64,000 nt of DNA. It comes from Roseicyclus mahoneyensis (GTDB lineage Bacteria > Pseudomonadota > Alphaproteobacteria > Rhodobacterales > Rhodobacteraceae). The stretch lies in assembly GCF_003148775.1 (NCBI RefSeq), contig NZ_QGGW01000001.1, positions 1 through 64,000 of the forward strand. The letters run 5' to 3'. Positions within the stretch are counted from its first letter, which is position 1, and each line of letters opens with the position of its first letter. The translations under genes and the position numbers were made by a program. Under the pieces are notes generated by a model. It made no database searches, was not told the origin of the DNA, and saw nothing but the letters and a program-made list of their open reading frames with translations. Shown piece by piece: positions 1 through 64,000 of the stretch.

Positions 1-2
1 AC

Positions 3-101
3 AACCACCAGCGGCCCCATGCCGCCCATGGCGGACAGCCGCCCGCCGTGGTCTACTTCAACGCAACCCAAACCGATCAGCAGGTCCAGGCAGTAGCTTA
101 A
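3..101 (+). pseudogene. 3' end of an IS3-family transposase (OrfB)
   Basis: The third forward frame is open from the window edge to TAA at 99-101. It encodes a tail with NHQRPHAAHGGQPPAVVYF followed by a Gln-rich end, which is the familiar C-terminus of rve-type IS3-family transposases. Only 32 codons are visible, so it cannot be said whether the rest outside the window is intact. The terminal inverted repeat probably lies in the next few tens of bases but was not located. Confidence 0.6.
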
Positions 102-144
102 ATCACCCTCGGAATCTGTCCAAGAGTTGGGGAGTAGCTCAATC

Positions 145-1032
145 TCACCTTGCACCCCTGCTCATCGACACCCGATAACTATACGGGCCAGTCTGCTCGA
201 CCAGCACGGATTCACCTGCCTTAGCGCCGGTCCGCTCGAAAAACTCGCGGATCCAGCCGCGCTTGCGGAAGAACCGCTTTGCGCCGTCCAGATCGGTCAT
301 GACGATGGCGTCACCGCCCCAATCGACGGCAATCTCGCGCAGGGCGGCGGAGGCACGGTTCGATCCGCCGATCGCGTCGGCCGGGAACTTTTCGAAGAAG
401 CTTCTGAGGTAGATGTGGTTGTGGTCGATATTGCCCTGCGTGATTTCGACCATTCCGAGGTAGCGCGAGACATGCTGTGGCGGTGCATGTGTTGAAGGCA
501 TCGGTGCCGCGCCAACTTCGCGCACCGCTATCGCCATGTCTTCGCTATCGTCGATCACGTCGAAATCCTCGGCATCCGAATTCGGATTCCCATTCGCCTG
601 CACCAACCCCTGAGCTGCTCCAGGCTGAACACCCTCGGCCCGCAAGACCACCTCTGCCGCGGCACGGGCATCTTCGCCGGCGTCATGATGCTCGAACGTA
701 AGACCAAGGTGCTTCTTGAGACGTGCGAGGCCATGGCCGCCGTTGCCCCGCAGTTCGGGCCAGGCGGCGCGGGCGACGTGAACGCTGTCGCGCCAAGCCC
801 ACTGGGGGACCGGCATGCTGCAATGCCCACAAGCAGCAGCTATTGCACTGCGGTCAAAGCCCGAGTGCTGATAGACGATCCCGCCGCGCAGCGCTTCCTG
901 CAGAACAGGCAAAATCTTGGCAAAAGTCGGAGCGCCTTGGACCGTGCGTCGAGAAAAGTGGACTATGTCGGAGGATGTGACAGTTGGTCTCGCAGACCAT
1001 GAAAAACCAGTTCCCGCAGGCCGTTCACTCCT
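145..1032 (-). pseudogene. DEDDh 3'-5' exonuclease family gene, N-terminally truncated
   Basis: The frame is open from a stop at 1033-1035 down to 145, and homology-like sequence continues past the only visible start (TTG at 912) up to about position 985. The Exo II region (HSGFDRSAI) and Exo III region (HHDAGEDARAAA) of DnaQ-like exonucleases are clear, but the Exo I segment with the first Asp-x-Glu pair is missing. The C-terminal 110 residues are a separate, well-conserved-looking domain (GNIDHNHIYLRSFFEKFPAD, then GGSNRASAA) whose function I do not know. It lies beside an IS3 remnant, and there is no plausible start codon for a full protein. Loss of the N-terminus is seen directly; inactivity is inferred. 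Confidence 0.6.
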
Positions 1033-1035
1033 TCA

Positions 1036-1561
1036 GCGAAGTTTTCACGGCTGTGGCAGACGGGCTGGCCATCGCTGCAGGTGACGCGAGGCCGATACGG
1101 CCCGTTTGACTTAGACGGCGGGGTGTCCGTCGAGAGCTTGCTCCAGGCACTTCGGCCGATGGCAAACGGGGATCGGCCCAAAGCGGACGTTGGATTGCAC
1201 CAATTGCCGCATCGCAGCACTCTCTGGAGCTGACATCCCGCAAGTTGGCAGCATCTAATCCGACATGGGGCCAGGAGAGTGGAAATGACTGCCGTTCATT
1301 GAAGGTGATGCTTGACTTAAATCGAGAAAAGGAAATGCGAAAAATTCGTGTATCCAGGATCGCGCAAAGGCGCATGCGGACGTTTCCCGATTTTCAGGTC
1401 GTCTCAATAGTCTGCGTCAGTGCGGAGCCATCAGATCGGTCGTTCATGCACATTCCTGATATTGCTCCCGGTTTGAGCCGCACATAGTTCAATCCAATGT
1501 ATCGTGCATGTTCCGTGTTATCCGCTCAACCAGATTGCTTCCATTCGAGGCAAATGCGGAT
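1036..1561. other. Intergenic stretch without a supported gene
   Basis: About 525 bases separate the truncated exonuclease from the LysR gene. Short open frames exist on both strands, but none has a ribosome binding site with a recognisable product. The right half (about 1230-1560) is visibly less GC-rich than its surroundings. This fits insertion or deletion debris next to the IS remnant. Confidence 0.5.
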
Positions 1562-2488
1562 TCAGGCGTCAGACATTTTCACAAGTGCAAGCGCGACCTG
1601 ATCTGCAAAGCGAGACGTGGCGACGGACAAGACGCGCCCGCGCATCTGCCCCAAAAGCAGGTTTCCCGGCGGCATGTCCCGATCCGAGATCGGCCGGAAT
1701 ACCATGTCCGTATCCAACTCACTCGAAAGGCCGATGGGGATCTGAAAGCCGACCGCGCGTTCCTGCCTCACGTAGTAGCGGATCAACTCGAAGGATTCCG
1801 TTTCGACCACGGGTGTCACGGACCGGCCGACCCGTTTGGCCGCCATATCGAGAAGGCCGCGCACACCATACTTTTGCGCGGGCGCTATATGGGGATGATC
1901 GAGGCAATCGCGCAGTCGCAACTCGGACCGGCCAGCCAGCGGATGATCCCGTGCAAAGAGGGCGCAAACCGGTTGCGGGATGGCGTGCAGCACCTCGAAA
2001 TCCACCAGGACGCGGGGCTCGAAGACCAGCGCCAGATCACTGCGGAAGCTGACGAGCTCCGCTTCGGCCTGTTCGCGGTCACGCACGTTGACGGCAAAGG
2101 TTACGCCGGGATGCACGTTGCGGTAGGCCGCGATCTGCTCCGGCAGGAAGAACGGCAAGAGCGCCTGTGAGCAGGCGATGGTGACATGACCGCGACGCAC
2201 CCCTGCCAGGTCCGCGACCTGGCTCTTCACCCGCGCGAGGTCAGAGCGTTGCGCGCGGTAGTGTTGCAACACCAGCTCTCCGGCCGGGTTCAGGCGTACG
2301 CCGCGCGGTAGGCGCTCAAATATCTGCGATCCGAACTCATGCTCGAACCGGCCCAGACGGCGGTTCAGCGCCGAAGCGGTGATGTTGGAATCCTCCGCCG
2401 CCTTTCGGATCGATCCGGCGCGTGCGATCGCCTCGATCAGGCGGAATGTCTCGAGGTGTTGCACCTGCTCGGCCTCCAGGCGGTGCAT
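1562..2488 (-). CDS. LysR-type transcriptional regulator
   Basis: A 308-aa protein with an N-terminal winged helix-turn-helix (residues about 12-72, including SIRKAAEDSNITASALNRRL) and a C-terminal periplasmic-binding-like effector domain, the usual LysR length and plan. It is divergent from the ABC transporter and allophanate hydrolase operon that starts 103 bases away. LysR proteins commonly control the divergent neighbour, so it probably regulates that operon in response to the transported compound or a breakdown product. The ATG at 2488 gives the normal distance to the HTH. The ligand cannot be read from the sequence. Confidence 0.9.
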   Translation of the reverse strand: MHRLEAEQVQHLETFRLIEAIARAGSIRKAAEDSNITASALNRRLGRFEHEFGSQIFERLPRGVRLNPAGELVLQHYRAQRSDLARVKSQVADLAGVRRGHVTIACSQALLPFFLPEQIAAYRNVHPGVTFAVNVRDREQAEAELVSFRSDLALVFEPRVLVDFEVLHAIPQPVCALFARDHPLAGRSELRLRDCLDHPHIAPAQKYGVRGLLDMAAKRVGRSVTPVVETESFELIRYYVRQERAVGFQIPIGLSSELDTDMVFRPISDRDMPPGNLLLGQMRGRVLSVATSRFADQVALALVKMSDA

Positions 2489-2590
2489 TCAATGCACCGT
2501 ATCGGTGAAATCATAGCATTTTTCGAACTGTCCTGATTCTGCCAGTCTTCCAAGCAGAAACTTTTGCCAAACCACAAAGGGCTGCCGCCG
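2489..2590. promoter_or_regulatory. Divergent promoter region, LysR gene / ABC operon
   Basis: This 102-base gap must carry the promoters of the leftward LysR gene and the rightward transporter operon. It is AT-richer than the flanking genes. An AAAGGG Shine-Dalgarno-like sequence at about 2576-2581 precedes the ATG at 2591. I could not identify a convincing T-N11-A LysR box. Confidence 0.5.
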
Positions 2591-4198
2591 ATGAACACGA
2601 ACCGCAGGCACTTCCTGAAACTGACCGCCGCGATGGGCGGTGCCGCCATGACACCTTTTGCCTGGGCCAAGCGCGCAGACGCGCAAGGGCTGGAAACGAT
2701 GGTCGTCGCCTCGGGCCAGACCATCAACAGCCTCGACCTGCATCGCACCGGGACGAACCGCGCCAGCTATCAGGTCGCCATCAACTGCTACGACCGGCTT
2801 GTGGGCTTCGGCTCGCGACAATTGCCGACCGGCGAAATGTCGTATGATTACGACACGATTGTGCCGGAACTGGCTGAAAGCTGGACCATATCCGACGATG
2901 GTCTCACCCTGACCTTCACTCTCAAGGCGGATGCCACCTTTACCGATGGCAGCTCCGTCACGGCAGAGGATGTGAAATGGTCATTCGATCGCGCCGTCAC
3001 CGTCGGCGGGTTCCCGACGACGCAGATGCAGGCGGGCGGCTTCTTTCGGCCCGACCAGTTCGAAGCGGTGGACGCGCGCACCTTTGTGGTGCGGCTCGAC
3101 TATCCGTCCAAGCTGTCGCTGCCAAATCTGGCCGTGCCGGTGCCCTTCATCATCAATTCCACCGTCGCTCTCGCAAATGCGACCGAGGCCGACCCTTGGG
3201 CGATGGAATACCTGCACACCACCACCGCCGGATCGGGCGCCTACAGCGTGACGCGCTGGGATCAGGGCCAGCAGCTTGTCTATGAGCGCAACGATGCCTG
3301 GGTCGGCGGGCCCATGCCCGAGATCCGGCGCGTCATCATGCGCGAGGTGCCCCACAATTCCACCCGCCGCGCGCTCATAGAACGGGGCGATGTGCAGGTG
3401 TCCTTCGACATTCCCGACCGCGACGCCGCGGAACTGGTCGGCACCGTCGATGTCTTTTCGACCCCGATCGAGAACTGCATCCACTGCGCCTGCCTCAACA
3501 CCCGGTTCGAACCCTTTCAGGACCCCGAGGTGCGAAAGGCGATTGCCCATGCCATCCCCTACGAGGCGATCTTTCAGACCGCCGCCTACGGGCGCGGCGC
3601 GCCGATGTGGGGCGGGCCGGCCGAGATCACCGATACCGCATGGCCGCGCCCCTTTCCCTATGTGACCGACATGGACAGGGCGCGCGCGCATCTGGAGGCA
3701 TCGAGCTTTGCCAGCGGCTTCCCGGTGCAGATGTCGATCAGCCTTGATCTGGCAAGCTGGATGGAGCCTGCGGCCCTTCTGATCCAGGAAAGCCTCGGGC
3801 AGCTCGGCATCACCACGACCGTCGAACGCATTCCCGGCGCCAACTGGCGCACAGTCGCCCTGGTCGAGAAATCGCTTGATTTCCACCTTGAGAACTTCGG
3901 CGGCTGGCTGAACACACCCGATTACTACTTCTTCTGGGCCTACCAGCGCGACCGGCTGTTCAACTCCTCCAACTACGACAACGAGGAGGTGCATGAGCTG
4001 ACCGAACGCACGCTGCACATGCCGATGGATGATCCCGAATGGGCGCCGCTGGTGCAGCGCATGTTCCAGATCGTGATCGAGGATCTGCCGCGCATCCCGC
4101 TTTATCAGCCGGCCTTGAACGTGGCGGTCAACGGGGCCGCGGGCTACGAGTTCTGGTTTCACCGCCAGCTCGACCCGCGCCGCATGACGGGCGTCTGA
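2591..4198 (+). CDS. ABC transporter substrate-binding protein, peptide/nickel family (SBP_bac_5), TAT-exported
   Basis: The protein is 535 aa. The start at 2591 is preferred over an ATG-like codon at 2564 because it places a twin-arginine signal (NRRHFLKLTAAMGG) at the very N-terminus, followed by a hydrophobic stretch and a cleavage region near AKRADAQG. The mature part has the family pattern: an early LDLHRTG segment, VVPELAESWTISDDGLTLTF-type sequence near residue 95, and SVTAEDVKWSFDRA. Such proteins capture peptides, opines, nickel chelates or other small amides in the periplasm. It is first in an operon with two permeases, a double ATPase and an allophanate hydrolase, so a urea-derived or amide-type nitrogen compound is a reasonable but unproven substrate. 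Confidence 0.9.
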   Translation: MNTNRRHFLKLTAAMGGAAMTPFAWAKRADAQGLETMVVASGQTINSLDLHRTGTNRASYQVAINCYDRLVGFGSRQLPTGEMSYDYDTIVPELAESWTISDDGLTLTFTLKADATFTDGSSVTAEDVKWSFDRAVTVGGFPTTQMQAGGFFRPDQFEAVDARTFVVRLDYPSKLSLPNLAVPVPFIINSTVALANATEADPWAMEYLHTTTAGSGAYSVTRWDQGQQLVYERNDAWVGGPMPEIRRVIMREVPHNSTRRALIERGDVQVSFDIPDRDAAELVGTVDVFSTPIENCIHCACLNTRFEPFQDPEVRKAIAHAIPYEAIFQTAAYGRGAPMWGGPAEITDTAWPRPFPYVTDMDRARAHLEASSFASGFPVQMSISLDLASWMEPAALLIQESLGQLGITTTVERIPGANWRTVALVEKSLDFHLENFGGWLNTPDYYFFWAYQRDRLFNSSNYDNEEVHELTERTLHMPMDDPEWAPLVQRMFQIVIEDLPRIPLYQPALNVAVNGAAGYEFWFHRQLDPRRMTGV

Positions 4199-4201
4199 AC
4201 C

Positions 4202-5227
4202 ATGGTCGGGCGCGCGCGCGCGATCGGGATAAGGCTGGCCCAGACGGTGCCGGTGCTTATCGGGGTTGTCGTGATCAGCTTCATCCTGACCCGCGCGCTG
4301 CCCGGCGATCCGGCGGTCTATTTTGCGGGGGCCATGGCGGACGAGGCGTCGATCCAGCAGGTGCGCGAGGCGCTTGGCCTGGACAAGCCGCTGATGACGC
4401 AATTCGTGCTTTATGTCGGCGATCTGGCGCGGGGCGATCTCGGCCGGTCTCTCAGCACGGGGCAACCGGTGCTGACAGATCTTGCCATGCGGTTGCCCGC
4501 CTCGCTGGAACTCACGCTGTCGGCGCTGATCTTGTCTTGCCTCATCGCCATTCCGCTGGGTGTCCTGGCGGCGGTGCGGCAGGGGTCGTGGATCGACCAC
4601 CTGTGCCGGGTTCTGGTGACGGCGGGCGTGTCGCTGCCCACCTTCTTCACCGGCATCTTGCTGGTCTACGTGTTCTACTATCTGCTGGGCTTGGCGCCCG
4701 CGCCGCTGGGCCGTCTGGATTTTCTCTATTTCGAGCCGCCGCGCGTCACCGGGTTCTATCTGATCGACAGCCTGCTAGCGGGAGATCTGGAAACTTTTGC
4801 TGCCGCCTTGCGCCAATTGGCGCTGCCCACCATCACGCTGGCGCTCTTCACGCTGGCCCCCATCGCCCGAATGACGCGGGCGGCGATGCTGCAGGCCTTG
4901 TCATCGGACTATATTCGCACCGCCCGTGCGGCGGGTCTGTCGCGGGGCAAGGTCGTGTTCGGCTACGGTTTCCGAAATGCGCTGTTGCCGGTCGTCACCA
5001 CTCTGGGGATGGTGTTTTCCTTCGTGCTGGGCGCCAACGTGCTGGTGGAAAAGGTCTTTGCCTGGCCCGGCATCGGATCATACGCGGTCGAGGCGCTGGT
5101 CGCGTCCGATTATGCCGCGGTGCAGGGTTTCGTGCTGGCCATGGCCATCTTGTTCGTCACGCTCAACCTCATCATCGACCTCAGCTACGCGCTGATCGAT
5201 CCGCGCATCGGGTTCGATACAAAATGA
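4202..5227 (+). CDS. ABC transporter permease, DppB/OppB type
   Basis: A 341-aa inner-membrane permease with about six hydrophobic segments and a long periplasmic loop after the first helix, typical of the DppB half. The cytoplasmic EAA-like loop that docks on the ATPase is visible as YIRTARAAGLSRGKVVFGYG, followed by FRNALLPVVTTLG. The gene starts three bases after the binding-protein stop and its TGA overlaps the ATG of the next permease (ATGA), so the two are translationally coupled. Confidence 0.9.
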   Translation: MVGRARAIGIRLAQTVPVLIGVVVISFILTRALPGDPAVYFAGAMADEASIQQVREALGLDKPLMTQFVLYVGDLARGDLGRSLSTGQPVLTDLAMRLPASLELTLSALILSCLIAIPLGVLAAVRQGSWIDHLCRVLVTAGVSLPTFFTGILLVYVFYYLLGLAPAPLGRLDFLYFEPPRVTGFYLIDSLLAGDLETFAAALRQLALPTITLALFTLAPIARMTRAAMLQALSSDYIRTARAAGLSRGKVVFGYGFRNALLPVVTTLGMVFSFVLGANVLVEKVFAWPGIGSYAVEALVASDYAAVQGFVLAMAILFVTLNLIIDLSYALIDPRIGFDTK

Positions 5228-6102
5228 CCGACGCAACCGGCATCCCCACCCGCAAGCCCGATGGCGCAGGGGCGCATCTGATCCATGTGCTGCGCGAAAA
5301 CCCAGTGACGCTCCTGTCCTTCGGGATGTTCGCCTTTTTCCTGCTGCAGGCCTTTTTCGGCGCATACCTCGTGCCGCATGATCCCTTGGCCACCAATGCC
5401 GCGAACGCCCTGCAACCCCCCAACTGGACCCACTGGTTCGGCACGGACAACCTTGGCCGCGACGTGTTTTCGCGGGTGGTCGTGGCGACGCGGCTCGACC
5501 TGACGATCTCGGTTCTGGCCGTCGCCATATCCTTCGTGATCGGGTCGGTTCTGGGGGCTGTCGCGGGCTATTGGGGTGGCTGGATCGACGCGGTGCTCAA
5601 CCGGGTGCTCGACACGATCATGGCCTTTCCTCTCTTCGTGCTGGCGATGGGCATCGTGGCCGCGCTTGGCAACACGGTCGAAAACATCATCTACGCCACG
5701 GCGCTGATCAACATTCCCTTCTACGCGCGCCTTGTTCGCGCCGAGGTGAACATCCGCCGCGAAGCCGGTTTCGCACTCGCCGCGCGGCTGTCGGGCAATT
5801 CGCATTTCCGCACGCTGGCCTTCCATATCTTTCCCAACGCCCTGCCGCCGATGATGGTGCAGGTCTCGCTCAATATGGGCTGGGCGATCCTGAACGCGGC
5901 GGGGCTGTCCTTCATCGGGCTGGGCGTGCGCCCGCCGACGCCGGAATGGGGGATCATGGTCGCGGAAGGCGCCAATTTCATAATCTCCGGCCATTGGTGG
6001 GTCGCGCTGTTTCCGGGGCTGTGGCTGATGCTGGCGGTCTTCACCTTCAACCTGATGGGCGATGGTCTGCGCGACATCGTCGATCCGCGCCGGAGAACCT
6101 GA
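5224..6102 (+). CDS. ABC transporter permease, DppC/OppC type
   Basis: A 292-aa partner permease. The start at 5224 lies in the ATGA overlap with the upstream gene; a longer upstream frame exists but runs through the previous coding region. The N-terminal HDPLATNAANALQPPNWTHW and GTDNLGRDVFSRVV segments are characteristic of OppC/DppC proteins. The EAA loop is near residues 180-210 (FALAARLSGNSHFRTLAFHI, then FPNALPP). It should form a heterodimer with the DppB-type protein. Confidence 0.9.
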   Translation: MTDATGIPTRKPDGAGAHLIHVLRENPVTLLSFGMFAFFLLQAFFGAYLVPHDPLATNAANALQPPNWTHWFGTDNLGRDVFSRVVVATRLDLTISVLAVAISFVIGSVLGAVAGYWGGWIDAVLNRVLDTIMAFPLFVLAMGIVAALGNTVENIIYATALINIPFYARLVRAEVNIRREAGFALAARLSGNSHFRTLAFHIFPNALPPMMVQVSLNMGWAILNAAGLSFIGLGVRPPTPEWGIMVAEGANFIISGHWWVALFPGLWLMLAVFTFNLMGDGLRDIVDPRRRT

Positions 6103-6105
6103 ACC

Positions 6106-7767
6106 ATGCTCAGCATTTCCGATTTCGCGGTCTCCTTCCGCACAAGGCGCGGCGAGGTGCAGGCCGTGCGCGGCATCTCCTTCGATGTGGCACAGGGCGA
6201 GACGCTGGGCATCGTCGGCGAAAGCGGGTCGGGGAAATCCGTCACCTCCTACGCGCTGATGCGTATCCTGGACGCAGGCGGCACGATCAAGGCAGGCAGC
6301 GCGGTCTTCGACGGGCGCGACCTCGCGCAGGCGGCCGAGCGCGACATGCAGGCCATCCGGGGCCGCGAGATCAGCATGATCTTCCAGAACCCGCGCGCCG
6401 CGCTGAACCCGATCTGCAAAGTCGGCCACCAGCTGGAGGACGTGCTGAAACGCCACGGCCGCGCGACGCGCGCCGACGCCCGCGCCAAGGCCATCGCGGC
6501 GCTGGAGGCCGTGCGCATCCGCGACGCCGCAGCGCGCTACGACGCCTATCCCTTCGAATTGTCCGGCGGCATGTGCCAGCGGGTGGTCTTCGCCATCGCG
6601 CTTGCCTGCGGCCCGCGTCTCCTGATCGCGGACGAGCCGACCACGGGTCTCGACATCACGACGCAAAAGGCGGTGATGGATCTCGTGCGCGACCTGACGC
6701 GCGAACGCGGCATGTCGTCGATCCTGATCACCCATGACCTCGGGCTGGCCGCCGAATACTGCGACCGTCTGGCCGTGATGAAGGACGGCCGGATCGTCGA
6801 AACCGGCCCCGCTGCCGCCCTTTTCGCCGATCCGCAAGATCCCTATACCCGCAAGCTGGTCGATGCCACACCGCGCCCTGGCGCGTCCTTGCGCGACCTG
6901 CTGCCCATCGAGGCGCGCACACCCTTGGCCGATCACGCACCGGGCGACCGCGCGCTGGTGCAGGTGCGCGATCTGGTCAAGACCTATCCGGGCAAATCCG
7001 GGCCGGTCCACGCGGTCAAGGGCATCTCATTTACTATCCGCGAAGGACAATCCGTCGGGCTGGTGGGCGAGAGCGGCTGTGGAAAATCCACGACCTCGTC
7101 GATGCTGGTGCGCCTGCTCGACCGGACATCGGGCGATATCCTGTTCGACGGGTTCGACATCGCGGATATTCCCGCCGACCGTTTCGTCCGTGACAAGCGG
7201 CGCAGCCAGATCCAGATGGTGTTCCAGGACGCCACCGACAGCCTCAACCCCCGCCATTCCGCCCGCCAGACCATCGCCGACCCGATCTTGCGGATGAGCG
7301 CCTTGCGTGGGGCGGCATTGCAAACCCGGATCGAGGAGCTAGCGACGCTATGCGGCCTCCCCCTTCCCTTGCTGGACCGTTTCCCGCACCAGCTTTCGGG
7401 TGGGCAGAAGGCGCGGGTGGGCATCGCAAGGGCGATCGCGCTTGATCCGAAATTTCTGATCCTTGACGAGCCGACGGCAGCGCTGGATGTCTCCATCCAG
7501 GCGGTGGTCCTGAACCTGCTCGCGGATCTGCGCGCGCGGCTGGGCATGACCTATCTGTTCGTCAGTCACGACCTGAACGTGGTGCGCCTGCTGTGCGACC
7601 ACGTCATCGTCATGCAGGGCGGCGAGATCGTCGAGCAGGGGCCGACCGCGCAGGTGATGGACACCCCAAGCCATCCCTATACCCGGACCTTGCTTGCCGC
7701 GGCACCCAAACCCCCGACCACCAAGACCAACGAGACCGACACCGCTGCGAAATCCGCTGCCGAATAA
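6106..7767 (+). CDS. Fused double ATP-binding protein of the ABC importer (DppD-DppF type)
   Basis: A 553-aa protein holding two complete ABC ATPase domains in one chain. Domain 1 has Walker A GESGSGKS near residue 38, signature LSGGMCQRV and Walker B LLIADEPTTGLD. Domain 2 has GESGCGKS near residue 322, LSGGQKARVGIARA and FLILDEPTAALD. Peptide importers often use two separate ATPases; here they are fused, as in YejF or GsiA. The signature of domain 1 reads LSGGM rather than the usual LSGGQ or LSGGE, a mild deviation also seen in relatives. It starts three bases after the permease stop. Confidence 0.93.
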   Translation: MLSISDFAVSFRTRRGEVQAVRGISFDVAQGETLGIVGESGSGKSVTSYALMRILDAGGTIKAGSAVFDGRDLAQAAERDMQAIRGREISMIFQNPRAALNPICKVGHQLEDVLKRHGRATRADARAKAIAALEAVRIRDAAARYDAYPFELSGGMCQRVVFAIALACGPRLLIADEPTTGLDITTQKAVMDLVRDLTRERGMSSILITHDLGLAAEYCDRLAVMKDGRIVETGPAAALFADPQDPYTRKLVDATPRPGASLRDLLPIEARTPLADHAPGDRALVQVRDLVKTYPGKSGPVHAVKGISFTIREGQSVGLVGESGCGKSTTSSMLVRLLDRTSGDILFDGFDIADIPADRFVRDKRRSQIQMVFQDATDSLNPRHSARQTIADPILRMSALRGAALQTRIEELATLCGLPLPLLDRFPHQLSGGQKARVGIARAIALDPKFLILDEPTAALDVSIQAVVLNLLADLRARLGMTYLFVSHDLNVVRLLCDHVIVMQGGEIVEQGPTAQVMDTPSHPYTRTLLAAAPKPPTTKTNETDTAAKSAAE

Positions 7768-7779
7768 GAGACCAAGCCC

Positions 7780-9603
7780 ATGACCACGCCGCTCTCCGAC
7801 CTGCCCTTCACCCTTGCCGCCCTGCGCGAAGCCTATGCCGCAGGCGTGACGCCCGCGGACGTCATGGAAGAGGTTCTTGCCCGCCTAGAGGCCGTGCGCG
7901 ATCCGGCGATCTTCATTCACCTCGCCAGCGCGCAAGACCTCGCCGCCGCGGCCGCCGTGCTCGGTTCCTTCGATCCCGACCGCCCGCTTTGGGGCATCCC
8001 CTTCGCGGTGAAGGACAATATCGACGTGGCTGGCATGCCCACGACCGCCGCCTGCCCGGATTTTTCCTATCATGCGGACCGCGATGCCTTCGTCGTCGCC
8101 CGGTTGCGCGCTGCGGGCGCCGTTCCCATCGGCAAGACCAACCTCGACCAGTTCGCCACAGGGCTTGTCGGCGTGCGCTCGCCCTACGGTGTGCCACGCA
8201 ACGCGCTCGACGCGGAGATCGTGCCGGGCGGTTCGTCATCGGGGTCGGCGGTTGTCGTGGCACACGGGATCGTGCCCTTCGCGCTCGGAACGGACACCGC
8301 GGGCTCGGGCCGCGTGCCCGCCGCGCTGAACGGGATCGTGGGGATGAAGCCCAGCCTCGGCGCCCTGTCGGCCAGCGGCGTCGTGCCCGCCTGCCGGACG
8401 CTCGATACGATCTCGATCTTCGCCTTGACCGTCGCCGACGCGTATGACGTGTTCCGGGCGGCTTCGGCTTTCGATCCCGCCGACGCCTATTCCCGTCCCC
8501 TGCCATCCGCCGCGATGCCGACCCCGGCACCCGCGCCGCGCATCACCGCTCCGGATGCGTCAAGCTTGGTCTTCTTCGGTGACGACGTGCAGGCGGCGGA
8601 TTTCGAGGCGACGCTGACGACGCTGGCCGAGGGCGGTGCGCGGGTCGACCGGGTCGATTTCACGCCGTTCTACGACGTAGCGCGGATGCTCTATGACGGC
8701 GCATGGATCGCCGAGCGCTATGCCGCGATCGAAGACATGATGCGCAACCGACCCGACGCCGTCCATCCCGTCACTCGGGCCATCATCGCCAAGGCCGAGA
8801 CCCAGAGCGCGGTCGACGCGTTCAACGGTTTCTACCGTTTGGCGGAGTTGCGCCGCGCCTGCGCCCCGATCCTCGACGCTGCCGACATGCTGTGTGTGCC
8901 GACGATCCCGACCTTCGCGACCTGCGCCGAGCTTGAGGCCGATCCGGTCACACCCAATTCCAACCTTGGAACCTATACCAATTTCGTCAACCTGCTGGAC
9001 CTTTGCGCAGTGGCCGTGCCGACCGGAGCCCGCAGCGACGGTCGGCCCGGAGGCGTGACGCTTATAGCGCACGCAGGCCAAGATGGTGCGATTGCGGCGC
9101 AAGGTCAGCGTCTGACGGAGGTACGCCGACCCATGCTTGGTGCTACAGGAGTCCAGACTCCCGATCTCCCGAACCCGGAGCCTGCCCCGCTTTCCGGGGG
9201 CGACATGGCTCTTGTTGTCTGCGGCGCCCATATGTCGGGCTTGCCGCTCAACCATGAATTGACGTCGCGCGGAGGACGGTTTCTGAAGGCCACACGGACG
9301 GCTCCCTGCTACGCGCTTTATGCCCTGCCAGGCGGACCTCCGGCCCGTCCCGGCCTTTTCCGTTGTGAAAATGAACTCGGCAGCTCCATCGCGGTAGAGG
9401 TTTGGACGATCCCGAAGGACGCCGTGGGCGATTTCATCGCTGGTATTCCTGCGCCGCTGGTCATCGGCACCGTCGAGCTTGAGGATGGATCGAAGGTGAA
9501 GGGCTTCCTTTGCGAAGCAAGCGGCAAGCGTCATGCTGAAGACATCAGCACCCTCGGCAGTTGGCGACGTTTTCTGGCACGCGATACAAACGTGATCGCG
9601 TGA
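7780..9603 (+). CDS. atzF: Allophanate hydrolase
   Basis: A 607-aa amidase-signature enzyme with the C-terminal extra domain typical of allophanate hydrolase. It would hydrolyse allophanate (urea-1-carboxylate) to ammonia and carbon dioxide in the cytoplasm. The Ser-cisSer-Lys triad is present: Lys78 in AVKDNID, the Gly/Ser-rich GGSSSGSA at about 150-157, and nucleophile Ser176 in TDTAGSGR. Residues about 480-607 match the small C-terminal domain. The gene follows the transporter operon by 12 bases with the same direction. No urea carboxylase, biuret hydrolase or carboxyguanidine deiminase is nearby, so the source of allophanate is not evident here. A different amide substrate is the alternative. 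Confidence 0.88.
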   Translation: MTTPLSDLPFTLAALREAYAAGVTPADVMEEVLARLEAVRDPAIFIHLASAQDLAAAAAVLGSFDPDRPLWGIPFAVKDNIDVAGMPTTAACPDFSYHADRDAFVVARLRAAGAVPIGKTNLDQFATGLVGVRSPYGVPRNALDAEIVPGGSSSGSAVVVAHGIVPFALGTDTAGSGRVPAALNGIVGMKPSLGALSASGVVPACRTLDTISIFALTVADAYDVFRAASAFDPADAYSRPLPSAAMPTPAPAPRITAPDASSLVFFGDDVQAADFEATLTTLAEGGARVDRVDFTPFYDVARMLYDGAWIAERYAAIEDMMRNRPDAVHPVTRAIIAKAETQSAVDAFNGFYRLAELRRACAPILDAADMLCVPTIPTFATCAELEADPVTPNSNLGTYTNFVNLLDLCAVAVPTGARSDGRPGGVTLIAHAGQDGAIAAQGQRLTEVRRPMLGATGVQTPDLPNPEPAPLSGGDMALVVCGAHMSGLPLNHELTSRGGRFLKATRTAPCYALYALPGGPPARPGLFRCENELGSSIAVEVWTIPKDAVGDFIAGIPAPLVIGTVELEDGSKVKGFLCEASGKRHAEDISTLGSWRRFLARDTNVIA

Positions 9604-9881
9604 ACCTGTCTTGTGCATGCTTCGGCAGCCGAATGCAGCTTCGGCATCAGGCGGGCCATCGACCGTGAGAATCGGCTCCTCGCGCCATGTGGCAACCCGC
9701 CAGTTGGCACTCTCGGCGCAACGATCAAATGGCCGTTACGTCTGGATGTCGCCGCAGCCTTGCCGCAATGCCGCAAGTCCACTTTCCGCCCGGTGCGAGG
9801 ACAACGCGCCCCGAGTTATGATATTCTGCCACCGTCGGCATGACCGAAGAAGGGTGGGCACGGTGGACAGGAGGTGGTTCT
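9604..9881. other. Intergenic region upstream of the recombinase
   Basis: About 280 bases without a supported gene. A GAGTTATGATATTC segment near 9811-9824 could hold a -10 element for the recombinase. A GGAGGTGG Shine-Dalgarno sequence at about 9869-9876 sets the start codon at 9882. Confidence 0.45.
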
Positions 9882-10514
9882 ATGTCCATCGATCTTCTTC
9901 CCGTCCTACGCCCTGTCCGAGTTCCTTGGAACAAGGGCCGCATCATCGGCCAGAAGCGCCCGCTTATGCCGAGGCATGTCTGGTCAATCCGCGTCCGCCT
10001 CGAAATGGCAGGCAACGCGCGGGACCTCGCGCTGTTCAATATGGCCGTCGACAGCAAACTGCGCGGTTGCGATCTCGTCAGCCTGAGGGTGCGCGATGTC
10101 TTTGCAGCCGGGCGCGTCAAGGAGCGGACCTCGATGATCCAGAGCAAGACCGGCAAGCCGGTCCGGTTCGAGATCACCGAGACCACCCGGTTGTCGCTCG
10201 ATCGATGGATATCCGACCCCGAAATGATTGGCCTCGAGTTTCTATGGCCCAGCCGGATCCACGGCAGCCTCCACCTGTCGACGCGGCAGTATGCGCGGAT
10301 CGTCCGAGGTTGGGTGACGTCGCTCGGGTTGGAGCCGAGCGCCTACGGCACGCATTCCATGCGACGGACCAAGGTCGCGCAGATCTACAAGAAGATCGGC
10401 AACCTGCGGGCGGTCCAGCTGTTGTTGGGACATACGAAGATGGACAGTACGGTGCGCTACCTTGGTGTCGATATCGAGGACGCCTTGTCACTCTCGGAGG
10501 GGATCGACCTCTGA
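9882..10514 (+). CDS. Tyrosine recombinase / phage-type integrase, compact
   Basis: From the ATG at 9882, chosen for its strong GGAGGTGG ribosome binding site rather than the ATG at 9840, the protein has 210 residues. The catalytic set of tyrosine recombinases is complete: Arg in KLRGCDLVSL, a beta-hairpin Lys in SKTGKPVRFEI, His-x-x-Arg in THSMRRTK, His in LLGHTKMDS and Tyr in TVRYLGV. It is shorter than usual integrases because the N-terminal arm-binding and core-binding parts are reduced. It may act on a small mobile unit containing the adjacent toxin-antitoxin pair. No attachment sites were recognised, and it lies about 7 kb from the conjugative element. Confidence 0.85.
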   Translation: MSIDLLPVLRPVRVPWNKGRIIGQKRPLMPRHVWSIRVRLEMAGNARDLALFNMAVDSKLRGCDLVSLRVRDVFAAGRVKERTSMIQSKTGKPVRFEITETTRLSLDRWISDPEMIGLEFLWPSRIHGSLHLSTRQYARIVRGWVTSLGLEPSAYGTHSMRRTKVAQIYKKIGNLRAVQLLLGHTKMDSTVRYLGVDIEDALSLSEGIDL

Positions 10515-10516
10515 GG

Positions 10517-10548
10517 CAAACGCGGCCGGTGCGAGCTGGCCGCGTTTG
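10517..10548 (+). terminator. Strong hairpin after the recombinase gene
   Basis: The perfect 11-base inverted repeat CAAACGCGGCC / GGCCGCGTTTG, with a 10-base loop, lies three bases after the recombinase stop. The T run is inside the distal arm rather than after it, so it is an intrinsic-terminator-like or RNA-stabilising hairpin. Confidence 0.6.
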
Positions 10549-10569
10549 TAGCCTAGGGCGACATCGCGC

Positions 10570-10601
10570 TTGACGCAGCGGTGCGCGTAGCTTATAGCTA
10601 C
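10570..10601 (+). promoter_or_regulatory. Promoter and palindromic operator of the RelE/XRE operon
   Basis: TTGACG at 10570-10575 and TATAGC at 10593-10598 are separated by exactly 17 bases. The perfect palindrome GTAGCT-TAT-AGCTAC (10587-10601) covers the -10 element and ends three bases before the ATG at 10605. This is the arrangement expected for autorepression by the XRE antitoxin. Transcripts would have a very short or no leader. Confidence 0.65.
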
Positions 10602-10604
10602 ACC

Positions 10605-10856
10605 ATGAAGCAGATCAGCTACACGAAGGCCGCGATCCGGGCCCTGCGCCGGATGCCCGCCAACACCGCCACGCTGATCCGATCAAAGATCGAGGCCTAT
10701 GCCCGGAACCCGGTCTCACAGAGCAACAACGTGAAATCCCTAAAGGGGCGAGAGGGGATCCGACTGCAGGTTGGGGACTGGCGCGTGATCATGGATGACC
10801 AAGGCAATGTCCTGGCGGTTCTCGATATTGGCCCATGTGGTGGCGTCTATGACTGA
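10605..10856 (+). CDS. RelE/ParE-superfamily toxin
   Basis: An 83-aa protein starting at MKQISYTKAAIRALRRMPAN. The body has the RelE-type beta-sheet pattern (SLKGREGIRLQVGDWRVIMDD, then NVLAVLDIGPCGGVYD). RelE-family proteins usually cleave mRNA on the ribosome. The gene lies 11 bases upstream of an XRE-domain protein, the toxin-first order of HigBA-like modules. The 10605 ATG is chosen over a GTG at 10581 because the upstream sequence is the promoter and operator. Confidence 0.85.
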   Translation: MKQISYTKAAIRALRRMPANTATLIRSKIEAYARNPVSQSNNVKSLKGREGIRLQVGDWRVIMDDQGNVLAVLDIGPCGGVYD

Positions 10857-10867
10857 AAGGTACTGAC

Positions 10868-11212
10868 ATGAACGAGATGGTGACGATCCCGCGCGAGGAA
10901 TACGATCGCCTGCGGGCCGCGGCCGAGGATCTGGCCGATCTGCAGAGCTATGACCGAGCAATGGCTGCCTTGGCGGCAGGGGCGGAGGAACTGATCCCTG
11001 CTGTTTACGCAAACCGGTTGCTCGATGGGGAAAGCCCGTTGCGCGTCTACAGGGACCTGCGCGGCCTGACCCAAGCCACACTGGCCGAAAGGGCCGGGGT
11101 CAACCGCGTCACTGTCGCCGAGATCGAGACCGGCCGGAAACAGGGTTCGGTAGCAACATTGCGTGCGCTCGCGGGAGCCCTCGACGTCACGCTGGACGAC
11201 CTCATGGCGTAG
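10868..11212 (+). CDS. XRE-family antitoxin
   Basis: A 114-aa protein with an N-terminal helical part (EEYDRLRAAAEDLADLQSYD) that probably wraps the toxin, and a C-terminal XRE helix-turn-helix (residues about 58-112, including LTQATLAERAGVNRVTVAEI). It should neutralise the RelE-like protein encoded just upstream and repress the shared promoter through the GTAGCT palindrome. Confidence 0.85.
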   Translation: MNEMVTIPREEYDRLRAAAEDLADLQSYDRAMAALAAGAEELIPAVYANRLLDGESPLRVYRDLRGLTQATLAERAGVNRVTVAEIETGRKQGSVATLRALAGALDVTLDDLMA

Positions 11213-11235
11213 TAGGCCCTTAGCCGCCACTCGGC

Positions 11236-11261
11236 CCGTTTCGCAGAGACGGACGAAACGG
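11236..11261 (+). terminator. Hairpin downstream of the toxin-antitoxin pair
   Basis: CCGTTTCG / CGAAACGG form an 8-base stem with a 10-base loop. The flanks also pair (GTAGTAGGCC near 11211 and GGCCACTAC near 11260), giving a long outer stem. It probably ends the XRE transcript. There is no T run. Confidence 0.45.
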
Positions 11262-11379
11262 CCACTACGTCATGTCACGGCGCAGCATGTGCCGGATATC
11301 CACATAGCGGCAGAACGGTAGACGCAGCGGCGCTTAGCACATGGCTATTGCCTCCGACCAGCCTGATCCGGTGACTGGA

Positions 11380-11946
11380 CTACGGGCGTATATTCGACTT
11401 TTCGGCAGGGAATTGTTTCAGCAGCCATCCCTCCTGAACCGCGCTTTCGATGGCTTCGTGGAACTCCGCGCGAACCTGACGAATCGCAGCGGTCATGGGC
11501 AAGCCATGTTCGGCGAGAAGCAAGGCAGCAACTGTACCACTGCGGCCTGCGCCATAGGAGCAGGTAATGGAAATCGCGGCACCGGTTTCGATCTGGCCAT
11601 GCAGGAAAGCGGATAGCACGCGCCAATGACGCAAAAAGTGGTCATCCGGGGGGTGATAGTCCCGGATCGGCGCATGCAAGAGTCGCACCGAACCCTGTCG
11701 GGTCCTGTGCCGCAGCTGCGCGATGGCCTGCGGGGGGAGATCGGTCTGTTCGCACAAGCCAACCAGAACGCTCACGCCCAGATCGCTGAGATCGGCGAGC
11801 GTCGTGGCGCTGGCCTCGGGGTCGATCCATGCGTCCCCCGCAGGCGTGATGCGCAGACCCGGCCAAGCGGACAGCACCAGCCGTCCGTTCCCGATCGGCA
11901 GGACGCAGCGGATATCAGTCCAGACTGGATCAGCTTCGTTGTTCAC
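11380..11946 (-). CDS. Cys-dependent (C-X5-R) protein phosphatase-like protein
   Basis: A 188-aa protein with the P-loop CSYGAGRSGT (Cys129, Arg135) of protein-tyrosine and dual-specificity phosphatases, and a PIRDYHPP segment (Asp96) in the position of the general acid. The residue before the catalytic Cys is Thr rather than the usual His. It would cleave phosphomonoesters of a protein or small molecule. It is divergent from the GntR regulator of the phosphonate-type transporter. A second phosphatase of the same superfamily heads the permease/ATPase operon at 16786, so both probably serve the same organophosphorus process. Substrate unknown. Confidence 0.75.
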   Translation of the reverse strand: MNNEADPVWTDIRCVLPIGNGRLVLSAWPGLRITPAGDAWIDPEASATTLADLSDLGVSVLVGLCEQTDLPPQAIAQLRHRTRQGSVRLLHAPIRDYHPPDDHFLRHWRVLSAFLHGQIETGAAISITCSYGAGRSGTVAALLLAEHGLPMTAAIRQVRAEFHEAIESAVQEGWLLKQFPAEKSNIRP

Positions 11947-12068
11947 GGCCCCTCAGGCGTTGGGATATTGTTGCACCCACCCGACCGGAGTATATCTGGG
12001 CGGGCAAAGATGAAAGCGCAGGGTTCCGGGGACTGAGCTTGACTGATCCCGTCCCATATCGCACGCCG

Positions 12069-12701
12069 ATGTCGCGGCTGGATGACATCGCTCAGGCGTT
12101 GCGACTGCGGATCTGTCTGATGGACGCGGCAAATACCCACATCCTCTATGAAAACAGCCTCGCCGAGGAATTTGGCGTCAGCCGCACGCCGGTTCGCCAA
12201 GTCCTTCAGCGGCTGGCCTACGAGCATCAGGTCGAGACGCGGACAGGGATCGGGACGGTGGTGCCGCCGCTCGATCCCGATGGCGCGGCGCAGGATTTCC
12301 TGACGCTGGCGGGCACGCTGGAACTTGCCGCGCAGACGGCCGCCGCACCGTTCGACGCCGTGGCGTGCGACTTGCTGGCGCAACTGGAAACGCTCGTCGC
12401 CCCGGTCGCGCCCGCACAGCCGATGGAGGCTGCGGCGATCTTTGCGCTTAATTCATGGCTCATTGCCTTTGCCCGGCGGCTCAACCCCGAACCGATCATG
12501 GCCGATGCCGCCGCCAGCTTGCACTGGCGCGCGCTGCGCCGCCTGCTTCAGCAAGACGGGGCGCGTCACAAGATCGCACAGGGCGGCATCCTCGATGGTT
12601 TGTGCCGTACCCTGCTGGTGCAGACCGATGCCCGTGCCGCGCTGCAAATGATGGCCCTTGCGATGCGCGACCTCGGCAAGCTGTCCTTGTCCGGCAATTG
12701 A
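12069..12701 (+). CDS. GntR-family transcriptional regulator
   Basis: A 210-aa protein from the ATG at 12069; an in-frame TTG at 12039 would add 10 residues. The N-terminal winged helix (MSRLDDIAQALRLRICLMDA, ENSLAEEFGVSRTPVRQVLQ, TRTGIGTVV) is typical GntR/FadR, and the C-terminal part is an all-helical ligand domain (FCD-like). It lies 86 bases upstream of the PhnD-like binding-protein gene. A perfect palindrome is placed between them and another in front of the opposite-strand transporter operon, so it is the likely regulator of both. Confidence 0.85.
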   Translation: MSRLDDIAQALRLRICLMDAANTHILYENSLAEEFGVSRTPVRQVLQRLAYEHQVETRTGIGTVVPPLDPDGAAQDFLTLAGTLELAAQTAAAPFDAVACDLLAQLETLVAPVAPAQPMEAAAIFALNSWLIAFARRLNPEPIMADAAASLHWRALRRLLQQDGARHKIAQGGILDGLCRTLLVQTDARAALQMMALAMRDLGKLSLSGN

Positions 12702-12742
12702 GGCAACCGCTGTCATTGGGTTGTCGTCTCAGGGTGCTAGCC

Positions 12743-12756
12743 ACCTGTATACAGGT
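12743..12756. promoter_or_regulatory. Palindromic operator upstream of the phnD-like gene
   Basis: ACCTGTATACAGGT is a perfect 14-base palindrome 31 bases before the start codon at 12788. Its 12-base core CCTGTATACAGG recurs exactly at 16830-16841 in front of the phosphatase-phnC-phnE-phnE operon. A dyad of this length is right for a GntR dimer. Confidence 0.65.
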
Positions 12757-12787
12757 AGATCGCCTGCACCTGAGATGGAGAAGTCCC

Positions 12788-13690
12788 ATGAACCGCCGTT
12801 TCCTGCTATCGACCAGCGCCGCCGCGCTGACGCTTGCCCTGTCCCTGCCTGCCGCAGCGGATTGGCGCCAGACCCGCGAAAGCCTGACCATCGGCATTCC
12901 GCCGATCGAGAATGCCGAGGAAGGCCAGCGCCGCTACGGCCCCTTCGCAGAATACCTAAGCGAGACGCTGGGCGTGCCGGTCACCTTGCGGATGGCCAGC
13001 GCCTACAGCGGCATCATCCAGGCGATGGAGGCGGGCGAAGCCGACATGTCTATGTTCGGCGCCGCCGCCTATGCCTCGGCCTATGACGTTCTGGCTGGCG
13101 ATCTCGAGCCGCTGGGCCATGCAGTGTCAGCCACTGGCGACCGCGGCTATTACGCTGTGGTCATCGTTGCGGCCGACAGCACGGCACAATCGCTCGAGGA
13201 TCTGGCCGGTCAGACGCTGGCCTTTGCCGATCCCAATTCGGCCTCGGGCTATCTGGTCCCCAACTTCTACTTGGGCCAGATGGGCCTGGGCGAAGGGCAT
13301 TTCTCGGAAACCGGTTTTTCGGGCAGCCATGACAACGGCATTCTGGCCGTCGTGCGCGGCACCTATGACGCCGCCGCGACCTGGCACTATACCGAGGACA
13401 ATGGTGCCGTTCAGCGCATGACTGAACGCGGGGAGATCCCTGCCGACGCCGTGCGGGTGATCTGGGAAAGCCCGCTGATCCCTTCCGACGCATGGTCGGT
13501 CCGCGCCTCCATGCCCGAGGATCTGAAGGCTGATCTGCTGGAGGCGCTGACAAGCTTCCACGAGGCCGATCCCGAGCGTTTCGACATCGTCAGCTCTGGC
13601 GGGTCCTGGACGCAGATCGTGCCCGTGGGTCACGAGGCGTTCCTCGACAGCATCGCCATGCGCGAGGCCATGCTGGCCCAACGCAACTGA
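12788..13690 (+). CDS. Phosphate/phosphite/phosphonate ABC transporter substrate-binding protein (PhnD-like)
   Basis: A 300-aa protein with a Sec signal peptide (hydrophobic segment and cleavage near LPAAADW). Family hallmarks are ADMSMFGAAAYA, the ligand-binding segment DPNSASGYLVPNFY, and SGSHDNGILAVVRGTYDAAA. The ATG at 12788 has a GGAGAAG ribosome binding site and gives a complete signal peptide; a longer frame from 12455 overlaps the GntR gene. The cognate permeases and ATPase are on the opposite strand immediately downstream. The exact ligand (phosphonate, phosphite, hypophosphite or another oxyanion) cannot be decided by eye. Confidence 0.9.
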   Translation: MNRRFLLSTSAAALTLALSLPAAADWRQTRESLTIGIPPIENAEEGQRRYGPFAEYLSETLGVPVTLRMASAYSGIIQAMEAGEADMSMFGAAAYASAYDVLAGDLEPLGHAVSATGDRGYYAVVIVAADSTAQSLEDLAGQTLAFADPNSASGYLVPNFYLGQMGLGEGHFSETGFSGSHDNGILAVVRGTYDAAATWHYTEDNGAVQRMTERGEIPADAVRVIWESPLIPSDAWSVRASMPEDLKADLLEALTSFHEADPERFDIVSSGGSWTQIVPVGHEAFLDSIAMREAMLAQRN

Positions 13691-13711
13691 TCACCGCCTG
13701 AGACAGGGAAA

Positions 13712-13739
13712 GGCCCCGCTGATGCAGCGGGGCCTTTTT
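13712..13739 (+). terminator. Intrinsic terminator of the phnD-like gene
   Basis: GGCCCCGCT / AGCGGGGCC form a perfect 9-base GC-rich stem with a 5-base loop, followed by TTTTT. It lies 21 bases after the stop at 13690 and just before the convergent permease gene ends at 13761, so it separates the two units. Confidence 0.9.
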
Positions 13740-13760
13740 CGTCGGGGGCCGCCCCCGGTG

Positions 13761-14618
13761 TCACATCCGGGCGCCGGGCGCGTCGTGGCGACCGATGGCC
13801 TTTTTCCGGAGCCAGCGCGACAGATAGTCGATGGCGGCCACGGTCGGCAGGATCAGCAAGATGATGAAGGCCACATCGCTCCAGGCATTCACCCGGATGC
13901 GGTCCGCGAGGAAGAACCCGATGCCGCCGGCACCCACCACACCCAGGATCGTGGCCGAACGGGTGTTGGCCTCAAAGAAATAGAGGCTGTTGGACAAGAA
14001 GACCGGAAAGACCTGTGGCCAGATCGCCAGCCGCGCCACATCCGCGCCGCTGCCGCCCGCCGAGCGCACACCTTCACCGGCCTTGCGATCGGCGTTTTCC
14101 ACCGCCTCGGCGTAGATCTTGGCCAGAACGCCGGTATCGTTCAGCGCGATGGCAAGAATGCCCGCAAAGGGCCCCAGACCCACGACCGAGACAAAGATCA
14201 GCGCCCAGATCAGCGTATCGACCCCCCGCACCACATCCAGCACCCGGCGCAGGCCGAAGTGGATGGCGAAGCTCGGCACCACGTTGCGCGCCCCCAGAAA
14301 ACCGAGGGGGATGGAGATGAGGCTGGCGAGGATCGTGCCGAGAAAGGCGATGGCCAGCGTTTCCAGCAGGGCGGCCAGATAATCTAACCAGAACCCGTTG
14401 TGGGTTGGCGGAACCATCTGGCGGGCGATGATCCACAGATCGGTGAAGCCCGTCCAGAACCGCATCGGCGACAGGCCCAGGTGATACGACGCCCAGAGAA
14501 AGGCGAGCACGAACGCGACCCACGCGGCACGACGACCCCAGAGCTTGCGCGGGTCGGGATAGAGCAGCGCCGGATATGTGCGGCTCACTCGGGCGATCCG
14601 GTCGGCGGCGGTGGTCAT
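13761..14618 (-). CDS. Phosphonate-type ABC transporter permease (PhnE-like), second copy
   Basis: A 285-aa membrane protein with five to six hydrophobic helices. The family EAA loop is visible (KIYAEAVENADRKAGEGVRS, then GGSGADVARLAIWPQVFP), as is NTRSATILGVVGAGGIGFFL near the C-terminus. It overlaps the upstream permease gene by four bases (ATGA). Two different PhnE-type permeases in tandem, as here, suggest a heterodimeric channel. Confidence 0.9.
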   Translation of the reverse strand: MTTAADRIARVSRTYPALLYPDPRKLWGRRAAWVAFVLAFLWASYHLGLSPMRFWTGFTDLWIIARQMVPPTHNGFWLDYLAALLETLAIAFLGTILASLISIPLGFLGARNVVPSFAIHFGLRRVLDVVRGVDTLIWALIFVSVVGLGPFAGILAIALNDTGVLAKIYAEAVENADRKAGEGVRSAGGSGADVARLAIWPQVFPVFLSNSLYFFEANTRSATILGVVGAGGIGFFLADRIRVNAWSDVAFIILLILPTVAAIDYLSRWLRKKAIGRHDAPGARM

Positions 14619-15502
14619 CGCCTCTGCTCCCCGTCGAGGATGCGGTGCCGGATCTTTTCCGACACGATATCGACCAGCGCGACGGTGATGATCAGAAGCA
14701 AAAGGATCGCGCTGATGTCGCGGTAGATGAACTGGTTGATCACGAACATCAGCTCCTGCCCGATCCCGCCCGCGCCGACAAAGCCGATGACCGAGGCTGA
14801 CCGGACATTGATCTCGAAGCGTAGCAGCGTGTAGCTGATGAAGGCTGGCAGCACCTGCGGCACCACGCCCAGACGGATCACCTGATCACGCGATGCACCG
14901 GCGGCGACCACGCCTTCGAGGGATTTGTCAGAGATGGTCTCGTTGATCTCGGAAAAGAGCTTGCCCAAAACCCCCATGGTATGCAGCGCGATGGCCAGAA
15001 CCCCCGCCAACGCCCCAAGACCGAAGGCGAAGACAAAGAGCATGGCAAAGACCAGTTCCGGCACGGTGCGCATCAGTTCGAGAAACCGGCGGGCCAACTG
15101 GTAGTGGACCACGCCGCCCGCAAGGTTGCGCGCGGCGGGAAAGGACAGAAAGAAACCCGCCACAACCCCCAGCGTGGTGGCGACGAAGGCGATCAGCACG
15201 GTGTCGAACAACAGCCCCACCCAGCGGCCGCCCGCCCACATCCAACGGCCCAGATCCGCCCAGAGCGTCTCGGGCGACACCGGGGGCAGCGTGCGGGAGA
15301 TGTAGCTGCCGAACCGTGGAATGCCGTTCACGAATTTCTGCCACGAGACCTCGCCCAGATGCCCCGACACAGCCACCAAAACGACGAGCACGCCCAGAAA
15401 CAGCAGCGTCTGCCTGCGCTTGTCGCGCTGCAGGTCGCGGCGCTGCGCCTCGACGATGGTCACGATGTCGGCGCTTGGTTTGGGCGTGACCGGCCCGGTC
15501 AT
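14615..15502 (-). CDS. Phosphonate-type ABC transporter permease (PhnE-like), first copy
   Basis: A 295-aa permease from the ATG at 15502; the longer frame overlaps the ATPase gene. It shows the same plan as its neighbour, with the EAA loop [20 protein letters not shown] and the C-terminal [20 protein letters not shown]. The N-terminal 35 residues are a charged cytoplasmic extension ahead of the first helix. Start and stop overlap both neighbours, so the operon is translationally coupled. Confidence 0.9.
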
Positions 15503-16248
15503 TCCTCGCCGTCCTGCCCGTAGATCAGCGCGATTGCCGCCGCGTCCAGCGCCTCGACCGGCCCGTCGAAGACCACGCGGCCGGCATGGATGCCGATGAT
15601 CCGGCGGCAATAGTCGCGCGCCAGGTCGATATGGTGCAGGTTGCACAACACCGTCAGCCCATCCTCGCGGTTGATCCGCGCCAGCGAGTCCATCACCGCC
15701 CGCGTGCTGCGCGGATCCAGCGAGGCGACGGGCTCATCGGCGAGGATCAGTCGGGGCGCCTGCACCAAAGCCCGGGCAATCGCCACGCGCTGCTGTTGCC
15801 CCCCGGACAGCTGATCGGCCCGTTTCAGCGCGTGATCGGTCATGTCCAGCCGGTCCAGCGCCTCGATCGCAAGCGCGCGGTCGGCGAGCGGCCAGGCAAG
15901 CGTCCAGCTGCGCCAGCGCGGCACCGTGGCGACACGGCCGACCAGCACATTGTCCAGCACGCTCAGCCGGTCGATCAGCGCGAATTGCTGAAAGATCATC
16001 GCCGCGCGACGGCGCCAGTCCTGCAAGGCCCGGCCGCGCTTGGCCAGCACATCTTCGTCCCCGAAAAAGATACGGCCCGAACTGGGCTCGATCAGCCGGT
16101 TGATCAGGCGGAGCAACGTGGATTTGCCCGCGCCGGAGCGTCCGATGACCCCGATGAATTCTCCCTCCTCGACGGTGAGTGAGACATCGTGCAATGCCGT
16201 CACAGTGCCGAAGCGGCGCGTCAGGCCCTCAATCCTCAACATCGGCAT
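15499..16248 (-). CDS. Phosphonate-type ABC transporter ATP-binding protein (PhnC-like)
   Basis: A 249-aa ATPase from the ATG at 16248 (MPMLRIEGL; a second ATG two codons on is possible). It has Walker [10 protein letters not shown], signature [15 protein letters not shown], Walker [13 protein letters not shown] and the switch His in [14 protein letters not shown]. It energises the two PhnE-like permeases that follow. The start lies inside the 3' end of the phosphatase gene. Confidence 0.92.
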
Positions 16249-16786
16249 AAGCCTTGCGCAAAAAGGCGACCTGTTCGGCAGTCTCGCATCTCGATCCTGC
16301 GGCCGCGACAAGGCCTCGAGCCTCTGCAGGGGGCACCCCCAGTTCGATCAGAACCGCTTCGGCCACCAAGCCCGTACGCCCGATGCCGCCCCGGCAATGC
16401 ATCACGATCCGTTCCCCGCTCTGCAAGGCATCCGCGATCCTGTATGTTGCGAGACGAAAGGCGGGCACGCTCTCCGGGACGCCAAAATCCCGGATCGGCA
16501 AGCGCATAACGGAAAAATTCAAACCATCGGACGACAGGAGCCGGGCATAGTCAGGGGCAAGGTCGCGGATCTCGTGATCCTCGGTCAGGATCACGAACTG
16601 CGTGACACCCTTTTCCGCGGCCTCGAACAGATGGCGCCGAAGACGCAGGTCGTTGTTCGGCAGGCCGGTAAGCCAGAGCTCGCCCGAAACCGGAGCAGGC
16701 AAGGCTAGCGGTCGAAGGCCCGTGATCGGATCCGCATCATCCATCCTTGCGGTTTCGCCGGAAAGGGGCTTGGTGTTTTCTGTCAC
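16229..16786 (-). CDS. Protein-tyrosine/dual-specificity phosphatase-like protein
   Basis: A 185-aa protein. The GTG at 16786 is chosen because GAGAGGT lies just upstream, and because the longer frame to 16858 would run through the operator palindrome. The catalytic P-loop [10 protein letters not shown] (Cys131, Arg137) is canonical, and PIRDFGVP (Asp100) supplies the general acid. It heads the phnC-phnE-phnE operon and overlaps phnC by 20 bases, which ties a soluble phosphatase to uptake of an organophosphorus compound. It is related to, but not a duplicate of, the phosphatase at 11380-11946. Substrate unknown. Confidence 0.8.
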
Positions 16787-16827
16787 AGGGACCTCTCGAT
16801 GGATTACGCGCGGCGTGGGTCGTAGCA

Positions 16828-16843
16828 AGCCTGTATACAGGCT
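16828..16843. promoter_or_regulatory. Palindromic operator upstream of the phosphatase-phnCEE operon
   Basis: AGCCTGTATACAGGCT is a perfect 16-base palindrome 42 bases before the GTG start of the leftward operon. It shares the exact core CCTGTATACAGG with the site before the phnD-like gene. A TTGTCA sequence reading leftward immediately upstream (about 16846-16851) could be a -35 element, which would put the operator inside the promoter. Confidence 0.65.
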
Positions 16844-16851
16844 GTTCTTGA

Positions 16852-17261
16852 CAAGCACATGACGCAGAACTCCGCCCCAGTCCCGATGCCATCGAGAAAC
16901 CGGAGCCTTCGCCGTAGAACCCGCGCCTAAAGGACATTTGCAGCGCTAAAACCCTCGATACACAACGAAAAGCACTACAGATACGACCGGAGTCCCGACG
17001 AAAGGCTGCTTTCACCACAATTTAGCGTAGCGATGCTGCAATTTCACAGTCCGCTTTCCGCCCACACCGTCTGAACTCGGATCGAGCATACCTGCCGCAT
17101 CCTCCACCCCGCAACCATTGAAACCTCGTTACCACCTGACCCGGTGTGCGATTTCCGCCTGCCCATCTTCGCACTCCATCCCGCCCTGCGCGCTTCGCCA
17201 TCCTGACCCGTGACAGCCGTCGATATCCGACGGTCTCGATCCGGTTTCAGGAGGCCCCCGC
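16852..17261. other. Intergenic boundary between the phosphonate block and the conjugative element
   Basis: About 410 bases with no supported gene, tRNA or recognisable integrase attachment site. GC content falls in 16930-17060. If the element from 17.2 to 49.6 kb is integrated, its left end probably lies here or a little upstream. An AGGAGG ribosome binding site at its right end serves the HTH gene at 17262. Confidence 0.45.
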
Positions 17262-17543
17262 ATGCGCGCCGATCACATCCCCTTGCCGCCCCGCTACCTG
17301 CGCACCAAGGAAGCCGCGCAGTTTCTGAGCCTATCGGCCCGGACGCTCGAGAAGCACCGCACCTATGGCACGGGCCCCGCCTATCACAAGCTGGGCGGGC
17401 GCGTCGTCTATTCCATCGAGGATCTCGAGGCCTGGGTGCGGCGCGGCGCCGTCACCTCGACCTCCGATCCACGCGGCGGGCAGGTGCTGCCCGCGCGACG
17501 GGTGCTGACCGCGGTCCCGTCTGCGGGACGGCTGCGCCGCTGA
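17262..17543 (+). CDS. AlpA/excisionase-like helix-turn-helix protein
   Basis: A 93-aa protein with a MerR/AlpA-type helix-turn-helix in residues about 10-65 (YLRTKEAAQFLSLSARTLEK, YHKLGGRVVYSIEDLEAWVR). Short proteins of this type next to repA in Tn4371-like elements act as excision or transcription factors. AGGAGG lies seven bases before the ATG. The gene precedes repA by 18 bases in the same direction. Confidence 0.8.
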   Translation: MRADHIPLPPRYLRTKEAAQFLSLSARTLEKHRTYGTGPAYHKLGGRVVYSIEDLEAWVRRGAVTSTSDPRGGQVLPARRVLTAVPSAGRLRR

Positions 17544-17561
17544 CCGGGCAGCGCGTTTCCG

Positions 17562-18650
17562 ATGCCCCGCCGCCCCTCCGAACGCGCCCAGCTCGAGCTG
17601 TTTCGGAGCCTGCCCGGTGATCTCGCCCCGCGCGATGCGCAGGACCTGATGGCCTATCCGTTCTTTTCGCTTTCAAAGAGCCCGCGCATCCGCCCGATCG
17701 AGTTCGCCATGGGCGGGGTCGAGATCCGGGTCGAGGCGGTGCCCGACCACGGCATGGCCACGATCTGGGATGCCGATATCCTGATCTGGGCCGCGAGCCA
17801 GATCGTCGAGGCGCGCGATGCGGGGCTGCGGACCTCGCGGCTGATGGCCGCCACGCCCTACGAGATCCTGACCTTCATCGGCCGAGGCACCTCGGTGCGC
17901 GATTACCAGCGCCTGCGGGCGGCGCTCGACCGGCTGCAATCGACCACGATCTGCACCACGCTGCGCCAACCGCAGGCCGGGCGGCGCCACCGCTTCTCCT
18001 GGATCAACGAATGGCAGGGGCGTAGCGACAGCGCGGGCCGCACGGACGGGATCGAGATGATCCTGCCCGACTGGTTCTACCGCGCGGTGCTGGATGATGC
18101 GCTGATCCTGACGATCGATCGCGCCTATTTCGACCTGACGGGCGGGCTGGAGCGCTGGCTATACCGGCTGGTGCGCAAGCACGGAGGGCGGCAGCGAGAG
18201 GGGTGGCGCTTCGAATTCCGGCATCTGCATGTCAAATCCGGCAGCCTGTCGCCCTTCCGCTATTTTGTTCATCAGCTGCGAGATGTGATTCGCCGTCAGC
18301 CCCTGCCGGGGTATCGGCTTGCGCTGGAACACGGCGGGGCCGGGCAAATGCTGCTGACCTTCGCGCCCTGTGGACAAGCTGTGAATGGGCTCGTGCTATC
18401 GCCAACGCCCGGTATCGTGCCATCGCAAACGCAGGGCACGTGCTATCGCAAACGCAAACCGGGCCTAACCTCAACGCCTGCAATCGAAATTCGGCCCCTT
18501 AACTTAGAATCTAACCAAGAATCTAACTCCTGTAGCGGCCTGCGCGCTGGGGAAAACCCCGTCTCAGACCCTCAATCTGGCCCCGAAACAGTCAACGGCA
18601 CGGCCATGCAGGCGCCCCCATTCGACCCCTTGCGGGAGGGTGAACCATGA
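17562..18650 (+). CDS. repA: Replication initiator protein RepA
   Basis: A 362-aa protein resembling the RepA initiators of alphaproteobacterial Tn4371-like elements and plasmids. The N-terminal half contains FFSLSKSPRIRPIEF and TPYEILTFIGRGTSVRDYQR, and the C-terminal winged-helix part contains FDLTGGLERWLYRLVRKHGG. It should bind iterons to start replication. The last 90 codons look unlike the rest because the DNA there carries direct repeats and an AT-rich tract that look like the origin itself. The partitioning gene parA, which usually follows repA in this arrangement, is absent. Confidence 0.85.
   Translation: MPRRPSERAQLELFRSLPGDLAPRDAQDLMAYPFFSLSKSPRIRPIEFAMGGVEIRVEAVPDHGMATIWDADILIWAASQIVEARDAGLRTSRLMAATPYEILTFIGRGTSVRDYQRLRAALDRLQSTTICTTLRQPQAGRRHRFSWINEWQGRSDSAGRTDGIEMILPDWFYRAVLDDALILTIDRAYFDLTGGLERWLYRLVRKHGGRQREGWRFEFRHLHVKSGSLSPFRYFVHQLRDVIRRQPLPGYRLALEHGGAGQMLLTFAPCGQAVNGLVLSPTPGIVPSQTQGTCYRKRKPGLTSTPAIEIRPLNLESNQESNSCSGLRAGENPVSDPQSGPETVNGTAMQAPPFDPLREGEP
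18369..18527 (+). other. Candidate replication origin (iterons, DnaA box, AT-rich repeat) inside the 3' end of repA
   Basis: Three copies of a 17-base repeat, consensus CGTGCYATCGCMAACGC, start at 18392, 18416 and 18439, a spacing of 24 and 23 bases. TGTGGACAA at 18369-18377 differs by one base from a strong DnaA box. About 50 bases downstream, an AT-rich tract carries the direct repeat AGAATCTAAC at 18506-18515 and 18518-18527, a plausible unwinding element. The layout of DnaA box, iterons and AT-rich repeats is that of iteron plasmids. Confidence 0.6.
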
Positions 18651-19141
18651 GCCGGTCGCCCGCGCATCCCGGCCCCGATGCGCCCCTGACGCAGGTCGAG
18701 CTGATCTTCGAAAAGGGACGCATCGAGCAATGGCTCCGCTTCGGCAAGCCGGCTTCCGAGCTGCGCCTCGACCAGCGCCGCCGCGTGCTTGGCTTCGCCC
18801 CCGGCACCGTCTTTGCGGTGAATCGCTGGGCCGCGAATGACTATGGCACAGTCCTGTCGCGCTTCGAGGTCCTGCGCGCCGTGAGCCCCGGGGAGGCAAG
18901 CCAGACGCTGCCCTATCTGCGCCCCGGGGCGGAGCTGCTGCTGGCCACCCATGGATGGCCCAGGGTCGCCCGAGTGCTGCAGGCCATCGATGCAATCGAG
19001 GCACTCGGCATCGAGGCGGGCCAGGTGGCGCCGGATTACTGGCGCCATCTCCACAATCGGCTGAGTGCAGGCCATCCCGCCCATCCCTATACGCGGATGC
19101 AGCACCGGGCCTGGCTGAAGCGCAAGGCGCTCGGGCGATGA
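18647..19141 (+). CDS. DUF2840 family protein
   Basis: A 164-aa protein that I recognise as the DUF2840 family regularly found between repA/parA and traF in these conjugative elements. Conserved-looking segments are VELIFEKGRIEQWLRFGKPA, APGTVFAVNRWAANDYGT and YWRHLHNRLSAGHPAHPYTR. There is no signal peptide or membrane helix. The ATG overlaps the repA stop and its TGA overlaps the next ATG, so it is coupled to both. Its molecular role is not known. Confidence 0.82.
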   Translation: MSRSPAHPGPDAPLTQVELIFEKGRIEQWLRFGKPASELRLDQRRRVLGFAPGTVFAVNRWAANDYGTVLSRFEVLRAVSPGEASQTLPYLRPGAELLLATHGWPRVARVLQAIDAIEALGIEAGQVAPDYWRHLHNRLSAGHPAHPYTRMQHRAWLKRKALGR

Positions 19142-19686
19142 TCCGGCGGTCTGCACCCCTTGTGGCGGGCGGGCTGGCCGTGGCGCTGGTGGCGGCTCCG
19201 GTACTGGGGCAATGGTCGCCACGCATCCTGTGGAACAGCACCCCGAGCGTGCCGGTCGGGCTCTACTGGCTGCAGCCCGTCGACCGTGTCGCCATCGGCG
19301 ATCTGGTCGCGGTCAGGCCGCCCGAGAGGCTCGCGCGCTTCCTTGCCGCGCGCGGATACCTGCGGCACGGCGTGCCGCTTCTGAAACATGTGGTGGCCTT
19401 GCCGGGCGCTGAGGTCTGCCGCGACGGGGCGGCGATCCGCATCAATGGTCAGGTGCTTGGCCTTGCACAGGCGCGCGACCGCCTTGGCCGCGACCTACCG
19501 CATTGGCAGGGCTGCCACCGGCTGGACGTGGGCGAGGTGTTCCTGATGAACCCTGCCGTCCCGGACAGTTTCGACGGGCGGTATTTCGGCCCGCTGCCCC
19601 TCGGCGCACTCACCGCGCGGCTGCAGCCGATTTGGACCTTGGCTGCTGATCCCGCGCCGCTGGCCCCGTCCAGTCCCGTGCCGTGA
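19138..19686 (+). CDS. traF: TraF-type conjugal transfer signal peptidase (S26 family)
   Basis: A 182-aa membrane-anchored peptidase starting in the ATGA overlap at 19138. An N-terminal membrane segment (APLVAGGLAVALVAAPVLG) is followed by the catalytic Ser region NSTPSVPVGLYWL and the Lys region GVPLLKHVVALPG. TraF of RP4 processes and cyclises the TrbC pilin, and a TrbC gene is present at 41025. The C-terminal NPAVPDSFDGRYFGPLP motif is also typical of S26 peptidases. Confidence 0.9.
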   Translation: MIRRSAPLVAGGLAVALVAAPVLGQWSPRILWNSTPSVPVGLYWLQPVDRVAIGDLVAVRPPERLARFLAARGYLRHGVPLLKHVVALPGAEVCRDGAAIRINGQVLGLAQARDRLGRDLPHWQGCHRLDVGEVFLMNPAVPDSFDGRYFGPLPLGALTARLQPIWTLAADPAPLAPSSPVP

Positions 19687-19732
19687 CCCGCCCGTTCCCC
19701 AGACAGCAACCCCAACCGAAAGGACCCCGCCC

Positions 19733-20068
19733 ATGCCACAGATTGGCGAATTCACCCGCAACAAATCCGGCTTTGCCGGGCATATCCGCACGCTGACCCT
19801 CGATCTCGATGTGACCCTTGTGCCCATCGATCCGGGCGAGGCAGAGAACGCGCCAGATCACCGCCTGTTCCATGGCGACGGTGATCTGGCCCGCGAGATC
19901 GGCGCAGCCTGGACGCGCAGCGGCGAGAAGGCGGGCGAGTACCTTTCGGTCCTGATCGAGGACCCGATGCTCGCCCAGCCCATCCGCGCGAACCTGTTTC
20001 GCAACGGCGACAGTTCGGTCTGGTCGCTGCAATGGAGCCGCCCGCCGAAACGCGACGGGCGGGACTGA
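19733..20068 (+). CDS. DUF736 family protein
   Basis: A 111-aa soluble protein of the DUF736 family (IGEFTRNKSGFAGHIRTLTL, then DGDLAREIGAAWTRSGEKAG, YLSVLIEDPMLAQPIRANLF). It is a standard cargo or regulatory gene of Tn4371-like elements, usually next to the transglycosylase and relaxase. Function not established. Confidence 0.88.
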   Translation: MPQIGEFTRNKSGFAGHIRTLTLDLDVTLVPIDPGEAENAPDHRLFHGDGDLAREIGAAWTRSGEKAGEYLSVLIEDPMLAQPIRANLFRNGDSSVWSLQWSRPPKRDGRD

Positions 20069-20071
20069 GCC

Positions 20072-20782
20072 ATGCCGCGATCATTACCCTCGCGCGCCAC
20101 CGCGCTTGCGCTCTCACTCCTTTCCGGCCTGCCCGTCACCGGGCTACCTTCGGCTCCCGCACTGGCGGAAACCCCGCCGTCCGCGACCATCATGGCCCAC
20201 GATCCCCTTGCCGCCGCCATCGCCGAGGCTGCCGCGCGTTTCGCCATCCCCGAGCCCTGGATCCGCGCCGTGATCGCGGTCGAAAGCGCGGGCAATCCGC
20301 GTGCGGTCAGTCACGCCGGCGCCATGGGGCTGATGCAGGTCATGCCCGGCACATGGGCCGCGCTGCGCCAGCAGCACGGGCTGGGCGACAACCCGTTCGA
20401 ACCGCGCGAGAACATCCTCGCAGGCACCGCATATCTGCGCGCGATGCTGGATCGCTACGGCAATACCGGTGCAATGCTGGCGGCCTATAATGCGGGGCCC
20501 GGGCGCTATGACGATTATCTGCAGACAGGCCGCCCCCTGCCGGCCGAGACCCGCGCCTATGTCGCGATGCTGGTCCCCCGATTGGACGGCAGCGCACCCC
20601 CGATCCGGCGATCTTCCGCCCCCGATTGGCGTGAGGCCGGGCTCTTCGTCGGCATCCTGGCTGCAGAGCCTCCGCAGGCCGAGGGCGATCCGGATGCGCC
20701 CGCGCCGAGCCGCGAAACCCTCAGCCCGGTCCCTGCATCGGCGCTCTTCGTGCCGCGCGCGGGCGCGGAGGCCGCCCCATGA
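20072..20782 (+). CDS. Lytic transglycosylase (SLT domain), conjugation-associated
   Basis: A 236-aa exported protein. A signal peptide covers residues 1-32 (cleavage near APALAETPP). The SLT domain has the catalytic Glu in AVIAVESAGNPRAVS and the family motifs GAMGLMQVMPGTW and AAYNAGPGRYDDY. It would open the peptidoglycan locally so the mating channel can be assembled, the role of VirB1 proteins. The C-terminal 60 residues are Pro/Ala-rich and probably disordered. Confidence 0.92.
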   Translation: MPRSLPSRATALALSLLSGLPVTGLPSAPALAETPPSATIMAHDPLAAAIAEAAARFAIPEPWIRAVIAVESAGNPRAVSHAGAMGLMQVMPGTWAALRQQHGLGDNPFEPRENILAGTAYLRAMLDRYGNTGAMLAAYNAGPGRYDDYLQTGRPLPAETRAYVAMLVPRLDGSAPPIRRSSAPDWREAGLFVGILAAEPPQAEGDPDAPAPSRETLSPVPASALFVPRAGAEAAP

Positions 20783-20879
20783 ACCGTATCGCGGGCTGGC
20801 GTGCGCTGGTGGGCCATGGCGGGCAAGCGGCGGCAGGGTGGGCCGGAACGAGAAGCGGGAAGGGAGGAGGGCAAGATAA

Positions 20880-21025
20880 AAGGCCCTGCCACGAATACCG
20901 CAAGTCCCTGACGGGACTGGCGGATTCGCGTGCAGGCCGGTCGGTCGGGTGCAGGGTTTCCGAAATTCCCTACAAATTTCAACGGTCCAGCATGCACAGC
21001 GTCGCGTCATCGCACCCTAGGTGCG
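20880..21025. other. Candidate oriT region upstream of the relaxase gene
   Basis: Between the transglycosylase and the relaxase lie two clear dyads: AGTCCC-TGAC-GGGACT at 20903-20918 and CGCACC-CTA-GGTGCG at 21011-21025. An AT-rich patch (about 20960-20990) lies between them. Relaxases usually nick next to such dyads just upstream of their own gene. An 84-codon frame (20779-21033) spans the region and starts in an ATGA overlap, but it has no recognisable protein features. The nick site is not identified. Confidence 0.4.
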
Positions 21026-21029
21026 TCAG

Positions 21030-22796
21030 GTGACCGAGCGCGACAGCGAGTTCCGCATCCGGCCCGGCAAGCCCCGCGATGCCCGCGCGCCGCGGACCAA
21101 AGGCTTTGTCGCCAAGGTGCTGCGCGCCGCCCAGAAATCCGGCCATGTCAGCCCGCCGGGCCGCAAGCCCGCCCCGGCGCGCGCAGGCTTCGGGCGCGGG
21201 CAGAACCGTTTCGGCCGCGCGCGTCTCTTCACGCCCACCCGCCGCGTCATCGTTGCCGCCCGCATCGTGCGCCATCGCGGTCAGGCCTTTCGCGCCGCGC
21301 CCCTGCGCACCCACCTGAGCTATCTGCAGCGCGACGGCGTCAGCCGCGATGGGGAGCGCGGGCGCTTCTTCGACGCCAAAACCGATCAGGCCGATGGCGC
21401 AGGCTTCGCCGCCCGATGCGCCGACGACCGGCATCATTTCCGCTTCATCATCTCGCCCGAGGATGCCGCCCAGATGGAAGACCTGCGCGGCTTCACCCGC
21501 GATCTCGTCACCCGGATGGAGGCCGATCTCGGCACACGGCTCGACTGGGTCGCCGTCGATCACTGGAACACCGACAACCCGCATGTGCATCTGATCGTCC
21601 GGGGCGTGGACGATAGCGGCCGCGATCTGGTCATCGCGCGGGACTATATCGGCAGCGGGTTGCGGTCGCGGGCCGAAGATCTGGTCGCGCTGGAACTGGG
21701 GCCGAAGCCCGAGCATGAGATCCGCCACGCGCTGGAACGGGAAGTCACGGCCGAGCGCTGGACCCGCCTTGACCGGGAACTCCGCCACCATGCCGATGAA
21801 CTGGGCCTGATCGACCTGCGCCCTGACAAGCGCGGGCCGGAGGACCCGCAGCTACGCCGCCTGATGATCGGCCGCCTGCAGCATCTGCGCAGGCTGGGCT
21901 TCGCCGCCGAGGCGCGCACCGGCGAATGGCTGCTGGATGACGGGGTCGAGCGCACCCTGCGCGATCTGGGCGAGTGCGGCGACATCATCAAGACCATGCA
22001 CCGCGACCTGGCCGCGCGCGGGCAGGACCGGGGTTTCAGCGATCTGCACATCGACCGGGGCGGGCCGGGCGATCCGATCATCGGGCGCCTGGTGGCGACG
22101 GGGCTGCATGACGAACAGACCGGCACCGCCTATGCCGTGATCGACGGGACCGACGGGCGTGCGCATCATGTCCGGTTCCGGGGCCTCGACGCCTTCGACC
22201 ACGCGCCGCCCCCGGGCGGGATCGTCGAGGTGCGCCGCATCGGCGGGGCGGAGGAGGTGCGGCCGACGCTGGTGCTGGCCAACCGATCCGACCTTGTCCT
22301 GCAGGGCCAGATCACCGCGCCCGGGGCGACCTGGCTCGACCACCGGCTAGTGGAACGCGCGTCTCTCCCGCTTGCCATGGGCGGCTTCGGGGCCGAGGTG
22401 TGCGAGGCGCTCGATGCCCGGGCCGAGCATCTGGCGCGCGAGGGACTGGCCGAGCGGCAGGGGCAGCGGATCATCTTGCAGCGCAACCTGCTGGCCATCC
22501 TGCGCCAGCGCGAGGTCGACGCGGTGGGCGAGCGGCTGTCAGCCGAAACCGGCCTGCCGCACCGGCCCGCGGGCGCCGGCGAGCATGTCACCGGCACCTA
22601 CCGCCGGCAGCTGCGCCTGTCCTCTGGCCGCTACGCGATGATCGAAGGCATCGGCCCGGACGGCAGCCGCAGCTTCCAGCTCGTCCCCTGGTTGCGCGAT
22701 CTCGAGCCGCGGCTGGGGCAGCATGTCAGCGGCATGGCCCGCGAGGGCGGCGGGATCGACTGGAGCCTCGGGCGGAGGCGGGGGCTGGGGTTGTGA
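21030..22796 (+). CDS. Relaxase / mobilisation nuclease, VirD2-like with DUF3363
   Basis: About 588 aa from the GTG at 21030; another GTG at 21021 is in frame. The basic N-terminus (PGKPRDARAPRTKGFVAKVL) and the three-His nuclease motif region (DHWNTDNPHVHLIVRGVDDS, near residue 185) identify the relaxase, followed by the DUF3363 region. It should nick oriT and lead the strand into the recipient. The order transglycosylase, relaxase, traG matches Tn4371-like elements. The start is uncertain because a dyad overlaps it. Confidence 0.88.
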   Translation: MTERDSEFRIRPGKPRDARAPRTKGFVAKVLRAAQKSGHVSPPGRKPAPARAGFGRGQNRFGRARLFTPTRRVIVAARIVRHRGQAFRAAPLRTHLSYLQRDGVSRDGERGRFFDAKTDQADGAGFAARCADDRHHFRFIISPEDAAQMEDLRGFTRDLVTRMEADLGTRLDWVAVDHWNTDNPHVHLIVRGVDDSGRDLVIARDYIGSGLRSRAEDLVALELGPKPEHEIRHALEREVTAERWTRLDRELRHHADELGLIDLRPDKRGPEDPQLRRLMIGRLQHLRRLGFAAEARTGEWLLDDGVERTLRDLGECGDIIKTMHRDLAARGQDRGFSDLHIDRGGPGDPIIGRLVATGLHDEQTGTAYAVIDGTDGRAHHVRFRGLDAFDHAPPPGGIVEVRRIGGAEEVRPTLVLANRSDLVLQGQITAPGATWLDHRLVERASLPLAMGGFGAEVCEALDARAEHLAREGLAERQGQRIILQRNLLAILRQREVDAVGERLSAETGLPHRPAGAGEHVTGTYRRQLRLSSGRYAMIEGIGPDGSRSFQLVPWLRDLEPRLGQHVSGMAREGGGIDWSLGRRRGLGL

Positions 22797-23133
22797 GGCG
22801 GCGGCCATCAAGACCTTTTCCTACTCGGTTGCTTTCATGCAGCCAACCCTTGTTTTCTCATTGGCAGACGTTCTCCGAAACAAGACAAGTCTTGATCGTG
22901 GGCTGATACTGGACTACACTTCATGCTCAGAATTTAGGGTTTGGACGGTGAATATTTTCGTATCTCTCTAGTTGGTTGCGCCCTCAATTCGGGTTCATCC
23001 AACTAGGCTATTACGTATTTCGATCACTGCAGGAAAGGCTGAGAGGCTCAATCGGTGTGATCTTATTGGAAATTGCATATTTCTGACGCCAAAGGGCAAG
23101 AAATATAGGAGCGTTTTTTGAAGGGGTGAAGGC
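22797..23133. other. Low-GC intergenic segment after the relaxase
   Basis: GC content falls sharply at the relaxase stop. No gene is supported. An 8-base inverted repeat CTAGTTGG / CCAACTAG (22968-22975 and 22999-23006) with a 23-base spacer is present and could form a hairpin. GTGAAGG just upstream of 23134 is the ribosome binding site for the next gene. Confidence 0.5.
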
Positions 23134-23676
23134 ATGACTGATCGGACATGGCGTCACATGCAGTTCCTTCCAGGCACCAAGCAGGGCGTGACCGCAACCG
23201 TAACGGTGCGGCGATCAGGTGAAATCGTTTTCAATGTCCATTTTTCAAACGGTCACCAGCTCGATGCTGCAAACCTGACTTCACAGATTTACTTTTTCGA
23301 TAAAGGGGGCCTTGAAATTGCACGAATTGCAATGAGCGCACAGCTCGCCCCGTCCTTCGGCGGGAAGACACGAACTACGGACCATCAAGCCACACTGGGT
23401 TTCGATCCGGAAGATGCCGCAAGCATTGCGAAGATGAGATCGCAAGTCATCGGAATAAAGTACTCAAAGGTCGCGACTGCATTCGTTAAGTGGGGCTCTG
23501 ATTTCAAGTTGAAGGGGGGGTATTCTAAATGGCACCATCCAGAACTTCCACCATACCTCCCGTCGGCTGCGCCAGCTTCCCGGATCGATGACATGCCGAG
23601 CATTTCTTTACAAGACCCTCCCTCCGGTCCTGGATATCAAGGTCTTCCGACAAAACCAGACCAGTTTCCCCCCTAA
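23134..23676 (+). CDS. Unrecognised 180-aa protein, cargo between relaxase and traG
   Basis: I do not recognise this protein. It has no signal peptide or membrane helix. Residues 15-110 look like a beta-rich domain (GVTATVTVRRSGEIVFNVHF, LTSQIYFFDKGGLEIARIAM). A basic segment follows (SDFKLKGGYSKWHHPELPP), then a Pro/Ser-rich tail that is probably disordered. Base composition is clearly lower in GC than the relaxase and traG, so it looks acquired separately. A GAAGG-type ribosome binding site precedes the ATG. It stands alone between two conserved transfer genes, a position often used by accessory genes in these elements. Confidence 0.6.
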   Translation: MTDRTWRHMQFLPGTKQGVTATVTVRRSGEIVFNVHFSNGHQLDAANLTSQIYFFDKGGLEIARIAMSAQLAPSFGGKTRTTDHQATLGFDPEDAASIAKMRSQVIGIKYSKVATAFVKWGSDFKLKGGYSKWHHPELPPYLPSAAPASRIDDMPSISLQDPPSGPGYQGLPTKPDQFPP

Positions 23677-23981
23677 GATTTTTTCCGAATAGCGGATCTT
23701 TGGGTCCATCTTGGCCTGCGGCGAGGGGCAGTTCAAAAATGCAGTTCGAATCCTATATCAGAGCCAATTACTGATCTTGGTCAAGAGCGTTAAGTTACCC
23801 TACTATGCGGATCAGTTTAACCAATGGCAGAGTTTGATTTGCTTTGCTGCGAAGAGCCGATCTGAAATATTGCGCTGACTTGGCTTACAAATAATCCGAT
23901 CCGCACGCCACAACCGCCGATCCTGCGACTACCAGCAGGTGCCGCTTGACCGGTCGCCCGGCACACGAACCATACCCCACC
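23677..23981. other. Low-GC intergenic segment before traG
   Basis: About 305 bases with no supported gene. The first two thirds keep the low GC of the unknown cargo gene, and the last 60 bases return to element-like composition. Together with the segment before 23134 it marks the edges of an insertion of about 1.2 kb. Confidence 0.5.
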
Positions 23982-25961
23982 ATGACCGCCACGAAAATCC
24001 TCTGGGGCCAGATCCTGGCCGTGGCCCTCATCGTGCTCGTCACGACATGGGGCGCGACGCAGTGGGTGGCCTGGCGGCTGGGGTTTCAGGCGCAGCTGGG
24101 CCCGGCCTGGTTCGACCTGTGGGGTATGCCGGTCTATCCGCCGCCCGCCTTCTTCTGGTGGTGGTACTTTTTCGACGCCTATGCCCGCCGCATCTTCTGG
24201 GAAGGGGCGGCCATCGCGGCCTCGGGCGGGTTCATCTCGATCGCCGTGGCCATCACCATGTCGGTGATCCGCGCGCGCGAGGCGGTTGACCTCGACACCT
24301 ATGGCTCGGCCCGCTGGGCGACCCGGGCCGAGGTGGCCGGTGCGGGGCTGCTGGGCGCCGATGGTGTGGTGCTGGGGCGGCTTGACCGCGATTACCTGCG
24401 CCATGATGGGCCCGAGCATGTGCTCTGCTTCGCGCCGACCCGATCGGGCAAGGGTGTGGGGCTGGTGGTGCCGACGCTGCTGACCTGGCCCGGATCGGCC
24501 ATCGTTCATGACATCAAGGGCGAGAACTGGGACCTGACCGCCGGGTTCCGCGCGCGCCATGGACGGGTGCTGCGCTTCGATCCGACCAGCATGACCTCGG
24601 CCGCCTACAACCCGCTGCTGGAGGTGCGACGCGGCGAATGGGAGGTGCGCGATGTCCAGAACGTGGCCGATGTGCTGGTCGATCCCGAAGGCTCGCTTGA
24701 AAAGCGGAACCATTGGGAAAAGACCTCGCATTCGCTGCTGGTGGGCGCGATCCTGCATGTGCTCTATGCCGAGCCTGACAAGACGCTGGCGGGCGTCGCG
24801 GCTTTCCTGTCCGACCCGCGCCGTCCGATCGAGACGACGCTCGAGGCGATGATGGCCACCCGCCATCTTGGCGAGGCCGGGCCGCATCCGGTGATCGCCT
24901 CGACCGCGCGGGAGCTTCTGAACAAGTCCGACAATGAACGCTCGGGCGTGCTGTCGACGGCCATGTCCTTTCTCGGGCTCTACCGCGACCCGGTCGTCGC
25001 CCATGTGACCCGGCGTTGCGACTGGCGGATCAGCGACCTGATAGGCGGCGCGCAACCCTCGACGCTCTATCTGGTGGTGCCGCCCTCGGACATCTCGCGC
25101 ACCAAGCCGCTGATCCGGCTGGTGCTGAACCAGATCGGCCGCCGCCTGACCGAGGATCTGCAGGACAAGGGGCGGCGCCACCGGGTGCTGATGATGCTGG
25201 ATGAATTCCCGGCGCTGGGGCGGCTGGATTTCTTCGAGAGCGCGCTGGCGTTCATGGCGGGTTACGGGATCAAGAGCTTCCTGATCGCGCAGTCGCTTAA
25301 CCAGATCGAGAAGGCTTATGGCCAGAACAACGCGATCCTCGACAATTGCCATGTGCGGGTGAGCTTCGCCACGAATGATGAGCGCACGGCCAAACGGGTC
25401 TCGGATGCGCTGGGAACGGCGACCGAGATGAAGGCCATGCGCAACTATGCCGGGCACCGGCTGGCGCCCTGGCTCGGCCATCTGATGGTGTCGCGCTCCG
25501 AGACCGCGCGGCAGTTGCTGACCCCGGGCGAGATCATGCAGCTACCGCCCGACGACGAGATCGTCATGGTCGTGGGCCTGCCGCCGATCCGGGCGAAGAA
25601 GGCGCGGTATTTCAAGGACCCGCGCTTCGTGGAGCGGGTCCTGCCGCCGCCCGAGCCTGCGTCCGATGTCGCGCCCGATGCGGATATCTGGACGACCCTG
25701 CCGCCCCCGGTGCCGCCCAAGGCTGCTGCCCGGGCCGCGGCCGAACCCGACGCGGCCAATGCCGGCCTGCGCCGCGAGCCCGACCTGCCGGATCATGTCG
25801 CCGTCACCTCCGAGACCACCAAGGCCCCGACGCGCGAATTCGAGATGATGCTCGACGACAGCCCCGAGGACGCCGTGCGCCAGCGCCATGCGCTGGGGCG
25901 GCAGATGGCGCAGGTCGCCCGCCAGGCCTCGCTCGACCAGAACGACGGCATCCCGCTGTGA
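23982..25961 (+). CDS. traG: Type IV coupling protein TraG/VirD4
   Basis: A 659-aa protein from the ATG at 23982, chosen because it begins just before the first membrane helix. Two N-terminal membrane segments precede the ATPase domain. Walker A is PTRSGKG at residues 152-158, and Walker B is VLMMLDEFPALG. SIVHDIKGENWDLTAGF-like sequence and the MAGYGIKSFLIAQSLNQIEK segment are typical. It links the relaxase-DNA complex to the mating channel. The C-terminal 90 residues are Pro/Ala-rich. Confidence 0.95.
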   Translation: MTATKILWGQILAVALIVLVTTWGATQWVAWRLGFQAQLGPAWFDLWGMPVYPPPAFFWWWYFFDAYARRIFWEGAAIAASGGFISIAVAITMSVIRAREAVDLDTYGSARWATRAEVAGAGLLGADGVVLGRLDRDYLRHDGPEHVLCFAPTRSGKGVGLVVPTLLTWPGSAIVHDIKGENWDLTAGFRARHGRVLRFDPTSMTSAAYNPLLEVRRGEWEVRDVQNVADVLVDPEGSLEKRNHWEKTSHSLLVGAILHVLYAEPDKTLAGVAAFLSDPRRPIETTLEAMMATRHLGEAGPHPVIASTARELLNKSDNERSGVLSTAMSFLGLYRDPVVAHVTRRCDWRISDLIGGAQPSTLYLVVPPSDISRTKPLIRLVLNQIGRRLTEDLQDKGRRHRVLMMLDEFPALGRLDFFESALAFMAGYGIKSFLIAQSLNQIEKAYGQNNAILDNCHVRVSFATNDERTAKRVSDALGTATEMKAMRNYAGHRLAPWLGHLMVSRSETARQLLTPGEIMQLPPDDEIVMVVGLPPIRAKKARYFKDPRFVERVLPPPEPASDVAPDADIWTTLPPPVPPKAAARAAAEPDAANAGLRREPDLPDHVAVTSETTKAPTREFEMMLDDSPEDAVRQRHALGRQMAQVARQASLDQNDGIPL

Positions 25962-25968
25962 GGGTCCC

Positions 25969-26376
25969 ATGCGCGACCGCCTGAACCTCTCGCTGCCCGT
26001 CGAGATGATCGGCCGGATCAACGACCTCGCCGACCGCAAGCGCGTGACCCGCTCGGCCGTGGTCGAAGCGGCGGTGGAATCCTTCCTGTCGCCCGATCAC
26101 GCCGACATGCAGGAAGCCGCCCTGACTCGAAGGCTCGACCGCCTCTCCCGCCAGATCGCCCGGCTGGAACGCGACCAGCGCATCACCACCGAGACCTTGG
26201 CCCTCTTCGTGCGCTTCTGGCTGACCGTCACACCCCCGATCCCACCAGAGGACCAGGCCACCGCCCAGGCCAAGGGCCGCGAGCGGTTCGAAGGCTTCGT
26301 CGACGCCCTGGGCAAGCGCGTGCAGCAGGGGCGCGGGCTCGTGGAGGAAGTGGTGGGGGATCAAACGACGAATTGA
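25969..26376 (+). CDS. CopG-like ribbon-helix-helix protein
   Basis: A 135-aa protein with an N-terminal ribbon-helix-helix (residues 1-45: RLNLSLPVEMIGRINDLADR, TRSAVVEAAVESFL) and a long helical C-terminus (MQEAALTRRLDRLSRQIARL). In related elements this gene sits between traG and trbB as a transfer-operon regulator. Here trbB is 13.6 kb away because a defence island lies in between. TTGAT-GG-ATCAA (26373-26384) at its 3' end is a possible binding site. Confidence 0.85.
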   Translation: MRDRLNLSLPVEMIGRINDLADRKRVTRSAVVEAAVESFLSPDHADMQEAALTRRLDRLSRQIARLERDQRITTETLALFVRFWLTVTPPIPPEDQATAQAKGRERFEGFVDALGKRVQQGRGLVEEVVGDQTTN

Positions 26377-26505
26377 TGGATCAACAAGAAACAAACGGGT
26401 CAGTCGTACAATGCCGTAATTGCTGAGCTTTCAGGTGATTTTGCGATGCCCCTCAAGGGGGGGGTGTGCTAGAGCATGTAGGCGGAGTGAATGACCGGAG
26501 ACGAG

Positions 26506-29500
26506 ATGACAGGACTCGAGGAGATCAAGAACGGTGCCCACCTGAGGGGCATTGTGCCAGGTCAACCCGTCGAGGTTGTTTCCGTCGAATGGATCGGGGA
26601 TCAGGCGATCAACCTAGTCTATCGCGTGCCAGGAGGTGGTGTTGTTGAAACCACTCTTTATCGCGACGACCAGGCCCGAATTGAACTCGAGACTCGTGGA
26701 CGCGCATGGTCGTTCGATGCGGATGGCGACTTGCTCCGACTGGTGACGGAGGCTAATCGGATCAAGTTGGCGCACTACTTCGACCCTTATCTCGCTATTC
26801 ACACCAGCTTGGTCGATCCGCTTCCTCACCAGATTTCCGCCGTCTACGGCGAGATGCTGCCGCGTCAGCCGCTGCGCTTCTTGTTGGCGGATGACCCAGG
26901 GGCCGGAAAGACCATCATGGCGGGCCTGTTGATCAAGGAGTTGATCGCTCGAAGCGATCTTGAGCGCTGCCTTGTTGTTGCGCCCGGCAGTCTCGTCGAG
27001 CAGTGGCAGGACGAGCTCGGAGAGAAATTCGGATTAGAATTCGATATCCTCACCCGGGACATGATCGAGAACTCCCGATCGGGAAATCCATTTAGCGACC
27101 GCAGCCGGTTGATAGCTCGGCTGGACGTCCTGGCAAGGAACGAGGAGCTGCAGGACAAGCTGGCACAGGCGGCGGAGTGGGATCTGATCATCTGTGACGA
27201 AGCGCACCGCATGTCCGCGACCTACTTCGGCGGTGAAGCCAAGTACACCAAGCGGTATCGTGTCGGTCAGAAGCTTGGCGAGGCGTGTCGTCATCTGCTC
27301 TTGATGTCGGCGACCCCGCACAATGGGCATGAGCAGGACTTTCAACTGTTCATGGCGCTGCTGGATGGTGACCGGTTCGAGGGCCGGTTCCGTGACGGCG
27401 TCCATTATGCCGATACGGCTGACATGATGCGGCGCCTGACGAAAGAGGAACTGCTGCGTTTCGATGGGCGCCCGCTGTTCCCAGAGCGCCGGGCCTACAC
27501 GGTCAAGTACGAGCTCTCGTCTGAGGAAGCGGGGCTTTATGCTGCAGTGACCGAGTACGTCCGCAATGAAATGAACCGCGTCCAGCGCTTCGCTGCCGAT
27601 GACGGCAAGAAGCGGAACAACGTGGGGTTTGCCCTTCAGATTTTGCAGCGTCGCTTGGCTTCGTCACCTGCAGCGATCTATCAGTCTTTGAAGCGACGCC
27701 GCGAACGCTTGGAAACAGAGCTGGCTGAGGCGCGGCTAATGGTTCGTGGCAAACGCTCCGGTTTCGATCTCTCTGACATGCCAGATGACCTGCTGCAGAA
27801 CATCGAGGAATTTGGCCAGGACGAAATCGACGACATCGAGGATCGGATTTCTACCACCGCGACCACTGCAGAAACGGTCGATCAGTTGGCGCTCGAGGTG
27901 GAAACCCTCCAAAGTCTCGAACGCATGGCCCTAGGCGTTCTCAGCTCCGGCCAGGACACCAAGTGGTCGCAGCTCAACCGCATCCTCGATGATGAGCTGA
28001 TGGTCGATTCCCACGGCAACCGTCGCAAGCTCATCATCTTCACCGAGCCGAAGGACACCCTCTACTACCTGCATGATCGCGTGAGGTCGCGCCTAGGCCG
28101 TGCCGATGCGGTCGAGGTGATCCATGGCGGAGTGTCCCGCGAGGATCGGAGGAAGATCGTCGAACGGTTCATGCAGGACCGGGACATGCTGGTGCTGATT
28201 GCCAACGACGCGGCTGGTGAAGGTGTGAACCTCCAGCGTGGCCACCTGATGGTGAACTACGACCTCCCCTGGAACCCGAACAAGATCGAGCAGCGGTTCG
28301 GCCGTATCCACCGGATCGGCCAGACCGAGGTGTGCCACCTCTGGAACCTCGTCGCGGCGGATACGCGCGAGGGCGAGGTCTACGCTCGGCTCCTGGAAAA
28401 GCTGGAGGCGGCGCGCGAGGCGCTAGGCGGGCGGGTCTACGACGTCCTTGGCGAGCTGTTCGACGGCACGGCGCTAAAGGATCTCTTGTTCGAGGCGATC
28501 CAGTACGGTGAGCAACCCGATGTGAAGGCCAGGCTGTTCCAGGCTGTCGATGGGGCCGTCGATCAGCAGCATCTCTTGGACCTTCTGGCGCGTCGCGCGC
28601 TGACCAACGATACGATGCCAGCTGCCAAAGTGCAGGAAATCCGCATCGACATGGAACGCGCCGAGGCTCAGCGCCTGCAGCCGCACCATATCCAGAGCTT
28701 CTTCGTCGAGGCGTTCAAGCGCCTCGGTGGTCAGATCAAGCCGCGGGAAGATGGGCGTTGGGAGATCACCCATGTTCCGGTCAGCATCCGCGAACGTGAC
28801 CGGCAAATCGGGACGGGCTCTCCGGTCCAGAAGAAGTACGAACGCATCTGCTTCGAGAAGGGCAAGGTCAACCAGCAGCCGGTGGCGACCTTCGTCTGCC
28901 CGGGGCACCCTCTGCTGGAAGCTGTCATCAGCATCGTGCGTGAACAGCACGATCACCTGATGAAGCAGGGTGCCGTCATGGTCGATGAAACCGACCATGG
29001 CCAGGACCTGTCGGCCATCTTCCTTCTGGAACACAGCATCCAGGACGGTCGCCCGACCAGTACCGGTAAGCCCCACGTCATCTCGGAGAAGCTGCAGTTC
29101 GCCTCGATCGACAAGGCAGGGAAAGCCACAAATGCGGGGATCGCCCCGCACCTGAACCTTCGACCTGCAACGGTCGAGGAAATCGAATTGGCTGCAGACA
29201 AGCTGCACCAGGACTGGTTGCGAAACGATCTGGAGAAGGCTGCGATCCGCTTCGCTACCGTCGATCTCGCCCAGAGCCATGTGGCCGAAGTGAAGGCAAG
29301 ACGCCTGCCTGAGGTCGCCAAGGTCGAGCAGGAGGTGAAGGCCCGTCTCAAGAAGGAGATCAACTTCTGGGACAACCGGGCCGCCGAGCTGCGCGAGGAT
29401 GAAAAGGCCGGGAAGAAGACCCGCCTGAACTGGCAGAATGCAGAGCGCAGGGCCGAAGACCTGGCCGACCGGCTGAAACGCCGGATGGAACTGCTGGAGA

Positions 29501-30015
29501 AGGAGCGCTTCATCTCCGCCCAGCCGCCGCGGGTGCGGGGTGGCATGGTCGTCGTGCCGAAGGGGTTGCTGCTGGCAAAGGCTGCCGCCGCAACTGGGGC
29601 CAAGCCCGGCGCATTTGCCGAAGACCCGGAGGCCCGGCGGATCAGCGAATTGAAGGCTATGGAGGCGGTCATCAAGGCGGAGCGGGCGCTGGGCAATGAG
29701 CCGCTCGATGTGTCGGCGCAGAAGGTGGGCTTCGACATCGCTTCCTTTGATCCCCGCTCCGGACATTTGCGGTTCATCGAGGTCAAGGGTCGTATCGACG
29801 GCGCCGACACCGTCATGCTGACCCGTCAGGAGATCATCACCTCGCTGCACGAACCTGAAAAGTACATCCTGGCTATTGTCCAGATCGAGAGTGGCTACGC
29901 GCAGGAGCCACGGTATGTCAGGGGGGCGCTCTCGGACCACGAACCCTCGTTCGAACATACAGCGATCCAGTTCAATTTAAAGCGCCTGCTGGAGCGGGCA
30001 GAGGTGCCAAATTGA
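26506..30015 (+). CDS. SNF2/DEAD-type helicase with C-terminal DUF3883 (Hma-like helicase)
   Basis: About 1,170 aa (ATG at 26506, or 26491). Superfamily 2 motifs are complete: Walker A DDPGAGKTIMAG near residue 135, DEAH in LIICDEAHRMSA near 235, SATPHNGHEQDF, and motif VI QRFGRIHRIGQTE near 600. The C-terminal 110 residues (VGFDIASFDPRSGHLRFIEV, KGRIDGADTVMLTRQE) match DUF3883, a PD-(D/E)XK-like nuclease-fold domain. It is the first gene of a helicase, unknown, DUF1156 methylase, DUF499 ATPase set, and would act as the DNA-translocating part of an anti-phage system. DISARM DrmD proteins are similar, but the DISARM partners drmA, drmB and drmC are absent. Confidence 0.85.
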   Translation: MTGLEEIKNGAHLRGIVPGQPVEVVSVEWIGDQAINLVYRVPGGGVVETTLYRDDQARIELETRGRAWSFDADGDLLRLVTEANRIKLAHYFDPYLAIHTSLVDPLPHQISAVYGEMLPRQPLRFLLADDPGAGKTIMAGLLIKELIARSDLERCLVVAPGSLVEQWQDELGEKFGLEFDILTRDMIENSRSGNPFSDRSRLIARLDVLARNEELQDKLAQAAEWDLIICDEAHRMSATYFGGEAKYTKRYRVGQKLGEACRHLLLMSATPHNGHEQDFQLFMALLDGDRFEGRFRDGVHYADTADMMRRLTKEELLRFDGRPLFPERRAYTVKYELSSEEAGLYAAVTEYVRNEMNRVQRFAADDGKKRNNVGFALQILQRRLASSPAAIYQSLKRRRERLETELAEARLMVRGKRSGFDLSDMPDDLLQNIEEFGQDEIDDIEDRISTTATTAETVDQLALEVETLQSLERMALGVLSSGQDTKWSQLNRILDDELMVDSHGNRRKLIIFTEPKDTLYYLHDRVRSRLGRADAVEVIHGGVSREDRRKIVERFMQDRDMLVLIANDAAGEGVNLQRGHLMVNYDLPWNPNKIEQRFGRIHRIGQTEVCHLWNLVAADTREGEVYARLLEKLEAAREALGGRVYDVLGELFDGTALKDLLFEAIQYGEQPDVKARLFQAVDGAVDQQHLLDLLARRALTNDTMPAAKVQEIRIDMERAEAQRLQPHHIQSFFVEAFKRLGGQIKPREDGRWEITHVPVSIRERDRQIGTGSPVQKKYERICFEKGKVNQQPVATFVCPGHPLLEAVISIVREQHDHLMKQGAVMVDETDHGQDLSAIFLLEHSIQDGRPTSTGKPHVISEKLQFASIDKAGKATNAGIAPHLNLRPATVEEIELAADKLHQDWLRNDLEKAAIRFATVDLAQSHVAEVKARRLPEVAKVEQEVKARLKKEINFWDNRAAELREDEKAGKKTRLNWQNAERRAEDLADRLKRRMELLEKERFISAQPPRVRGGMVVVPKGLLLAKAAAATGAKPGAFAEDPEARRISELKAMEAVIKAERALGNEPLDVSAQKVGFDIASFDPRSGHLRFIEVKGRIDGADTVMLTRQEIITSLHEPEKYILAIVQIESGYAQEPRYVRGALSDHEPSFEHTAIQFNLKRLLERAEVPN

Positions 30016-31739
30016 TGGCCACAAAGGGCGACAGATCTTCCGAGCATGCTGTGCTTGAACTTAGCGGGCAGTATATCTGGCCTGATGCCAGGCACCTCCT
30101 GAACGAACTACTGGAACCTGTGCTACCTGTATTCCGCCACGCTATTGCTGGAGCGAGGGGCCTATTCGGTGTTGTTTCCGGGCTCCACGACTCAGGGATC
30201 GACTTCCTCGAGGAATGCCTTTCGAACGAAGATGCTTTATCCCTCCGTCTCGTCATTGCGGTTTGGCCGGCTTGCCCGACAACCAGTTCAGACCTTCATC
30301 GACTACTCGCACTTCAAGAACGCTTTCGCGAGCGGTTGCAAATAAGGGTGCAGACATCCAACAGCGTCCTTGACCATGGCTTGACAATTCTCTGTGTTTC
30401 AGGGGCGAAGCCGAAAGATGCTTGCCTGATCCTCGGCAAGATGAATGACCTCGGGACAAATCTCGCAGAAATGGGCGAGGGCGGGGTACTTCGTGCCGAT
30501 GCTATCACGGTGGAGGCTTTTCACCGCCGCTTCCTCTGGCGATGGTCGCAGTCGGCAGATCTGAACGCACCAGGAGCGGCGGAGCTTCCTGCACTATCGC
30601 TGCCCGAAGGTTCGCGTGAGGCAGCTGCACTTTGGGCAGACTATAACAGAGCCCTTGCGAGGGGCGTCCAGGCAACGCCCGATCTGCGCGCCCACGTCGA
30701 TCCGGAGACGGGAGAAGTCACCCTCATCGGCGAGGATGGTCAGCCTGTCGAAGATCCCATTGCCGAGCTCGGATTCGCAAAGATGGACCCAATCGCCATG
30801 TGGGTCGCCAACTTGTACGAAGGCGGGCAGCTTGTCAGCATTGACAAAACCAGTCGAATTCCTCCCGTGGACGTCCCGGTTGATCCGGCAGCTTTTGGCG
30901 ACCGATCTGACATGTCCCGAGGGGACGTGTCCCGTAAGGTCAGCATGCGGGCGTCGGTCATAAAGGAAGCTGATCTAAAAGAGATCGAGAAGCACCGCAG
31001 TATGGTCAGGACGATCCTAAACCGGTTAAGCTTCAGCTTGGCGGACGGGTTAGGTTGGGTGCCTGACACGGCGCGGGCGCTATTGTCCACCGAACTGCAG
31101 AATGCCGACGCGGCGGGACGTGCCGCTCTGCTGAAGGCGATGGGGGGTGGCACACTGCCCGACATCAATGCCTTCGTCGAATCCCGCAAATCTGACCTGA
31201 CGAAGAGCTTGAAGGAAATGGCATCGGCCCTTGGCGTTCCGGACGCAGATATCAGTGGCATTCTTGAAGCGACGCTAAGCGAGGCAAAGAGACGTCTGGA
31301 GCGGACGAAAGGTGGCAGTCTGTTGCCAACGCTCTCCTGGACGCGCATTTCGTTCTCGGCCGACGAGGACGAGCATGCTTCCCCCTGGGGCCAAGCCGCG
31401 ACCTTCCTGTTTGCAATTGCGCGCTTCCCGCGCAAGGCGATGACGGACGGTTTCTTCATGCGGGGACTGTCATGCAACGTCTTTGATCTGGTCGAGGCGA
31501 TGAACGTCGCAGACGACGACATCTGCCGGGACTTGCGGGCCAGGAACCTGTCTGAGCGTTGCAGAGCAGAGCTTGGGCTCATTGATCGAGTGGCAAGGGA
31601 AGTTGCCGATCCGAAAATGCGCTGCCGCCTATTGCGCCTCGTTCTCGAGGGAAGGGCTAAGGAGATAGATGGGGAGCTGAAAAAACTTGCTGAAGCAAGT
31701 ACTGCCGATCCGACCAACGAAAACAAGAATGCAGAATGA
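30015..31739 (+). CDS. Unrecognised 574-aa protein embedded in the defence operon
   Basis: The gene begins at an ATG overlapping the helicase TGA and lies 36 bases before the methylase gene, so it is part of the operon. I do not recognise a family. Residues 1-170 look like an alpha/beta domain (HSGIDFLEECL-like sequence, then LRLVIAVWPACPTTSSDLHR) that is loosely reminiscent of phospholipase-D-like folds but lacks an HxK motif. The middle is charged, and residues 300-460 are helical (KHRSMVRTILNRLSFSLADG). No membrane segment is seen. GC content is lower than in the flanking transfer genes. It may be a helper or effector specific to this version of the system. Confidence 0.65.
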   Translation: MATKGDRSSEHAVLELSGQYIWPDARHLLNELLEPVLPVFRHAIAGARGLFGVVSGLHDSGIDFLEECLSNEDALSLRLVIAVWPACPTTSSDLHRLLALQERFRERLQIRVQTSNSVLDHGLTILCVSGAKPKDACLILGKMNDLGTNLAEMGEGGVLRADAITVEAFHRRFLWRWSQSADLNAPGAAELPALSLPEGSREAAALWADYNRALARGVQATPDLRAHVDPETGEVTLIGEDGQPVEDPIAELGFAKMDPIAMWVANLYEGGQLVSIDKTSRIPPVDVPVDPAAFGDRSDMSRGDVSRKVSMRASVIKEADLKEIEKHRSMVRTILNRLSFSLADGLGWVPDTARALLSTELQNADAAGRAALLKAMGGGTLPDINAFVESRKSDLTKSLKEMASALGVPDADISGILEATLSEAKRRLERTKGGSLLPTLSWTRISFSADEDEHASPWGQAATFLFAIARFPRKAMTDGFFMRGLSCNVFDLVEAMNVADDDICRDLRARNLSERCRAELGLIDRVAREVADPKMRCRLLRLVLEGRAKEIDGELKKLAEASTADPTNENKNAE

Positions 31740-31775
31740 ACGGAGTGCCGGTCAATTTCCGGCCAACAGGTGAAC

Positions 31776-34577
31776 ATGACCCAACCCTACAAGAAGAAAC
31801 TGATCGAAGTCGCCATCCCGCTTGAGGCCATCAACGCCGCCTCGGCGCGGGAGAAGTCGATCCGGCATGGGCACCCCTCCACCCTGCATCTGTGGTGGGC
31901 GCGGCGGCCGTTGGCGGCGTGTCGGGCGGTGCTGTTTGCGCAGCTGGTCGACGATCCCTCCAGCCATCCCGACCAGTTCCCCACCCATGAGGATCAGGAG
32001 CGCGAGCGGCAGCGGTTGTTTGCCATCATCGAAGACCTGGTGAAGTGGGAGAACTCGACCAACGAAGAGGTGCTGGAACGCGCGCGGGCGGAAATCCGGC
32101 GGTCTTGCGGTGGGGTGCTGCCGCCGGTCTACGACCCGTTCTCGGGCGGCGGTTCGATCCCGCTCGAGGCGCAGCGGCTGGGCCTGCCTGCCTATGGGTC
32201 CGACCTGAACCCGGTGGCGGTGATGATCGGCAAAGCGATGATCGAGATTCCGCCGAAATTCAAGGACATGCCCCCCATCCACCCCGGCATCAAGGAGCGG
32301 TCGTTCTACCGCAACGCCGAAGGGCTGGCCGAGGATGTGAAATACTACGGCGAATGGATGCGTGAAAAGGCGTGGGAGCGCATCGGGCATCTTTACCCGC
32401 AGGTGGACCTGCCGAAGGAGTATGGGGGCTGCAAAGCGACGGTGATCGCCTGGATCTGGGCACGGACGGTGCCGAGCCCGGACCCGGCCTTTGCGGATGT
32501 GCAGGTGCCATTGGCGTCCACTTTCCTGCTCAGCGCCAAGAAGGGCCAAGAGGCTTGGGTTGAGCCACTTGTTGATAAGGCAGCGAAAGCGATTACCTAT
32601 CGCATCCGCCTTAAAGGCACGAAGGACGAGATCGATCGTGCGAAGTCGGGGACAGCCGCCGGCAAGAGACACGGGTTTATCTGTCCGTTCTCTGGGGCGC
32701 CAATTTCTTACGACTATATTCGGAAGGCTGGTCAGAACGGGGAAATGAGGGCGGTGATGCTCTCAATCATCGCTGAAGGTCCGCGGGGGCGAATCTTTCT
32801 TGATCCTGATCGGTCACATGGCGAAATAGCAGGTTCTGCCATTCCTGATTGGCGCCCAGAGACGAAATTGCACGGAAAGACTCGCGTTAATGTTTCGAAT
32901 TATGGATTAGACACATACGACGACCTATTCTTGGATCGCCAACTTGTCGCGTTAAACACGTTCGGCGATCTCGTCCAAGAAGCACGAGTTCTGGCGCTGC
33001 AAGACGCACAAGCCAACTTCGAGACGGATGATGGGGCGCGACTGCGCGATGGTGGCGTTGGTGCAGCAGCCTATGCTGATGCTCTTGCCGTGTATCTTGC
33101 ATTCGTTGTCAGTAGCCAGGCTGACCGAATGAGCACAATCTGCACTTGGGACGCTGGTGGGCCAACCTGGGGAACAAAAACACGCAACACTTTCTCGCGC
33201 CAAGCAATTCCGATGTCGTGGGATTTCACAGAGACCAACCCGTTCTCGACACAGTCGGGTAGCTTTGGGAACTCGCTTGACTATACGTCAAAAGGTGTCA
33301 TCAGCAATGCAGCCAATAAGGGAACCATCACCCAAATTGATGCTCGCCATATCGACCCCGGTCGCCAGTGCGTAATTTCGACAGATCCTCCATACTATGA
33401 CAACATTGGCTATGCCGATCTTTCTGACTTCTTCTATGTTTGGCTCAAGCGAATTTGCGGCGAAGTTTTCCCAGAGATATTTGGCTTGATTGCTACGCCA
33501 AAGGCCGATGAGCTGATTGCTGCCCCCTATCGGCACGGCGGCAAGGATGAGGCCGAAGCATACTTTCTCAACGGTATGACTCAGGCCATTTCTCGAATGG
33601 TGGCTCTTTCGCCAGATGGGTTTCCCGCGACCATCTACTATGCGTTCAAGCAGAGCGAAATTGCGGATGAAGGCATCAGTTCGACTGGGTGGGCGACTTT
33701 CTTGCAGGCCGTAATTGAGGCTGGCTTTGCGGTAGTAGGCACTTGGCCGATGCGTACAGAGCTTGCAAATCGACTGATCGCATCTGGCACCAACGCCCTC
33801 GCCAACTCGGTCGTTCTCGTCTGCCGCAAAAAGGAAGCCTCGGCCGAGGTCATCACCCGGGCCGAGTTCATCCGCGCCCTGAAACGCGAACTGCCCCCGG
33901 CCATCGGGGAGCTTCAGGCCGCCAACATCGCCCCGGCCGACATGCCGCAATCGGCCATCGGCCCCGGCATGGGCGTCTTCTCGCGCTACAAGGCGGTGCT
34001 GGAATCCGACGACAGCCCGATGAGCGTGAAGGCCGCGCTGCAGCTGATCAACCGCGAGCTCGACGAATACCTCGGCGGTATCCAGGGCGAGTTCGACGCC
34101 GATACCCGTTTTGCCATCACCTGGTTCGAACAGAACGGGCTGAAGGCGGGCGACTATGGCACGGCGAACAACATCGCCACCGCCCGCGGCATCTCGGTCG
34201 AAAGCGTGAAGCATGCCGGGATCGTAGAAAGCGCGGCCGGAAAGGTGCGCATCCTGAAGCGCGACGAGATGGATGCCGAGTGGGAGCCGGATGCCGACAC
34301 CCACCTGACCATCTGGGAATGCTGCCAGCATCTGGTGCGGTTGCACGAGAAATACGGGATCGGCTATGAGGCGGCGGTGATGTTGAAGAAGTACGGCGCC
34401 AAGGCCGGCGATGTCCGCGACCTGGCCTATGTGCTGTATAGCATCTGCGAAAAGCGGGGCGAGGCGAAGGAGGCGACCGCCTACAACGCGCTGATCGCGG
34501 ACTGGACCGACCTGACCCGCGAAGCCGCCACCGCGCCGCTGTCGAACAAGAGCGGCCAGATGAGATTTGAGGTTTAG
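31776..34577 (+). CDS. DUF1156 DNA adenine/cytosine-N methyltransferase (Hma-like methylase)
   Basis: A 933-aa protein (ATG at 31776; GTG at 31770 possible). The DUF1156 signature HPSTLHLWWARRPLAACRAV is near residue 32. The SAM-binding motif DPFSGGGSIPLEAQRLG is near 120, and the catalytic motif DPPYYDNIGYADL near 536 identifies an amino-methyltransferase. It probably marks host DNA so that the helicase and ATPase attack only unmodified DNA. The segment from about 32550 to 33800, which includes the DPPY motif, has clearly lower GC than both ends of the gene, which suggests recombination within the gene. Confidence 0.88.
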   Translation: MTQPYKKKLIEVAIPLEAINAASAREKSIRHGHPSTLHLWWARRPLAACRAVLFAQLVDDPSSHPDQFPTHEDQERERQRLFAIIEDLVKWENSTNEEVLERARAEIRRSCGGVLPPVYDPFSGGGSIPLEAQRLGLPAYGSDLNPVAVMIGKAMIEIPPKFKDMPPIHPGIKERSFYRNAEGLAEDVKYYGEWMREKAWERIGHLYPQVDLPKEYGGCKATVIAWIWARTVPSPDPAFADVQVPLASTFLLSAKKGQEAWVEPLVDKAAKAITYRIRLKGTKDEIDRAKSGTAAGKRHGFICPFSGAPISYDYIRKAGQNGEMRAVMLSIIAEGPRGRIFLDPDRSHGEIAGSAIPDWRPETKLHGKTRVNVSNYGLDTYDDLFLDRQLVALNTFGDLVQEARVLALQDAQANFETDDGARLRDGGVGAAAYADALAVYLAFVVSSQADRMSTICTWDAGGPTWGTKTRNTFSRQAIPMSWDFTETNPFSTQSGSFGNSLDYTSKGVISNAANKGTITQIDARHIDPGRQCVISTDPPYYDNIGYADLSDFFYVWLKRICGEVFPEIFGLIATPKADELIAAPYRHGGKDEAEAYFLNGMTQAISRMVALSPDGFPATIYYAFKQSEIADEGISSTGWATFLQAVIEAGFAVVGTWPMRTELANRLIASGTNALANSVVLVCRKKEASAEVITRAEFIRALKRELPPAIGELQAANIAPADMPQSAIGPGMGVFSRYKAVLESDDSPMSVKAALQLINRELDEYLGGIQGEFDADTRFAITWFEQNGLKAGDYGTANNIATARGISVESVKHAGIVESAAGKVRILKRDEMDAEWEPDADTHLTIWECCQHLVRLHEKYGIGYEAAVMLKKYGAKAGDVRDLAYVLYSICEKRGEAKEATAYNALIADWTDLTREAATAPLSNKSGQMRFEV

Positions 34578-34588
34578 GGGGTAGCACC

Positions 34589-37500
34589 ATGGCAAAAAGC
34601 ACGCGCCAATATGTGTTCGAGGGTATGGAGCTGCTGCCCGAGGCGCTGATCCCCTTTGTCGAACGGCGGCTCGAGGCCTCGTTGCAGGGCCATTGGCAAG
34701 TCCAGGTGGTGGAGAAGCTGCCCGGGCTGCGTCCGGACTCGAATGGCAAAATCGTGTGGGACCAGTCTGCGCTCCTGAACGCGATGGACCGGTTCTGGAT
34801 GGATGCCTTCAAGGCGGTTCTGGGGCGTGCCGAGCGATCGATCGTCAACGAGCTGGTTGATGTGCGCAACAAGCTCTCGCATAACGGCACCTTCACCTAT
34901 GACGATGCCGAACGTTCGCTCGACAGCATGCGGCGGTTGATGGAGGCGATCAGCGCCTCGGACGTGGCCGACCAGCTGGGCAAGATGCGCGACACGATCC
35001 TGCGCACCAAGTTCACGGAATTGCAGCGCAACGAGGAGCGGAAGAAGAGCCAGCGGTCCGACATCTCCGTCGAGACTGTGGCGGGGCTGTTGCCCTGGCG
35101 CGAGGTGGTGGAGCCGCATCGTGACGTGGCGACGGGTGAGTTCCAGCAGGCCGAGTTCGCGGCCGACCTTGCCAAGGTCCACAACGGCAGCGCGCCGTCG
35201 GAATATCGCAACCCAACCGAGTTCTTCTCGCGCACCTATTTGACCTCGGGTCTGTCGACCCTGCTGATCGGCGCGGCGAAGCGGCTGTCGGGCACCGGCG
35301 GCGATCCAGTGGTGGAGCTGCAGACCAACTTCGGCGGCGGCAAGACCCACTCGATGCTGGCGCTCTACCACATGGCGGGCGGCACGCCGGTCGAGGATTT
35401 GCCGGGGCTCGACCAGCTGCTGTCGCGCGAAGGGCTGACCGTGCCGGGCAAGGTGAACCGGGCAGTGTTGGTGGGCACGTCCTATGGGCCCTCGGATGCG
35501 GCCAAGCGGCAGAAGGACTACGGCCGTCCGATCCGCACGACCTGGGGGGAACTGGCGTTCCAGCTTGGCGGTGAAGCAGGCTATGCGCTGGTGGCTGAAA
35601 ATGACGCCAATGGCATCGCGCCGGGGTCAAACCTGCTGGAAGAACTATTCCGGCAATGTGCCCCGTCGCTGATCCTGATCGACGAATGGGTCGCTTACCT
35701 GCGCCAGATCTACAAGGTCGAGGGGCTGCCGTCGGGGTCGTTCGACTCGAACCTGTCGTTTGTTCAGTCGCTGACCGAAGCTGTGAAGGCCAGCCCGGGA
35801 ACGCTGCTGGTTGCGTCTCTGCCCGCGTCGCAGATCGAAGTTGGCGGCGAGGGCGGCCAGGAGGCCCTGTCTCGCCTGAAGCAGACCTTCAGCCGGGTCG
35901 AAACCGGCTGGCGACCGGCTGACCAGGAGGAAAGCTACGAGATCGTCCGTCGGCGCCTGTTCAAGGAAATCCCAGGCGACAAGTTCCACCACCGCGACAA
36001 CACACTGAAGCAGTTCGCGAAGATGTATCGCGACAGCCCGAACGAATTCCCGCAGAACTGCGAGGGCGAGGATTATCGGCGGAAGCTTGAAAAGGCGTAT
36101 CCGATTCATCCAGAACTGTTCGATCAGCTCTACACCAGCTGGGGTTCTCTGGAAAAATTCCAGCGCACCCGCGGCGTGCTGCGGTTGATGGCACAGGTGA
36201 TCCACGAGCTGTGGATGAACAACGATCCCTCGGTGATAATCATGCCGGGCAGCGTTTCCATCAGCTCGGCGCGAGTAGAACCGGAGTTGCTGCATTACCT
36301 CGACGTGTCATGGCAGTCGATCATCGCAGGCGATGTCGATGGACCGAACTCCACACCCTATCGGATCGACCAGTCGGCCCCAAACCTCAACCGCTATTCG
36401 GCTACCCGCCGCGTGGCCCGGGCGATCTTCATGGGAACTGCACCGACCCATGGGCAAGATAACAAGGGCCTCGATGATCGCCAGATCAATCTGGGTGTAG
36501 TGCAGCCCGGTGAACGTCCTGCCATCTTCGGCGATGCCCTGCGCCGCCTCGCGAATAATGCCAGGTTCATGCATGGCGATCTCGGCCGCTACTGGTATTC
36601 GATGTCCGCGAGCCTCAATCGGCTTGCGGCCGATCGGGCCGGACAGATCGAAGAGCCGCTGGTCCTTTTGGAAATCGACAAGGCGCTGGCGACCTACATC
36701 AACGGCTTGGGCGACCGCGGTCATTTCGACACCGTGCAAGTCTCGCCAAGCAGTTCCGCAGATGTCCCCGACGAAGCCGGTGGCGTTCGTGCCGTCGTGC
36801 TTGGCGTGGCCCACCCGCACACCGGTCGCGAGAATTCCGATGCTATGGCAGAAGCCAAGGATATCCTGCTTCAGCGCGGCTCTACACCGCGGGTCTATCG
36901 GAACATGCTCGTATTCCTTGCGGCGGAGTCGCGCCAGCTTGATGGGCTGAAGGAGGCCATGCGGTCGTCCCTCGCTTGGGCAGGGATCGTCAAGGACACG
37001 GATCGGCTGAACCTGACCCAGCGCGACAGTGCCCTTGCCAAGGCGAAAGTCGCCGAGGCAGCCGAGACAGTTAAGACACGGCTAAAAGAAACCTGGTGCT
37101 ACCTGCTCTATCCCATGCAGGATGGCGCCCAGGCGGATGTGGAATGGATCGCATCAAAGGTTCCGGCGCAAGACGGTCTTTTGTCCCGCGCCAGCAAGAA
37201 GCTCGCCAGCGACGAAGGGTTGCTGCCAGAGCTCGGTCCAGCCCGCCTTGACCGGGAGCTTCAAAAGTACATCTGGAACGGCAAGAATCATCTCTCGCTC
37301 AGAGATCTCTGGGAGTACCTGAACCGCTACATCTACCTTCCCCGAGTGAAGGATCGAAACGTCCTGATTAAGGCCGTGCGGGCATCAGTCGGCGCAATGG
37401 TGCCAGGTCCTTTTGCTTATGCAGAGCGGTGGGACGAAAAGAGCGGCCGATACATCGGCCTGGTTCTACAAAACGGCGCCAACGCAGCAGTCGTCATCGA

Positions 37501-37891
37501 TTCAGACAGCCTCATTGTGAAGCCCGAAGTTGCTGAGAGGCAATCCAAAGAAACGACCGCAGTTGCTGAGAACCCAGTCGATCCAGATCAGACTGCAATC
37601 AAACAGGCAGCTGAACAAACTGGACTTCAGCAGACGGTAACTGTCGTTCAGCCAGAGCGGGAACCGACCCGCTTTATCGGTACCGTCATGATTTCTGCAG
37701 ACCGTCCGGCGCATGAAATGCGCCAAATCGTCGAAGCGATCATTGAGCAGTTAACGATCCTGCCGGGCAGTGAAGTGTCGCTTAAGCTTGAAATCGATGC
37801 CGATGTTCCGAATGGTCTCGACCGAAGCAAGGTTCGTACACTGCTCGAGAACGCCAACACATTGGGTTTCATCGATAAAGTGATCAAGTGA
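34589..37891 (+). CDS. DUF499 AAA-type ATPase with N-terminal Swt1-like HEPN domain (Hma-like ATPase)
   Basis: An 1,100-aa protein. The N-terminal 120 residues resemble Swt1-family HEPN domains, with the R-x4-H motif in RNKLSHNGTF near residue 93. The ATPase part has Walker A NFGGGKTHSML near 247 and Walker B LILIDEWVAYL near 361, typical of DUF499. HEPN domains often cleave RNA, so this protein could act as the effector; that is inference. It starts 11 bases after the methylase gene and ends the operon. GC content drops in the last 400 bases. Confidence 0.85.
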   Translation: MAKSTRQYVFEGMELLPEALIPFVERRLEASLQGHWQVQVVEKLPGLRPDSNGKIVWDQSALLNAMDRFWMDAFKAVLGRAERSIVNELVDVRNKLSHNGTFTYDDAERSLDSMRRLMEAISASDVADQLGKMRDTILRTKFTELQRNEERKKSQRSDISVETVAGLLPWREVVEPHRDVATGEFQQAEFAADLAKVHNGSAPSEYRNPTEFFSRTYLTSGLSTLLIGAAKRLSGTGGDPVVELQTNFGGGKTHSMLALYHMAGGTPVEDLPGLDQLLSREGLTVPGKVNRAVLVGTSYGPSDAAKRQKDYGRPIRTTWGELAFQLGGEAGYALVAENDANGIAPGSNLLEELFRQCAPSLILIDEWVAYLRQIYKVEGLPSGSFDSNLSFVQSLTEAVKASPGTLLVASLPASQIEVGGEGGQEALSRLKQTFSRVETGWRPADQEESYEIVRRRLFKEIPGDKFHHRDNTLKQFAKMYRDSPNEFPQNCEGEDYRRKLEKAYPIHPELFDQLYTSWGSLEKFQRTRGVLRLMAQVIHELWMNNDPSVIIMPGSVSISSARVEPELLHYLDVSWQSIIAGDVDGPNSTPYRIDQSAPNLNRYSATRRVARAIFMGTAPTHGQDNKGLDDRQINLGVVQPGERPAIFGDALRRLANNARFMHGDLGRYWYSMSASLNRLAADRAGQIEEPLVLLEIDKALATYINGLGDRGHFDTVQVSPSSSADVPDEAGGVRAVVLGVAHPHTGRENSDAMAEAKDILLQRGSTPRVYRNMLVFLAAESRQLDGLKEAMRSSLAWAGIVKDTDRLNLTQRDSALAKAKVAEAAETVKTRLKETWCYLLYPMQDGAQADVEWIASKVPAQDGLLSRASKKLASDEGLLPELGPARLDRELQKYIWNGKNHLSLRDLWEYLNRYIYLPRVKDRNVLIKAVRASVGAMVPGPFAYAERWDEKSGRYIGLVLQNGANAAVVIDSDSLIVKPEVAERQSKETTAVAENPVDPDQTAIKQAAEQTGLQQTVTVVQPEREPTRFIGTVMISADRPAHEMRQIVEAIIEQLTILPGSEVSLKLEIDADVPNGLDRSKVRTLLENANTLGFIDKVIK

Positions 37892-37922
37892 TCTGGCCTT
37901 TGATCTCCACCTTCTGGGGTGT

Positions 37923-38345
37923 TCATTCCATATCCCACGGATTGATCACATCGACCCCGCAGCCGTCGAAGTCCTTGACGTTGCGGGTTGCCACAGGTGC
38001 CCCCGCCGCCTTCGCGATCGCCGCGATCTGGCAGTCAGCCTCGGTGATCGGTCGTCCGGCGGTGCGGCGCATTGCGGCGATTTCGGCATAGGTGCGGGCG
38101 GCCGGGCTGTTGAAGGGGAGCACGCGGTCGGCGAAGTCCTCAGCGATCATACCGTCAAGCGCGGCCTGAAGCCGGTCGCGCCGCTGCCCCCCTGGCATGA
38201 TGGCGACCCCGGTGCGCAGTTCGGCTTCGGTCACGGCCGAGATGAACAGGGCAGTGGCGTCCTGACGACCGAACCAATCCAACACTTCCTGCGCCGGATT
38301 GGCGCGCATCAGTTCGGAGATGACGTTGGTATCAAGCAGGATCAT
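37923..38345 (-). CDS. PIN-domain toxin, VapC/FitB type
   Basis: A 140-aa PIN ribonuclease. The acidic active-site residues are visible: Asp5 in LLDTNVISELM, Glu in VTEAELRTG, Asp in ITEADCQIAAIA and Asp in TRNVKDFDGCG. It is encoded three bases after an Arc-type antitoxin, on the strand opposite to the defence operon with which it converges. Confidence 0.92.
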   Translation of the reverse strand: MILLDTNVISELMRANPAQEVLDWFGRQDATALFISAVTEAELRTGVAIMPGGQRRDRLQAALDGMIAEDFADRVLPFNSPAARTYAEIAAMRRTAGRPITEADCQIAAIAKAAGAPVATRNVKDFDGCGVDVINPWDME

Positions 38346-38348
38346 CGG

Positions 38349-38591
38349 TCAGTCGAAATCCGGTGGGGCGCGCATCGGGCTGCGGGGCGGGATTTCCAGA
38401 TTGACCCCATCGATTGCGGCGAACCGCTCATGGATCGCCCGACCTAGGTTCTTCGGGACGGTGGGCAGCGCTACGACCTGGCGCAGGATTTCGCGCGCCT
38501 CCTCCTCCATCGACCGGCCATGTTCGGCCGCCCGCACACGGAGGCGGCGCTTCACCTCGTCGTCGAGGTTGCGGATCGTGATACTGGCCAT
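38349..38591 (-). CDS. FitA-like ribbon-helix-helix antitoxin
   Basis: An 80-aa protein with the FitA/Arc N-terminus (SITIRNLDDEVKRRLRVRAA, then EHGRSMEEEAREILRQ) and a short C-terminal toxin-binding tail. It pairs with the PIN toxin directly downstream. The region upstream of its ATG contains AT-rich sequence at 38605-38640 where the promoter should lie. Confidence 0.9.
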   Translation of the reverse strand: MASITIRNLDDEVKRRLRVRAAEHGRSMEEEAREILRQVVALPTVPKNLGRAIHERFAAIDGVNLEIPPRSPMRAPPDFD

Positions 38592-38697
38592 GGGATCCTC
38601 CGAGGTTTAGCCCAAGGTAAGCTTTGATTGCATTGCTATCAAGCCTGTGACGATCGCCGGGCGTTGCCACGACCCGGATAAGCAAAATGCGTGCCGA

Positions 38698-39387
38698 CTA
38701 CTGCACCCGCCACACCTCCCCATCATCCAGCCGTTTGACGTAATCCACCGCGGAGCCGTCCCAGTGGTAGGCGAAGTGCCCGCCCTGCGTCGGGATCGGG
38801 ATCACGTCGGGCCAGAAGACGGCGATGCAGTGACCGCCCGGGTAACGGACGCTGGGCCATGTGATTCCGTTCGATCCGGCGGCGCGGCGCTCGGCGCCGA
38901 AGATCTGCGAGGGGCGATAGTCGTCGGGATGGAGCAGATCGGCGCGGCCGTTGGCGTCGTCGAGATCGGCATCGATGGTGCCGATCAGCTCGCGGAACAG
39001 CGAGGTCCAGCCGGGGGCCTCCTTCGTGGCGCGCATGAAACGGGCGTGGTGGTGGATGGTTTCGGCGATGGCCACCTCGGTGCGGTCGCCCGCGTAGTAG
39101 AGGCCGAAGCTGCCGTCCGAGAACCGCCCTGGCCGCAGGGGCGAGCAGTGGACGAAGGGTGCCATGACCCAGCTCGCACCCGACCCGGTCACACGGCGCC
39201 CGATCGGCACCTTGGAGAGGTCACCGATGCTGTCGCGGATGCGCGGGTTGAACTTGGACTCGGCCGAGGCCAGCGCTTCCCAATCCGCCGGATCGGCGAT
39301 GTCCTCGAAGAGGTCGATGGGCGGGTGGATCGAGCGGATGATGCGGACGGTGCGGGGCCAGGTTACGCGAACAGTGGGCACCGTCAC
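38698..39387 (-). CDS. RES-domain toxin
   Basis: A 229-aa protein of the RES family, whose known members degrade NAD+. Family features are FGLYYAGDRTEVAIAETIHH, with the Tyr/Arg/Glu set, and the SPLRPGRFSDGS loop. The ATG overlaps the stop of the Xre/MbcA-type antitoxin gene by four bases. It faces left, between the FitAB pair and trbB. Confidence 0.88.
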   Translation of the reverse strand: MTVPTVRVTWPRTVRIIRSIHPPIDLFEDIADPADWEALASAESKFNPRIRDSIGDLSKVPIGRRVTGSGASWVMAPFVHCSPLRPGRFSDGSFGLYYAGDRTEVAIAETIHHHARFMRATKEAPGWTSLFRELIGTIDADLDDANGRADLLHPDDYRPSQIFGAERRAAGSNGITWPSVRYPGGHCIAVFWPDVIPIPTQGGHFAYHWDGSAVDYVKRLDDGEVWRVQ

Positions 39388-39797
39388 CAGGCCCCCCGCT
39401 CGGCATCGAGATAGGCGCGCAGGTCGATCAGGTCGGTGATCTCGCCGCGCATCATGATGTCCAGCGCGCTGCGCCCATCGAAAGCCTCGCTGGGCTTGCG
39501 GATCCAGGCATAGCCGCGGGCGGGGTCGGTGAAGATGGTGCGCAGCGCCTTGTGAATCCCCATCAGGATCGCCATGCGCGCCCGCAGATCACGGTCGATG
39601 CGCCCGATGTCGCCGGTCTTCCACCGCGCCCATGTGCGCGGCGCCATGTCGCCCAGCAGCGTGCGCGCCTCGGCATCGCTAAGACCCCAGGCGCGGAACA
39701 GGTTGACCGTGGCCCGCGCCAGCGCTGCGGCCTCGGCATCCGTGATCACGGGATGGTCGGGGCGGGCGGTGATCGGCTGGACGGTGGCGAACTGCAT
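39384..39797 (-). CDS. Xre/MbcA/ParS-type antitoxin of the RES pair
   Basis: A 137-aa protein. The N-terminal part is a helix-turn-helix (LFRAWGLSDAEARTLLGDMA, RTWARWKTGDIGRIDRDLRA), and the C-terminal part is the toxin-binding domain (RTIFTDPARGYAWIRKPSEA, DIMMRGEITDLIDLRAYLD) typical of DUF2384-type antitoxins. The ATG at 39797 has an AAAGGAG ribosome binding site; the much longer frame upstream covers the promoter. Confidence 0.88.
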   Translation of the reverse strand: MQFATVQPITARPDHPVITDAEAAALARATVNLFRAWGLSDAEARTLLGDMAPRTWARWKTGDIGRIDRDLRARMAILMGIHKALRTIFTDPARGYAWIRKPSEAFDGRSALDIMMRGEITDLIDLRAYLDAERGAW

Positions 39798-39807
39798 GGG
39801 CGTCTCC

Positions 39808-39853
39808 TTTGGCATCAATATAGACGTTTTCTGCCAAAAGGCAATTCCCTGTG
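39808..39853 (-). promoter_or_regulatory. Promoter and inverted-repeat operator of the RES/Xre operon
   Basis: Reading leftward, TTGCCT and TATATT are separated by 16 bases. The inverted repeat TTTGGCA / TGCCAAA (39808-39814 and 39832-39838 on the plus strand) encloses the -10 element with a 17-base spacer. This fits autoregulation by the Xre-type antitoxin. Confidence 0.55.
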
Positions 39854-40029
39854 CGCGCGCGGGTCTGGTCCTGCATGCGCCATGAAGCACCCCAACCCTT
39901 TCGCCTGTCTTTGCACGCCAGAGCCCTACGCCCTTTGAAGCGCTGTTGAGCGCCGCCCGTTTCCGGCTTTCTTGATGGACCCCGATCCAGGGCTGCCCCT
40001 CGGCAGGCCAGAACAGGAGCGGGGACAGC

Positions 40030-41028
40030 ATGGCAGAGGTTGAACGGAGGCCGCAGGCGGGCGAGCGGGGGGCGCGGATGCTGCGCACCGCGCTCGGCCC
40101 CGTCATCGCGCGGGCTCTCGAAGACCCCATGACCCTTGAGGTCATGCTCAACCCCGACGGGCGGCTCTGGATCGACCGCGCCACCGAGGGGCTGTCCGAC
40201 AGCGGCGCCACGCTCTCGCCCGAGGATGGCGAGCGGATCGTGCGGCTGGTGGCCCATCATGTCGGGGCCGAGGTCCATGCCGCGCGGCCCCGGGTCTCAG
40301 CCGAACTGCCCGGCACGGGCGAGCGCTTCGAGGGGCTGCTGCCGCCCGTTGTCACGGCACCCTGCTTCGCGATCCGAAAGCCCGCCGTCGCGGTGTTCCG
40401 GCTGTCCGAATACATCGCCGCCGGGATCATGACCGAGGCGCAGGCCAGCGCCCTGCGCGACGGGGTCGCCGCGCGCGCCAATATCCTCGTCGCGGGGGGC
40501 ACCTCGACCGGAAAGACCACGCTGACCAATGCGCTGCTGGCCGAGGTCGCGCAGACCGCCGACCGCGTCGTGATCATCGAGGACACGCGCGAGCTGCAAT
40601 GCGCCGCCCCGAACCTCGTCGCGCTGCGTACCAAGGACGGGGTGGCAACTCTGTCCGATCTCGTCCGGTCCTCGCTGCGCCTGCGCCCCGACCGCATCCC
40701 CATCGGCGAGGTGCGCGGGGCCGAGGCGCTGGACCTGCTGAAGGCCTGGGGTACCGGCCATCCGGGCGGGATCGGGACGATCCATGCAGGCTCTGCGCTC
40801 GGTGCCCTGCGCCGGATGGAGCAGCTGATCCAGGAGGCCGTGGTCACCGTGCCGCGCGCCCTGATCGCCGAGACCATCGATCTGATCGCCGTCCTGTCAG
40901 GGCGCGGGGCGGCGCGCCGCCTCACCGAACTGGCCCGCGTCACCGGCCTCGGCCCCGCGGGCGATTATCACCTCACCCCGGCCGCTGCCCCGCCTGCGGC
41001 CCCCGAACCATCAGGAGACACCCCATGA
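40030..41028 (+). CDS. trbB: Conjugal transfer ATPase TrbB (VirB11 family)
   Basis: A 332-aa cytoplasmic hexameric ATPase that powers the mating-pair apparatus. Walker [10 protein letters not shown] is at residues 156-164. The Asp box [13 protein letters not shown] and the His box [15 protein letters not shown] are typical VirB11 motifs. It starts the trb operon. The ATG at 40030 has a GGAGCGGGG ribosome binding site. Confidence 0.95.
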
Positions 41029-41357
41029 CCCGAACCCTCGATCACCTGCGCAGGCAAGCCGCCCATGCTGCCACTTTCGCCTGCGTCAGCCTGATGCTCG
41101 CCACGCCCGCTCGCGCGGCGGGCTCGTCCATGCCCTGGGAGGCGCCGCTCGAGGCGATCCTGCAATCGATCGAGGGTCCGGTCGCCAAGATCATCGCGGT
41201 GATCATCATCATCGTGACCGGGCTGACGCTGGCCTTCGGCGACACGTCAGGCGGCTTCCGGCGGCTGATCCAGATCGTCTTCGGCATCTCCATCGCCTTC
41301 GCGGCGAGTTCCTTCTTCCTGAGCTTCTTCAGCTTCGGCGGCGGGGCGGTGTTCTGA
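41025..41357 (+). CDS. trbC: Conjugal pilin TrbC (VirB2 family)
   Basis: A 110-aa prepilin. The signal peptide ends near ATPARAAGS, followed by two hydrophobic helices (IIAVIIIIVTGLTLAFG and ISIAFAASSFFLSFFSF). It would be processed by the TraF peptidase encoded at 19138. Start and stop overlap both neighbours (ATGA and TGATG). Confidence 0.93.
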   Translation: MTRTLDHLRRQAAHAATFACVSLMLATPARAAGSSMPWEAPLEAILQSIEGPVAKIIAVIIIIVTGLTLAFGDTSGGFRRLIQIVFGISIAFAASSFFLSFFSFGGGAVF

Positions 41358-41638
41358 TGGCCGGCGATTTCGAGCAGCTTGATGCCGTCCCCGGCTTCAC
41401 CGTCACGGTCCACCGCGCGCTGACCGAGCCGATCCTGCTCGCAGGTGCCCCGCGCGCCTTCGCGATCCTGAACGGCACGCTTGCGGGTGCCATCGGGCTC
41501 GGGCTGCAGCTCTGGGCTGCGGGCCTCGCGATCTGGCTGATCGGGCATCTGCTGGCCGTCTGGGCCGCCAGGCGCGATCCGCTCTTTGTCGAGGTCGGAC
41601 GGCGGCACCTGCGGCTACCCGGCCATCTGGACGTCTGA
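41357..41638 (+). CDS. trbD: Conjugal transfer protein TrbD (VirB3 family)
   Basis: A 93-aa inner-membrane protein with a short N-terminal segment (GFTVTVHRALTEPILLAGAP) and two membrane helices, the VirB3 plan. The ATG overlaps the trbC stop by one base. Confidence 0.92.
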   Translation: MAGDFEQLDAVPGFTVTVHRALTEPILLAGAPRAFAILNGTLAGAIGLGLQLWAAGLAIWLIGHLLAVWAARRDPLFVEVGRRHLRLPGHLDV

Positions 41639-41648
41639 GGGCACCGCC

Positions 41649-44156
41649 ATGATGCACCTTGCCGAGTATCGCCGCAAAGCCGCCCGCCTTGCTGATTACC
41701 TGCCCTGGGCGGCGCTGGTCGCGCCCGGGGTGGTGCTGAACAAGGATGGCAGCCTGCAGCGCACCGCGCGCTTCCGGGGCCCGGACCTCGATAGCGCGGT
41801 CGCCGCCGAGCTGGTCGCCGTGGCAGGCCGGATCAACAGCGCCTTTCGCCGACTGGGCTCAGGCTGGGCGATCTTCGTCGAGGCGCAGCGCCTGCCCGCC
41901 GCCGACTATCCCGACAGCCGCTTTCCCGATCCGGCCTCGGCGCTGCTGGATGCCGAACGCCGCGCCGGATTTGCGGATGAGGGTGCGCATTTCCAGTCGG
42001 CCTATTTCCTGACCTTCCTCTACTTGCCGCCTCCCGAGGAGGCCGCGCGGGCCGAGACCTGGCTTTACGAGGGCCGCGAGACCCGGGGCATCGACGCGGG
42101 CGAGGTGCTGCGCGGCTTCATCGACCGCACCGACCGGGTGCTGGCGCTGTTCGACGGGTTCATGCCCGAATGCCGCTGGCTGGATGACTCCGAGACGCTG
42201 ACCTACCTGCATTCCACCATCTCGACCCGCGCGCAGCGCGTCCGCGTGCCGGAAACCCCCGCCTATCTCGACGCGCTGCTGGCCGATCAGCCCCTGACCG
42301 CGGGGCTCGAACCCCGGCTCGGCGCGGCGCATCTGCGCATCCTGACGCTCTCGGGGTTCCCCACCGCCACCACGCCGGGGATCCTCGATGAACTGAACCG
42401 TCTGGCCTTTCCCTATCGCTGGGCCACGCGCGCGATCCTGATGGACAAGGTGCAGGCCACCCGCATGGTCGCGCGCATTCGTCGTCAGTGGTTCGCCAAG
42501 CGCAAATCCATCGCCGCGATCCTCAAGGAGGTGATGACCAACGAGCAATCGGCGCTGGTCGACAGCGATGCCGCCAACAAGGCCAGTGATGCCGATATGG
42601 CGCTACAGGAGCTCGGCGCCGATGTCGCGGGGCTCGCCCATGTCACCGCCACGCTGATCGTCTGGGACGAGGACCCTCGCCGCGCAGACGAGAAGTTGCG
42701 GCTGATCGAGAAGGTCGTGCAGGGGCGCGATTTCACGGCGATGGTGGAGACGGTCAATGCCGTCGATGCCTGGCTCGGCTCGCTGCCCGGGCACCCTTAC
42801 GCCAATGTCCGCCAGCCCCCGATCTCGACCCTGAACCTCGCCCATATGATCCCGCTGTCAGCCGTCTGGGCGGGGGAGGAGCGGGATGCGCATCTGGGTG
42901 GCCCGCCGCTGCTCTATGGCCGGACCGAGGGCTCCACACCCTTTCGTCTCTCGCTGCATGTCGGCGATGTCGGCCATACGATGGTCATCGGGCCGACCGG
43001 GGCGGGCAAATCCGTGCTGCTCGCGCTCATGGCGCTGCAGTTCCGCCGCTATCCGGGGGCCCAGGTCTTCGCCTTCGATTTCGGGGGCTCGATCCGGGCC
43101 GCGATCCTCGCCATGGGCGGGGACTGGCATGATCTGGGCGGCGCGCTGACCGAGGGGGCCGAGGCCGAGGTCTATCTGCAACCCCTGGCAAGGATCGACG
43201 AGGGGGCGGAACGCGCCTGGGCCGCGGGCTGGATCGCCGCGATCCTTGCCCGCGAGGGCGTCACCGTCACGCCCGAGGTCAAGGAGCATCTCTGGACCGC
43301 GCTCACGTCGCTCGCCTCGGCCCCCATCGGCGAACGCACGATCACCGGGCTTGCGGTTCTGCTGCAATCCACTGACCTGAAGCAGGCGCTGCGGCCCTAT
43401 TGCCTCGGCGGGCCACATGGGCGGCTCCTGGATGCCGAGATCGAGGATCTGGGCACGGCCCCGGTTCAGGCCTTCGAGATCGAGGGGCTGGTCGGCACCG
43501 CCGCTGCCCCCGCTGTCCTCTCCTATCTCTTCCACCGCATCGGCGACCGCCTCGATGGCCGCCCGACGCTTCTCATCATCGACGAGGGCTGGCTCGCGCT
43601 CGATGACGAGGGTTTCGCGGGCCAGCTGCGCGAATGGCTGAAGACGTTGCGCAAAAAGAACGCCTCGGTGATCTTCGCGACCCAATCGCTCAGCGACATC
43701 GACGCCTCTGCCATCGCGCCAGCGATCATCGAAAGCTGCCCGACGCGGCTGCTGCTGCCCAATGAACGCGCCATCGAGCCGCAGATCGCCGCGATCTACC
43801 GCCGCTTCGGGCTGAACGACCGTCAGATCGAGATCCTCGCCCGCGCCATGCCGAAGCGCGACTATTACTGCCAGTCGCGCCGCGGCAACCGGCTCTTCGA
43901 GTTGGGCCTGTCCGAGGTCGGCCTCGCGCTTTGCGCGGCCTCCTCCAAGACCGATCAGGCCCAGATCGCCGCGATCCTGGCCGAGCATGGCCGCGCGGGC
44001 TTTCTCACCGCATGGCTGCGCGCGCGGGGCGCGGGCTGGGCCGCCGATCTGATCCCGGAACTGCCGAACCTCGAGACGGACGTGCAGGCGTGCGCTGCGA
44101 CGCCGGACCCGGCACCCGATCCCAACCCCCAACCCGATGAGGAGACCCAAGCATGA
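41649..44156 (+). CDS. trbE: Conjugal transfer ATPase TrbE (VirB4 family)
   Basis: An 835-aa protein from the first of two adjacent ATGs at 41649. The large N-terminal VirB4 domain begins MMHLAEYRRKAARLADYLPW. The ATPase domain has Walker A GPTGAGKSVLL at about 448 and Walker B LLIIDEGWLAL at about 642, then FATQSLSDIDASAIA. It drives pilus assembly and substrate transfer. The stop overlaps the trbJ start. Confidence 0.95.
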   Translation: MMHLAEYRRKAARLADYLPWAALVAPGVVLNKDGSLQRTARFRGPDLDSAVAAELVAVAGRINSAFRRLGSGWAIFVEAQRLPAADYPDSRFPDPASALLDAERRAGFADEGAHFQSAYFLTFLYLPPPEEAARAETWLYEGRETRGIDAGEVLRGFIDRTDRVLALFDGFMPECRWLDDSETLTYLHSTISTRAQRVRVPETPAYLDALLADQPLTAGLEPRLGAAHLRILTLSGFPTATTPGILDELNRLAFPYRWATRAILMDKVQATRMVARIRRQWFAKRKSIAAILKEVMTNEQSALVDSDAANKASDADMALQELGADVAGLAHVTATLIVWDEDPRRADEKLRLIEKVVQGRDFTAMVETVNAVDAWLGSLPGHPYANVRQPPISTLNLAHMIPLSAVWAGEERDAHLGGPPLLYGRTEGSTPFRLSLHVGDVGHTMVIGPTGAGKSVLLALMALQFRRYPGAQVFAFDFGGSIRAAILAMGGDWHDLGGALTEGAEAEVYLQPLARIDEGAERAWAAGWIAAILAREGVTVTPEVKEHLWTALTSLASAPIGERTITGLAVLLQSTDLKQALRPYCLGGPHGRLLDAEIEDLGTAPVQAFEIEGLVGTAAAPAVLSYLFHRIGDRLDGRPTLLIIDEGWLALDDEGFAGQLREWLKTLRKKNASVIFATQSLSDIDASAIAPAIIESCPTRLLLPNERAIEPQIAAIYRRFGLNDRQIEILARAMPKRDYYCQSRRGNRLFELGLSEVGLALCAASSKTDQAQIAAILAEHGRAGFLTAWLRARGAGWAADLIPELPNLETDVQACAATPDPAPDPNPQPDEETQA

Positions 44157-44926
44157 CCCGCATCACCCATCTCGCCAGCGCCTCGACCCTCACGCTGGCC
44201 CTGGCCGCGCCCATGGGCGTGACGATCCTCGCTCCCAGCCCCGCGCAGGCCTTCTTCGGCGGCTTCGGCCGCATCGTCTACGACCCGCGCAACCATGCCG
44301 AGAACATCCTCTCGGCCGCCCGCGCCATGGAGCAGATCAACAACCAGATCACCCAGCTGCAGAACGAGGCGCAGATGCTCATCAACCAGGCACGCAACCT
44401 CGCGAGCCTGCCGCATTCCTCGCTCGCCGCCCTGCAGCAGAATGTCGAACGCACCCGCCAGCTTCTGGCCGAGGCACAGAACATCGCCTTCGATGTGCAG
44501 GCCATCGACCGGATGTTTCAGGAGCAATACGGCGGCACCGCCATGGCCGCCCCCGAGGCCCAGCTTCTGGCCGATGCCCGCGCGCGGTGGGAGAACACGG
44601 TGGGCGGTCTGCAGGACGCGATGCGCGTGCAGGCCGGGGTCGTGGGCAATCTCGACGGCCAGCGCGCGGAAATGGCGGCGCTGGTGGGTGCGAGCCAGAA
44701 CGCGGTCGGCGCGCTGCAGGCGGCGCAGGCGGGCAACCAGCTTCTCGCGCTGCAATCCCAGCAGATCGCCGATCTGGTCGCGGTGACCGCCGCCAATGGC
44801 CTGGCTGCTGCGCTGGCGGAGGCCGAACGCGCTGCCGCCGCCGAACAGGGCCGCATCCAGCGCGAGCGCTTCCTGACCCCGGGCGCGGGCTATCAGCCCG
44901 GCAGCGCCCGGATGTTCAACAACTGA
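44153..44926 (+). CDS. trbJ: Conjugal transfer protein TrbJ (VirB5 family)
   Basis: A 257-aa exported protein. The signal peptide ends near SPAQAFFGG, and the body is mostly helical and Gln/Ala-rich (NNQITQLQNEAQMLINQARN). VirB5-type proteins sit at the pilus tip and help contact the recipient. Confidence 0.92.
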   Translation: MTRITHLASASTLTLALAAPMGVTILAPSPAQAFFGGFGRIVYDPRNHAENILSAARAMEQINNQITQLQNEAQMLINQARNLASLPHSSLAALQQNVERTRQLLAEAQNIAFDVQAIDRMFQEQYGGTAMAAPEAQLLADARARWENTVGGLQDAMRVQAGVVGNLDGQRAEMAALVGASQNAVGALQAAQAGNQLLALQSQQIADLVAVTAANGLAAALAEAERAAAAEQGRIQRERFLTPGAGYQPGSARMFNN

Positions 44927-44939
44927 CGGGGCCGGGCCG

Positions 44940-45209
44940 ATGGACGGGCGCAGCATTGCCGGCATCGCGGCGATCATCCTTGCCGCCGCCGCGCTGACCG
45001 CGGCGGCGGTGCAGATGACGCGCGGGGTGCGTGATGCACCCGCGCGCATGGAACCCGCGCAGGCGCAAACCGAGGATCCGCTCCACGCCGAGCAGCGCCG
45101 TTGCCAGGCCATGGGCGAGGCAGCGGCGCGCGATCCCGGTTGCCTCGCCGTCTGGGCCGAGACGCGCGAGCGCTTCCTCGGCCGCTCATCGACCGCGATG
45201 GGCAACTAG
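44940..45209 (+). CDS. trbK: TrbK-like small membrane/exclusion protein
   Basis: An 89-aa protein with one N-terminal membrane segment (GIAAIILAAAALTAAAVQM) and two conserved Cys residues in the periplasmic part (RRCQAMGEAAARDPGCLAVW). Position between trbJ and trbL and size match the TrbK-alt proteins of these elements, which are linked to entry exclusion. Confidence 0.82.
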   Translation: MDGRSIAGIAAIILAAAALTAAAVQMTRGVRDAPARMEPAQAQTEDPLHAEQRRCQAMGEAAARDPGCLAVWAETRERFLGRSSTAMGN

Positions 45210-45212
45210 GCC

Positions 45213-46565
45213 ATGGGCGGCACCGGCGTCATCGACAACTTCCTCGGGGTCTTCACCGCCTATATCGACAGCGGCTTCGGCCTTCTGGGCAGCGAGGTCG
45301 CCTTCATCGCCACCACGCTGATCGTGATCGACGTGACGTTGGCCGCGCTCTTCTGGGCCTGGGGCGCGGATGACGATGTCATCGCCCGGCTGGTGAAGAA
45401 GACGCTCTTCGTCGGCATCTTCGCCTTCCTGATCTCCAACTGGAACAGCCTCGCCGCGATCGTCTTTGACAGTTTCGCGGGGCTGGGGCTGCTGGCGTCG
45501 GGCACCGGTTTCTCGCCTGCGGACCTCCTGCGCCCGGGGCGCGTCGCCCAGATCGGCCTCGATGCCGGGCGCCCGCTGCTCGAGTCGATCTCCAGCCTGA
45601 TGGGCTTCGTCGCCTTCTTCGAGAACTTCATCCAGATCGCCTGCCTCTTCTTCGCCTGGGCGCTGGTGCTCTTGGCCTTCTTCCTCCTCTCGGTGCAGCT
45701 TTTCGTCACCCTGATCGAGTTCAAGCTGACGACGCTCGCGGGCTTCGTGCTGATCCCCTTCGGCCTTTTTGGCAAGACCGCCTTCATGGCCGAGCGGGTG
45801 CTGGGCAACGTCGTCTCCTCCGGCATCAAGGTGTTGGTGCTGGCCGTGATCATCGGCATCGGCTCGACCCTTTTCGGCCAGTTCACCGCAGGTTTCGGCG
45901 GCGCGACCCCGACCATCGACGAGGCGATGGCCATCGTGCTGGCAGCACTTTCGCTCCTCGGCCTCGGCATCTTCGGCCCCGGCATCGCCACGGGCCTCGT
46001 CTCGGGCGGCCCGCAACTGGGCGCGGGTGCGGCCGTCGGTACCGGTGTCGCGGTCGGCGGCGCCGCGGTGGCCGCCGGTGGCGGGGCGCTTCTGGCGGCG
46101 CGCGGCGCGGGCGCTCTGGGGGCAGGTGGCCTTGCCGCGGGTCGCGGCGGGATCGCCACCGCAGGTGCTGCCTCGACCGCCTATCGCCTCGGCGCCATGG
46201 GCCAGTCGGGCGCGGGCGGTGTCGCCTCGGGTCTGGGGGGCGTGGCCAGCGCCACCGGTTCGGCCATCGTCTCGCCCCTGCGCAACGCGGCCGCCCGCAT
46301 CGCCTCCGGCGCGCGCGCAAGCCATGCCGCCGGGACGCGGGCCAGCTTCGCTGCCACCGGCGGCACATCCTCCATGGGCAGCATCGGGGGCACCGCCGCC
46401 CCATCTGCTGCTGCCAACCCCGACAGCCCGCCCGCCTGGGCCCGCGCCATCCGCCGCAACCAGATGATGCGCCAGGGCCTCGCCGCCGCCGGCCATGCGC
46501 TGCGCGCCGGGGACAGCCCCGGTGGCGGGGCTTCCGTTTCCCTTTCCGAAGGACGTCGCCGATGA
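45213..46565 (+). CDS. trbL: Conjugal transfer protein TrbL (VirB6 family)
   Basis: A 450-aa inner-membrane channel protein. Five to six helices occupy residues 1-270 (for example ALVLLAFFLLSVQLFVTLIE). The C-terminal 180 residues are an Ala/Gly/Ser-rich soluble tail, as usual in TrbL. It starts three bases after trbK. Confidence 0.93.
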   Translation: MGGTGVIDNFLGVFTAYIDSGFGLLGSEVAFIATTLIVIDVTLAALFWAWGADDDVIARLVKKTLFVGIFAFLISNWNSLAAIVFDSFAGLGLLASGTGFSPADLLRPGRVAQIGLDAGRPLLESISSLMGFVAFFENFIQIACLFFAWALVLLAFFLLSVQLFVTLIEFKLTTLAGFVLIPFGLFGKTAFMAERVLGNVVSSGIKVLVLAVIIGIGSTLFGQFTAGFGGATPTIDEAMAIVLAALSLLGLGIFGPGIATGLVSGGPQLGAGAAVGTGVAVGGAAVAAGGGALLAARGAGALGAGGLAAGRGGIATAGAASTAYRLGAMGQSGAGGVASGLGGVASATGSAIVSPLRNAAARIASGARASHAAGTRASFAATGGTSSMGSIGGTAAPSAAANPDSPPAWARAIRRNQMMRQGLAAAGHALRAGDSPGGGASVSLSEGRRR

Positions 46566-47251
46566 GCCTCTTCAAACGATCCACCGCCCATTACGGCAAG
46601 ACCCCCGACCCCGAGACCCCGTACCAGAAGGCGGCTCAGGTCTGGGACGAGCGCATGGGCACCGCCCGCGTGCAGGCCAGGAACTGGCGCCTCATGGCCT
46701 TCGGCTGCCTGATCCTCGCGGGCGGTTTCGCCGGGGCGCTGGTCTGGCAATCCGCGCGCGGCACTGTTGTCCCTTGGGTCGTCGAGATCGACCGCCATGG
46801 CGAGGCGCGCGCGGTTGACGCCGCGGCCGCCAACTTCCAGCCGAGCGATCCGCAGATCGCCTGGCATCTGGCCCGTTTCGTCGAAGGGGTCCGTGGCCTA
46901 CCCGCCGATCCGGTCGTCGTGCGCCAGAACTGGCTGCGCGCCTATGATTTCACCACCGACCGCGGCGCGCAGGCGCTCAACGAGCATGCCCGCGCCAACG
47001 ACCCCTTCACCCGCGTCGGGCGCGATCAGGTTGCGGTCGAGGTCTCGAGCGTCATCCGCGCCTCGCCCGACAGTTTCCGCGTGGCCTGGGTCGAACGCCA
47101 TTACACCGACGGCCAGCTCGCCCGCACCGAGCGCTGGACCGCGATCCTGACCGTGGTCCTGCAGCCGCCCCGCACCGCCGAGCGGCTGCGCGCCAATCCG
47201 CTCGGCATCTACGTCAACGCCATCAACTGGTCGCGGGAGATGAGCCAATGA
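46562..47251 (+). CDS. trbF: Conjugal transfer protein TrbF (VirB8 family)
   Basis: A 229-aa protein with a short cytoplasmic part, one membrane helix (LMAFGCLILAGGFAGALVW) and a periplasmic NTF2-like domain (VVPWVVEIDRHGEARAVDA). It would bridge inner-membrane parts of the channel. It overlaps both neighbours by four bases. Confidence 0.93.
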   Translation: MSLFKRSTAHYGKTPDPETPYQKAAQVWDERMGTARVQARNWRLMAFGCLILAGGFAGALVWQSARGTVVPWVVEIDRHGEARAVDAAAANFQPSDPQIAWHLARFVEGVRGLPADPVVVRQNWLRAYDFTTDRGAQALNEHARANDPFTRVGRDQVAVEVSSVIRASPDSFRVAWVERHYTDGQLARTERWTAILTVVLQPPRTAERLRANPLGIYVNAINWSREMSQ

Positions 47252-48228
47252 CCCGGATCGCCCTTGCCCTGCCTGCCGCCTGTCTCGCCCTCGGCCTCGC
47301 TGCCGGCTGCACCAGCCCCAGACAGGCGGGTTTCGCCTATGACGAGGCGGTGCCGCCACTACCATCGTCCCCGGCCACCACCGCCGACGATACGCCACGC
47401 CCGCTGCACATCCCGCCCGCCTGGACGCCCGCGCAGGGCGGCGAGGCCGCACCCACGCCCGCCGCCCAGGTCATCGCCGCCAATGCCGCCGCCCGCGTCG
47501 AGCCCCGGCGCGAGGGATACTTCAACGCGATCCAGATCTATCCCTGGTCCGAGGGCGCGCTCTATCAGGTCTATGCAGCGCCGGGGCAGATCACGACGAT
47601 TTCGCTGGAACCCGGCGAGCGGCTGGCGGGCACCGGCCCCATCGCCGCAGGCGACACCGCGCGCTGGATCATCGGCGACACCGAAAGCGGCGCGGGCCGC
47701 GCGGCCCGCGTGCAGGTGCTGGTCAAGCCCACGCGGCCCGACATCCGCACGAACCTGGTGATCTCGACCGACCGGCGCAGCTATCTGATCGAGCTCATCG
47801 CCAGCGAAGAGACCTGGATGCCCGCCGTCGCCTGGGCCTATCCGCGCACGCCCCAGACCGCCCGCATCGCGCCCGCCGCCCCGGTGATCCCGCCGCCCGC
47901 CGCGCGCAACCACCGCTACGGGCTGCAGGGCGACAGCCCGCCCTGGCGGCCCGTCTCGGTCTTCGACGATGGCCGCCGGGTTTATGTCGTCTTCCCACCG
48001 GGCATCGCCCAAGGCGAGATGCCGCCGCTCTTCGTCCTCGGCCCCGATGGCGCGCCCGAGATCGTCAACAGCCGCATCCATGGCAATGTCCTGATCGTCG
48101 ACCGGCTCTTCGGCGCGGCCGAGCTGCGCCTTGGGCGCGGACCCCGGCAGGACGTCGTGCGCATCCTGCGCCTCGCGCCCGAGGCCGCGGCTGCCCGGGT
48201 CACCACCGCATCGGAGGACCGGTCATGA
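47248..48228 (+). CDS. trbG: Conjugal transfer protein TrbG (VirB9 family)
   Basis: A 326-aa outer-membrane-complex protein. A lipoprotein signal with Cys in LGLAAGCTSP is likely. The VirB9 C-terminal domain is clear (NHRYGLQGDSPPWRPVSVFD, RRVYVVFPPGIAQGEMPPLF). It would form the outer ring of the channel with TrbI. Confidence 0.93.
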   Translation: MTRIALALPAACLALGLAAGCTSPRQAGFAYDEAVPPLPSSPATTADDTPRPLHIPPAWTPAQGGEAAPTPAAQVIAANAAARVEPRREGYFNAIQIYPWSEGALYQVYAAPGQITTISLEPGERLAGTGPIAAGDTARWIIGDTESGAGRAARVQVLVKPTRPDIRTNLVISTDRRSYLIELIASEETWMPAVAWAYPRTPQTARIAPAAPVIPPPAARNHRYGLQGDSPPWRPVSVFDDGRRVYVVFPPGIAQGEMPPLFVLGPDGAPEIVNSRIHGNVLIVDRLFGAAELRLGRGPRQDVVRILRLAPEAAAARVTTASEDRS

Positions 48229-49355
48229 CCGAGAGCGATGCCCCCAGCGATACCGCCACTGCGATGCGCCTGCGCGCCGATCCGCCCCGGGTCACGCGCC
48301 TGTCGCGCAAGGTCATCGCCGGGCTGGGCGTGGTCGCAGGCCTCGGCATCGGCGGCGCGCTGATCTACGCCCTGCAGGCCCCGGACCGCACCGGCGCACC
48401 GGCCGAGCTGATCTCCACCGACCGCCGCCAGCCCGCTGACGGGCTGCGCGGCCTGCCCACGAGCTATGACGCGATCCCGCGCCTCGGCCCGCCGCTGCCC
48501 GGCGATCTGGGCGGCGCGATGCTCGATGCGCAGCGCCGGGGCCTGCCGGTCGCGCCCCCGCCACTGACCCCGCCCGCCATGGACCCCGAGGAACAGGCGC
48601 GCCTCGCCGAGCTGGAGGCCGCGCGGATGAGCGGGCTTTTCTTCCAGAGCCGCGCTGCTACTGCCGTGTCGGGGATGATGCCCTCCGGCCTGATCGCCCC
48701 GGCACCCACGCCGGAAACCGATCCGCGCCGCGCCTTCCTGAACGCCGGCGCCGACCGCCGTGCCGTGGCGCCCGACCGCGTCGAGACCCCGGCCTCGCCC
48801 TGGCTCCTGCAGGCGGGATCGGTGATCCCCGCCGCGCTGATCACCGGCATCCGCTCGGACCTGCCGGGCCAGATCACCGCGCAGGTGACACAGAATGTCT
48901 ATGACAGCCCGACCGGCAGCCTGCTTCTGATCCCGCAAGGCACGCGGCTGATCGGCGAATACGACGCGGGCGTCACCTTCGGCCAGCGCCGCGTGCTGCT
49001 GGTCTGGACGCGGCTCATCTTCCCCGATGGCCGTTCGCTCGTGCTCGAACGCCAGCCGGGCGCCGATACCGCCGGTTATGCCGGGCTCGAGGACCGCGTC
49101 GATCATCAATGGGCCAATGTCCTGCGCGCCGCGGGCCTCTCCACGCTGCTCGCCATCGGCGCGGAACTGGCGGTGGACGAGGAAGATCGCCTTGCCCGCG
49201 CTATCCGCGACGGCGCCGTGGGCACCATCACCGAGGCCGGTCAACGTATCGTCGAGCGCGAGCTCGAGGTGCCGCCGACCCTGACCATTCGCCCCGGTTT
49301 TCCGGTGCGCGTGCTCGTCACCCGCGATCTGGTGATCGCCCCGCAGGGAGGTTGA
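48225..49355 (+). CDS. trbI: Conjugal transfer protein TrbI (VirB10 family)
   Basis: A 376-aa protein spanning from the inner to the outer membrane. One helix near residue 35 (VIAGLGVVAGLGIGGALIYA), a Pro-rich linker, and the VirB10 C-terminal barrel domain (LLQAGSVIPAALITGIRSDL, LLLIPQGTRLIGEYDAGVTF) are present. Confidence 0.94.
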   Translation: MTESDAPSDTATAMRLRADPPRVTRLSRKVIAGLGVVAGLGIGGALIYALQAPDRTGAPAELISTDRRQPADGLRGLPTSYDAIPRLGPPLPGDLGGAMLDAQRRGLPVAPPPLTPPAMDPEEQARLAELEAARMSGLFFQSRAATAVSGMMPSGLIAPAPTPETDPRRAFLNAGADRRAVAPDRVETPASPWLLQAGSVIPAALITGIRSDLPGQITAQVTQNVYDSPTGSLLLIPQGTRLIGEYDAGVTFGQRRVLLVWTRLIFPDGRSLVLERQPGADTAGYAGLEDRVDHQWANVLRAAGLSTLLAIGAELAVDEEDRLARAIRDGAVGTITEAGQRIVERELEVPPTLTIRPGFPVRVLVTRDLVIAPQGG

Positions 49356-49356
49356 G

Positions 49357-49587
49357 ATGGCCAAGCTGAAGCTCGGACCAATCGCCGACGACAAGCCGGT
49401 GAAACTCACGGTGGACCTCACCGCGGCCATCCACCGTGACCTGATCGCCTATGGCGAAATCCTCGGCCGCGACGCGGGGCAGCCACCGATCCCGCCCGCG
49501 CGGCTAATCGCGCCGATGCTCGAGCGGTTCATCGCCACGGATCGCGGGTTCGCCAAGGCGCGGCGGGGTGGGGGTAACAGAGAATAG
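49357..49587 (+). CDS. DUF2274 family protein
   Basis: A 76-aa protein (KLKLGPIADDKPVKLTVDLT, then AAIHRDLIAYGEILGRDAG) of the DUF2274 family that closes trb operons in these elements. It resembles ribbon-helix-helix regulators. It starts two bases after trbI. Confidence 0.85.
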   Translation: MAKLKLGPIADDKPVKLTVDLTAAIHRDLIAYGEILGRDAGQPPIPPARLIAPMLERFIATDRGFAKARRGGGNRE

Positions 49588-49813
49588 CGCACTGCGCAGA
49601 CCGGCGGCAGGCAGGGGGCGGGCAGGATCTGGCCGGCGTTCAGAAAGGCTCTGTTCGAACAGTTGTCTAAGGTTCTGCACAGGCCGGTCTGCCAGCAGAA
49701 CCTGCGCGCGCACGACCGCGGCGCCCTGCGGGCTGCCCTTGCCCCCATCGAGGCGGAGCTGGACTTGCGCTATGCCTCGCCCGCCTCGTCGCCCCGGCGG
49801 GGCCTGCCCCTGG
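49588..49813. other. Intergenic region at the right edge of the transfer operon
   Basis: About 225 bases of GC-rich sequence. A short frame (from about 49663, SKVLHRPVCQQNLRAHDRGA) has coding-like composition but no recognisable product or full length, so it may be gene debris. The right end of the conjugative element could lie here or further right. Confidence 0.4.
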
Positions 49814-50725
49814 CTAGCCGGACATCGCCTCGCGCAGGGACACAACGAGCCGGTCGCGTGCTGCTGCATCGAGCTTGTCGAGGTTGATCTGCCGCCACCG
49901 GACGGCAGGAAGCTCGGCAGCATGGGGAGCGCTGAGAAGGCTCCAGTCCGGACTGCCCGCCTCGAACCCGAGCAGGAAGTCCTTGTGCTCCTGGGGCATG
50001 TCCCGAACCAGCGAGCGCACCAGTTCTTCCCGCGTGCTTTCCAGCTCGGCGAGCGTGACGGGCGTCTCGGTCATGCCATCGAAGTTGTCAGTGAAAGTCG
50101 CCCTGATATCCTTGAACCGGCAGGACAGGACTTCCGCCATCGGTCGGTCATGGCTGATGAGGTAGACGAGAAAGGCCTCGCGAAGTGCAGGCGTCAGACC
50201 TTCGTTTGCGAGGAGGTCGCGGACATCAAACAGGTCGCGCGGGTGTTGCCGGTCCAGCGCCGCAACCAGCTTCCCGGCATAGAGATCGGCGAAGGACACG
50301 AGGCGGATTTCAGCGAAACCGTAATGTTCCTCGACGGCAGGGCTTACGGAGCGGAGGGCGGGCTCCTGCACAACGCCGCGCAGGACAGGCGAGACCTCGA
50401 TCTTGACCTGCGTGCGCTCGGTGCGCACCGCAAGTCGCAGGACTGCCCCCTCCCGCACAGTCTGGCCGATGATCGCAGCGGGCAGAGCGGCCATGATCCG
50501 CGCCTCGATCCGCTTCATGGCTGTATCGATATCGGCCAGCGCTTCGCTGCGGCCATTGACCGGCAGATAGACGAGGTCGATGTCGACCGACAGCCGTGGC
50601 AGGTTCCGCACAAACAGGTTGATCGCGGTGCCGCCCTTGAGGGCGAAGGAGGGCTCTTCTGCGACCAAGGGCAGAAGCCGCATGAGGAGGCGAACCTGTT
50701 GCCGGTATTGTTCACTGCTCGGCAT
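49814..50725 (-). CDS. AbiEii-type nucleotidyltransferase toxin
   Basis: A 303-aa protein from the ATG at 50725, which overlaps the end of the AbiEi gene by 14 bases. The nucleotidyltransferase motif is intact: KGGTAINLFV followed by LSVDIDLVYLPV with the Asp pair. Members of this family add nucleotides to tRNA or other targets and cause abortive infection as type IV toxins. The order antitoxin then toxin on one transcript is standard. Confidence 0.88.
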   Translation of the reverse strand: MPSSEQYRQQVRLLMRLLPLVAEEPSFALKGGTAINLFVRNLPRLSVDIDLVYLPVNGRSEALADIDTAMKRIEARIMAALPAAIIGQTVREGAVLRLAVRTERTQVKIEVSPVLRGVVQEPALRSVSPAVEEHYGFAEIRLVSFADLYAGKLVAALDRQHPRDLFDVRDLLANEGLTPALREAFLVYLISHDRPMAEVLSCRFKDIRATFTDNFDGMTETPVTLAELESTREELVRSLVRDMPQEHKDFLLGFEAGSPDWSLLSAPHAAELPAVRWRQINLDKLDAAARDRLVVSLREAMSG

Positions 50726-51578
50726 CAAGGTCCCCCGGAACGGTGATCTGATAGACGGGGTCCAGACGTCCGCCCCTGACCAGCATCCGCTTGCCGCTGC
50801 CGAGGTCGAACGTGTCGGGATCGAGCTGCTTGCGCCATGCATGGCGATGGCGGTCGGCAAAGAAGAAGAAGAGCCGTTTCACCTTGATGCTCTTGCAGTC
50901 GCTGAGAAGCTTCTTCAGACGACCGGGTCTGAAGTTCACCGCGCCCTGCATGATCATGTCGGCGTGGTGGAACGAGGCATTGCCGGGGAGTTCGTCCAGA
51001 AACTCCAGATAGGCGCGCTCCGGCGATGACAAGGTCAGGGGCCATTCCCACTGGCCCCACGACAATTCCTCGAGACTGCCGCTGCTCAGCTTGCTGTGGT
51101 TCCGTGCAGTGTCCTTCCGGACATCGTAGGCAAGGCTTCCGAGCCCGAAGGCGATCGGGTCCTCGGCAAACAGCGTGTCGCTGTTGTGCACCACGAAGTG
51201 TTGCGGGAGGTCGAGCTTGTTCAGCCAGCCAGGCGGCCTGACGCGGCCATAGAGATGAACCGTCCTGAGGTCCGGGCTGAGGTAGTGGGCGAAGCCGTGA
51301 AGGTCGAGTGCTGTCATGCCGCCGACGATCAGGGGGTACTCAAGAAGGAGCTGGAGGGAGAGGACCACCTGCTGCCACCTGAGCGGCGCGTCCGTCATCT
51401 TGCCCTTGGGGCGGCGGTAGACCCCCCTTGCTGGCTGCTCCAGCCAGCCGCTTGAGACGTAGCGATTTCTGAGCGATGGTTGGAAACCGTTCTTCTCCAT
51501 CCATACGGAATCGACGATCAACCCTTGCGGCAAGGCCATCTGCAGATGGTTTAGCTTGGAGCCTTTTTCTTCACTCAT
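50712..51578 (-). CDS. AbiEi-type antitoxin
   Basis: A 288-aa protein with a winged-helix N-terminal part (LRNRYVSSGWLEQPARGVYR) and the AbiEi C-terminal domain (GALDLHGFAHYLS-like sequence and PSPERAYLEFLDELPG-like sequence). It is the larger antitoxin type. In type IV systems it neutralises the toxin without forming a stable complex and represses its own promoter. Confidence 0.85.
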   Translation of the reverse strand: MSEEKGSKLNHLQMALPQGLIVDSVWMEKNGFQPSLRNRYVSSGWLEQPARGVYRRPKGKMTDAPLRWQQVVLSLQLLLEYPLIVGGMTALDLHGFAHYLSPDLRTVHLYGRVRPPGWLNKLDLPQHFVVHNSDTLFAEDPIAFGLGSLAYDVRKDTARNHSKLSSGSLEELSWGQWEWPLTLSSPERAYLEFLDELPGNASFHHADMIMQGAVNFRPGRLKKLLSDCKSIKVKRLFFFFADRHRHAWRKQLDPDTFDLGSGKRMLVRGGRLDPVYQITVPGDLDAEQ

Positions 51579-51616
51579 GGTAGAGATGATGACACAATAT
51601 CAAACCGATTTGCAAG

Positions 51617-51645
51617 TTTATATTTACCTCCATTTGTTTACTCAA
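51617..51645 (-). promoter_or_regulatory. Promoter of the AbiE operon
   Basis: Reading leftward, TTGAGT (51645-51640) and TATAAA (51622-51617) are separated by 17 bases in an AT-rich stretch 40 bases before the AbiEi start. It is one of the best sigma-70-like promoters in the window. Confidence 0.6.
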
Positions 51646-51802
51646 GATGAAGAATCGTGAGCTAACGCAAACCCGAAGGGTGCTGCGCCCGCCAGGAGGC
51701 AGGCGCAAAATTCCTCGTCAGAACAGGCTGAGCTGCGCCCCGCCCGAGCTGAGGCGGGGCCTTGGCGAGAAGTGAAAGTCGGCGAGGGCCGGACGCAGCC
51801 GA

Positions 51803-51831
51803 TTGAGAGGATCGCCCTGATCCAGTATATG
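51803..51831 (+). promoter_or_regulatory. Promoter of the parD-like gene
   Basis: TTGAGA (51803-51808) and TATATG (51826-51831) are 17 bases apart. The -10 element lies between the short arms CCAG and CTGG, as expected for autorepression. A GGAGG ribosome binding site follows before the ATG at 51857. Confidence 0.55.
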
Positions 51832-51856
51832 ACCTGGTCATGCCACGGAGGCGCGG

Positions 51857-52126
51857 ATGAACGTCAAGACCACCCTCAGCTTCACCGACCGCCATCACAA
51901 ATTTCTTTCGGAAATGGTGGGGCAGGGCGTCTTCGCGACGCAGAGTGCCGCCGTCGCCGCCGCGCTGGAAAAGATGATCCAGGACGAGGACGAGCGCAAC
52001 GTGGCCCTGCAGGCCCTCGCGCAGGAAACCCGTGCCCGCATGGAAACGCCGCGCGAAGCCTTCATCGACCAGGACGAGGCCTTCGCCGCCGCCCGCGCCT
52101 CGATCGAGGCTGCGCGGGAAGTATGA
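51857..52126 (+). CDS. ParD-like antitoxin, orphan
   Basis: An 89-aa ribbon-helix-helix protein (VKTTLSFTDRHHKFLSEMVG, FATQSAAVAAALEKMIQD) with a helical C-terminus for toxin binding. No ParE gene follows. An ATG overlaps its stop, but that frame encodes only a short Ser/Ala/Thr-rich peptide. The toxin has been lost, or the antitoxin serves a distant partner. Confidence 0.8.
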   Translation: MNVKTTLSFTDRHHKFLSEMVGQGVFATQSAAVAAALEKMIQDEDERNVALQALAQETRARMETPREAFIDQDEAFAAARASIEAAREV

Positions 52127-52415
52127 TCGCCCCGTCAGCTTCTGCTTCGAGAAGTGCCGTAACGCCGTCGACCATTTCACCCGGCAGCATTTCGACGGCA
52201 TGAAGCGCGCAGGGAGCCCGATCACCGATGACGCGGTGGCTGCTCTGGTAGCGGAGAAATGCTTCGGACGCAGGCCACACAATCCGGAGATCTGATACAG
52301 GCTGCGATCATTTGCATGTGTGCCGGTCGCTTCTACAGTGCTTTTCCCCGTCCGCGCAGTTGTCGGAACGTCCGCCCGGGGTTAAGCTCGGCGTGGAACG
52401 GACGCAGGACCCGCC
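52127..52415. other. Region after parD with a possible gene remnant
   Basis: One forward frame reads VSFCFEKCRNAVDHFTRQHF and then ITDDAVAALVAEKCFGRRPH up to a stop near 52295. It looks like the C-terminal part of a protein but has no start of its own and I do not recognise it. The rest of the 289 bases shows only possible promoter sequence for the cupin gene. Confidence 0.35.
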
Positions 52416-52877
52416 ATGCCACGGATCGACCTTTCCGCCGTTCCCACGCACAAGGGGACGGGATATCCCGCCGAGTTTCGGGCGATCAGCGCAGACAGGT
52501 TGCGTCAGCGTCTCGGCGAGGCCGGCGAACTGACGGCCTTCGGGGTCAATCTCACGCGACTGCCGCCCGGCAACTGGTCGAGCCAGCGCCACTGGCATTC
52601 ACACGAGGATGAATTCGTCTACCTGCTCGAGGGCGAGGTGGTGCTGATCGAGGATGGCGGGGAGACGCTTTTGCGGGCGGGCGACTGCGCAGCCTTTCCG
52701 AAGGGAACGGGCAACGGCCACCACATGATCAACCGTTCGGACCACGACGCCATCTACCTCGAGATCGGATCACGCCATCCCGACGACCTCACCACCTGCT
52801 CTGACGTCGACATGATGAGCGCCAATTCCGATGGCCGCTTTGTTCACAAGGACGGCACGCCTTATGGCGAGGGTTGA
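52416..52877 (+). CDS. Cupin-domain protein
   Basis: A 153-aa single-domain cupin. Motif 1 (HWHSHEDEFVYLLEGEVVLI) supplies the metal-binding His-x-His-x4-Glu set, and motif 2 region (FPKGTGNGHHMINRS) the last His. Such small cupins are often sugar or hydroxy-acid binding or isomerising proteins. It converges with the PIN gene and overlaps its end by 16 bases. Substrate unknown. Confidence 0.85.
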   Translation: MPRIDLSAVPTHKGTGYPAEFRAISADRLRQRLGEAGELTAFGVNLTRLPPGNWSSQRHWHSHEDEFVYLLEGEVVLIEDGGETLLRAGDCAAFPKGTGNGHHMINRSDHDAIYLEIGSRHPDDLTTCSDVDMMSANSDGRFVHKDGTPYGEG

Positions 52878-53281
52878 GAGGACCGCCCGCCCGTCATTTC
52901 ATCGTACGACGCGACAGGGACGAGCGTGGCGGCGGCCCGCGCGAGATCCGGGTCCAGCGTCACGAAAGCATCGGCTTGCAGTTTCGTCAGCGCCACATAC
53001 TCAGCAGTAAACGTGTCGTCCCAGCCTAGCCGTTCAGCGAAGTTCCACGCGAAGTTCTGCAGCACCCTGTCCCCGAGCAGGCGGATGTTGAGCGCCCGCA
53101 TGTGATCAAGCTGCGCCCTGGCCTCGGCACGGTCGATCTCGCCCCGGCGCGCAGCCGCATAAAGATGCGCGACAGCCTGGGAACGGAGCAGGGTGGGGGC
53201 GACGAGCTTCGTGTCGTCGGGAACCATGGCCCGTTCACGAAAGAGCCGGAGGGCCGCATCGATGGCGATCACGTAGCGCAT
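52862..53281 (-). CDS. PIN-like domain protein without a visible antitoxin
   Basis: A 139-aa protein resembling PIN domains (MRYVIAIDAALRLFRERAMV with the first Asp, RLGWDDTFTAEYVALTKLQA, DAFVTLDPDLARAAATLVP). The acidic residues at the expected positions suggest nuclease activity. It lacks a neighbouring antitoxin gene and stands last in the leftward cluster after the GFA-family gene. It could be a solitary PIN protein rather than a VapC toxin. Confidence 0.7.
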   Translation of the reverse strand: MRYVIAIDAALRLFRERAMVPDDTKLVAPTLLRSQAVAHLYAAARRGEIDRAEARAQLDHMRALNIRLLGDRVLQNFAWNFAERLGWDDTFTAEYVALTKLQADAFVTLDPDLARAAATLVPVASYDEMTGGRSSQPSP

Positions 53282-53314
53282 CGGATCTCCCGTTTCGCAG
53301 CAAACCGCATCGCT

Positions 53315-53713
53315 TCAGAACCACAGGTCTCGCACACGGCGGCCATCCTGCGGCAGGTCGTCGAAGGTATCGAGCCCGTCGAAATGGTCGATCAGGAGGT
53401 CCGCGACCTCCTCGGGCGAGGCAAGGCGGACATTGACCCCCATGCGCTTGCGCCCGTTCTCGTCGGGCCGCAGGGCGCGCCAGGCCACCACGCAGGCGCA
53501 GGCGGGGCAGAAGTGAAACTCGAGGAACGGGTTCGGCAGTTCCTTGCGGGTATAGACGGACGTGGTGCCGGAAAGCCTGATCCGCTCGCCCTCCCAGTCA
53601 TAGGCCCAGAGTGCCCCGTAACGACGGCAGACCGTGCAGTTGCAGGCGGTGATCGAGCCCGCATCGCCGTCGAGCTGCCACTCGACCGCGCCACAGTGAC
53701 AGGTGCCTTTCAT
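53315..53713 (-). CDS. GFA-family protein (glutathione-dependent formaldehyde-activating enzyme/CENP-V type)
   Basis: A 132-aa zinc protein starting at MKGTCHCGAVEWQ. The paired Cys motifs are present: CHCG, CNCTVCRR and FCPACACVV. Some members conjugate glutathione with formaldehyde, but most small members have unknown reactions. The ATG at 53713 places the first Cys motif at the N-terminus as usual. Confidence 0.88.
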   Translation of the reverse strand: MKGTCHCGAVEWQLDGDAGSITACNCTVCRRYGALWAYDWEGERIRLSGTTSVYTRKELPNPFLEFHFCPACACVVAWRALRPDENGRKRMGVNVRLASPEEVADLLIDHFDGLDTFDDLPQDGRRVRDLWF

Positions 53714-53741
53714 CGTGATGCTCCTTTTCCGGGGCGTGGGA

Positions 53742-54269
53742 TCAGCCACCGCCGTTGTCTTGTGCTGGATGCCCGAGGCCGCCGTCTGCCTCAGTCTCCG
53801 CCGGTCCGGCATCGGCATCAAACGCCATGATCAGCGCATCGGCAACGGGTCCTGCGCGCCGATGCCAGACTGCGGGACGCAGGTCGGTCGCCCGGAAGCC
53901 CAGCCGTTCGTAGAACCGGATCGCCTGCGCGTTGTCGGACGCGACGGTGAGCCAGAGGCCCTTGTGCAGGCACTGCGCCCGCAACTCTGACAGTGCTGCC
54001 GAAAAGAGCCGAGTGCCGATCCCTCGGCCCGGGACCTCGGCCCCGAATTCCTCGATCTTCGGGCCGCGTCCAAGCTGGCCGACGCCTGTGACCCAGAGAA
54101 ACGCTGCCGGGGTTCCCCAGCTCTCCCAGATCCAAAGGCGTTGAGTCGCATCCCCCAGTGCCGCAGCAAGTTGCGCATCCGTGTAGGCCGCCAGCTTGTC
54201 CAGATTTTCCGGCGCATCGAGGACCTTCTGCACGAAGGGGATATCGTCAGGCTTGGCGAGCCGCATCAT
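53742..54269 (-). CDS. GNAT-family N-acetyltransferase
   Basis: A 175-aa protein from the ATG at 54269. The acetyl-CoA loop is GRGIGTRLFSAALSEL, and the C-terminal strand-helix part reads LWLTVASDNAQAIRFYERLG. Substrate unknown. It overlaps the upstream aminoglycoside-acetyltransferase-like gene by four bases. The last 20 residues are a Gly/Glu-rich tail. Confidence 0.88.
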   Translation of the reverse strand: MMRLAKPDDIPFVQKVLDAPENLDKLAAYTDAQLAAALGDATQRLWIWESWGTPAAFLWVTGVGQLGRGPKIEEFGAEVPGRGIGTRLFSAALSELRAQCLHKGLWLTVASDNAQAIRFYERLGFRATDLRPAVWHRRAGPVADALIMAFDADAGPAETEADGGLGHPAQDNGGG

Positions 54270-54778
54270 GATGACGGCCCGACCCCGGTTGACGGTCTTA
54301 TCTCCATGGGCAGGATGCGCCCCCAGTCCGTCTCGCGCGCGGGACCTGCAATCCGGAACCCGCCCCGTTCGTAGGCGGCGATGGCTCTGAGGTTGTCGGG
54401 ATGTGGGTCGGTCGCGACCACGGGGACGCCTTGATCGAACATCGCCTGAACGCGTTGGCCAATGAAGGTGCGCCCATGCCCCTTGCCGATCATGTCTGGC
54501 GGTCCGATGAACTGATCGATACCCTTGGATCCCGGGGGCAGATGGTCGAAGGGATGATCGCCCCAACCGTGGACGGCGTAGTCCTGCATGTAGGCGAAGG
54601 GCCGAGTGTCGAACGAGACGATCCATCGGTTCAGGCGCGGGTCGGCGACATGCGCATCATCATACGGGTCTTCGTCATCCCACCAGGCCCGCACATGGGG
54701 CTCACTTTGCCAGCAGCGCAGCAGTTCGAGGTCCGCGAGTGTGGCCCGGCGAAAGGCAATGCGGGCTGCGACCGTCAT
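54266..54778 (-). CDS. AAC(6')-like aminoglycoside N-acetyltransferase family protein
   Basis: A 170-aa GNAT protein with the pattern of AAC(6')-Ib-type enzymes: FRRATLADLELLRCWQSEPH, VRAWWDDEDPYDD, GIDQFIGPPDMIGKGHG and TDPHPDNLRAIAAYERGGF. Enzymes of this group transfer acetyl to the 6'-amine of aminoglycosides, though many chromosomal relatives do not confer resistance. Start and stop overlap the neighbours by four bases, so it is part of a coupled operon. Confidence 0.82.
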   Translation of the reverse strand: MTVAARIAFRRATLADLELLRCWQSEPHVRAWWDDEDPYDDAHVADPRLNRWIVSFDTRPFAYMQDYAVHGWGDHPFDHLPPGSKGIDQFIGPPDMIGKGHGRTFIGQRVQAMFDQGVPVVATDPHPDNLRAIAAYERGGFRIAGPARETDWGRILPMEIRPSTGVGPSS

Positions 54779-55380
54779 TGTCCGTTGGGCTCCCTCACAT
54801 TGTAGCGGGTCAGCAGCGCGCCCGTATCCATCGGGCGGGATTCGACAAGCTCGAGCTTGCGTCGAAGTGCGTGGCCTTCGAAGAGGCGCGTCCCGTGGCC
54901 GAAAAGATCGGGGATCACGAGAAGCGACAACTCGTCGACGACGCCGGCCGCCAGCGCCGTCTGGGCAAAACGCGCGCCGGCGAAGATGACCATGTCCTTG
55001 CCGGGCTTCGCCTTCTCGCGCGCGAGGACGGTGGCGACATCGGCATCCGCGATGTCCGAGTTCGCCCATCTCTCCGCGCTTTCCAGCGTCCGGCTGAACA
55101 CGATCTTGCGCGTTCCGTTCATAAAGCGGGCGAGGTCTCGGGCGGCCGGCGGTGTTGCGGGGTCCGTCTCGGCGGCAGGCCAGTAGGCGGCGAGGCTCTC
55201 CCACGCGGCCCGACCGAACAGCATCGTGTCGAACCGCGCCGCATGGCCGGCCGTCCAGGCATCGAGATCCGCGGACCAGTCAGGCGCAATGAACTCGCCG
55301 CCCGCGCCGTTGATGAAGCCGTCGACACTGACGACCATGGAGAGGACACAGGAACGGGTCATGGCGGCCTTCTTCGTCAT
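54775..55380 (-). CDS. RibD C-terminal-like (dihydrofolate-reductase-fold) protein
   Basis: A 201-aa protein (ATG at 55380; another ATG at 55362). It has the pattern of small DHFR/RibD-like reductases: SMVVSVDGFINGAGGEF, FDTMLFGRAAWESLA, RKIVFSRTLESAERWANSDI and VDELSLLVIPDLFGHGTRLF. These probably use NADPH; natural substrates are generally unknown. It is coupled by four-base overlaps to the VOC gene before it and the acetyltransferase after it. Confidence 0.87.
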   Translation of the reverse strand: MTKKAAMTRSCVLSMVVSVDGFINGAGGEFIAPDWSADLDAWTAGHAARFDTMLFGRAAWESLAAYWPAAETDPATPPAARDLARFMNGTRKIVFSRTLESAERWANSDIADADVATVLAREKAKPGKDMVIFAGARFAQTALAAGVVDELSLLVIPDLFGHGTRLFEGHALRRKLELVESRPMDTGALLTRYNVREPNGQ

Positions 55381-55877
55381 GGCGTGTCGAATGCTGCCAC
55401 GAGGGCTGCGATGTCGATCTTGTTCATCTCCATCATGGCCGCCTGCGCACGTCCGGCCGCGGCGCGTTCCGGCGCGCCCAGCAGGCGCGGCAGCGCTTCG
55501 GGAACGATTTGCCAGGATACGCCCCAGCGGTCCGTCAGCCATCCGCAGCGGCCGGGCGCACCCCCGTCGGCCGTCAGGGCATCCCACATGCGGTCGGTCT
55601 CCGGTTGATCGCGGGTGGTCACGACGATGGAGGCGGCAGGCGTCAGACGGTGATGCGGGCCGCCGTTGAGGATCTGATAGGGCACGCCGCCCAGCGAGAA
55701 GGCGACGATGATCGGGTTTGAGCCCTCCGGCGCATCCGTTTCAAGCACGCTGTCCGGGACAAGGCCGGTGTAGAAGCGCGCGGCCGCAAGGCCGTCCTTT
55801 TCGAACCACAGACAGGTGCGGACTTTATGGGGCATATCAATCGTCCTTTTCGTTGGAGCGTTTGTGGCCTGGCTCAT
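55377..55877 (-). CDS. VOC-superfamily protein (PhnB/3-demethylubiquinone-methyltransferase-like)
   Basis: A 166-aa protein (ATG at 55877; MPHKVRTCLWFEKDG at 55835 is a second possible start). The features CLWFEKDGLAAARFYTGLVP and DRWGVSWQIVPEALPRLLG identify the PhnB-like VOC branch. It overlaps both neighbours. Function unknown. Confidence 0.87.
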   Translation of the reverse strand: MSQATNAPTKRTIDMPHKVRTCLWFEKDGLAAARFYTGLVPDSVLETDAPEGSNPIIVAFSLGGVPYQILNGGPHHRLTPAASIVVTTRDQPETDRMWDALTADGGAPGRCGWLTDRWGVSWQIVPEALPRLLGAPERAAAGRAQAAMMEMNKIDIAALVAAFDTP

Positions 55878-56179
55878 GTCCCGGCATTGGTCCGGTAAAG
55901 CTGCACCGGCTTCGACGGGGCGCGCCTAATGATGCCCTTGGCTTCGAGGTCGAGTTGTGCTGCCTTCAGCCACCAGCCGGCGGTGGCGCCCTCGGGAAAC
56001 AGCTCGTCGGGCAGCAATGGCAGCAGCGCCGCCTTGGCGTCGGGCACCTTGAGCCCCGGCGCGGTGTCCGGCAGGACCGCCAGCAGCGCGTCCCGCATCG
56101 CCTCGTACTTCGCGCGGTTCACGCGTTCGGTCCGCCCTGGCGACGTGAAGTTCTCGATCTCGATCTTTTCATCGGGCAT
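55874..56179 (-). CDS. Small conserved protein, probably DUF6958 family
   Basis: A 101-aa protein, IEIENFTSPGRTERVNRAKY, then MRDALLAVLPDTAPGLKVPD and TAGWWLKAAQLDLEAKGIIR. The pattern matches a small family I know as DUF6958, with a winged-helix-like C-terminal half. No catalytic residues are evident. It overlaps the VOC gene by four bases. Confidence 0.7.
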   Translation of the reverse strand: MPDEKIEIENFTSPGRTERVNRAKYEAMRDALLAVLPDTAPGLKVPDAKAALLPLLPDELFPEGATAGWWLKAAQLDLEAKGIIRRAPSKPVQLYRTNAGT

Positions 56180-56225
56180 TGGCTTTCCCTACTCCCCCAA
56201 TCCGGCTTCTGATCTGACTTGCCCA

Positions 56226-56915
56226 TCACGTCCCACAGCATCCCCCGTCCGCTTCGCCATAATCGTCATGAAGCCGCCACCACTCGTAGGGCGCGTCCTG
56301 AGGCGTGCCGCCGGGAGCGTCCTGCCAGGTTTCCTGCCGGCCGTAGGGGGTGAGGTCGAGGAAGCTCCAGACGCTGCCGAGCGCTTCAACGCCCCGTGCG
56401 TTGGTGAAATAGGTGCGCCAGATCGTGCCGCCCTCGCGCAGGAACACGTTGAGGCCGAAGCCGCCGGTCACACCGAAATCGGCGTTGAAGCTGTCGCGCG
56501 TCTCGACCCAGGGCATGGTCCAGCCCATGCGGGCCTTGAAGGTCTTGATCTCGGCCAGCGGCGCTTGCGAAACCATGACGAGCGAGGTGTTGCGGGCGTG
56601 AAGATGCGCGAGATGCGGCACGCTGTCGGCGAACATCGAACAGCCTGGGCAGGGATCGGGATCGGCGCGGCGCAGCATGTGGTGGTAGACGATGAGCTGG
56701 TCGCGCCCGTCGAAGAGGTCGGACAGGCAGACGGGACCGGTCCCGGTCTCGAACCTGTAGCGATCCTCGACCTCGTGACGGGGCAGGCGCCGGCGTGCCG
56801 CGGCCAGTCGGTCCTGCGCGCGCGTCAGCGCCTTCTCCTCGGCAAGCAGCGCGGCACGCGCCTCGGCCCATTCGTCCTTGGAAACGACCTTCGGTCTGAG
56901 CGTGGTGTCTGCCAT
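56226..56915 (-). CDS. DUF899 thioredoxin-like protein
   Basis: A 229-aa protein with the DUF899 plan: a helical N-terminus (LLAEEKALTRAQDRLAAARR), DLFDGRDQLIVYHHMLR, then a thioredoxin-fold part with the Cys pair in DPDPCPGCSMFADSV. The C-terminus ends in GGCCGT, with two adjacent Cys. Probably a redox protein; no characterised reaction can be assigned. Confidence 0.87.
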   Translation of the reverse strand: MADTTLRPKVVSKDEWAEARAALLAEEKALTRAQDRLAAARRRLPRHEVEDRYRFETGTGPVCLSDLFDGRDQLIVYHHMLRRADPDPCPGCSMFADSVPHLAHLHARNTSLVMVSQAPLAEIKTFKARMGWTMPWVETRDSFNADFGVTGGFGLNVFLREGGTIWRTYFTNARGVEALGSVWSFLDLTPYGRQETWQDAPGGTPQDAPYEWWRLHDDYGEADGGCCGT

Positions 56916-56933
56916 TGTCGCGCTTCCTTTCCC

Positions 56934-57590
56934 TCAAGACGCAATTGCGCGCTGCGCATCGGCGGCGGCGAAGTGAGCCAGTTGATCGGCATGCGCCTTG
57001 CGGAACGCAGGGCGCGCGGTGGCGCGCTCCACGTAGGCGCGGCAGGCCGGGAAATCTGCAAGCACGTCGGATCCGTTGAAGAGCCGCAACGCGTCCGCCA
57101 TCAGGATGTCAGCGGCGCTGAACCGGTCAGCCAGCCACTCGCGCCCGGCAAGTACGGCCTCCAACCGGGTGAGCCGCCCGTCCAGATAGGCATCCAGCCC
57201 ATCGCGACCGGGGCAGCGCGTTTCGTCTCCGGCGGAGCTCCAGATGACCCAAGGCAACGCCGCCGTCTCGATGGAGTTCTGCGCGGCGAACACCCATTGC
57301 AGCACGTTGGCCCGGCCCGCCGGATCGACTGGTATCAACACCTCGCTCCGCTCCCCGAGGTGCAGCAGGATCGCGCCGGTTTCGAACAGCGTGAGGTCGC
57401 CATCGGTCAGCCAGGGTATCTGCCCGAACGGCTGGAACGGCAGCCGCGCTTCGACATCCTCGAAGGATGTCGTGGCCACGCGGTAAGGCAGCCCTGCCTC
57501 TTCCAGCGCCCATCGGACGCGCAGGTCGCGGACGTAGCCGCGCGGCTCGTCGGGAACCCAATCCGCGGTAGTTAGAACAAGATCGGACAT
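56934..57590 (-). CDS. Glutathione S-transferase
   Basis: A 218-aa protein. The N-terminal thioredoxin-like domain ends with the glutathione-binding segment FGQIPWLTDGDLTLFETGAI (Pro and Glu-Thr/Ser motif), and the C-terminal helical domain contains LADRFSAADILMADALRLF, the usual N-capping box. It would conjugate electrophiles to glutathione and fits a detoxification operon with VOC, GFA and DUF899 proteins. Confidence 0.9.
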   Translation of the reverse strand: MSDLVLTTADWVPDEPRGYVRDLRVRWALEEAGLPYRVATTSFEDVEARLPFQPFGQIPWLTDGDLTLFETGAILLHLGERSEVLIPVDPAGRANVLQWVFAAQNSIETAALPWVIWSSAGDETRCPGRDGLDAYLDGRLTRLEAVLAGREWLADRFSAADILMADALRLFNGSDVLADFPACRAYVERATARPAFRKAHADQLAHFAAADAQRAIAS

Positions 57591-57617
57591 GGAATGACTC
57601 CGCGGCTGCTGCGATGG

Positions 57618-58052
57618 TTATGTGGTTGCATCCGGCGACCGCGACCCTGTGAAATTCAGCATCCAAGGGGTCCCGAACCTGTCGGTGAACATGGCAAAGC
57701 GCTCGGCCCAGAAGGTTTCGCCGGGAGGCATCGGCATGTCGCGCGCGCCGTCGGACAGCGCGGCGAAAACCCGGTCGAACTCGCCCGTCGATGGCGCTTC
57801 GATCTGGATGCGGAAACCCTGCGGCCGTTCATACATCTCGTCGGAATTGTCCGAGGCCATCATCAGGGTGTCGCCAAGCCGCATGGCAAGATTCATGACC
57901 ATGTCGTCACCGCCCGGCATCTGCTCTTCCGGCGAGCCCGCATCCTTGTTCAGGAAGACCCCTTCGATCGTCCCGCCAAGCGTTTCGGCATAGTGGGTCA
58001 TGGCCTCGAGGCAGTCGCCCTTGAAGAACAGGTAGAGCTGCGGTGTCATCAT
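57618..58052 (-). CDS. VOC-superfamily protein (PhnB-like)
   Basis: A 144-aa protein, first gene of the leftward cluster. Family pattern: LYLFFKGDCLEAMTHYAETL, GGDDMVMNLAMRLGDTLMMA and FAMFTDRFGTPWMLNF. PhnB-like proteins are VOC folds of unknown catalytic role. The start is the first of two adjacent ATGs at 58052. Confidence 0.88.
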   Translation of the reverse strand: MMTPQLYLFFKGDCLEAMTHYAETLGGTIEGVFLNKDAGSPEEQMPGGDDMVMNLAMRLGDTLMMASDNSDEMYERPQGFRIQIEAPSTGEFDRVFAALSDGARDMPMPPGETFWAERFAMFTDRFGTPWMLNFTGSRSPDATT

Positions 58053-58148
58053 GATTTGGTCTCCCTGTATGGCTTTCCGGCGCTGCATCCTCACCGACCT
58101 TGAACGGTCGAAGGCCCTGCGATGACGAGCCGCATTGATCATTCCAAT

Positions 58149-58168
58149 ATAAGTTGATACCAACCTAT
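58149..58168. promoter_or_regulatory. Palindromic operator between the MarR gene and the leftward cluster
   Basis: ATAAGTTG-ATAC-CAACCTAT is an 8-4-8 inverted repeat with one mismatch. It ends just before the MarR start codon at 58170 and lies about 100 bases from the divergent VOC gene. MarR proteins typically bind such dyads to repress both directions. Confidence 0.6.
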
Positions 58169-58169
58169 C

Positions 58170-58649
58170 ATGACCGAGTCCATAGCCAAGCCGCTCGACC
58201 GCGAAATCGTCGTTCATGTCGCCGAGACCTGCCTGTGCCTGCACACACAGCGCGCGGCGAGGGCGCTGGCGCGACTCTTCGACAATGCGCTCCGGCCTTA
58301 TGGCCTCAACAACGGGCAGTTCTCGCTGCTGATGGCGCTGAACCGACCCGAGCCGCCCTCGATCGGGGTGCTTGCGTCCTTCCTCGCCATGGATCGGACG
58401 TCCCTGACCGCAGCCCTCAAGCCGCTGGAACGCCGGGGGCTGGTGCAGATCAAGCCGGACAAGACGGACCGCCGCAGCCGTCTGGTCCAGATCACGGGCG
58501 AAGGCGTGGCACTTCTTGCGGCGGCGCTGCCGACCTGGCGCGAGACACATGCAACTCTCGACGCGGCCCTGCCCGAAGGCGCGCCGAACCGGCTGCGGGC
58601 CGATCTGCGGCAGGTGCCGCCACTTGCCTACTCCGTCTTCGGCCAGTAG
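58170..58649 (+). CDS. MarR-family transcriptional regulator
   Basis: A 159-aa protein with the MarR winged helix (NNGQFSLLMALNRPEPPSIG, LASFLAMDRTSLTAALKPLE, then DKTDRRSRLVQIT for the wing). An N-terminal Cys pair region (AETCLCLHTQRAARAL) could sense oxidants or electrophiles, which would suit the detoxification genes it faces. It is divergent from the ten-gene cluster, and an operator-like palindrome lies at its start. Confidence 0.9.
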   Translation: MTESIAKPLDREIVVHVAETCLCLHTQRAARALARLFDNALRPYGLNNGQFSLLMALNRPEPPSIGVLASFLAMDRTSLTAALKPLERRGLVQIKPDKTDRRSRLVQITGEGVALLAAALPTWRETHATLDAALPEGAPNRLRADLRQVPPLAYSVFGQ

Positions 58650-59035
58650 GTGCCGAAGCACCAAAGGTTACCCTCTGGATCGCGGCAGATGAACTCGCGG
58701 CTGCCGTGGTCTCGGTCGACCAGCCCTTCCTCGATCACGACGCCAGAGGCGGCAACCCGTCTGTGCAGCGCGTCCACGTCCTCGACCGCGACATAAATGG
58801 ACTTGCCACCGTCCTGCCCCGGAGCACCGACGAGCGCGCCATAGGCGTCGTCGCGGACCGCGCCGATCATGATCATCGACGACCCGTAGGCCAGCTCGGC
58901 ATGGGCGACATCGCCTTCGGCCGGATGGCGGGCATGGACGGTGAAGCCGACGGTATCACATAACCACTTCATCATGGCTGCAGCGTCACGGTAGCGGAAG
59001 GTAGGGTAAATCCTCGGGGCCTCAGTCATCTTCAA
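58628..59035 (-). CDS. VOC-superfamily glyoxalase-like protein
   Basis: A 135-aa protein, MTEAPRIYPTFRYRDAAAMM, then GKSIYVAVEDVDALHRRVAA and DHGSREFICRDPEGNLWCFG. The last segment contains the usual metal-site Glu region of VOC dioxygenase/glyoxalase-like proteins. It converges on the MarR gene with a 22-base overlap. Substrate unknown. Confidence 0.88.
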   Translation of the reverse strand: MKMTEAPRIYPTFRYRDAAAMMKWLCDTVGFTVHARHPAEGDVAHAELAYGSSMIMIGAVRDDAYGALVGAPGQDGGKSIYVAVEDVDALHRRVAASGVVIEEGLVDRDHGSREFICRDPEGNLWCFGTYWPKTE

Positions 59036-59110
59036 TCTCCATGTCTGTTGCTTCGCCGGAGCTTAGCCGCGGTCGCCCATGGATGGATTGAAGATTTGTT
59101 TCGGCGGCGC

Positions 59111-59920
59111 CTAACTCTCGCGGTTGCGCCACCGCTCCGGCGTCGCGCCTGCGAAGGTCGTGAAGTCGCGCACCAGATGTGCCTGATCGGCATAACCGCA
59201 ATCGACCGCGATGCCGGCCCAGTCCGGGCGGCCAGCGCTGTTTGCAAGGTGAATTGCATGGTGAAATCGTGCGATCCGGGCCAGCCGCTTTGGCGTCAGC
59301 CCGAACGCGTTGTGGGAATAGGTCGCCAGACGCTTGCGGCTCCAGCCTAGATCATCGGTCAACCGGTCGATCCGCAGCGCACCCCGGCTGCGCTGGATCT
59401 CTGACCAGATAAAGGCTGCCGCAGGATCGACTGGCTGGCCTAGAAGCCGCTGTTCTAGGAAAGCCACCGCGATCCCCAACCGCTCGGGCCGTGTGCCCGC
59501 CGTGCCAAGCCGCTCGCGCAAGTCGATCAGGGTCGGATCCCCGACATCCTCCAGCGGCACGAGGCGCGTTGCGAAATCGGACATCGGGCGGCGAAAGAAG
59601 AGGCCTGCGCCGAGAGGGGTGAGGTCGATCTGGACGCAGGAGATCGGCCCGCCATAGGCGATATCAACATAGCCGGGATGCAGGCCGGAGACGAAGCTGC
59701 CGATCCGTTCGTCCATAACTGGAGGCCGGTCGAAGGCGATCCAGAACGGGTCGGCGAAGCTGAAGATGATAGGTACGACAAAGGAGGCGATTTCGCGGTC
59801 TCCGGCGCTGTCCGATCCGTCAGCGTTGTAGCAGGTGATCCGATGGACCAGTCCCGCAAGTTGCGGCGGGCTTGCCGAACGCATCACGTGAACAGCGCTG
59901 CTTCCCTCCGATTGTGTCAC
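59111..59920 (-). CDS. AraC-family transcriptional regulator
   Basis: A 269-aa protein. The GTG at 59920 is preferred because AAAGGAG lies four bases upstream; the ATG at 59884 is the alternative. The N-terminal 150 residues are a sensor domain, and the C-terminal HTH pair is clear (LRIDRLTDDLGWSRKRLATY and AVDCGYADQAHLVRDFTTFA, then GATPERWR). Its target is unknown; the upstream DNA is decayed. Confidence 0.88.
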   Translation of the reverse strand: MTQSEGSSAVHVMRSASPPQLAGLVHRITCYNADGSDSAGDREIASFVVPIIFSFADPFWIAFDRPPVMDERIGSFVSGLHPGYVDIAYGGPISCVQIDLTPLGAGLFFRRPMSDFATRLVPLEDVGDPTLIDLRERLGTAGTRPERLGIAVAFLEQRLLGQPVDPAAAFIWSEIQRSRGALRIDRLTDDLGWSRKRLATYSHNAFGLTPKRLARIARFHHAIHLANSAGRPDWAGIAVDCGYADQAHLVRDFTTFAGATPERWRNRES

Positions 59921-60479
59921 GACACTCCTTTCCAGCTTTCGCAAACACCTGCGTATTCGTTCGACCAGGATAACAGGGTTTGGACGCATAGGCAGCCAGG
60001 AGCCGAGGACTCGGTGGCTGGCTCGGCTGCGAGGCCAGCTGCGCGACCCAGAACAGGCGTAAGAACCGCCAAGGCGCACGATCCGAGAGGCCGCAAGCGC
60101 GACGTTACTGTGCTTCGCTTTGGCGGCGTCCGTCAACGGCATGTGCCAGCCAGCCAGAATGTTCCGATGAAGTGGGCGGCGGGCGGCGGCGTCGAGCATA
60201 TGGCGGTTGATGGCATCACTTCTCTCACAGACATCAAGCCGCGCGCCAACCGCTTTCTCCTTCGCGGCGGAGGTTCAGAAGAAGCAGCAGAATCGCCGTG
60301 GTGGTAAGGATCACACGCAGCGCCAAGCATTGGCGGGCACTTAGCTCCAATCTAACCTAGGCTACGAGCCGAGGTATCTCGCGCACAACCAATCGCAGCA
60401 ATCGTTGCCTGCGAGTCCCCGCAACCAAATTAGCCTAACCTTTCCAGATAGTTAGAATCCGACAAAACTTTTGTATAGT
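59921..60479. other. Decayed intergenic stretch upstream of the AraC gene
   Basis: About 560 bases with no gene I can support. Open frames on both strands in 59940-60310 lack ribosome binding sites and recognisable products. From 60330 the GC content falls and several stop codons appear in every frame. It reads as a scar between two acquired segments. Confidence 0.45.
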
Positions 60480-60540
60480 CACTCGCGTTTTACCTCAACG
60501 TTTGACGAGTCCTCCTGAAAAGCGGGGGCTTTTTGCGTTG
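60453..60540 (+). ncRNA. Candidate small RNA with promoter and terminator
   Basis: A possible promoter (TTAGAA, 16 bases, TATAGT ending near 60478) is followed by a segment whose ends pair (CTCG and CGAG around 60483-60509), a CCTCC motif at about 60511, and a terminator hairpin AAAAGC-GGGG-GCTTTT (60518-60533) with trailing T. The transcript would be about 55-60 nt. This promoter-hairpin-terminator unit has no reading frame. It may be a small RNA or only the leader or terminator of lost genes. Confidence 0.35.
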
Positions 60541-60575
60541 TGAGCGTCGGAAATCCGCCGTGACAACATCCAGAC

Positions 60576-60860
60576 ATGCCAATCACCAAATCTCCGCGAA
60601 ACTTGACCCCAGCGCTCAGTCAGCGGCTGTCGCTCGACGTGCTCAAGGCCTGCTAGGACGTCACTGCTCGCCACGGTTTTGTGGTCGAGGCGCAAGACAA
60701 CACTGCCGTGGACCTGCGTTGGGGTTTTGATGCAAACTTCCGGGTGTCCATTCCTCTCCCGACCGGCACCGCTCTCGATCCGGAAAGGATGCGCTTTAAG
60801 ACGCTGGCCGAGGCGTCCAGATTAACTGGGCAGTTCGTTCCAGACATAATCTCGAACTGA
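60576..60860 (+). pseudogene. Unrecognised small protein gene interrupted by an in-frame TAG
   Basis: From the ATG at 60576 one frame stays open to TGA at 60858-60860 except for a single TAG at 60654-60656 (codon 27). The part after the stop looks like real protein sequence (ARHGFVVEAQDNTAVDLRWG, then FDANFRVSIPLPTGTALDPE and LAEASRLTGQFVPDIISN). A one-base change would restore a 94-aa protein. I do not recognise the family; the pattern reminds me of small phage or mobile-element proteins. Confidence 0.45.
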
Positions 60861-61015
60861 TCAAAGAGGCACATGAATGCCGTGGGGAAAAGCGTCTGAA
60901 GAAAATGACGCGCTGGAGCAGGTCAGGCACGCGTTTGCGGTTACGAGAACTTGGGTCTGCGCATATGTTCCTCGAACGTATAGCACGTATCTACCGCCCT
61001 CCGTTTCCAAGGTTT

Positions 61016-61651
61016 TCAATGGCTTCGTCGTGCGTTCGAGTCTGATGATCCATCCAAATCATCTGGAACAATCCTTGGCAAAAAAAGCTCAGCCAAAAAA
61101 ACCAGTCTTGCCTTTCCGGCGACCGGATCCTTTGCCGTTTGAACAACCAGGTCCATCCCCAGCGAGATCATGGCATCGGCCATCATGCCACTGTCGAAAT
61201 GTCTGAACTTGCCCTCGGCCTGCCCCTGTTCGAGGTCTGCGCGCAGATCCTCTCGAATTTGGTTTTGTTCGCCAGAGATATAGAACAGTTCTCTGAATAT
61301 TGTCTGATTGCGGGATATTATGGCTGCCGTCTCCGGCTCATTGAGCGGCAAGACGTAGCAGGCTTCAAAGGCGTTGAATAAGAATTCATACGGTGATGTC
61401 GCTTGTTGCCGTTCAGCCTTCAACAGAGGAACCAGGGGCTCGAAGATCTGTGCCAATATGGTTTCGAACAACGCACGTTTGTCGCTGAAATAGTTGTAGA
61501 ATGACCCCTGAGCCAAGCCGCTTTGTTTGACGATGTCACGTGCAGAGGCGGCGTCGTACCCGATCGTCGCAAACACATGCCGACCTGCCGCGATGAACTG
61601 ACTGAGGTTCATCTTTCGTGTTTCCGAATGGGGGATGCGTTCGCGCTGCAT
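61016..61651 (-). CDS. TetR-family transcriptional regulator
   Basis: A 211-aa protein (an internal ATG at 61612 could be the true start). The TetR HTH is in residues about 16-62 (FATIGYDAASARDIVKQSGL, AQGSFYNYFSDKRALFETIL), followed by a helical ligand domain. It is divergent from the flavin monooxygenase gene, and two identical perfect palindromes lie between them, so it very likely represses that gene and perhaps itself. Confidence 0.9.
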   Translation of the reverse strand: MQRERIPHSETRKMNLSQFIAAGRHVFATIGYDAASARDIVKQSGLAQGSFYNYFSDKRALFETILAQIFEPLVPLLKAERQQATSPYEFLFNAFEACYVLPLNEPETAAIISRNQTIFRELFYISGEQNQIREDLRADLEQGQAEGKFRHFDSGMMADAMISLGMDLVVQTAKDPVAGKARLVFLAELFLPRIVPDDLDGSSDSNARRSH

Positions 61652-61715
61652 GGCACGCGGTATGACACGCCACGTGCGTCGTTTCCATGCCCGAGTTCAG
61701 CAATGGATCATCTTA

Positions 61716-61752
61716 TGACACATGTGTCAGTAAATACTTGACACATGTGTCA
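61716..61752. promoter_or_regulatory. Tandem TetR operators
   Basis: The perfect 14-base palindrome TGACACATGTGTCA occurs twice, at 61716-61729 and 61739-61752, centred 23 bases apart. The second copy overlaps a TTGACA sequence (61738-61743). Two identical dyads between a tetR gene and its divergent target are typical of cooperative repression. Confidence 0.8.
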
Positions 61753-61785
61753 CGATATGAAAGCCGTGTCGCAGGAGGAGTTTCC

Positions 61786-63126
61786 ATGTCTGAAAAATCA
61801 GTTGCAGTTATCGGGGTAGGCCCGGCGGGCTTGCCGACTATCAAGAACTTCCTGGATCTTGGCTTTGACGTGACGGCGTTCGACAGGTGCGAGGATGTCG
61901 GAGGCAACTGACGCTTCAATGATGCCACTGGCCATTCCAGCGTCTTCGAGACGACCCACATCATCAGTTCGAAATACACATCCGAGTATATGGACTTTCC
62001 GCTTCCGCAAGACAGCCCGGACTACCCGTCGCATGTTCAGTTGCTCAGGTACTTCAACGCCTATGCGACAGAATTTGGTCTGCGGGGCCACATCAAGTTC
62101 AAGACTGTCGTAACAAAGACCGAGCCACTGCCGGATGGGCGCTGGCGCCTGATCTGGACATCCGGGGAGGGGATCGAGGGCAGTCGCGTCTTCGATGCGC
62201 TTTGCGTCGCGAGCGGCCACCACCACACCCTGCGGTAGCCTGACTACCCCGGCAAGTTTGAAGGCGAATACATCCATTCACATGATTACAAGCGCGCAGC
62301 CCCATTCGCGGGCAAACGTGTTCTGGTCATCGGTGGCGGCAACTCTGCCTGCGATGTGGCCGTCGAAACCTCCCGGGTCTCGAAGCACACGTATATCAGT
62401 TGGCGCAGGGGCTATTACCTGATCCCGAAATTCATTCTTGGAGAGCCGGTCGACAAGTTTTACTACCGCCACCGCAAATGGCCCCAATGGGCGCAGCTTC
62501 GGGGGTTGAAGTTTCTACTCAACCTTATCCAAGGCAAGAACAGTGCCATCGGGTTGCCTGAACCTGATCACGAAATCTTTGGAAGCCACCCAACGCTGAA
62601 TTCAGATCTGTATTTGGCTATCCGACACGGCAAGGTCCTGCCAACGGGCGACATCGACAGGTTCGATGGCAAGACCGTGCACTTCGTGGACGGCTCATCG
62701 CGTGAATTCGACACGGTGGTCGCGTGCACAGGGTTCAAGATTACCCATCCGTTCTTGGACAAGTCCGTCCTGGACTTGTCGACGTCGCCCGTGCGCCTCT
62801 ATGAAAAAATGATCCCTGAGAACCTCCCGAACCTCTATTTTATTGGGTTGTTCCAGCCGCTTGGATGCATTTGGCCCGGGGCCGAGCTGCAAGCGAAGCT
62901 TGCCGCACGCCATCTGGCCGGACTGTGGACCCCAAAAAGACCACTGAAGGCGTTGATCGACGCCGAGTTGGCCGATCCCGATGTGCACCAGGTGGAGTCT
63001 CCGCGTCACACGATCACTGTGAACGACATGGCCTTCCGCGCGCGGCTCAAGGCCCAGATCGCGCGATCCAAGCCTGCGCCGGTTCACCGAACCTCGCCGG
63101 GCCTGGCAAGCATCGCGGCCGAGTAA
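61786..63126 (+). pseudogene. Flavin-containing monooxygenase gene with two in-frame stop codons
   Basis: A single frame of 447 codons encodes a full-length FMO: FAD motif GVGPAGLPTIKNFLDLG, the FMO signature FEGEYIHSHDY, NADPH motif VLVIGGGNSACDVAVE, and a C-terminal LPNLYFIGLFQPLGCIWPG. It is interrupted by TGA at 61909-61911 (after DVGGN) and TAG at 62236-62238 (after HHTLR). Both sit where relatives usually have Trp, so each is one G-to-A change from TGG. There is no frameshift. An AGGAGG ribosome binding site precedes the ATG and the TetR operators are intact. It is either a very recent pseudogene or decoded by readthrough. Confidence 0.75.
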
Positions 63127-63131
63127 CCCAC

Positions 63132-64000
63132 ATGGTGCAGCCGCGATTGACCAGGATGGTCGAGCGCATGGCCGGCCAAGCCGGCGCGCTTGAGGTGACC
63201 ACGCTGGAGCCGATGACCGGCACCCCGCGCGCCGATCTTCTGTTTGTCCACGGCGCGTGGTCGTCGGCCTGGTATTGGGACAACTTCTTTCTGCCGTGGT
63301 TTGCGGACAGGGGATTTCGGTGCCGCGCCCTGTCGCTGCGCGGCCATGGCAACTCGGAAGGGCGCGTTCGGTGGTCCTCCCTCGCGCATTACGTATCCGA
63401 TGTCGCGGTCGCAGCCAGAGGGCTGGACAACCCTGTTCTGATCGGTCACTCGATGGGTGGGTACATTGTGCAAAAGTATGCTGCGCAACACCCCCTGCGC
63501 GCGATGGCCCTGCTGGCCTCGGTACCGCCGTCGGGGGCGTGGCATGCACTGCACCGCGTTGCAACGGAGCGCCCCAAGGCTCTGGTTCGAACAATTGCGA
63601 CGCTGAACCTCTATGGCGTCGTCGCCGATCCGGACACCGCTCGCGGGTTGTTGTTTTCCCGCGATGAAAGCCGGATCGACAAGGATCATTTGCTGCGCCA
63701 TTTGCAGGCCGAGAGCTTTCGCGCCTTTCTTGACATGCTGTTCAAGCCCCTGCGCAGACGCGCCCCTCCGGGCACTCCGGTTGCCGTGATCGGGGCCGAG
63801 TTCGACCAGATTGTCAGCCATAAAAACATCGTTGAAACCGGACGTTTTCACGCGGTGGAACCGATCATGTTGCCCTTGGCCTCTCACATGCTGACGGTCG
63901 ATGACCGCTGGCAGGACGCGGCCATGGTGATTGAGCAATGGCTTGCACGTGACGTTTTGGGCAGCGCGAAGCGTACATTTCCTGAACCGGCCGCGACGCA
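63132..64000 (+). CDS. Alpha/beta hydrolase, partial at the window end
   Basis: The frame is open from the ATG at 63132 to the last base of the window (289 codons seen). Features of alpha/beta hydrolases are the oxyanion region VHGAWSSAWYWDNFF, the nucleophile elbow GHSMGGYIVQKY, an acid in IGAEFDQIVS and the catalytic His in PLASHMLTVDDRW. It begins five bases after the monooxygenase stop and is probably cotranscribed, so an ester made by Baeyer-Villiger-type oxidation could be its substrate; this is inference. The C-terminus lies outside the window. Confidence 0.8.
   Translation, partial: MVQPRLTRMVERMAGQAGALEVTTLEPMTGTPRADLLFVHGAWSSAWYWDNFFLPWFADRGFRCRALSLRGHGNSEGRVRWSSLAHYVSDVAVAARGLDNPVLIGHSMGGYIVQKYAAQHPLRAMALLASVPPSGAWHALHRVATERPKALVRTIATLNLYGVVADPDTARGLLFSRDESRIDKDHLLRHLQAESFRAFLDMLFKPLRRRAPPGTPVAVIGAEFDQIVSHKNIVETGRFHAVEPIMLPLASHMLTVDDRWQDAAMVIEQWLARDVLGSAKRTFPEPAAT

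Follow-up and report, generated by a model that had tools for sequence, protein, structure and literature searches.

The 64,000-nucleotide stretch of Roseicyclus mahoneyensis DNA analyzed here (the window) carries what is probably a complete and active Hma operon, a restriction-like system of the Type-1 BREX-related (BR) class, which contains one embedded accessory gene, ORF2, and is itself cargo of a conjugative element, inserted between the copG and trbB genes. The best reading is that the Hma system is otherwise ordinary and has two parts open to exchange, namely the gene in the hmaA-hmaB junction and the center of the methylase gene hmaB. The Hma type, the HEPN fusion, and the presence of genes embedded between Hma genes are all known; the ORF2 protein matches nothing described, and its gene is a candidate new accessory defense gene.

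Gene content of the operon

Four long co-directional open reading frames on the plus strand, at 26506–37891, are real genes. hmaA (26506–30015, 1169 aa) codes for an SNF2-type helicase with a C-terminal NOV_C/DUF3883 nuclease domain of the PD-(D/E)XK type (PADLOC HmaA, 1589 bits; Pfam Helicase_C, SNF2, and NOV_C). It is followed in the hmaA-hmaB junction by ORF2 (30015–31739, 574 aa), which belongs to no recognized family. hmaB (31770–34577, 935 aa) codes for a DUF1156 amino-methyltransferase (PADLOC HmaB, 1208 bits; Pfam DUF1156), whose central variable segment, delimited by blastn and amino acid identity among near loci at about codons 270–537 (32576–33380), is the presumed target-recognition region. 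hmaC (34589–37891, 1100 aa) codes for a HEPN_Swt1 domain fused to a DUF499 AAA+ ATPase (PADLOC HmaC, 960 bits over 167–1094; Pfam HEPN_Swt1 at 12–122). The hmaA start at 26506 matches the annotated start of a 90% identical homolog in locus L032, and a longer alternative begins with the ATG at 26491. The ATG of ORF2 overlaps the hmaA stop by one base, and hmaB starts with a GTG at 31770, an ATG being available at 31776. The intergenic gaps are −1, 30, and 11 bp, the second being 36 bp when counted to the ATG of hmaB. A first-pass annotation had proposed an Hma system of four co-directional genes with gaps of 0–36 bases and with SNF2 and DUF3883, DUF1156 and DPPY, and HEPN and DUF499 features; the layout holds, and the identity and domain calls agree with the PADLOC and Pfam profiles.

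HmaA, HmaB, and HmaC are adjacent and co-directional, as in other Hma or Type-1 BR systems. HmaB has the DUF1156 N-terminus and amino-methylase motifs of Hma, and the helicase has a predicted C-terminal PD-(D/E)XK nuclease domain with its motif. The key active-site motifs are intact in an alignment of 15 rows: DPFSGG and DPPY of HmaB are found in all of them, as are R-x4-H, GGGKT, and IDEW of HmaC (window included) and the putative nuclease motif EVK of HmaA (NOV_C, 70.1 bits in Pfam), while GAGKT and DEAH of HmaA are found in 14, the row of L106 being incomplete in extraction. An N-terminal TUDOR domain is a further feature of the helicase in this class, for which Pfam lists no model in HmaA at E 0.001. 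Related systems fit less well. The curated NCBIfam cut-offs for Type-2 BR (PLD/HKD helicase, DUF3780) are missed by DUF1156 (132.8 bits for a cut-off of 1000), DUF499 (161.1 for 1200), and the PLD-helicase (159.1 for 1100), and that for DrmD of DISARM is missed as well (386.4 bits for 610). PglZ, expected in BREX and Type-3 BR, is absent among the PADLOC, Pfam, and NCBIfam matches listed for the genes at 26491–39800 (for HmaA, the best 25 of 52 in PADLOC and the best 25 of 26 in NCBIfam).

In such a system, HmaB would methylate adenines and thereby mark self DNA at a site probably set by its central variable segment; HmaC, as the ATPase, and HmaA, as a translocase-nuclease, would act on unmarked incoming DNA; and the HEPN domain of HmaC may be an RNase held in reserve. 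ORF2 would be translated from the same message as the hma genes.

The conjugative carrier

To the left of the operon, traG and copG (23982–26376, plus strand) match by tblastn the proteins of L146 (80% and 66% identity), and to the right, trbB-C-D-E-J-K-L-F-G-I and a DUF2274 gene (40030–49560, plus strand) match proteins of the same locus. The insertion between copG and trbB proposed in the first-pass annotation is correct as to its flanks, but two minus-strand toxin-antitoxin pairs (37923–39800) also intervene, the full copG-trbB stretch being 26377–40029. One is a PIN toxin with a FitA-like RHH antitoxin (37923–38591; PF01850 and PF22513), within the stretch common to the window and L093, and the other a RES toxin with an Xre-MbcA antitoxin (38698–39800; PF08808, PF09722, and PF20432). 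Six of the 509 plasmid records matching traG-copG were read for empty sites. In four, trbB follows copG at 146–174 bp; in one, trbC comes after some 1 kb that has no listed gene but room for an unlisted trbB; and in one, there is other cargo after copG. The conjugation-borne location is thus supported both by the backbone of L146 and by gene order in plasmids.

Features of Tn4371-like ICEs include the order traG-trbBCDEJLFGI, parA beside repA, and int with a TTTTTCAT attachment site. The window has the published order of traG and then trbBCDEJLFGI (tblastn of L146 proteins). The repA protein of L146 matches at 17568, and its parA protein, the one parA query used, has no match at E 0.001.

ORF2 and the hmaA-hmaB junction

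ORF2 has no match to any family of PADLOC (even at E 10), NCBIfam, or PHROGs, and none over cut-off or at E 0.001 in Pfam. A Pfam match of a fragment to DUF5691 (E 0.0033, 17.4 bits for a cut-off of 27) was set aside as too weak, and an N-terminus that looked by eye like a degraded phospholipase D was discounted, as Pfam gives no such match at E 10. The best PDB match has E 0.46, and plasmids and phages give none. Three overlapping draws of 101, 347, and 341 genomes, each including the genome of the window, return only ORF2 itself at E 0.001. Seven further places in the 347-genome draw (searched to E 0.05; 12.3–17.3 bits, best E 0.0026) were judged chance matches, because their realigned matches fall on various short segments of ORF2. 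Scans of genome and viral contigs also return only ORF2, by short exact peptide patterns that would miss distant relatives. The GC content of ORF2 by codon position is 0.65/0.46/0.63, against a third-position GC of 0.71–0.75 in the hma genes, and the second position is the lowest in 12 of 13 windows along the gene, as in a coding frame.

The extra gene of the first-pass annotation is therefore real and is the sole odd part of the operon, but an extra gene is not in itself new: embedded defense genes between Hma genes (Hma-embedded candidates, HEC) are already published (Payne et al. 2024, a preprint, as cited in passages of PMC12111858, PMC12988326, PMC11411939, and PMC12255303), and these passages give the hmaA-hmaB junction as a place for them. 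Judged by gene position alone, ORF2 would most likely be an accessory defense effector working on its own, as the embedded HEC-05 and HEC-06 are said in such passages to do.

Junction content was compared in 35 stretches around HmaC matches, mostly full-length and away from contig ends, and in 17 of 97 plasmid records with hmaB-like genes. Including the window, 43 of 53 stretches were usable (nine lack one of the three genes, and one has an inverted gene); L034 and G235 are the same locus, and a genome search around another center gave the distant places L142–L145. At least 300 bp separate hmaA from hmaB in 14 of the 16 near loci, 13 of the 23 intermediate ones, and one of the four distant ones (the value of L108, in the distant group, is an artefact of a second helicase match). 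The corresponding counts for the hmaB-hmaC gap are 0/16, 7/23, and 2/4 (9/43 overall). Outside the near group, the hmaA-hmaB junction is thus favored, not exclusive, for inserted genes. Among near loci, it reaches at least 393 bp in 14 of 16, with at least nine kinds of content. At 393 bp, the junction of L090 has no convincing plus-strand open reading frame. Recognized defense genes and their homologs at this junction elsewhere in the sample include PtuA/PtuB of Septu (L101), PtuA (L113), genes homologous to those of Septu (L036), AriA/AriB-like genes (L035), PDC-S06 and PDC-M38A/B (L122), and a TmtA-like gene (L033). The presence of Septu genes here agrees with a published finding that Hma and Septu type I are associated (PMC8565338). 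A Pfam match is absent in eight of the ten near-group junction proteins scanned, which together with ORF2 make a short candidate list. The repeats found at the junction are only short and imperfect, and there is thus no sign of a dedicated recombinase site.

Probable exchange of parts, alternatives, and known systems

L093 carries the same element as the window, 90–94% identical over 23895–40090 (97% for HmaA and 98% for HmaC), save for two replaced stretches, ORF2 and the hmaB center. In 14 of 15 near loci, blastn matches both sides of the center but not the center itself. Over 15 aligned rows, which leave out L031, the mean amino acid identity of the center is 41%, whereas the hmaA halves reach 84% and 78%; the averages keep L104, whose hmaB shifts frame near codon 605 and whose values beyond are meaningless. 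The exception in the blastn comparison is L031, with a center 86% identical to that of the window and a junction gene that differs from ORF2 and is common to L033 and L034, whose centers are 38–39% like its own. L031 is decayed (hmaA and hmaC are partial, hmaB is in two frames) and is absent from the identity profile and from the fourfold-site, tree, and first association analyses. Its pairing suggests that the junction gene and the hmaB center change independently. Over time, recombination would have swapped each of them within an operon and carrier that otherwise persisted.

Signs of recombination extend to the 5′ part of hmaB. Fourfold-site identity is 29–43% along hmaA, and in hmaB it is 56–67% for codons 1–160, 25–31% for 241–680, and 55–58% for 721–840. 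The hmaA tree joins the window and L093 (100/100) and rejects L093 with L032 (p-AU 5e-5), whereas the hmaB 5′ tree, with long branches (L091 and L106) and low internal support, prefers L093 with L032 (96/93) and rejects the window with L093 (p-AU 0.012, one of nine AU tests, the clades for which were chosen from an initial FastTree run). The lower synonymous divergence in hmaB could partly reflect constraint. That selection on the sequence (messenger structure, an internal promoter, or another signal) replaces recombination as its cause is rather unlikely: the hmaB 5′ FastTree does retain several hmaA groups on shorter branches, but the trees conflict over L093 and L032, L091 and L106, whose junctions are empty, have diverged strongly in this part, and the stretches adjoining it are plainly replaced in the otherwise 90–94% identical L093. 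It is quite improbable that ORF2 works together with the recognition segment of hmaB, as an adaptor, a reader, or an effector matched to the methylation site, and that both are exchanged as one cassette. Little else than these two stretches differs between L093 and the window, and when L031 is left out, centers are more similar among loci that share a junction gene (51.8 vs 41.2%, permutation p 0.0018; 51.5 vs 41.5, p 0.0037, in a second alignment). Moreover, L091, with its empty junction, is close to its sisters L092, L094, and L095 in hmaA, hmaB 3′, and hmaC and differs in the hmaB 5′ part and center (33–37%), though a grouping of L091 with its sisters in hmaB 5′ is not rejected (p 0.21). 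Against this reading, L031 breaks the pairing in both directions, forming with the window the most alike pair of centers despite different junction genes and having the junction gene of L033 and L034 without their centers. With L031 included, the association falls to 47.1 vs 41.8% (p 0.064), in a test that takes no account of ancestry and is based on two gene families. Septu and other self-sufficient systems, too, occupy the same junction.

A passenger without a defense role, such as a decaying or selfish gene trapped at a junction prone to recombination, would account for the lack of accepted relatives of ORF2 in genome draws, contig scans, plasmids, and phages and for its foreign third-position GC; it is improbable given an open frame of 574 codons that overlaps the hmaA stop, its codon-position pattern, and the recognized defense genes in several other junctions. 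The first-pass annotation had instead seen a separate, mobile variant of Hma, marked out by an unusual HEPN-fused ATPase. The HEPN_Swt1 domain and the conjugative backbone are indeed present, but the fusion is the commoner form, found in 1370 of 2446 Type-1 taxa in one survey (PMC12839542), and was rejected as a novelty. Among the 97 plasmid records with hmaB-like genes, 14 are typed conjugative and 23 mobilizable. This reading is highly improbable.

The window and L093 are a natural near-matched pair, the same element with junction gene and methylase center replaced, and L031 is its complement, with nearly the same center and another junction gene. Together, these loci open two questions to direct test, namely what determines the specificity of Hma and whether an embedded gene works by itself or jointly with its host operon. 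As a tentative extension, Hma in this branch may be a combinatorial defense set on a mobile carrier. The embedded weapon gene and the recognition segment of the methylase would be reshuffled independently of each other against a constant background of helicase, ATPase, and carrier, giving every strain a particular combination of self-mark and accessory weapon; ORF2 would then be the first known representative of a new family of effectors at its place.

Type I restriction-modification systems diversify by shuffling of specificity genes. As in these, a presumed recognition segment is replaced between conserved flanks in the window, but here it lies inside the methylase itself, and the junction gene changes too. 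In its traG-trb gene order the carrier resembles Tn4371-like ICEs, except that a TrbK-like piece matches in the window, whereas the published description calls trbK missing. In passages of PMC11411939 and PMC12255303, tgvAB and DarTG2 are embedded in type I restriction-modification operons, likewise a second defense module nested in a modification-type operon; these differ in their host operon and are known families with shown activity. ORF2 shares with HEC its location between Hma genes and differs from them in lacking a match in the PADLOC library, which includes HEC and PDC models. Lastly, the Type-1 organization in the literature is of three genes, with other nucleases near or inside some loci (PMC12839542): the window has the same three proteins, gene order, HEPN-DUF499 fusion, and C-terminal nuclease domain on the helicase, and it departs from this organization by one added gene between hmaA and hmaB.

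An intact Hma operon

The interval between copG (ending at 26376) and trbB (starting at 40030) contains four plus-strand genes, hmaA (26506–30015), ORF2 (30015–31739), hmaB (31770–34577), and hmaC (34589–37891), and two minus-strand toxin–antitoxin pairs. The first-pass annotation had identified a helicase–methylase–ATPase set of the Hma type, and this is borne out by the PADLOC models (1589, 1208, and 960 bits for HmaA, HmaB, and HmaC) and by Pfam, which finds Helicase_C, SNF2, and NOV_C in HmaA, DUF1156 in HmaB, and HEPN_Swt1 and DUF499 in HmaC. The profiles of other systems agree with this assignment: the window's Hma genes do not reach the NCBIfam cut-offs of DISARM DrmD or of the PLD-type DUF1156/DUF499 set. 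Nor have key motifs been lost. In an alignment of the window with 14 relatives, the nuclease motif EVK, the methyl transfer motifs DPFSGG and DPPY, the ATP-binding motif of HmaC, and the R-x4-H of the HEPN RNase are present in 15 of 15 rows, and the two helicase motifs in 14, the remaining row (L106) having been cut in extraction. The three-gene system was named by PADLOC in 2021 (PMC8565338) and is called Type-1 BREX-related in a 2026 survey (PMC12839542). Because that survey counts 1370 taxa out of 2446 with a HEPN domain at the N-terminus, the fusion in HmaC, previously thought unusual, is ordinary. In conclusion, the operon is an intact and ordinary member of a known system.

The embedded gene and the hmaA–hmaB junction

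ORF2 starts on the final base of the hmaA stop codon, and its codon positions are patterned like those of a coding frame. Its third-position GC (0.63) is lower than that of the hma genes (0.71–0.75), itself lower than that of traG and trbB (0.87). It matches no family in PADLOC, NCBIfam, or PHROGs, has a single sub-threshold fragment match in Pfam and a best E of 0.46 in PDB, and has no match among the plasmids and phages searched or in scans of genome and viral contigs. In draws of 101, 347, and 341 genomes, only ORF2 itself was found at E 0.001; seven weaker matches in the draw of 347 were judged to be chance. The extra gene of the first-pass annotation is real, but genes embedded between Hma genes were already known as HEC, "Hma-embedded candidates," as was Septu inside Hma (a preprint, as cited in PMC11411939, PMC12255303, PMC12988326, and PMC12111858).

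Of the 53 stretches compared, the window being one of them, 43 have all three hma genes on the same strand: 16 near loci (hmaA at least 70% identical), 23 intermediate, and 4 distant. In the near group the hmaA–hmaB gap is at least 393 bp in 14 of 16 loci, and the hmaB–hmaC gap never reaches 300 bp (it is about 10–14 bp in 15 loci, the decayed L031 giving no meaningful value). Gaps of 300 bp or more at the hmaA–hmaB junction and between hmaB and hmaC occur respectively in 13 and 7 of the 23 intermediate loci, and in 1 and 2 of the 4 distant ones. Of the 14 near loci with a filled junction, 13 have a gene that could be named, of nine kinds in all: a 131-aa family (L092, L093, L094), a 163-aa protein (L031, L033, and, by eye, L034) accompanied in L033 and L034 by a 1400-aa sacsin-like ATPase, an ASCH protein (L095), single proteins without Pfam match (L032, L096, L097, L098, L104), and ORF2. 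The L090 junction is long enough for a gene, but none there is convincing, and the junctions of L091 and L106 are empty. Wider relatives have PtuA–PtuB (L101), PtuA (L113), AriA/AriB-like genes (L035), PDC-S06 and PDC-M38 (L122), an NYN gene (L114), or a DUF4145 gene (L117). These contents fit the published observation that Hma is often accompanied by Septu type I (PMC8565338). In the junction of L122 (4140–8487) three genes in a row belong to two PADLOC candidate systems (PDC-S06, PDC-M38A/B). Three plasmids, two from cyanobacteria and one from Chloroflexota (L133, L138, L035), also bear genes between hmaB and hmaC, among them xisH/xisI and a four-helix-bundle protein.

Two replaced segments

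L093, from a different genus of the window's family, forms with the window a natural near-matched pair. The two are 91.8% identical over 23895–30004, 89.6% over 31775–32575, and 93.5% over 33381–40090, where the compared stretch ends. Two gaps remain unmatched. One is the junction gene, its edges lying 11 bp short of the hmaA end and 5 bp past the hmaB start; the other is the centre of hmaB (about codons 270–537). This centre is unmatched in 14 of the 15 other near loci, L031 being the exception (86% identical to the window). Without L031, mean identity over codons 270–540 is 41%, the two halves of hmaA having 84% and 78%. From its place between two methylase motifs, and the recognition insert published for this methylase family (PMC12839542), we infer that the centre is a target-recognition region.

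Synonymous sites and trees give signs of recombination. Fourfold-site identity, computed on the 97 of 105 pairs with diverged hmaA, is 29–43% along hmaA and 53% in its final 14 codons; 56–67% in hmaB codons 1–160, 25–31% in 241–680, and 55–58% in 721–840; and 40–55% in hmaC codons 1–320 and 26–34% beyond codon 680. The hmaA tree fully supports the window with L093 and rejects L093 with L032; the 5′ part of hmaB favours L093 with L032 and rejects the window with L093 (p-AU 0.012, one of nine tests whose clades were picked following an initial inspection). L091, with an empty junction, groups with its sisters in hmaA, hmaB 3′, and hmaC, and lies far off in hmaB 5′ and the centre, although a formal test does not reject its grouping with these sisters in hmaB 5′ (p 0.21).

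A less likely reading makes ORF2 a partner of the hmaB recognition segment. Without L031, the hmaB centres of loci sharing a junction gene resemble one another more closely (p 0.0018, and 0.0037 when a second alignment is used). With L031, the difference shrinks to a centre identity of 47.1% versus 41.8% for same and different junction genes (p 0.064). The most alike centres of all are those of the window and L031, whose junction genes differ; L033 and L034, in turn, carry the junction gene of L031 but have different centres. Hence separate change of junction gene and centre is favoured, on the evidence of one worn copy in an otherwise decayed locus. This copy (L031, 11690–16840, Rhizobium johnstonii plasmid) has partial hmaA and hmaC, and hmaB in two frames. 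L093 and L031 separate the junction gene from the recognition segment, and together with the orphan ORF2 they are the part worth keeping.

The intact gene set, its location, and the replaced segments are established here. Judging from the families, HmaB would methylate self adenines, HmaC and HmaA would restrict unmarked DNA, and HEPN would be a reserve RNase; ORF2 would most likely be an accessory effector produced with the operon.

The conjugative carrier

The repA, relaxase, traG, copG, and trbB–trbI genes match a plasmid of Indioceanicola profundi (L146), whose parA has no match in the window. In 4 of the 6 records checked, from 509 matching plasmid records, copG lies 146–174 bp ahead of trbB; one probably has the same arrangement with trbB unlisted, and one has other cargo. 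The copG–trbB interval is therefore a true insertion site, as previously proposed, though the island shares it with the toxin–antitoxin pairs. In Methylocystis parvus (L150, 8080–13829), opposite-strand cargo after copG consists of DUF2235, an AAA ATPase, and a DEAD helicase. Just past the trb operon, an additional toxin–antitoxin pair, AbiEii nucleotidyltransferase and AbiEi (49817–51578, minus strand; PF08843, PF11459, PF17194), adjoins the transfer genes. Between relaxase and traG, a stretch of lower GC (22797–23945) contains a 180-aa ORF (23134–23676). Because the corresponding interval of L146 encodes a nucleotidyltransferase and a CBASS phospholipase, this would appear to be a second site for cargo. 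At 2591–9603, peptide-type ABC transporter genes precede an amidase whose C-terminal domain is of the allophanate hydrolase type. The carrier resembles the Tn4371-like ICEs, as described in PMC2789088, in the order of its trb genes and traG.
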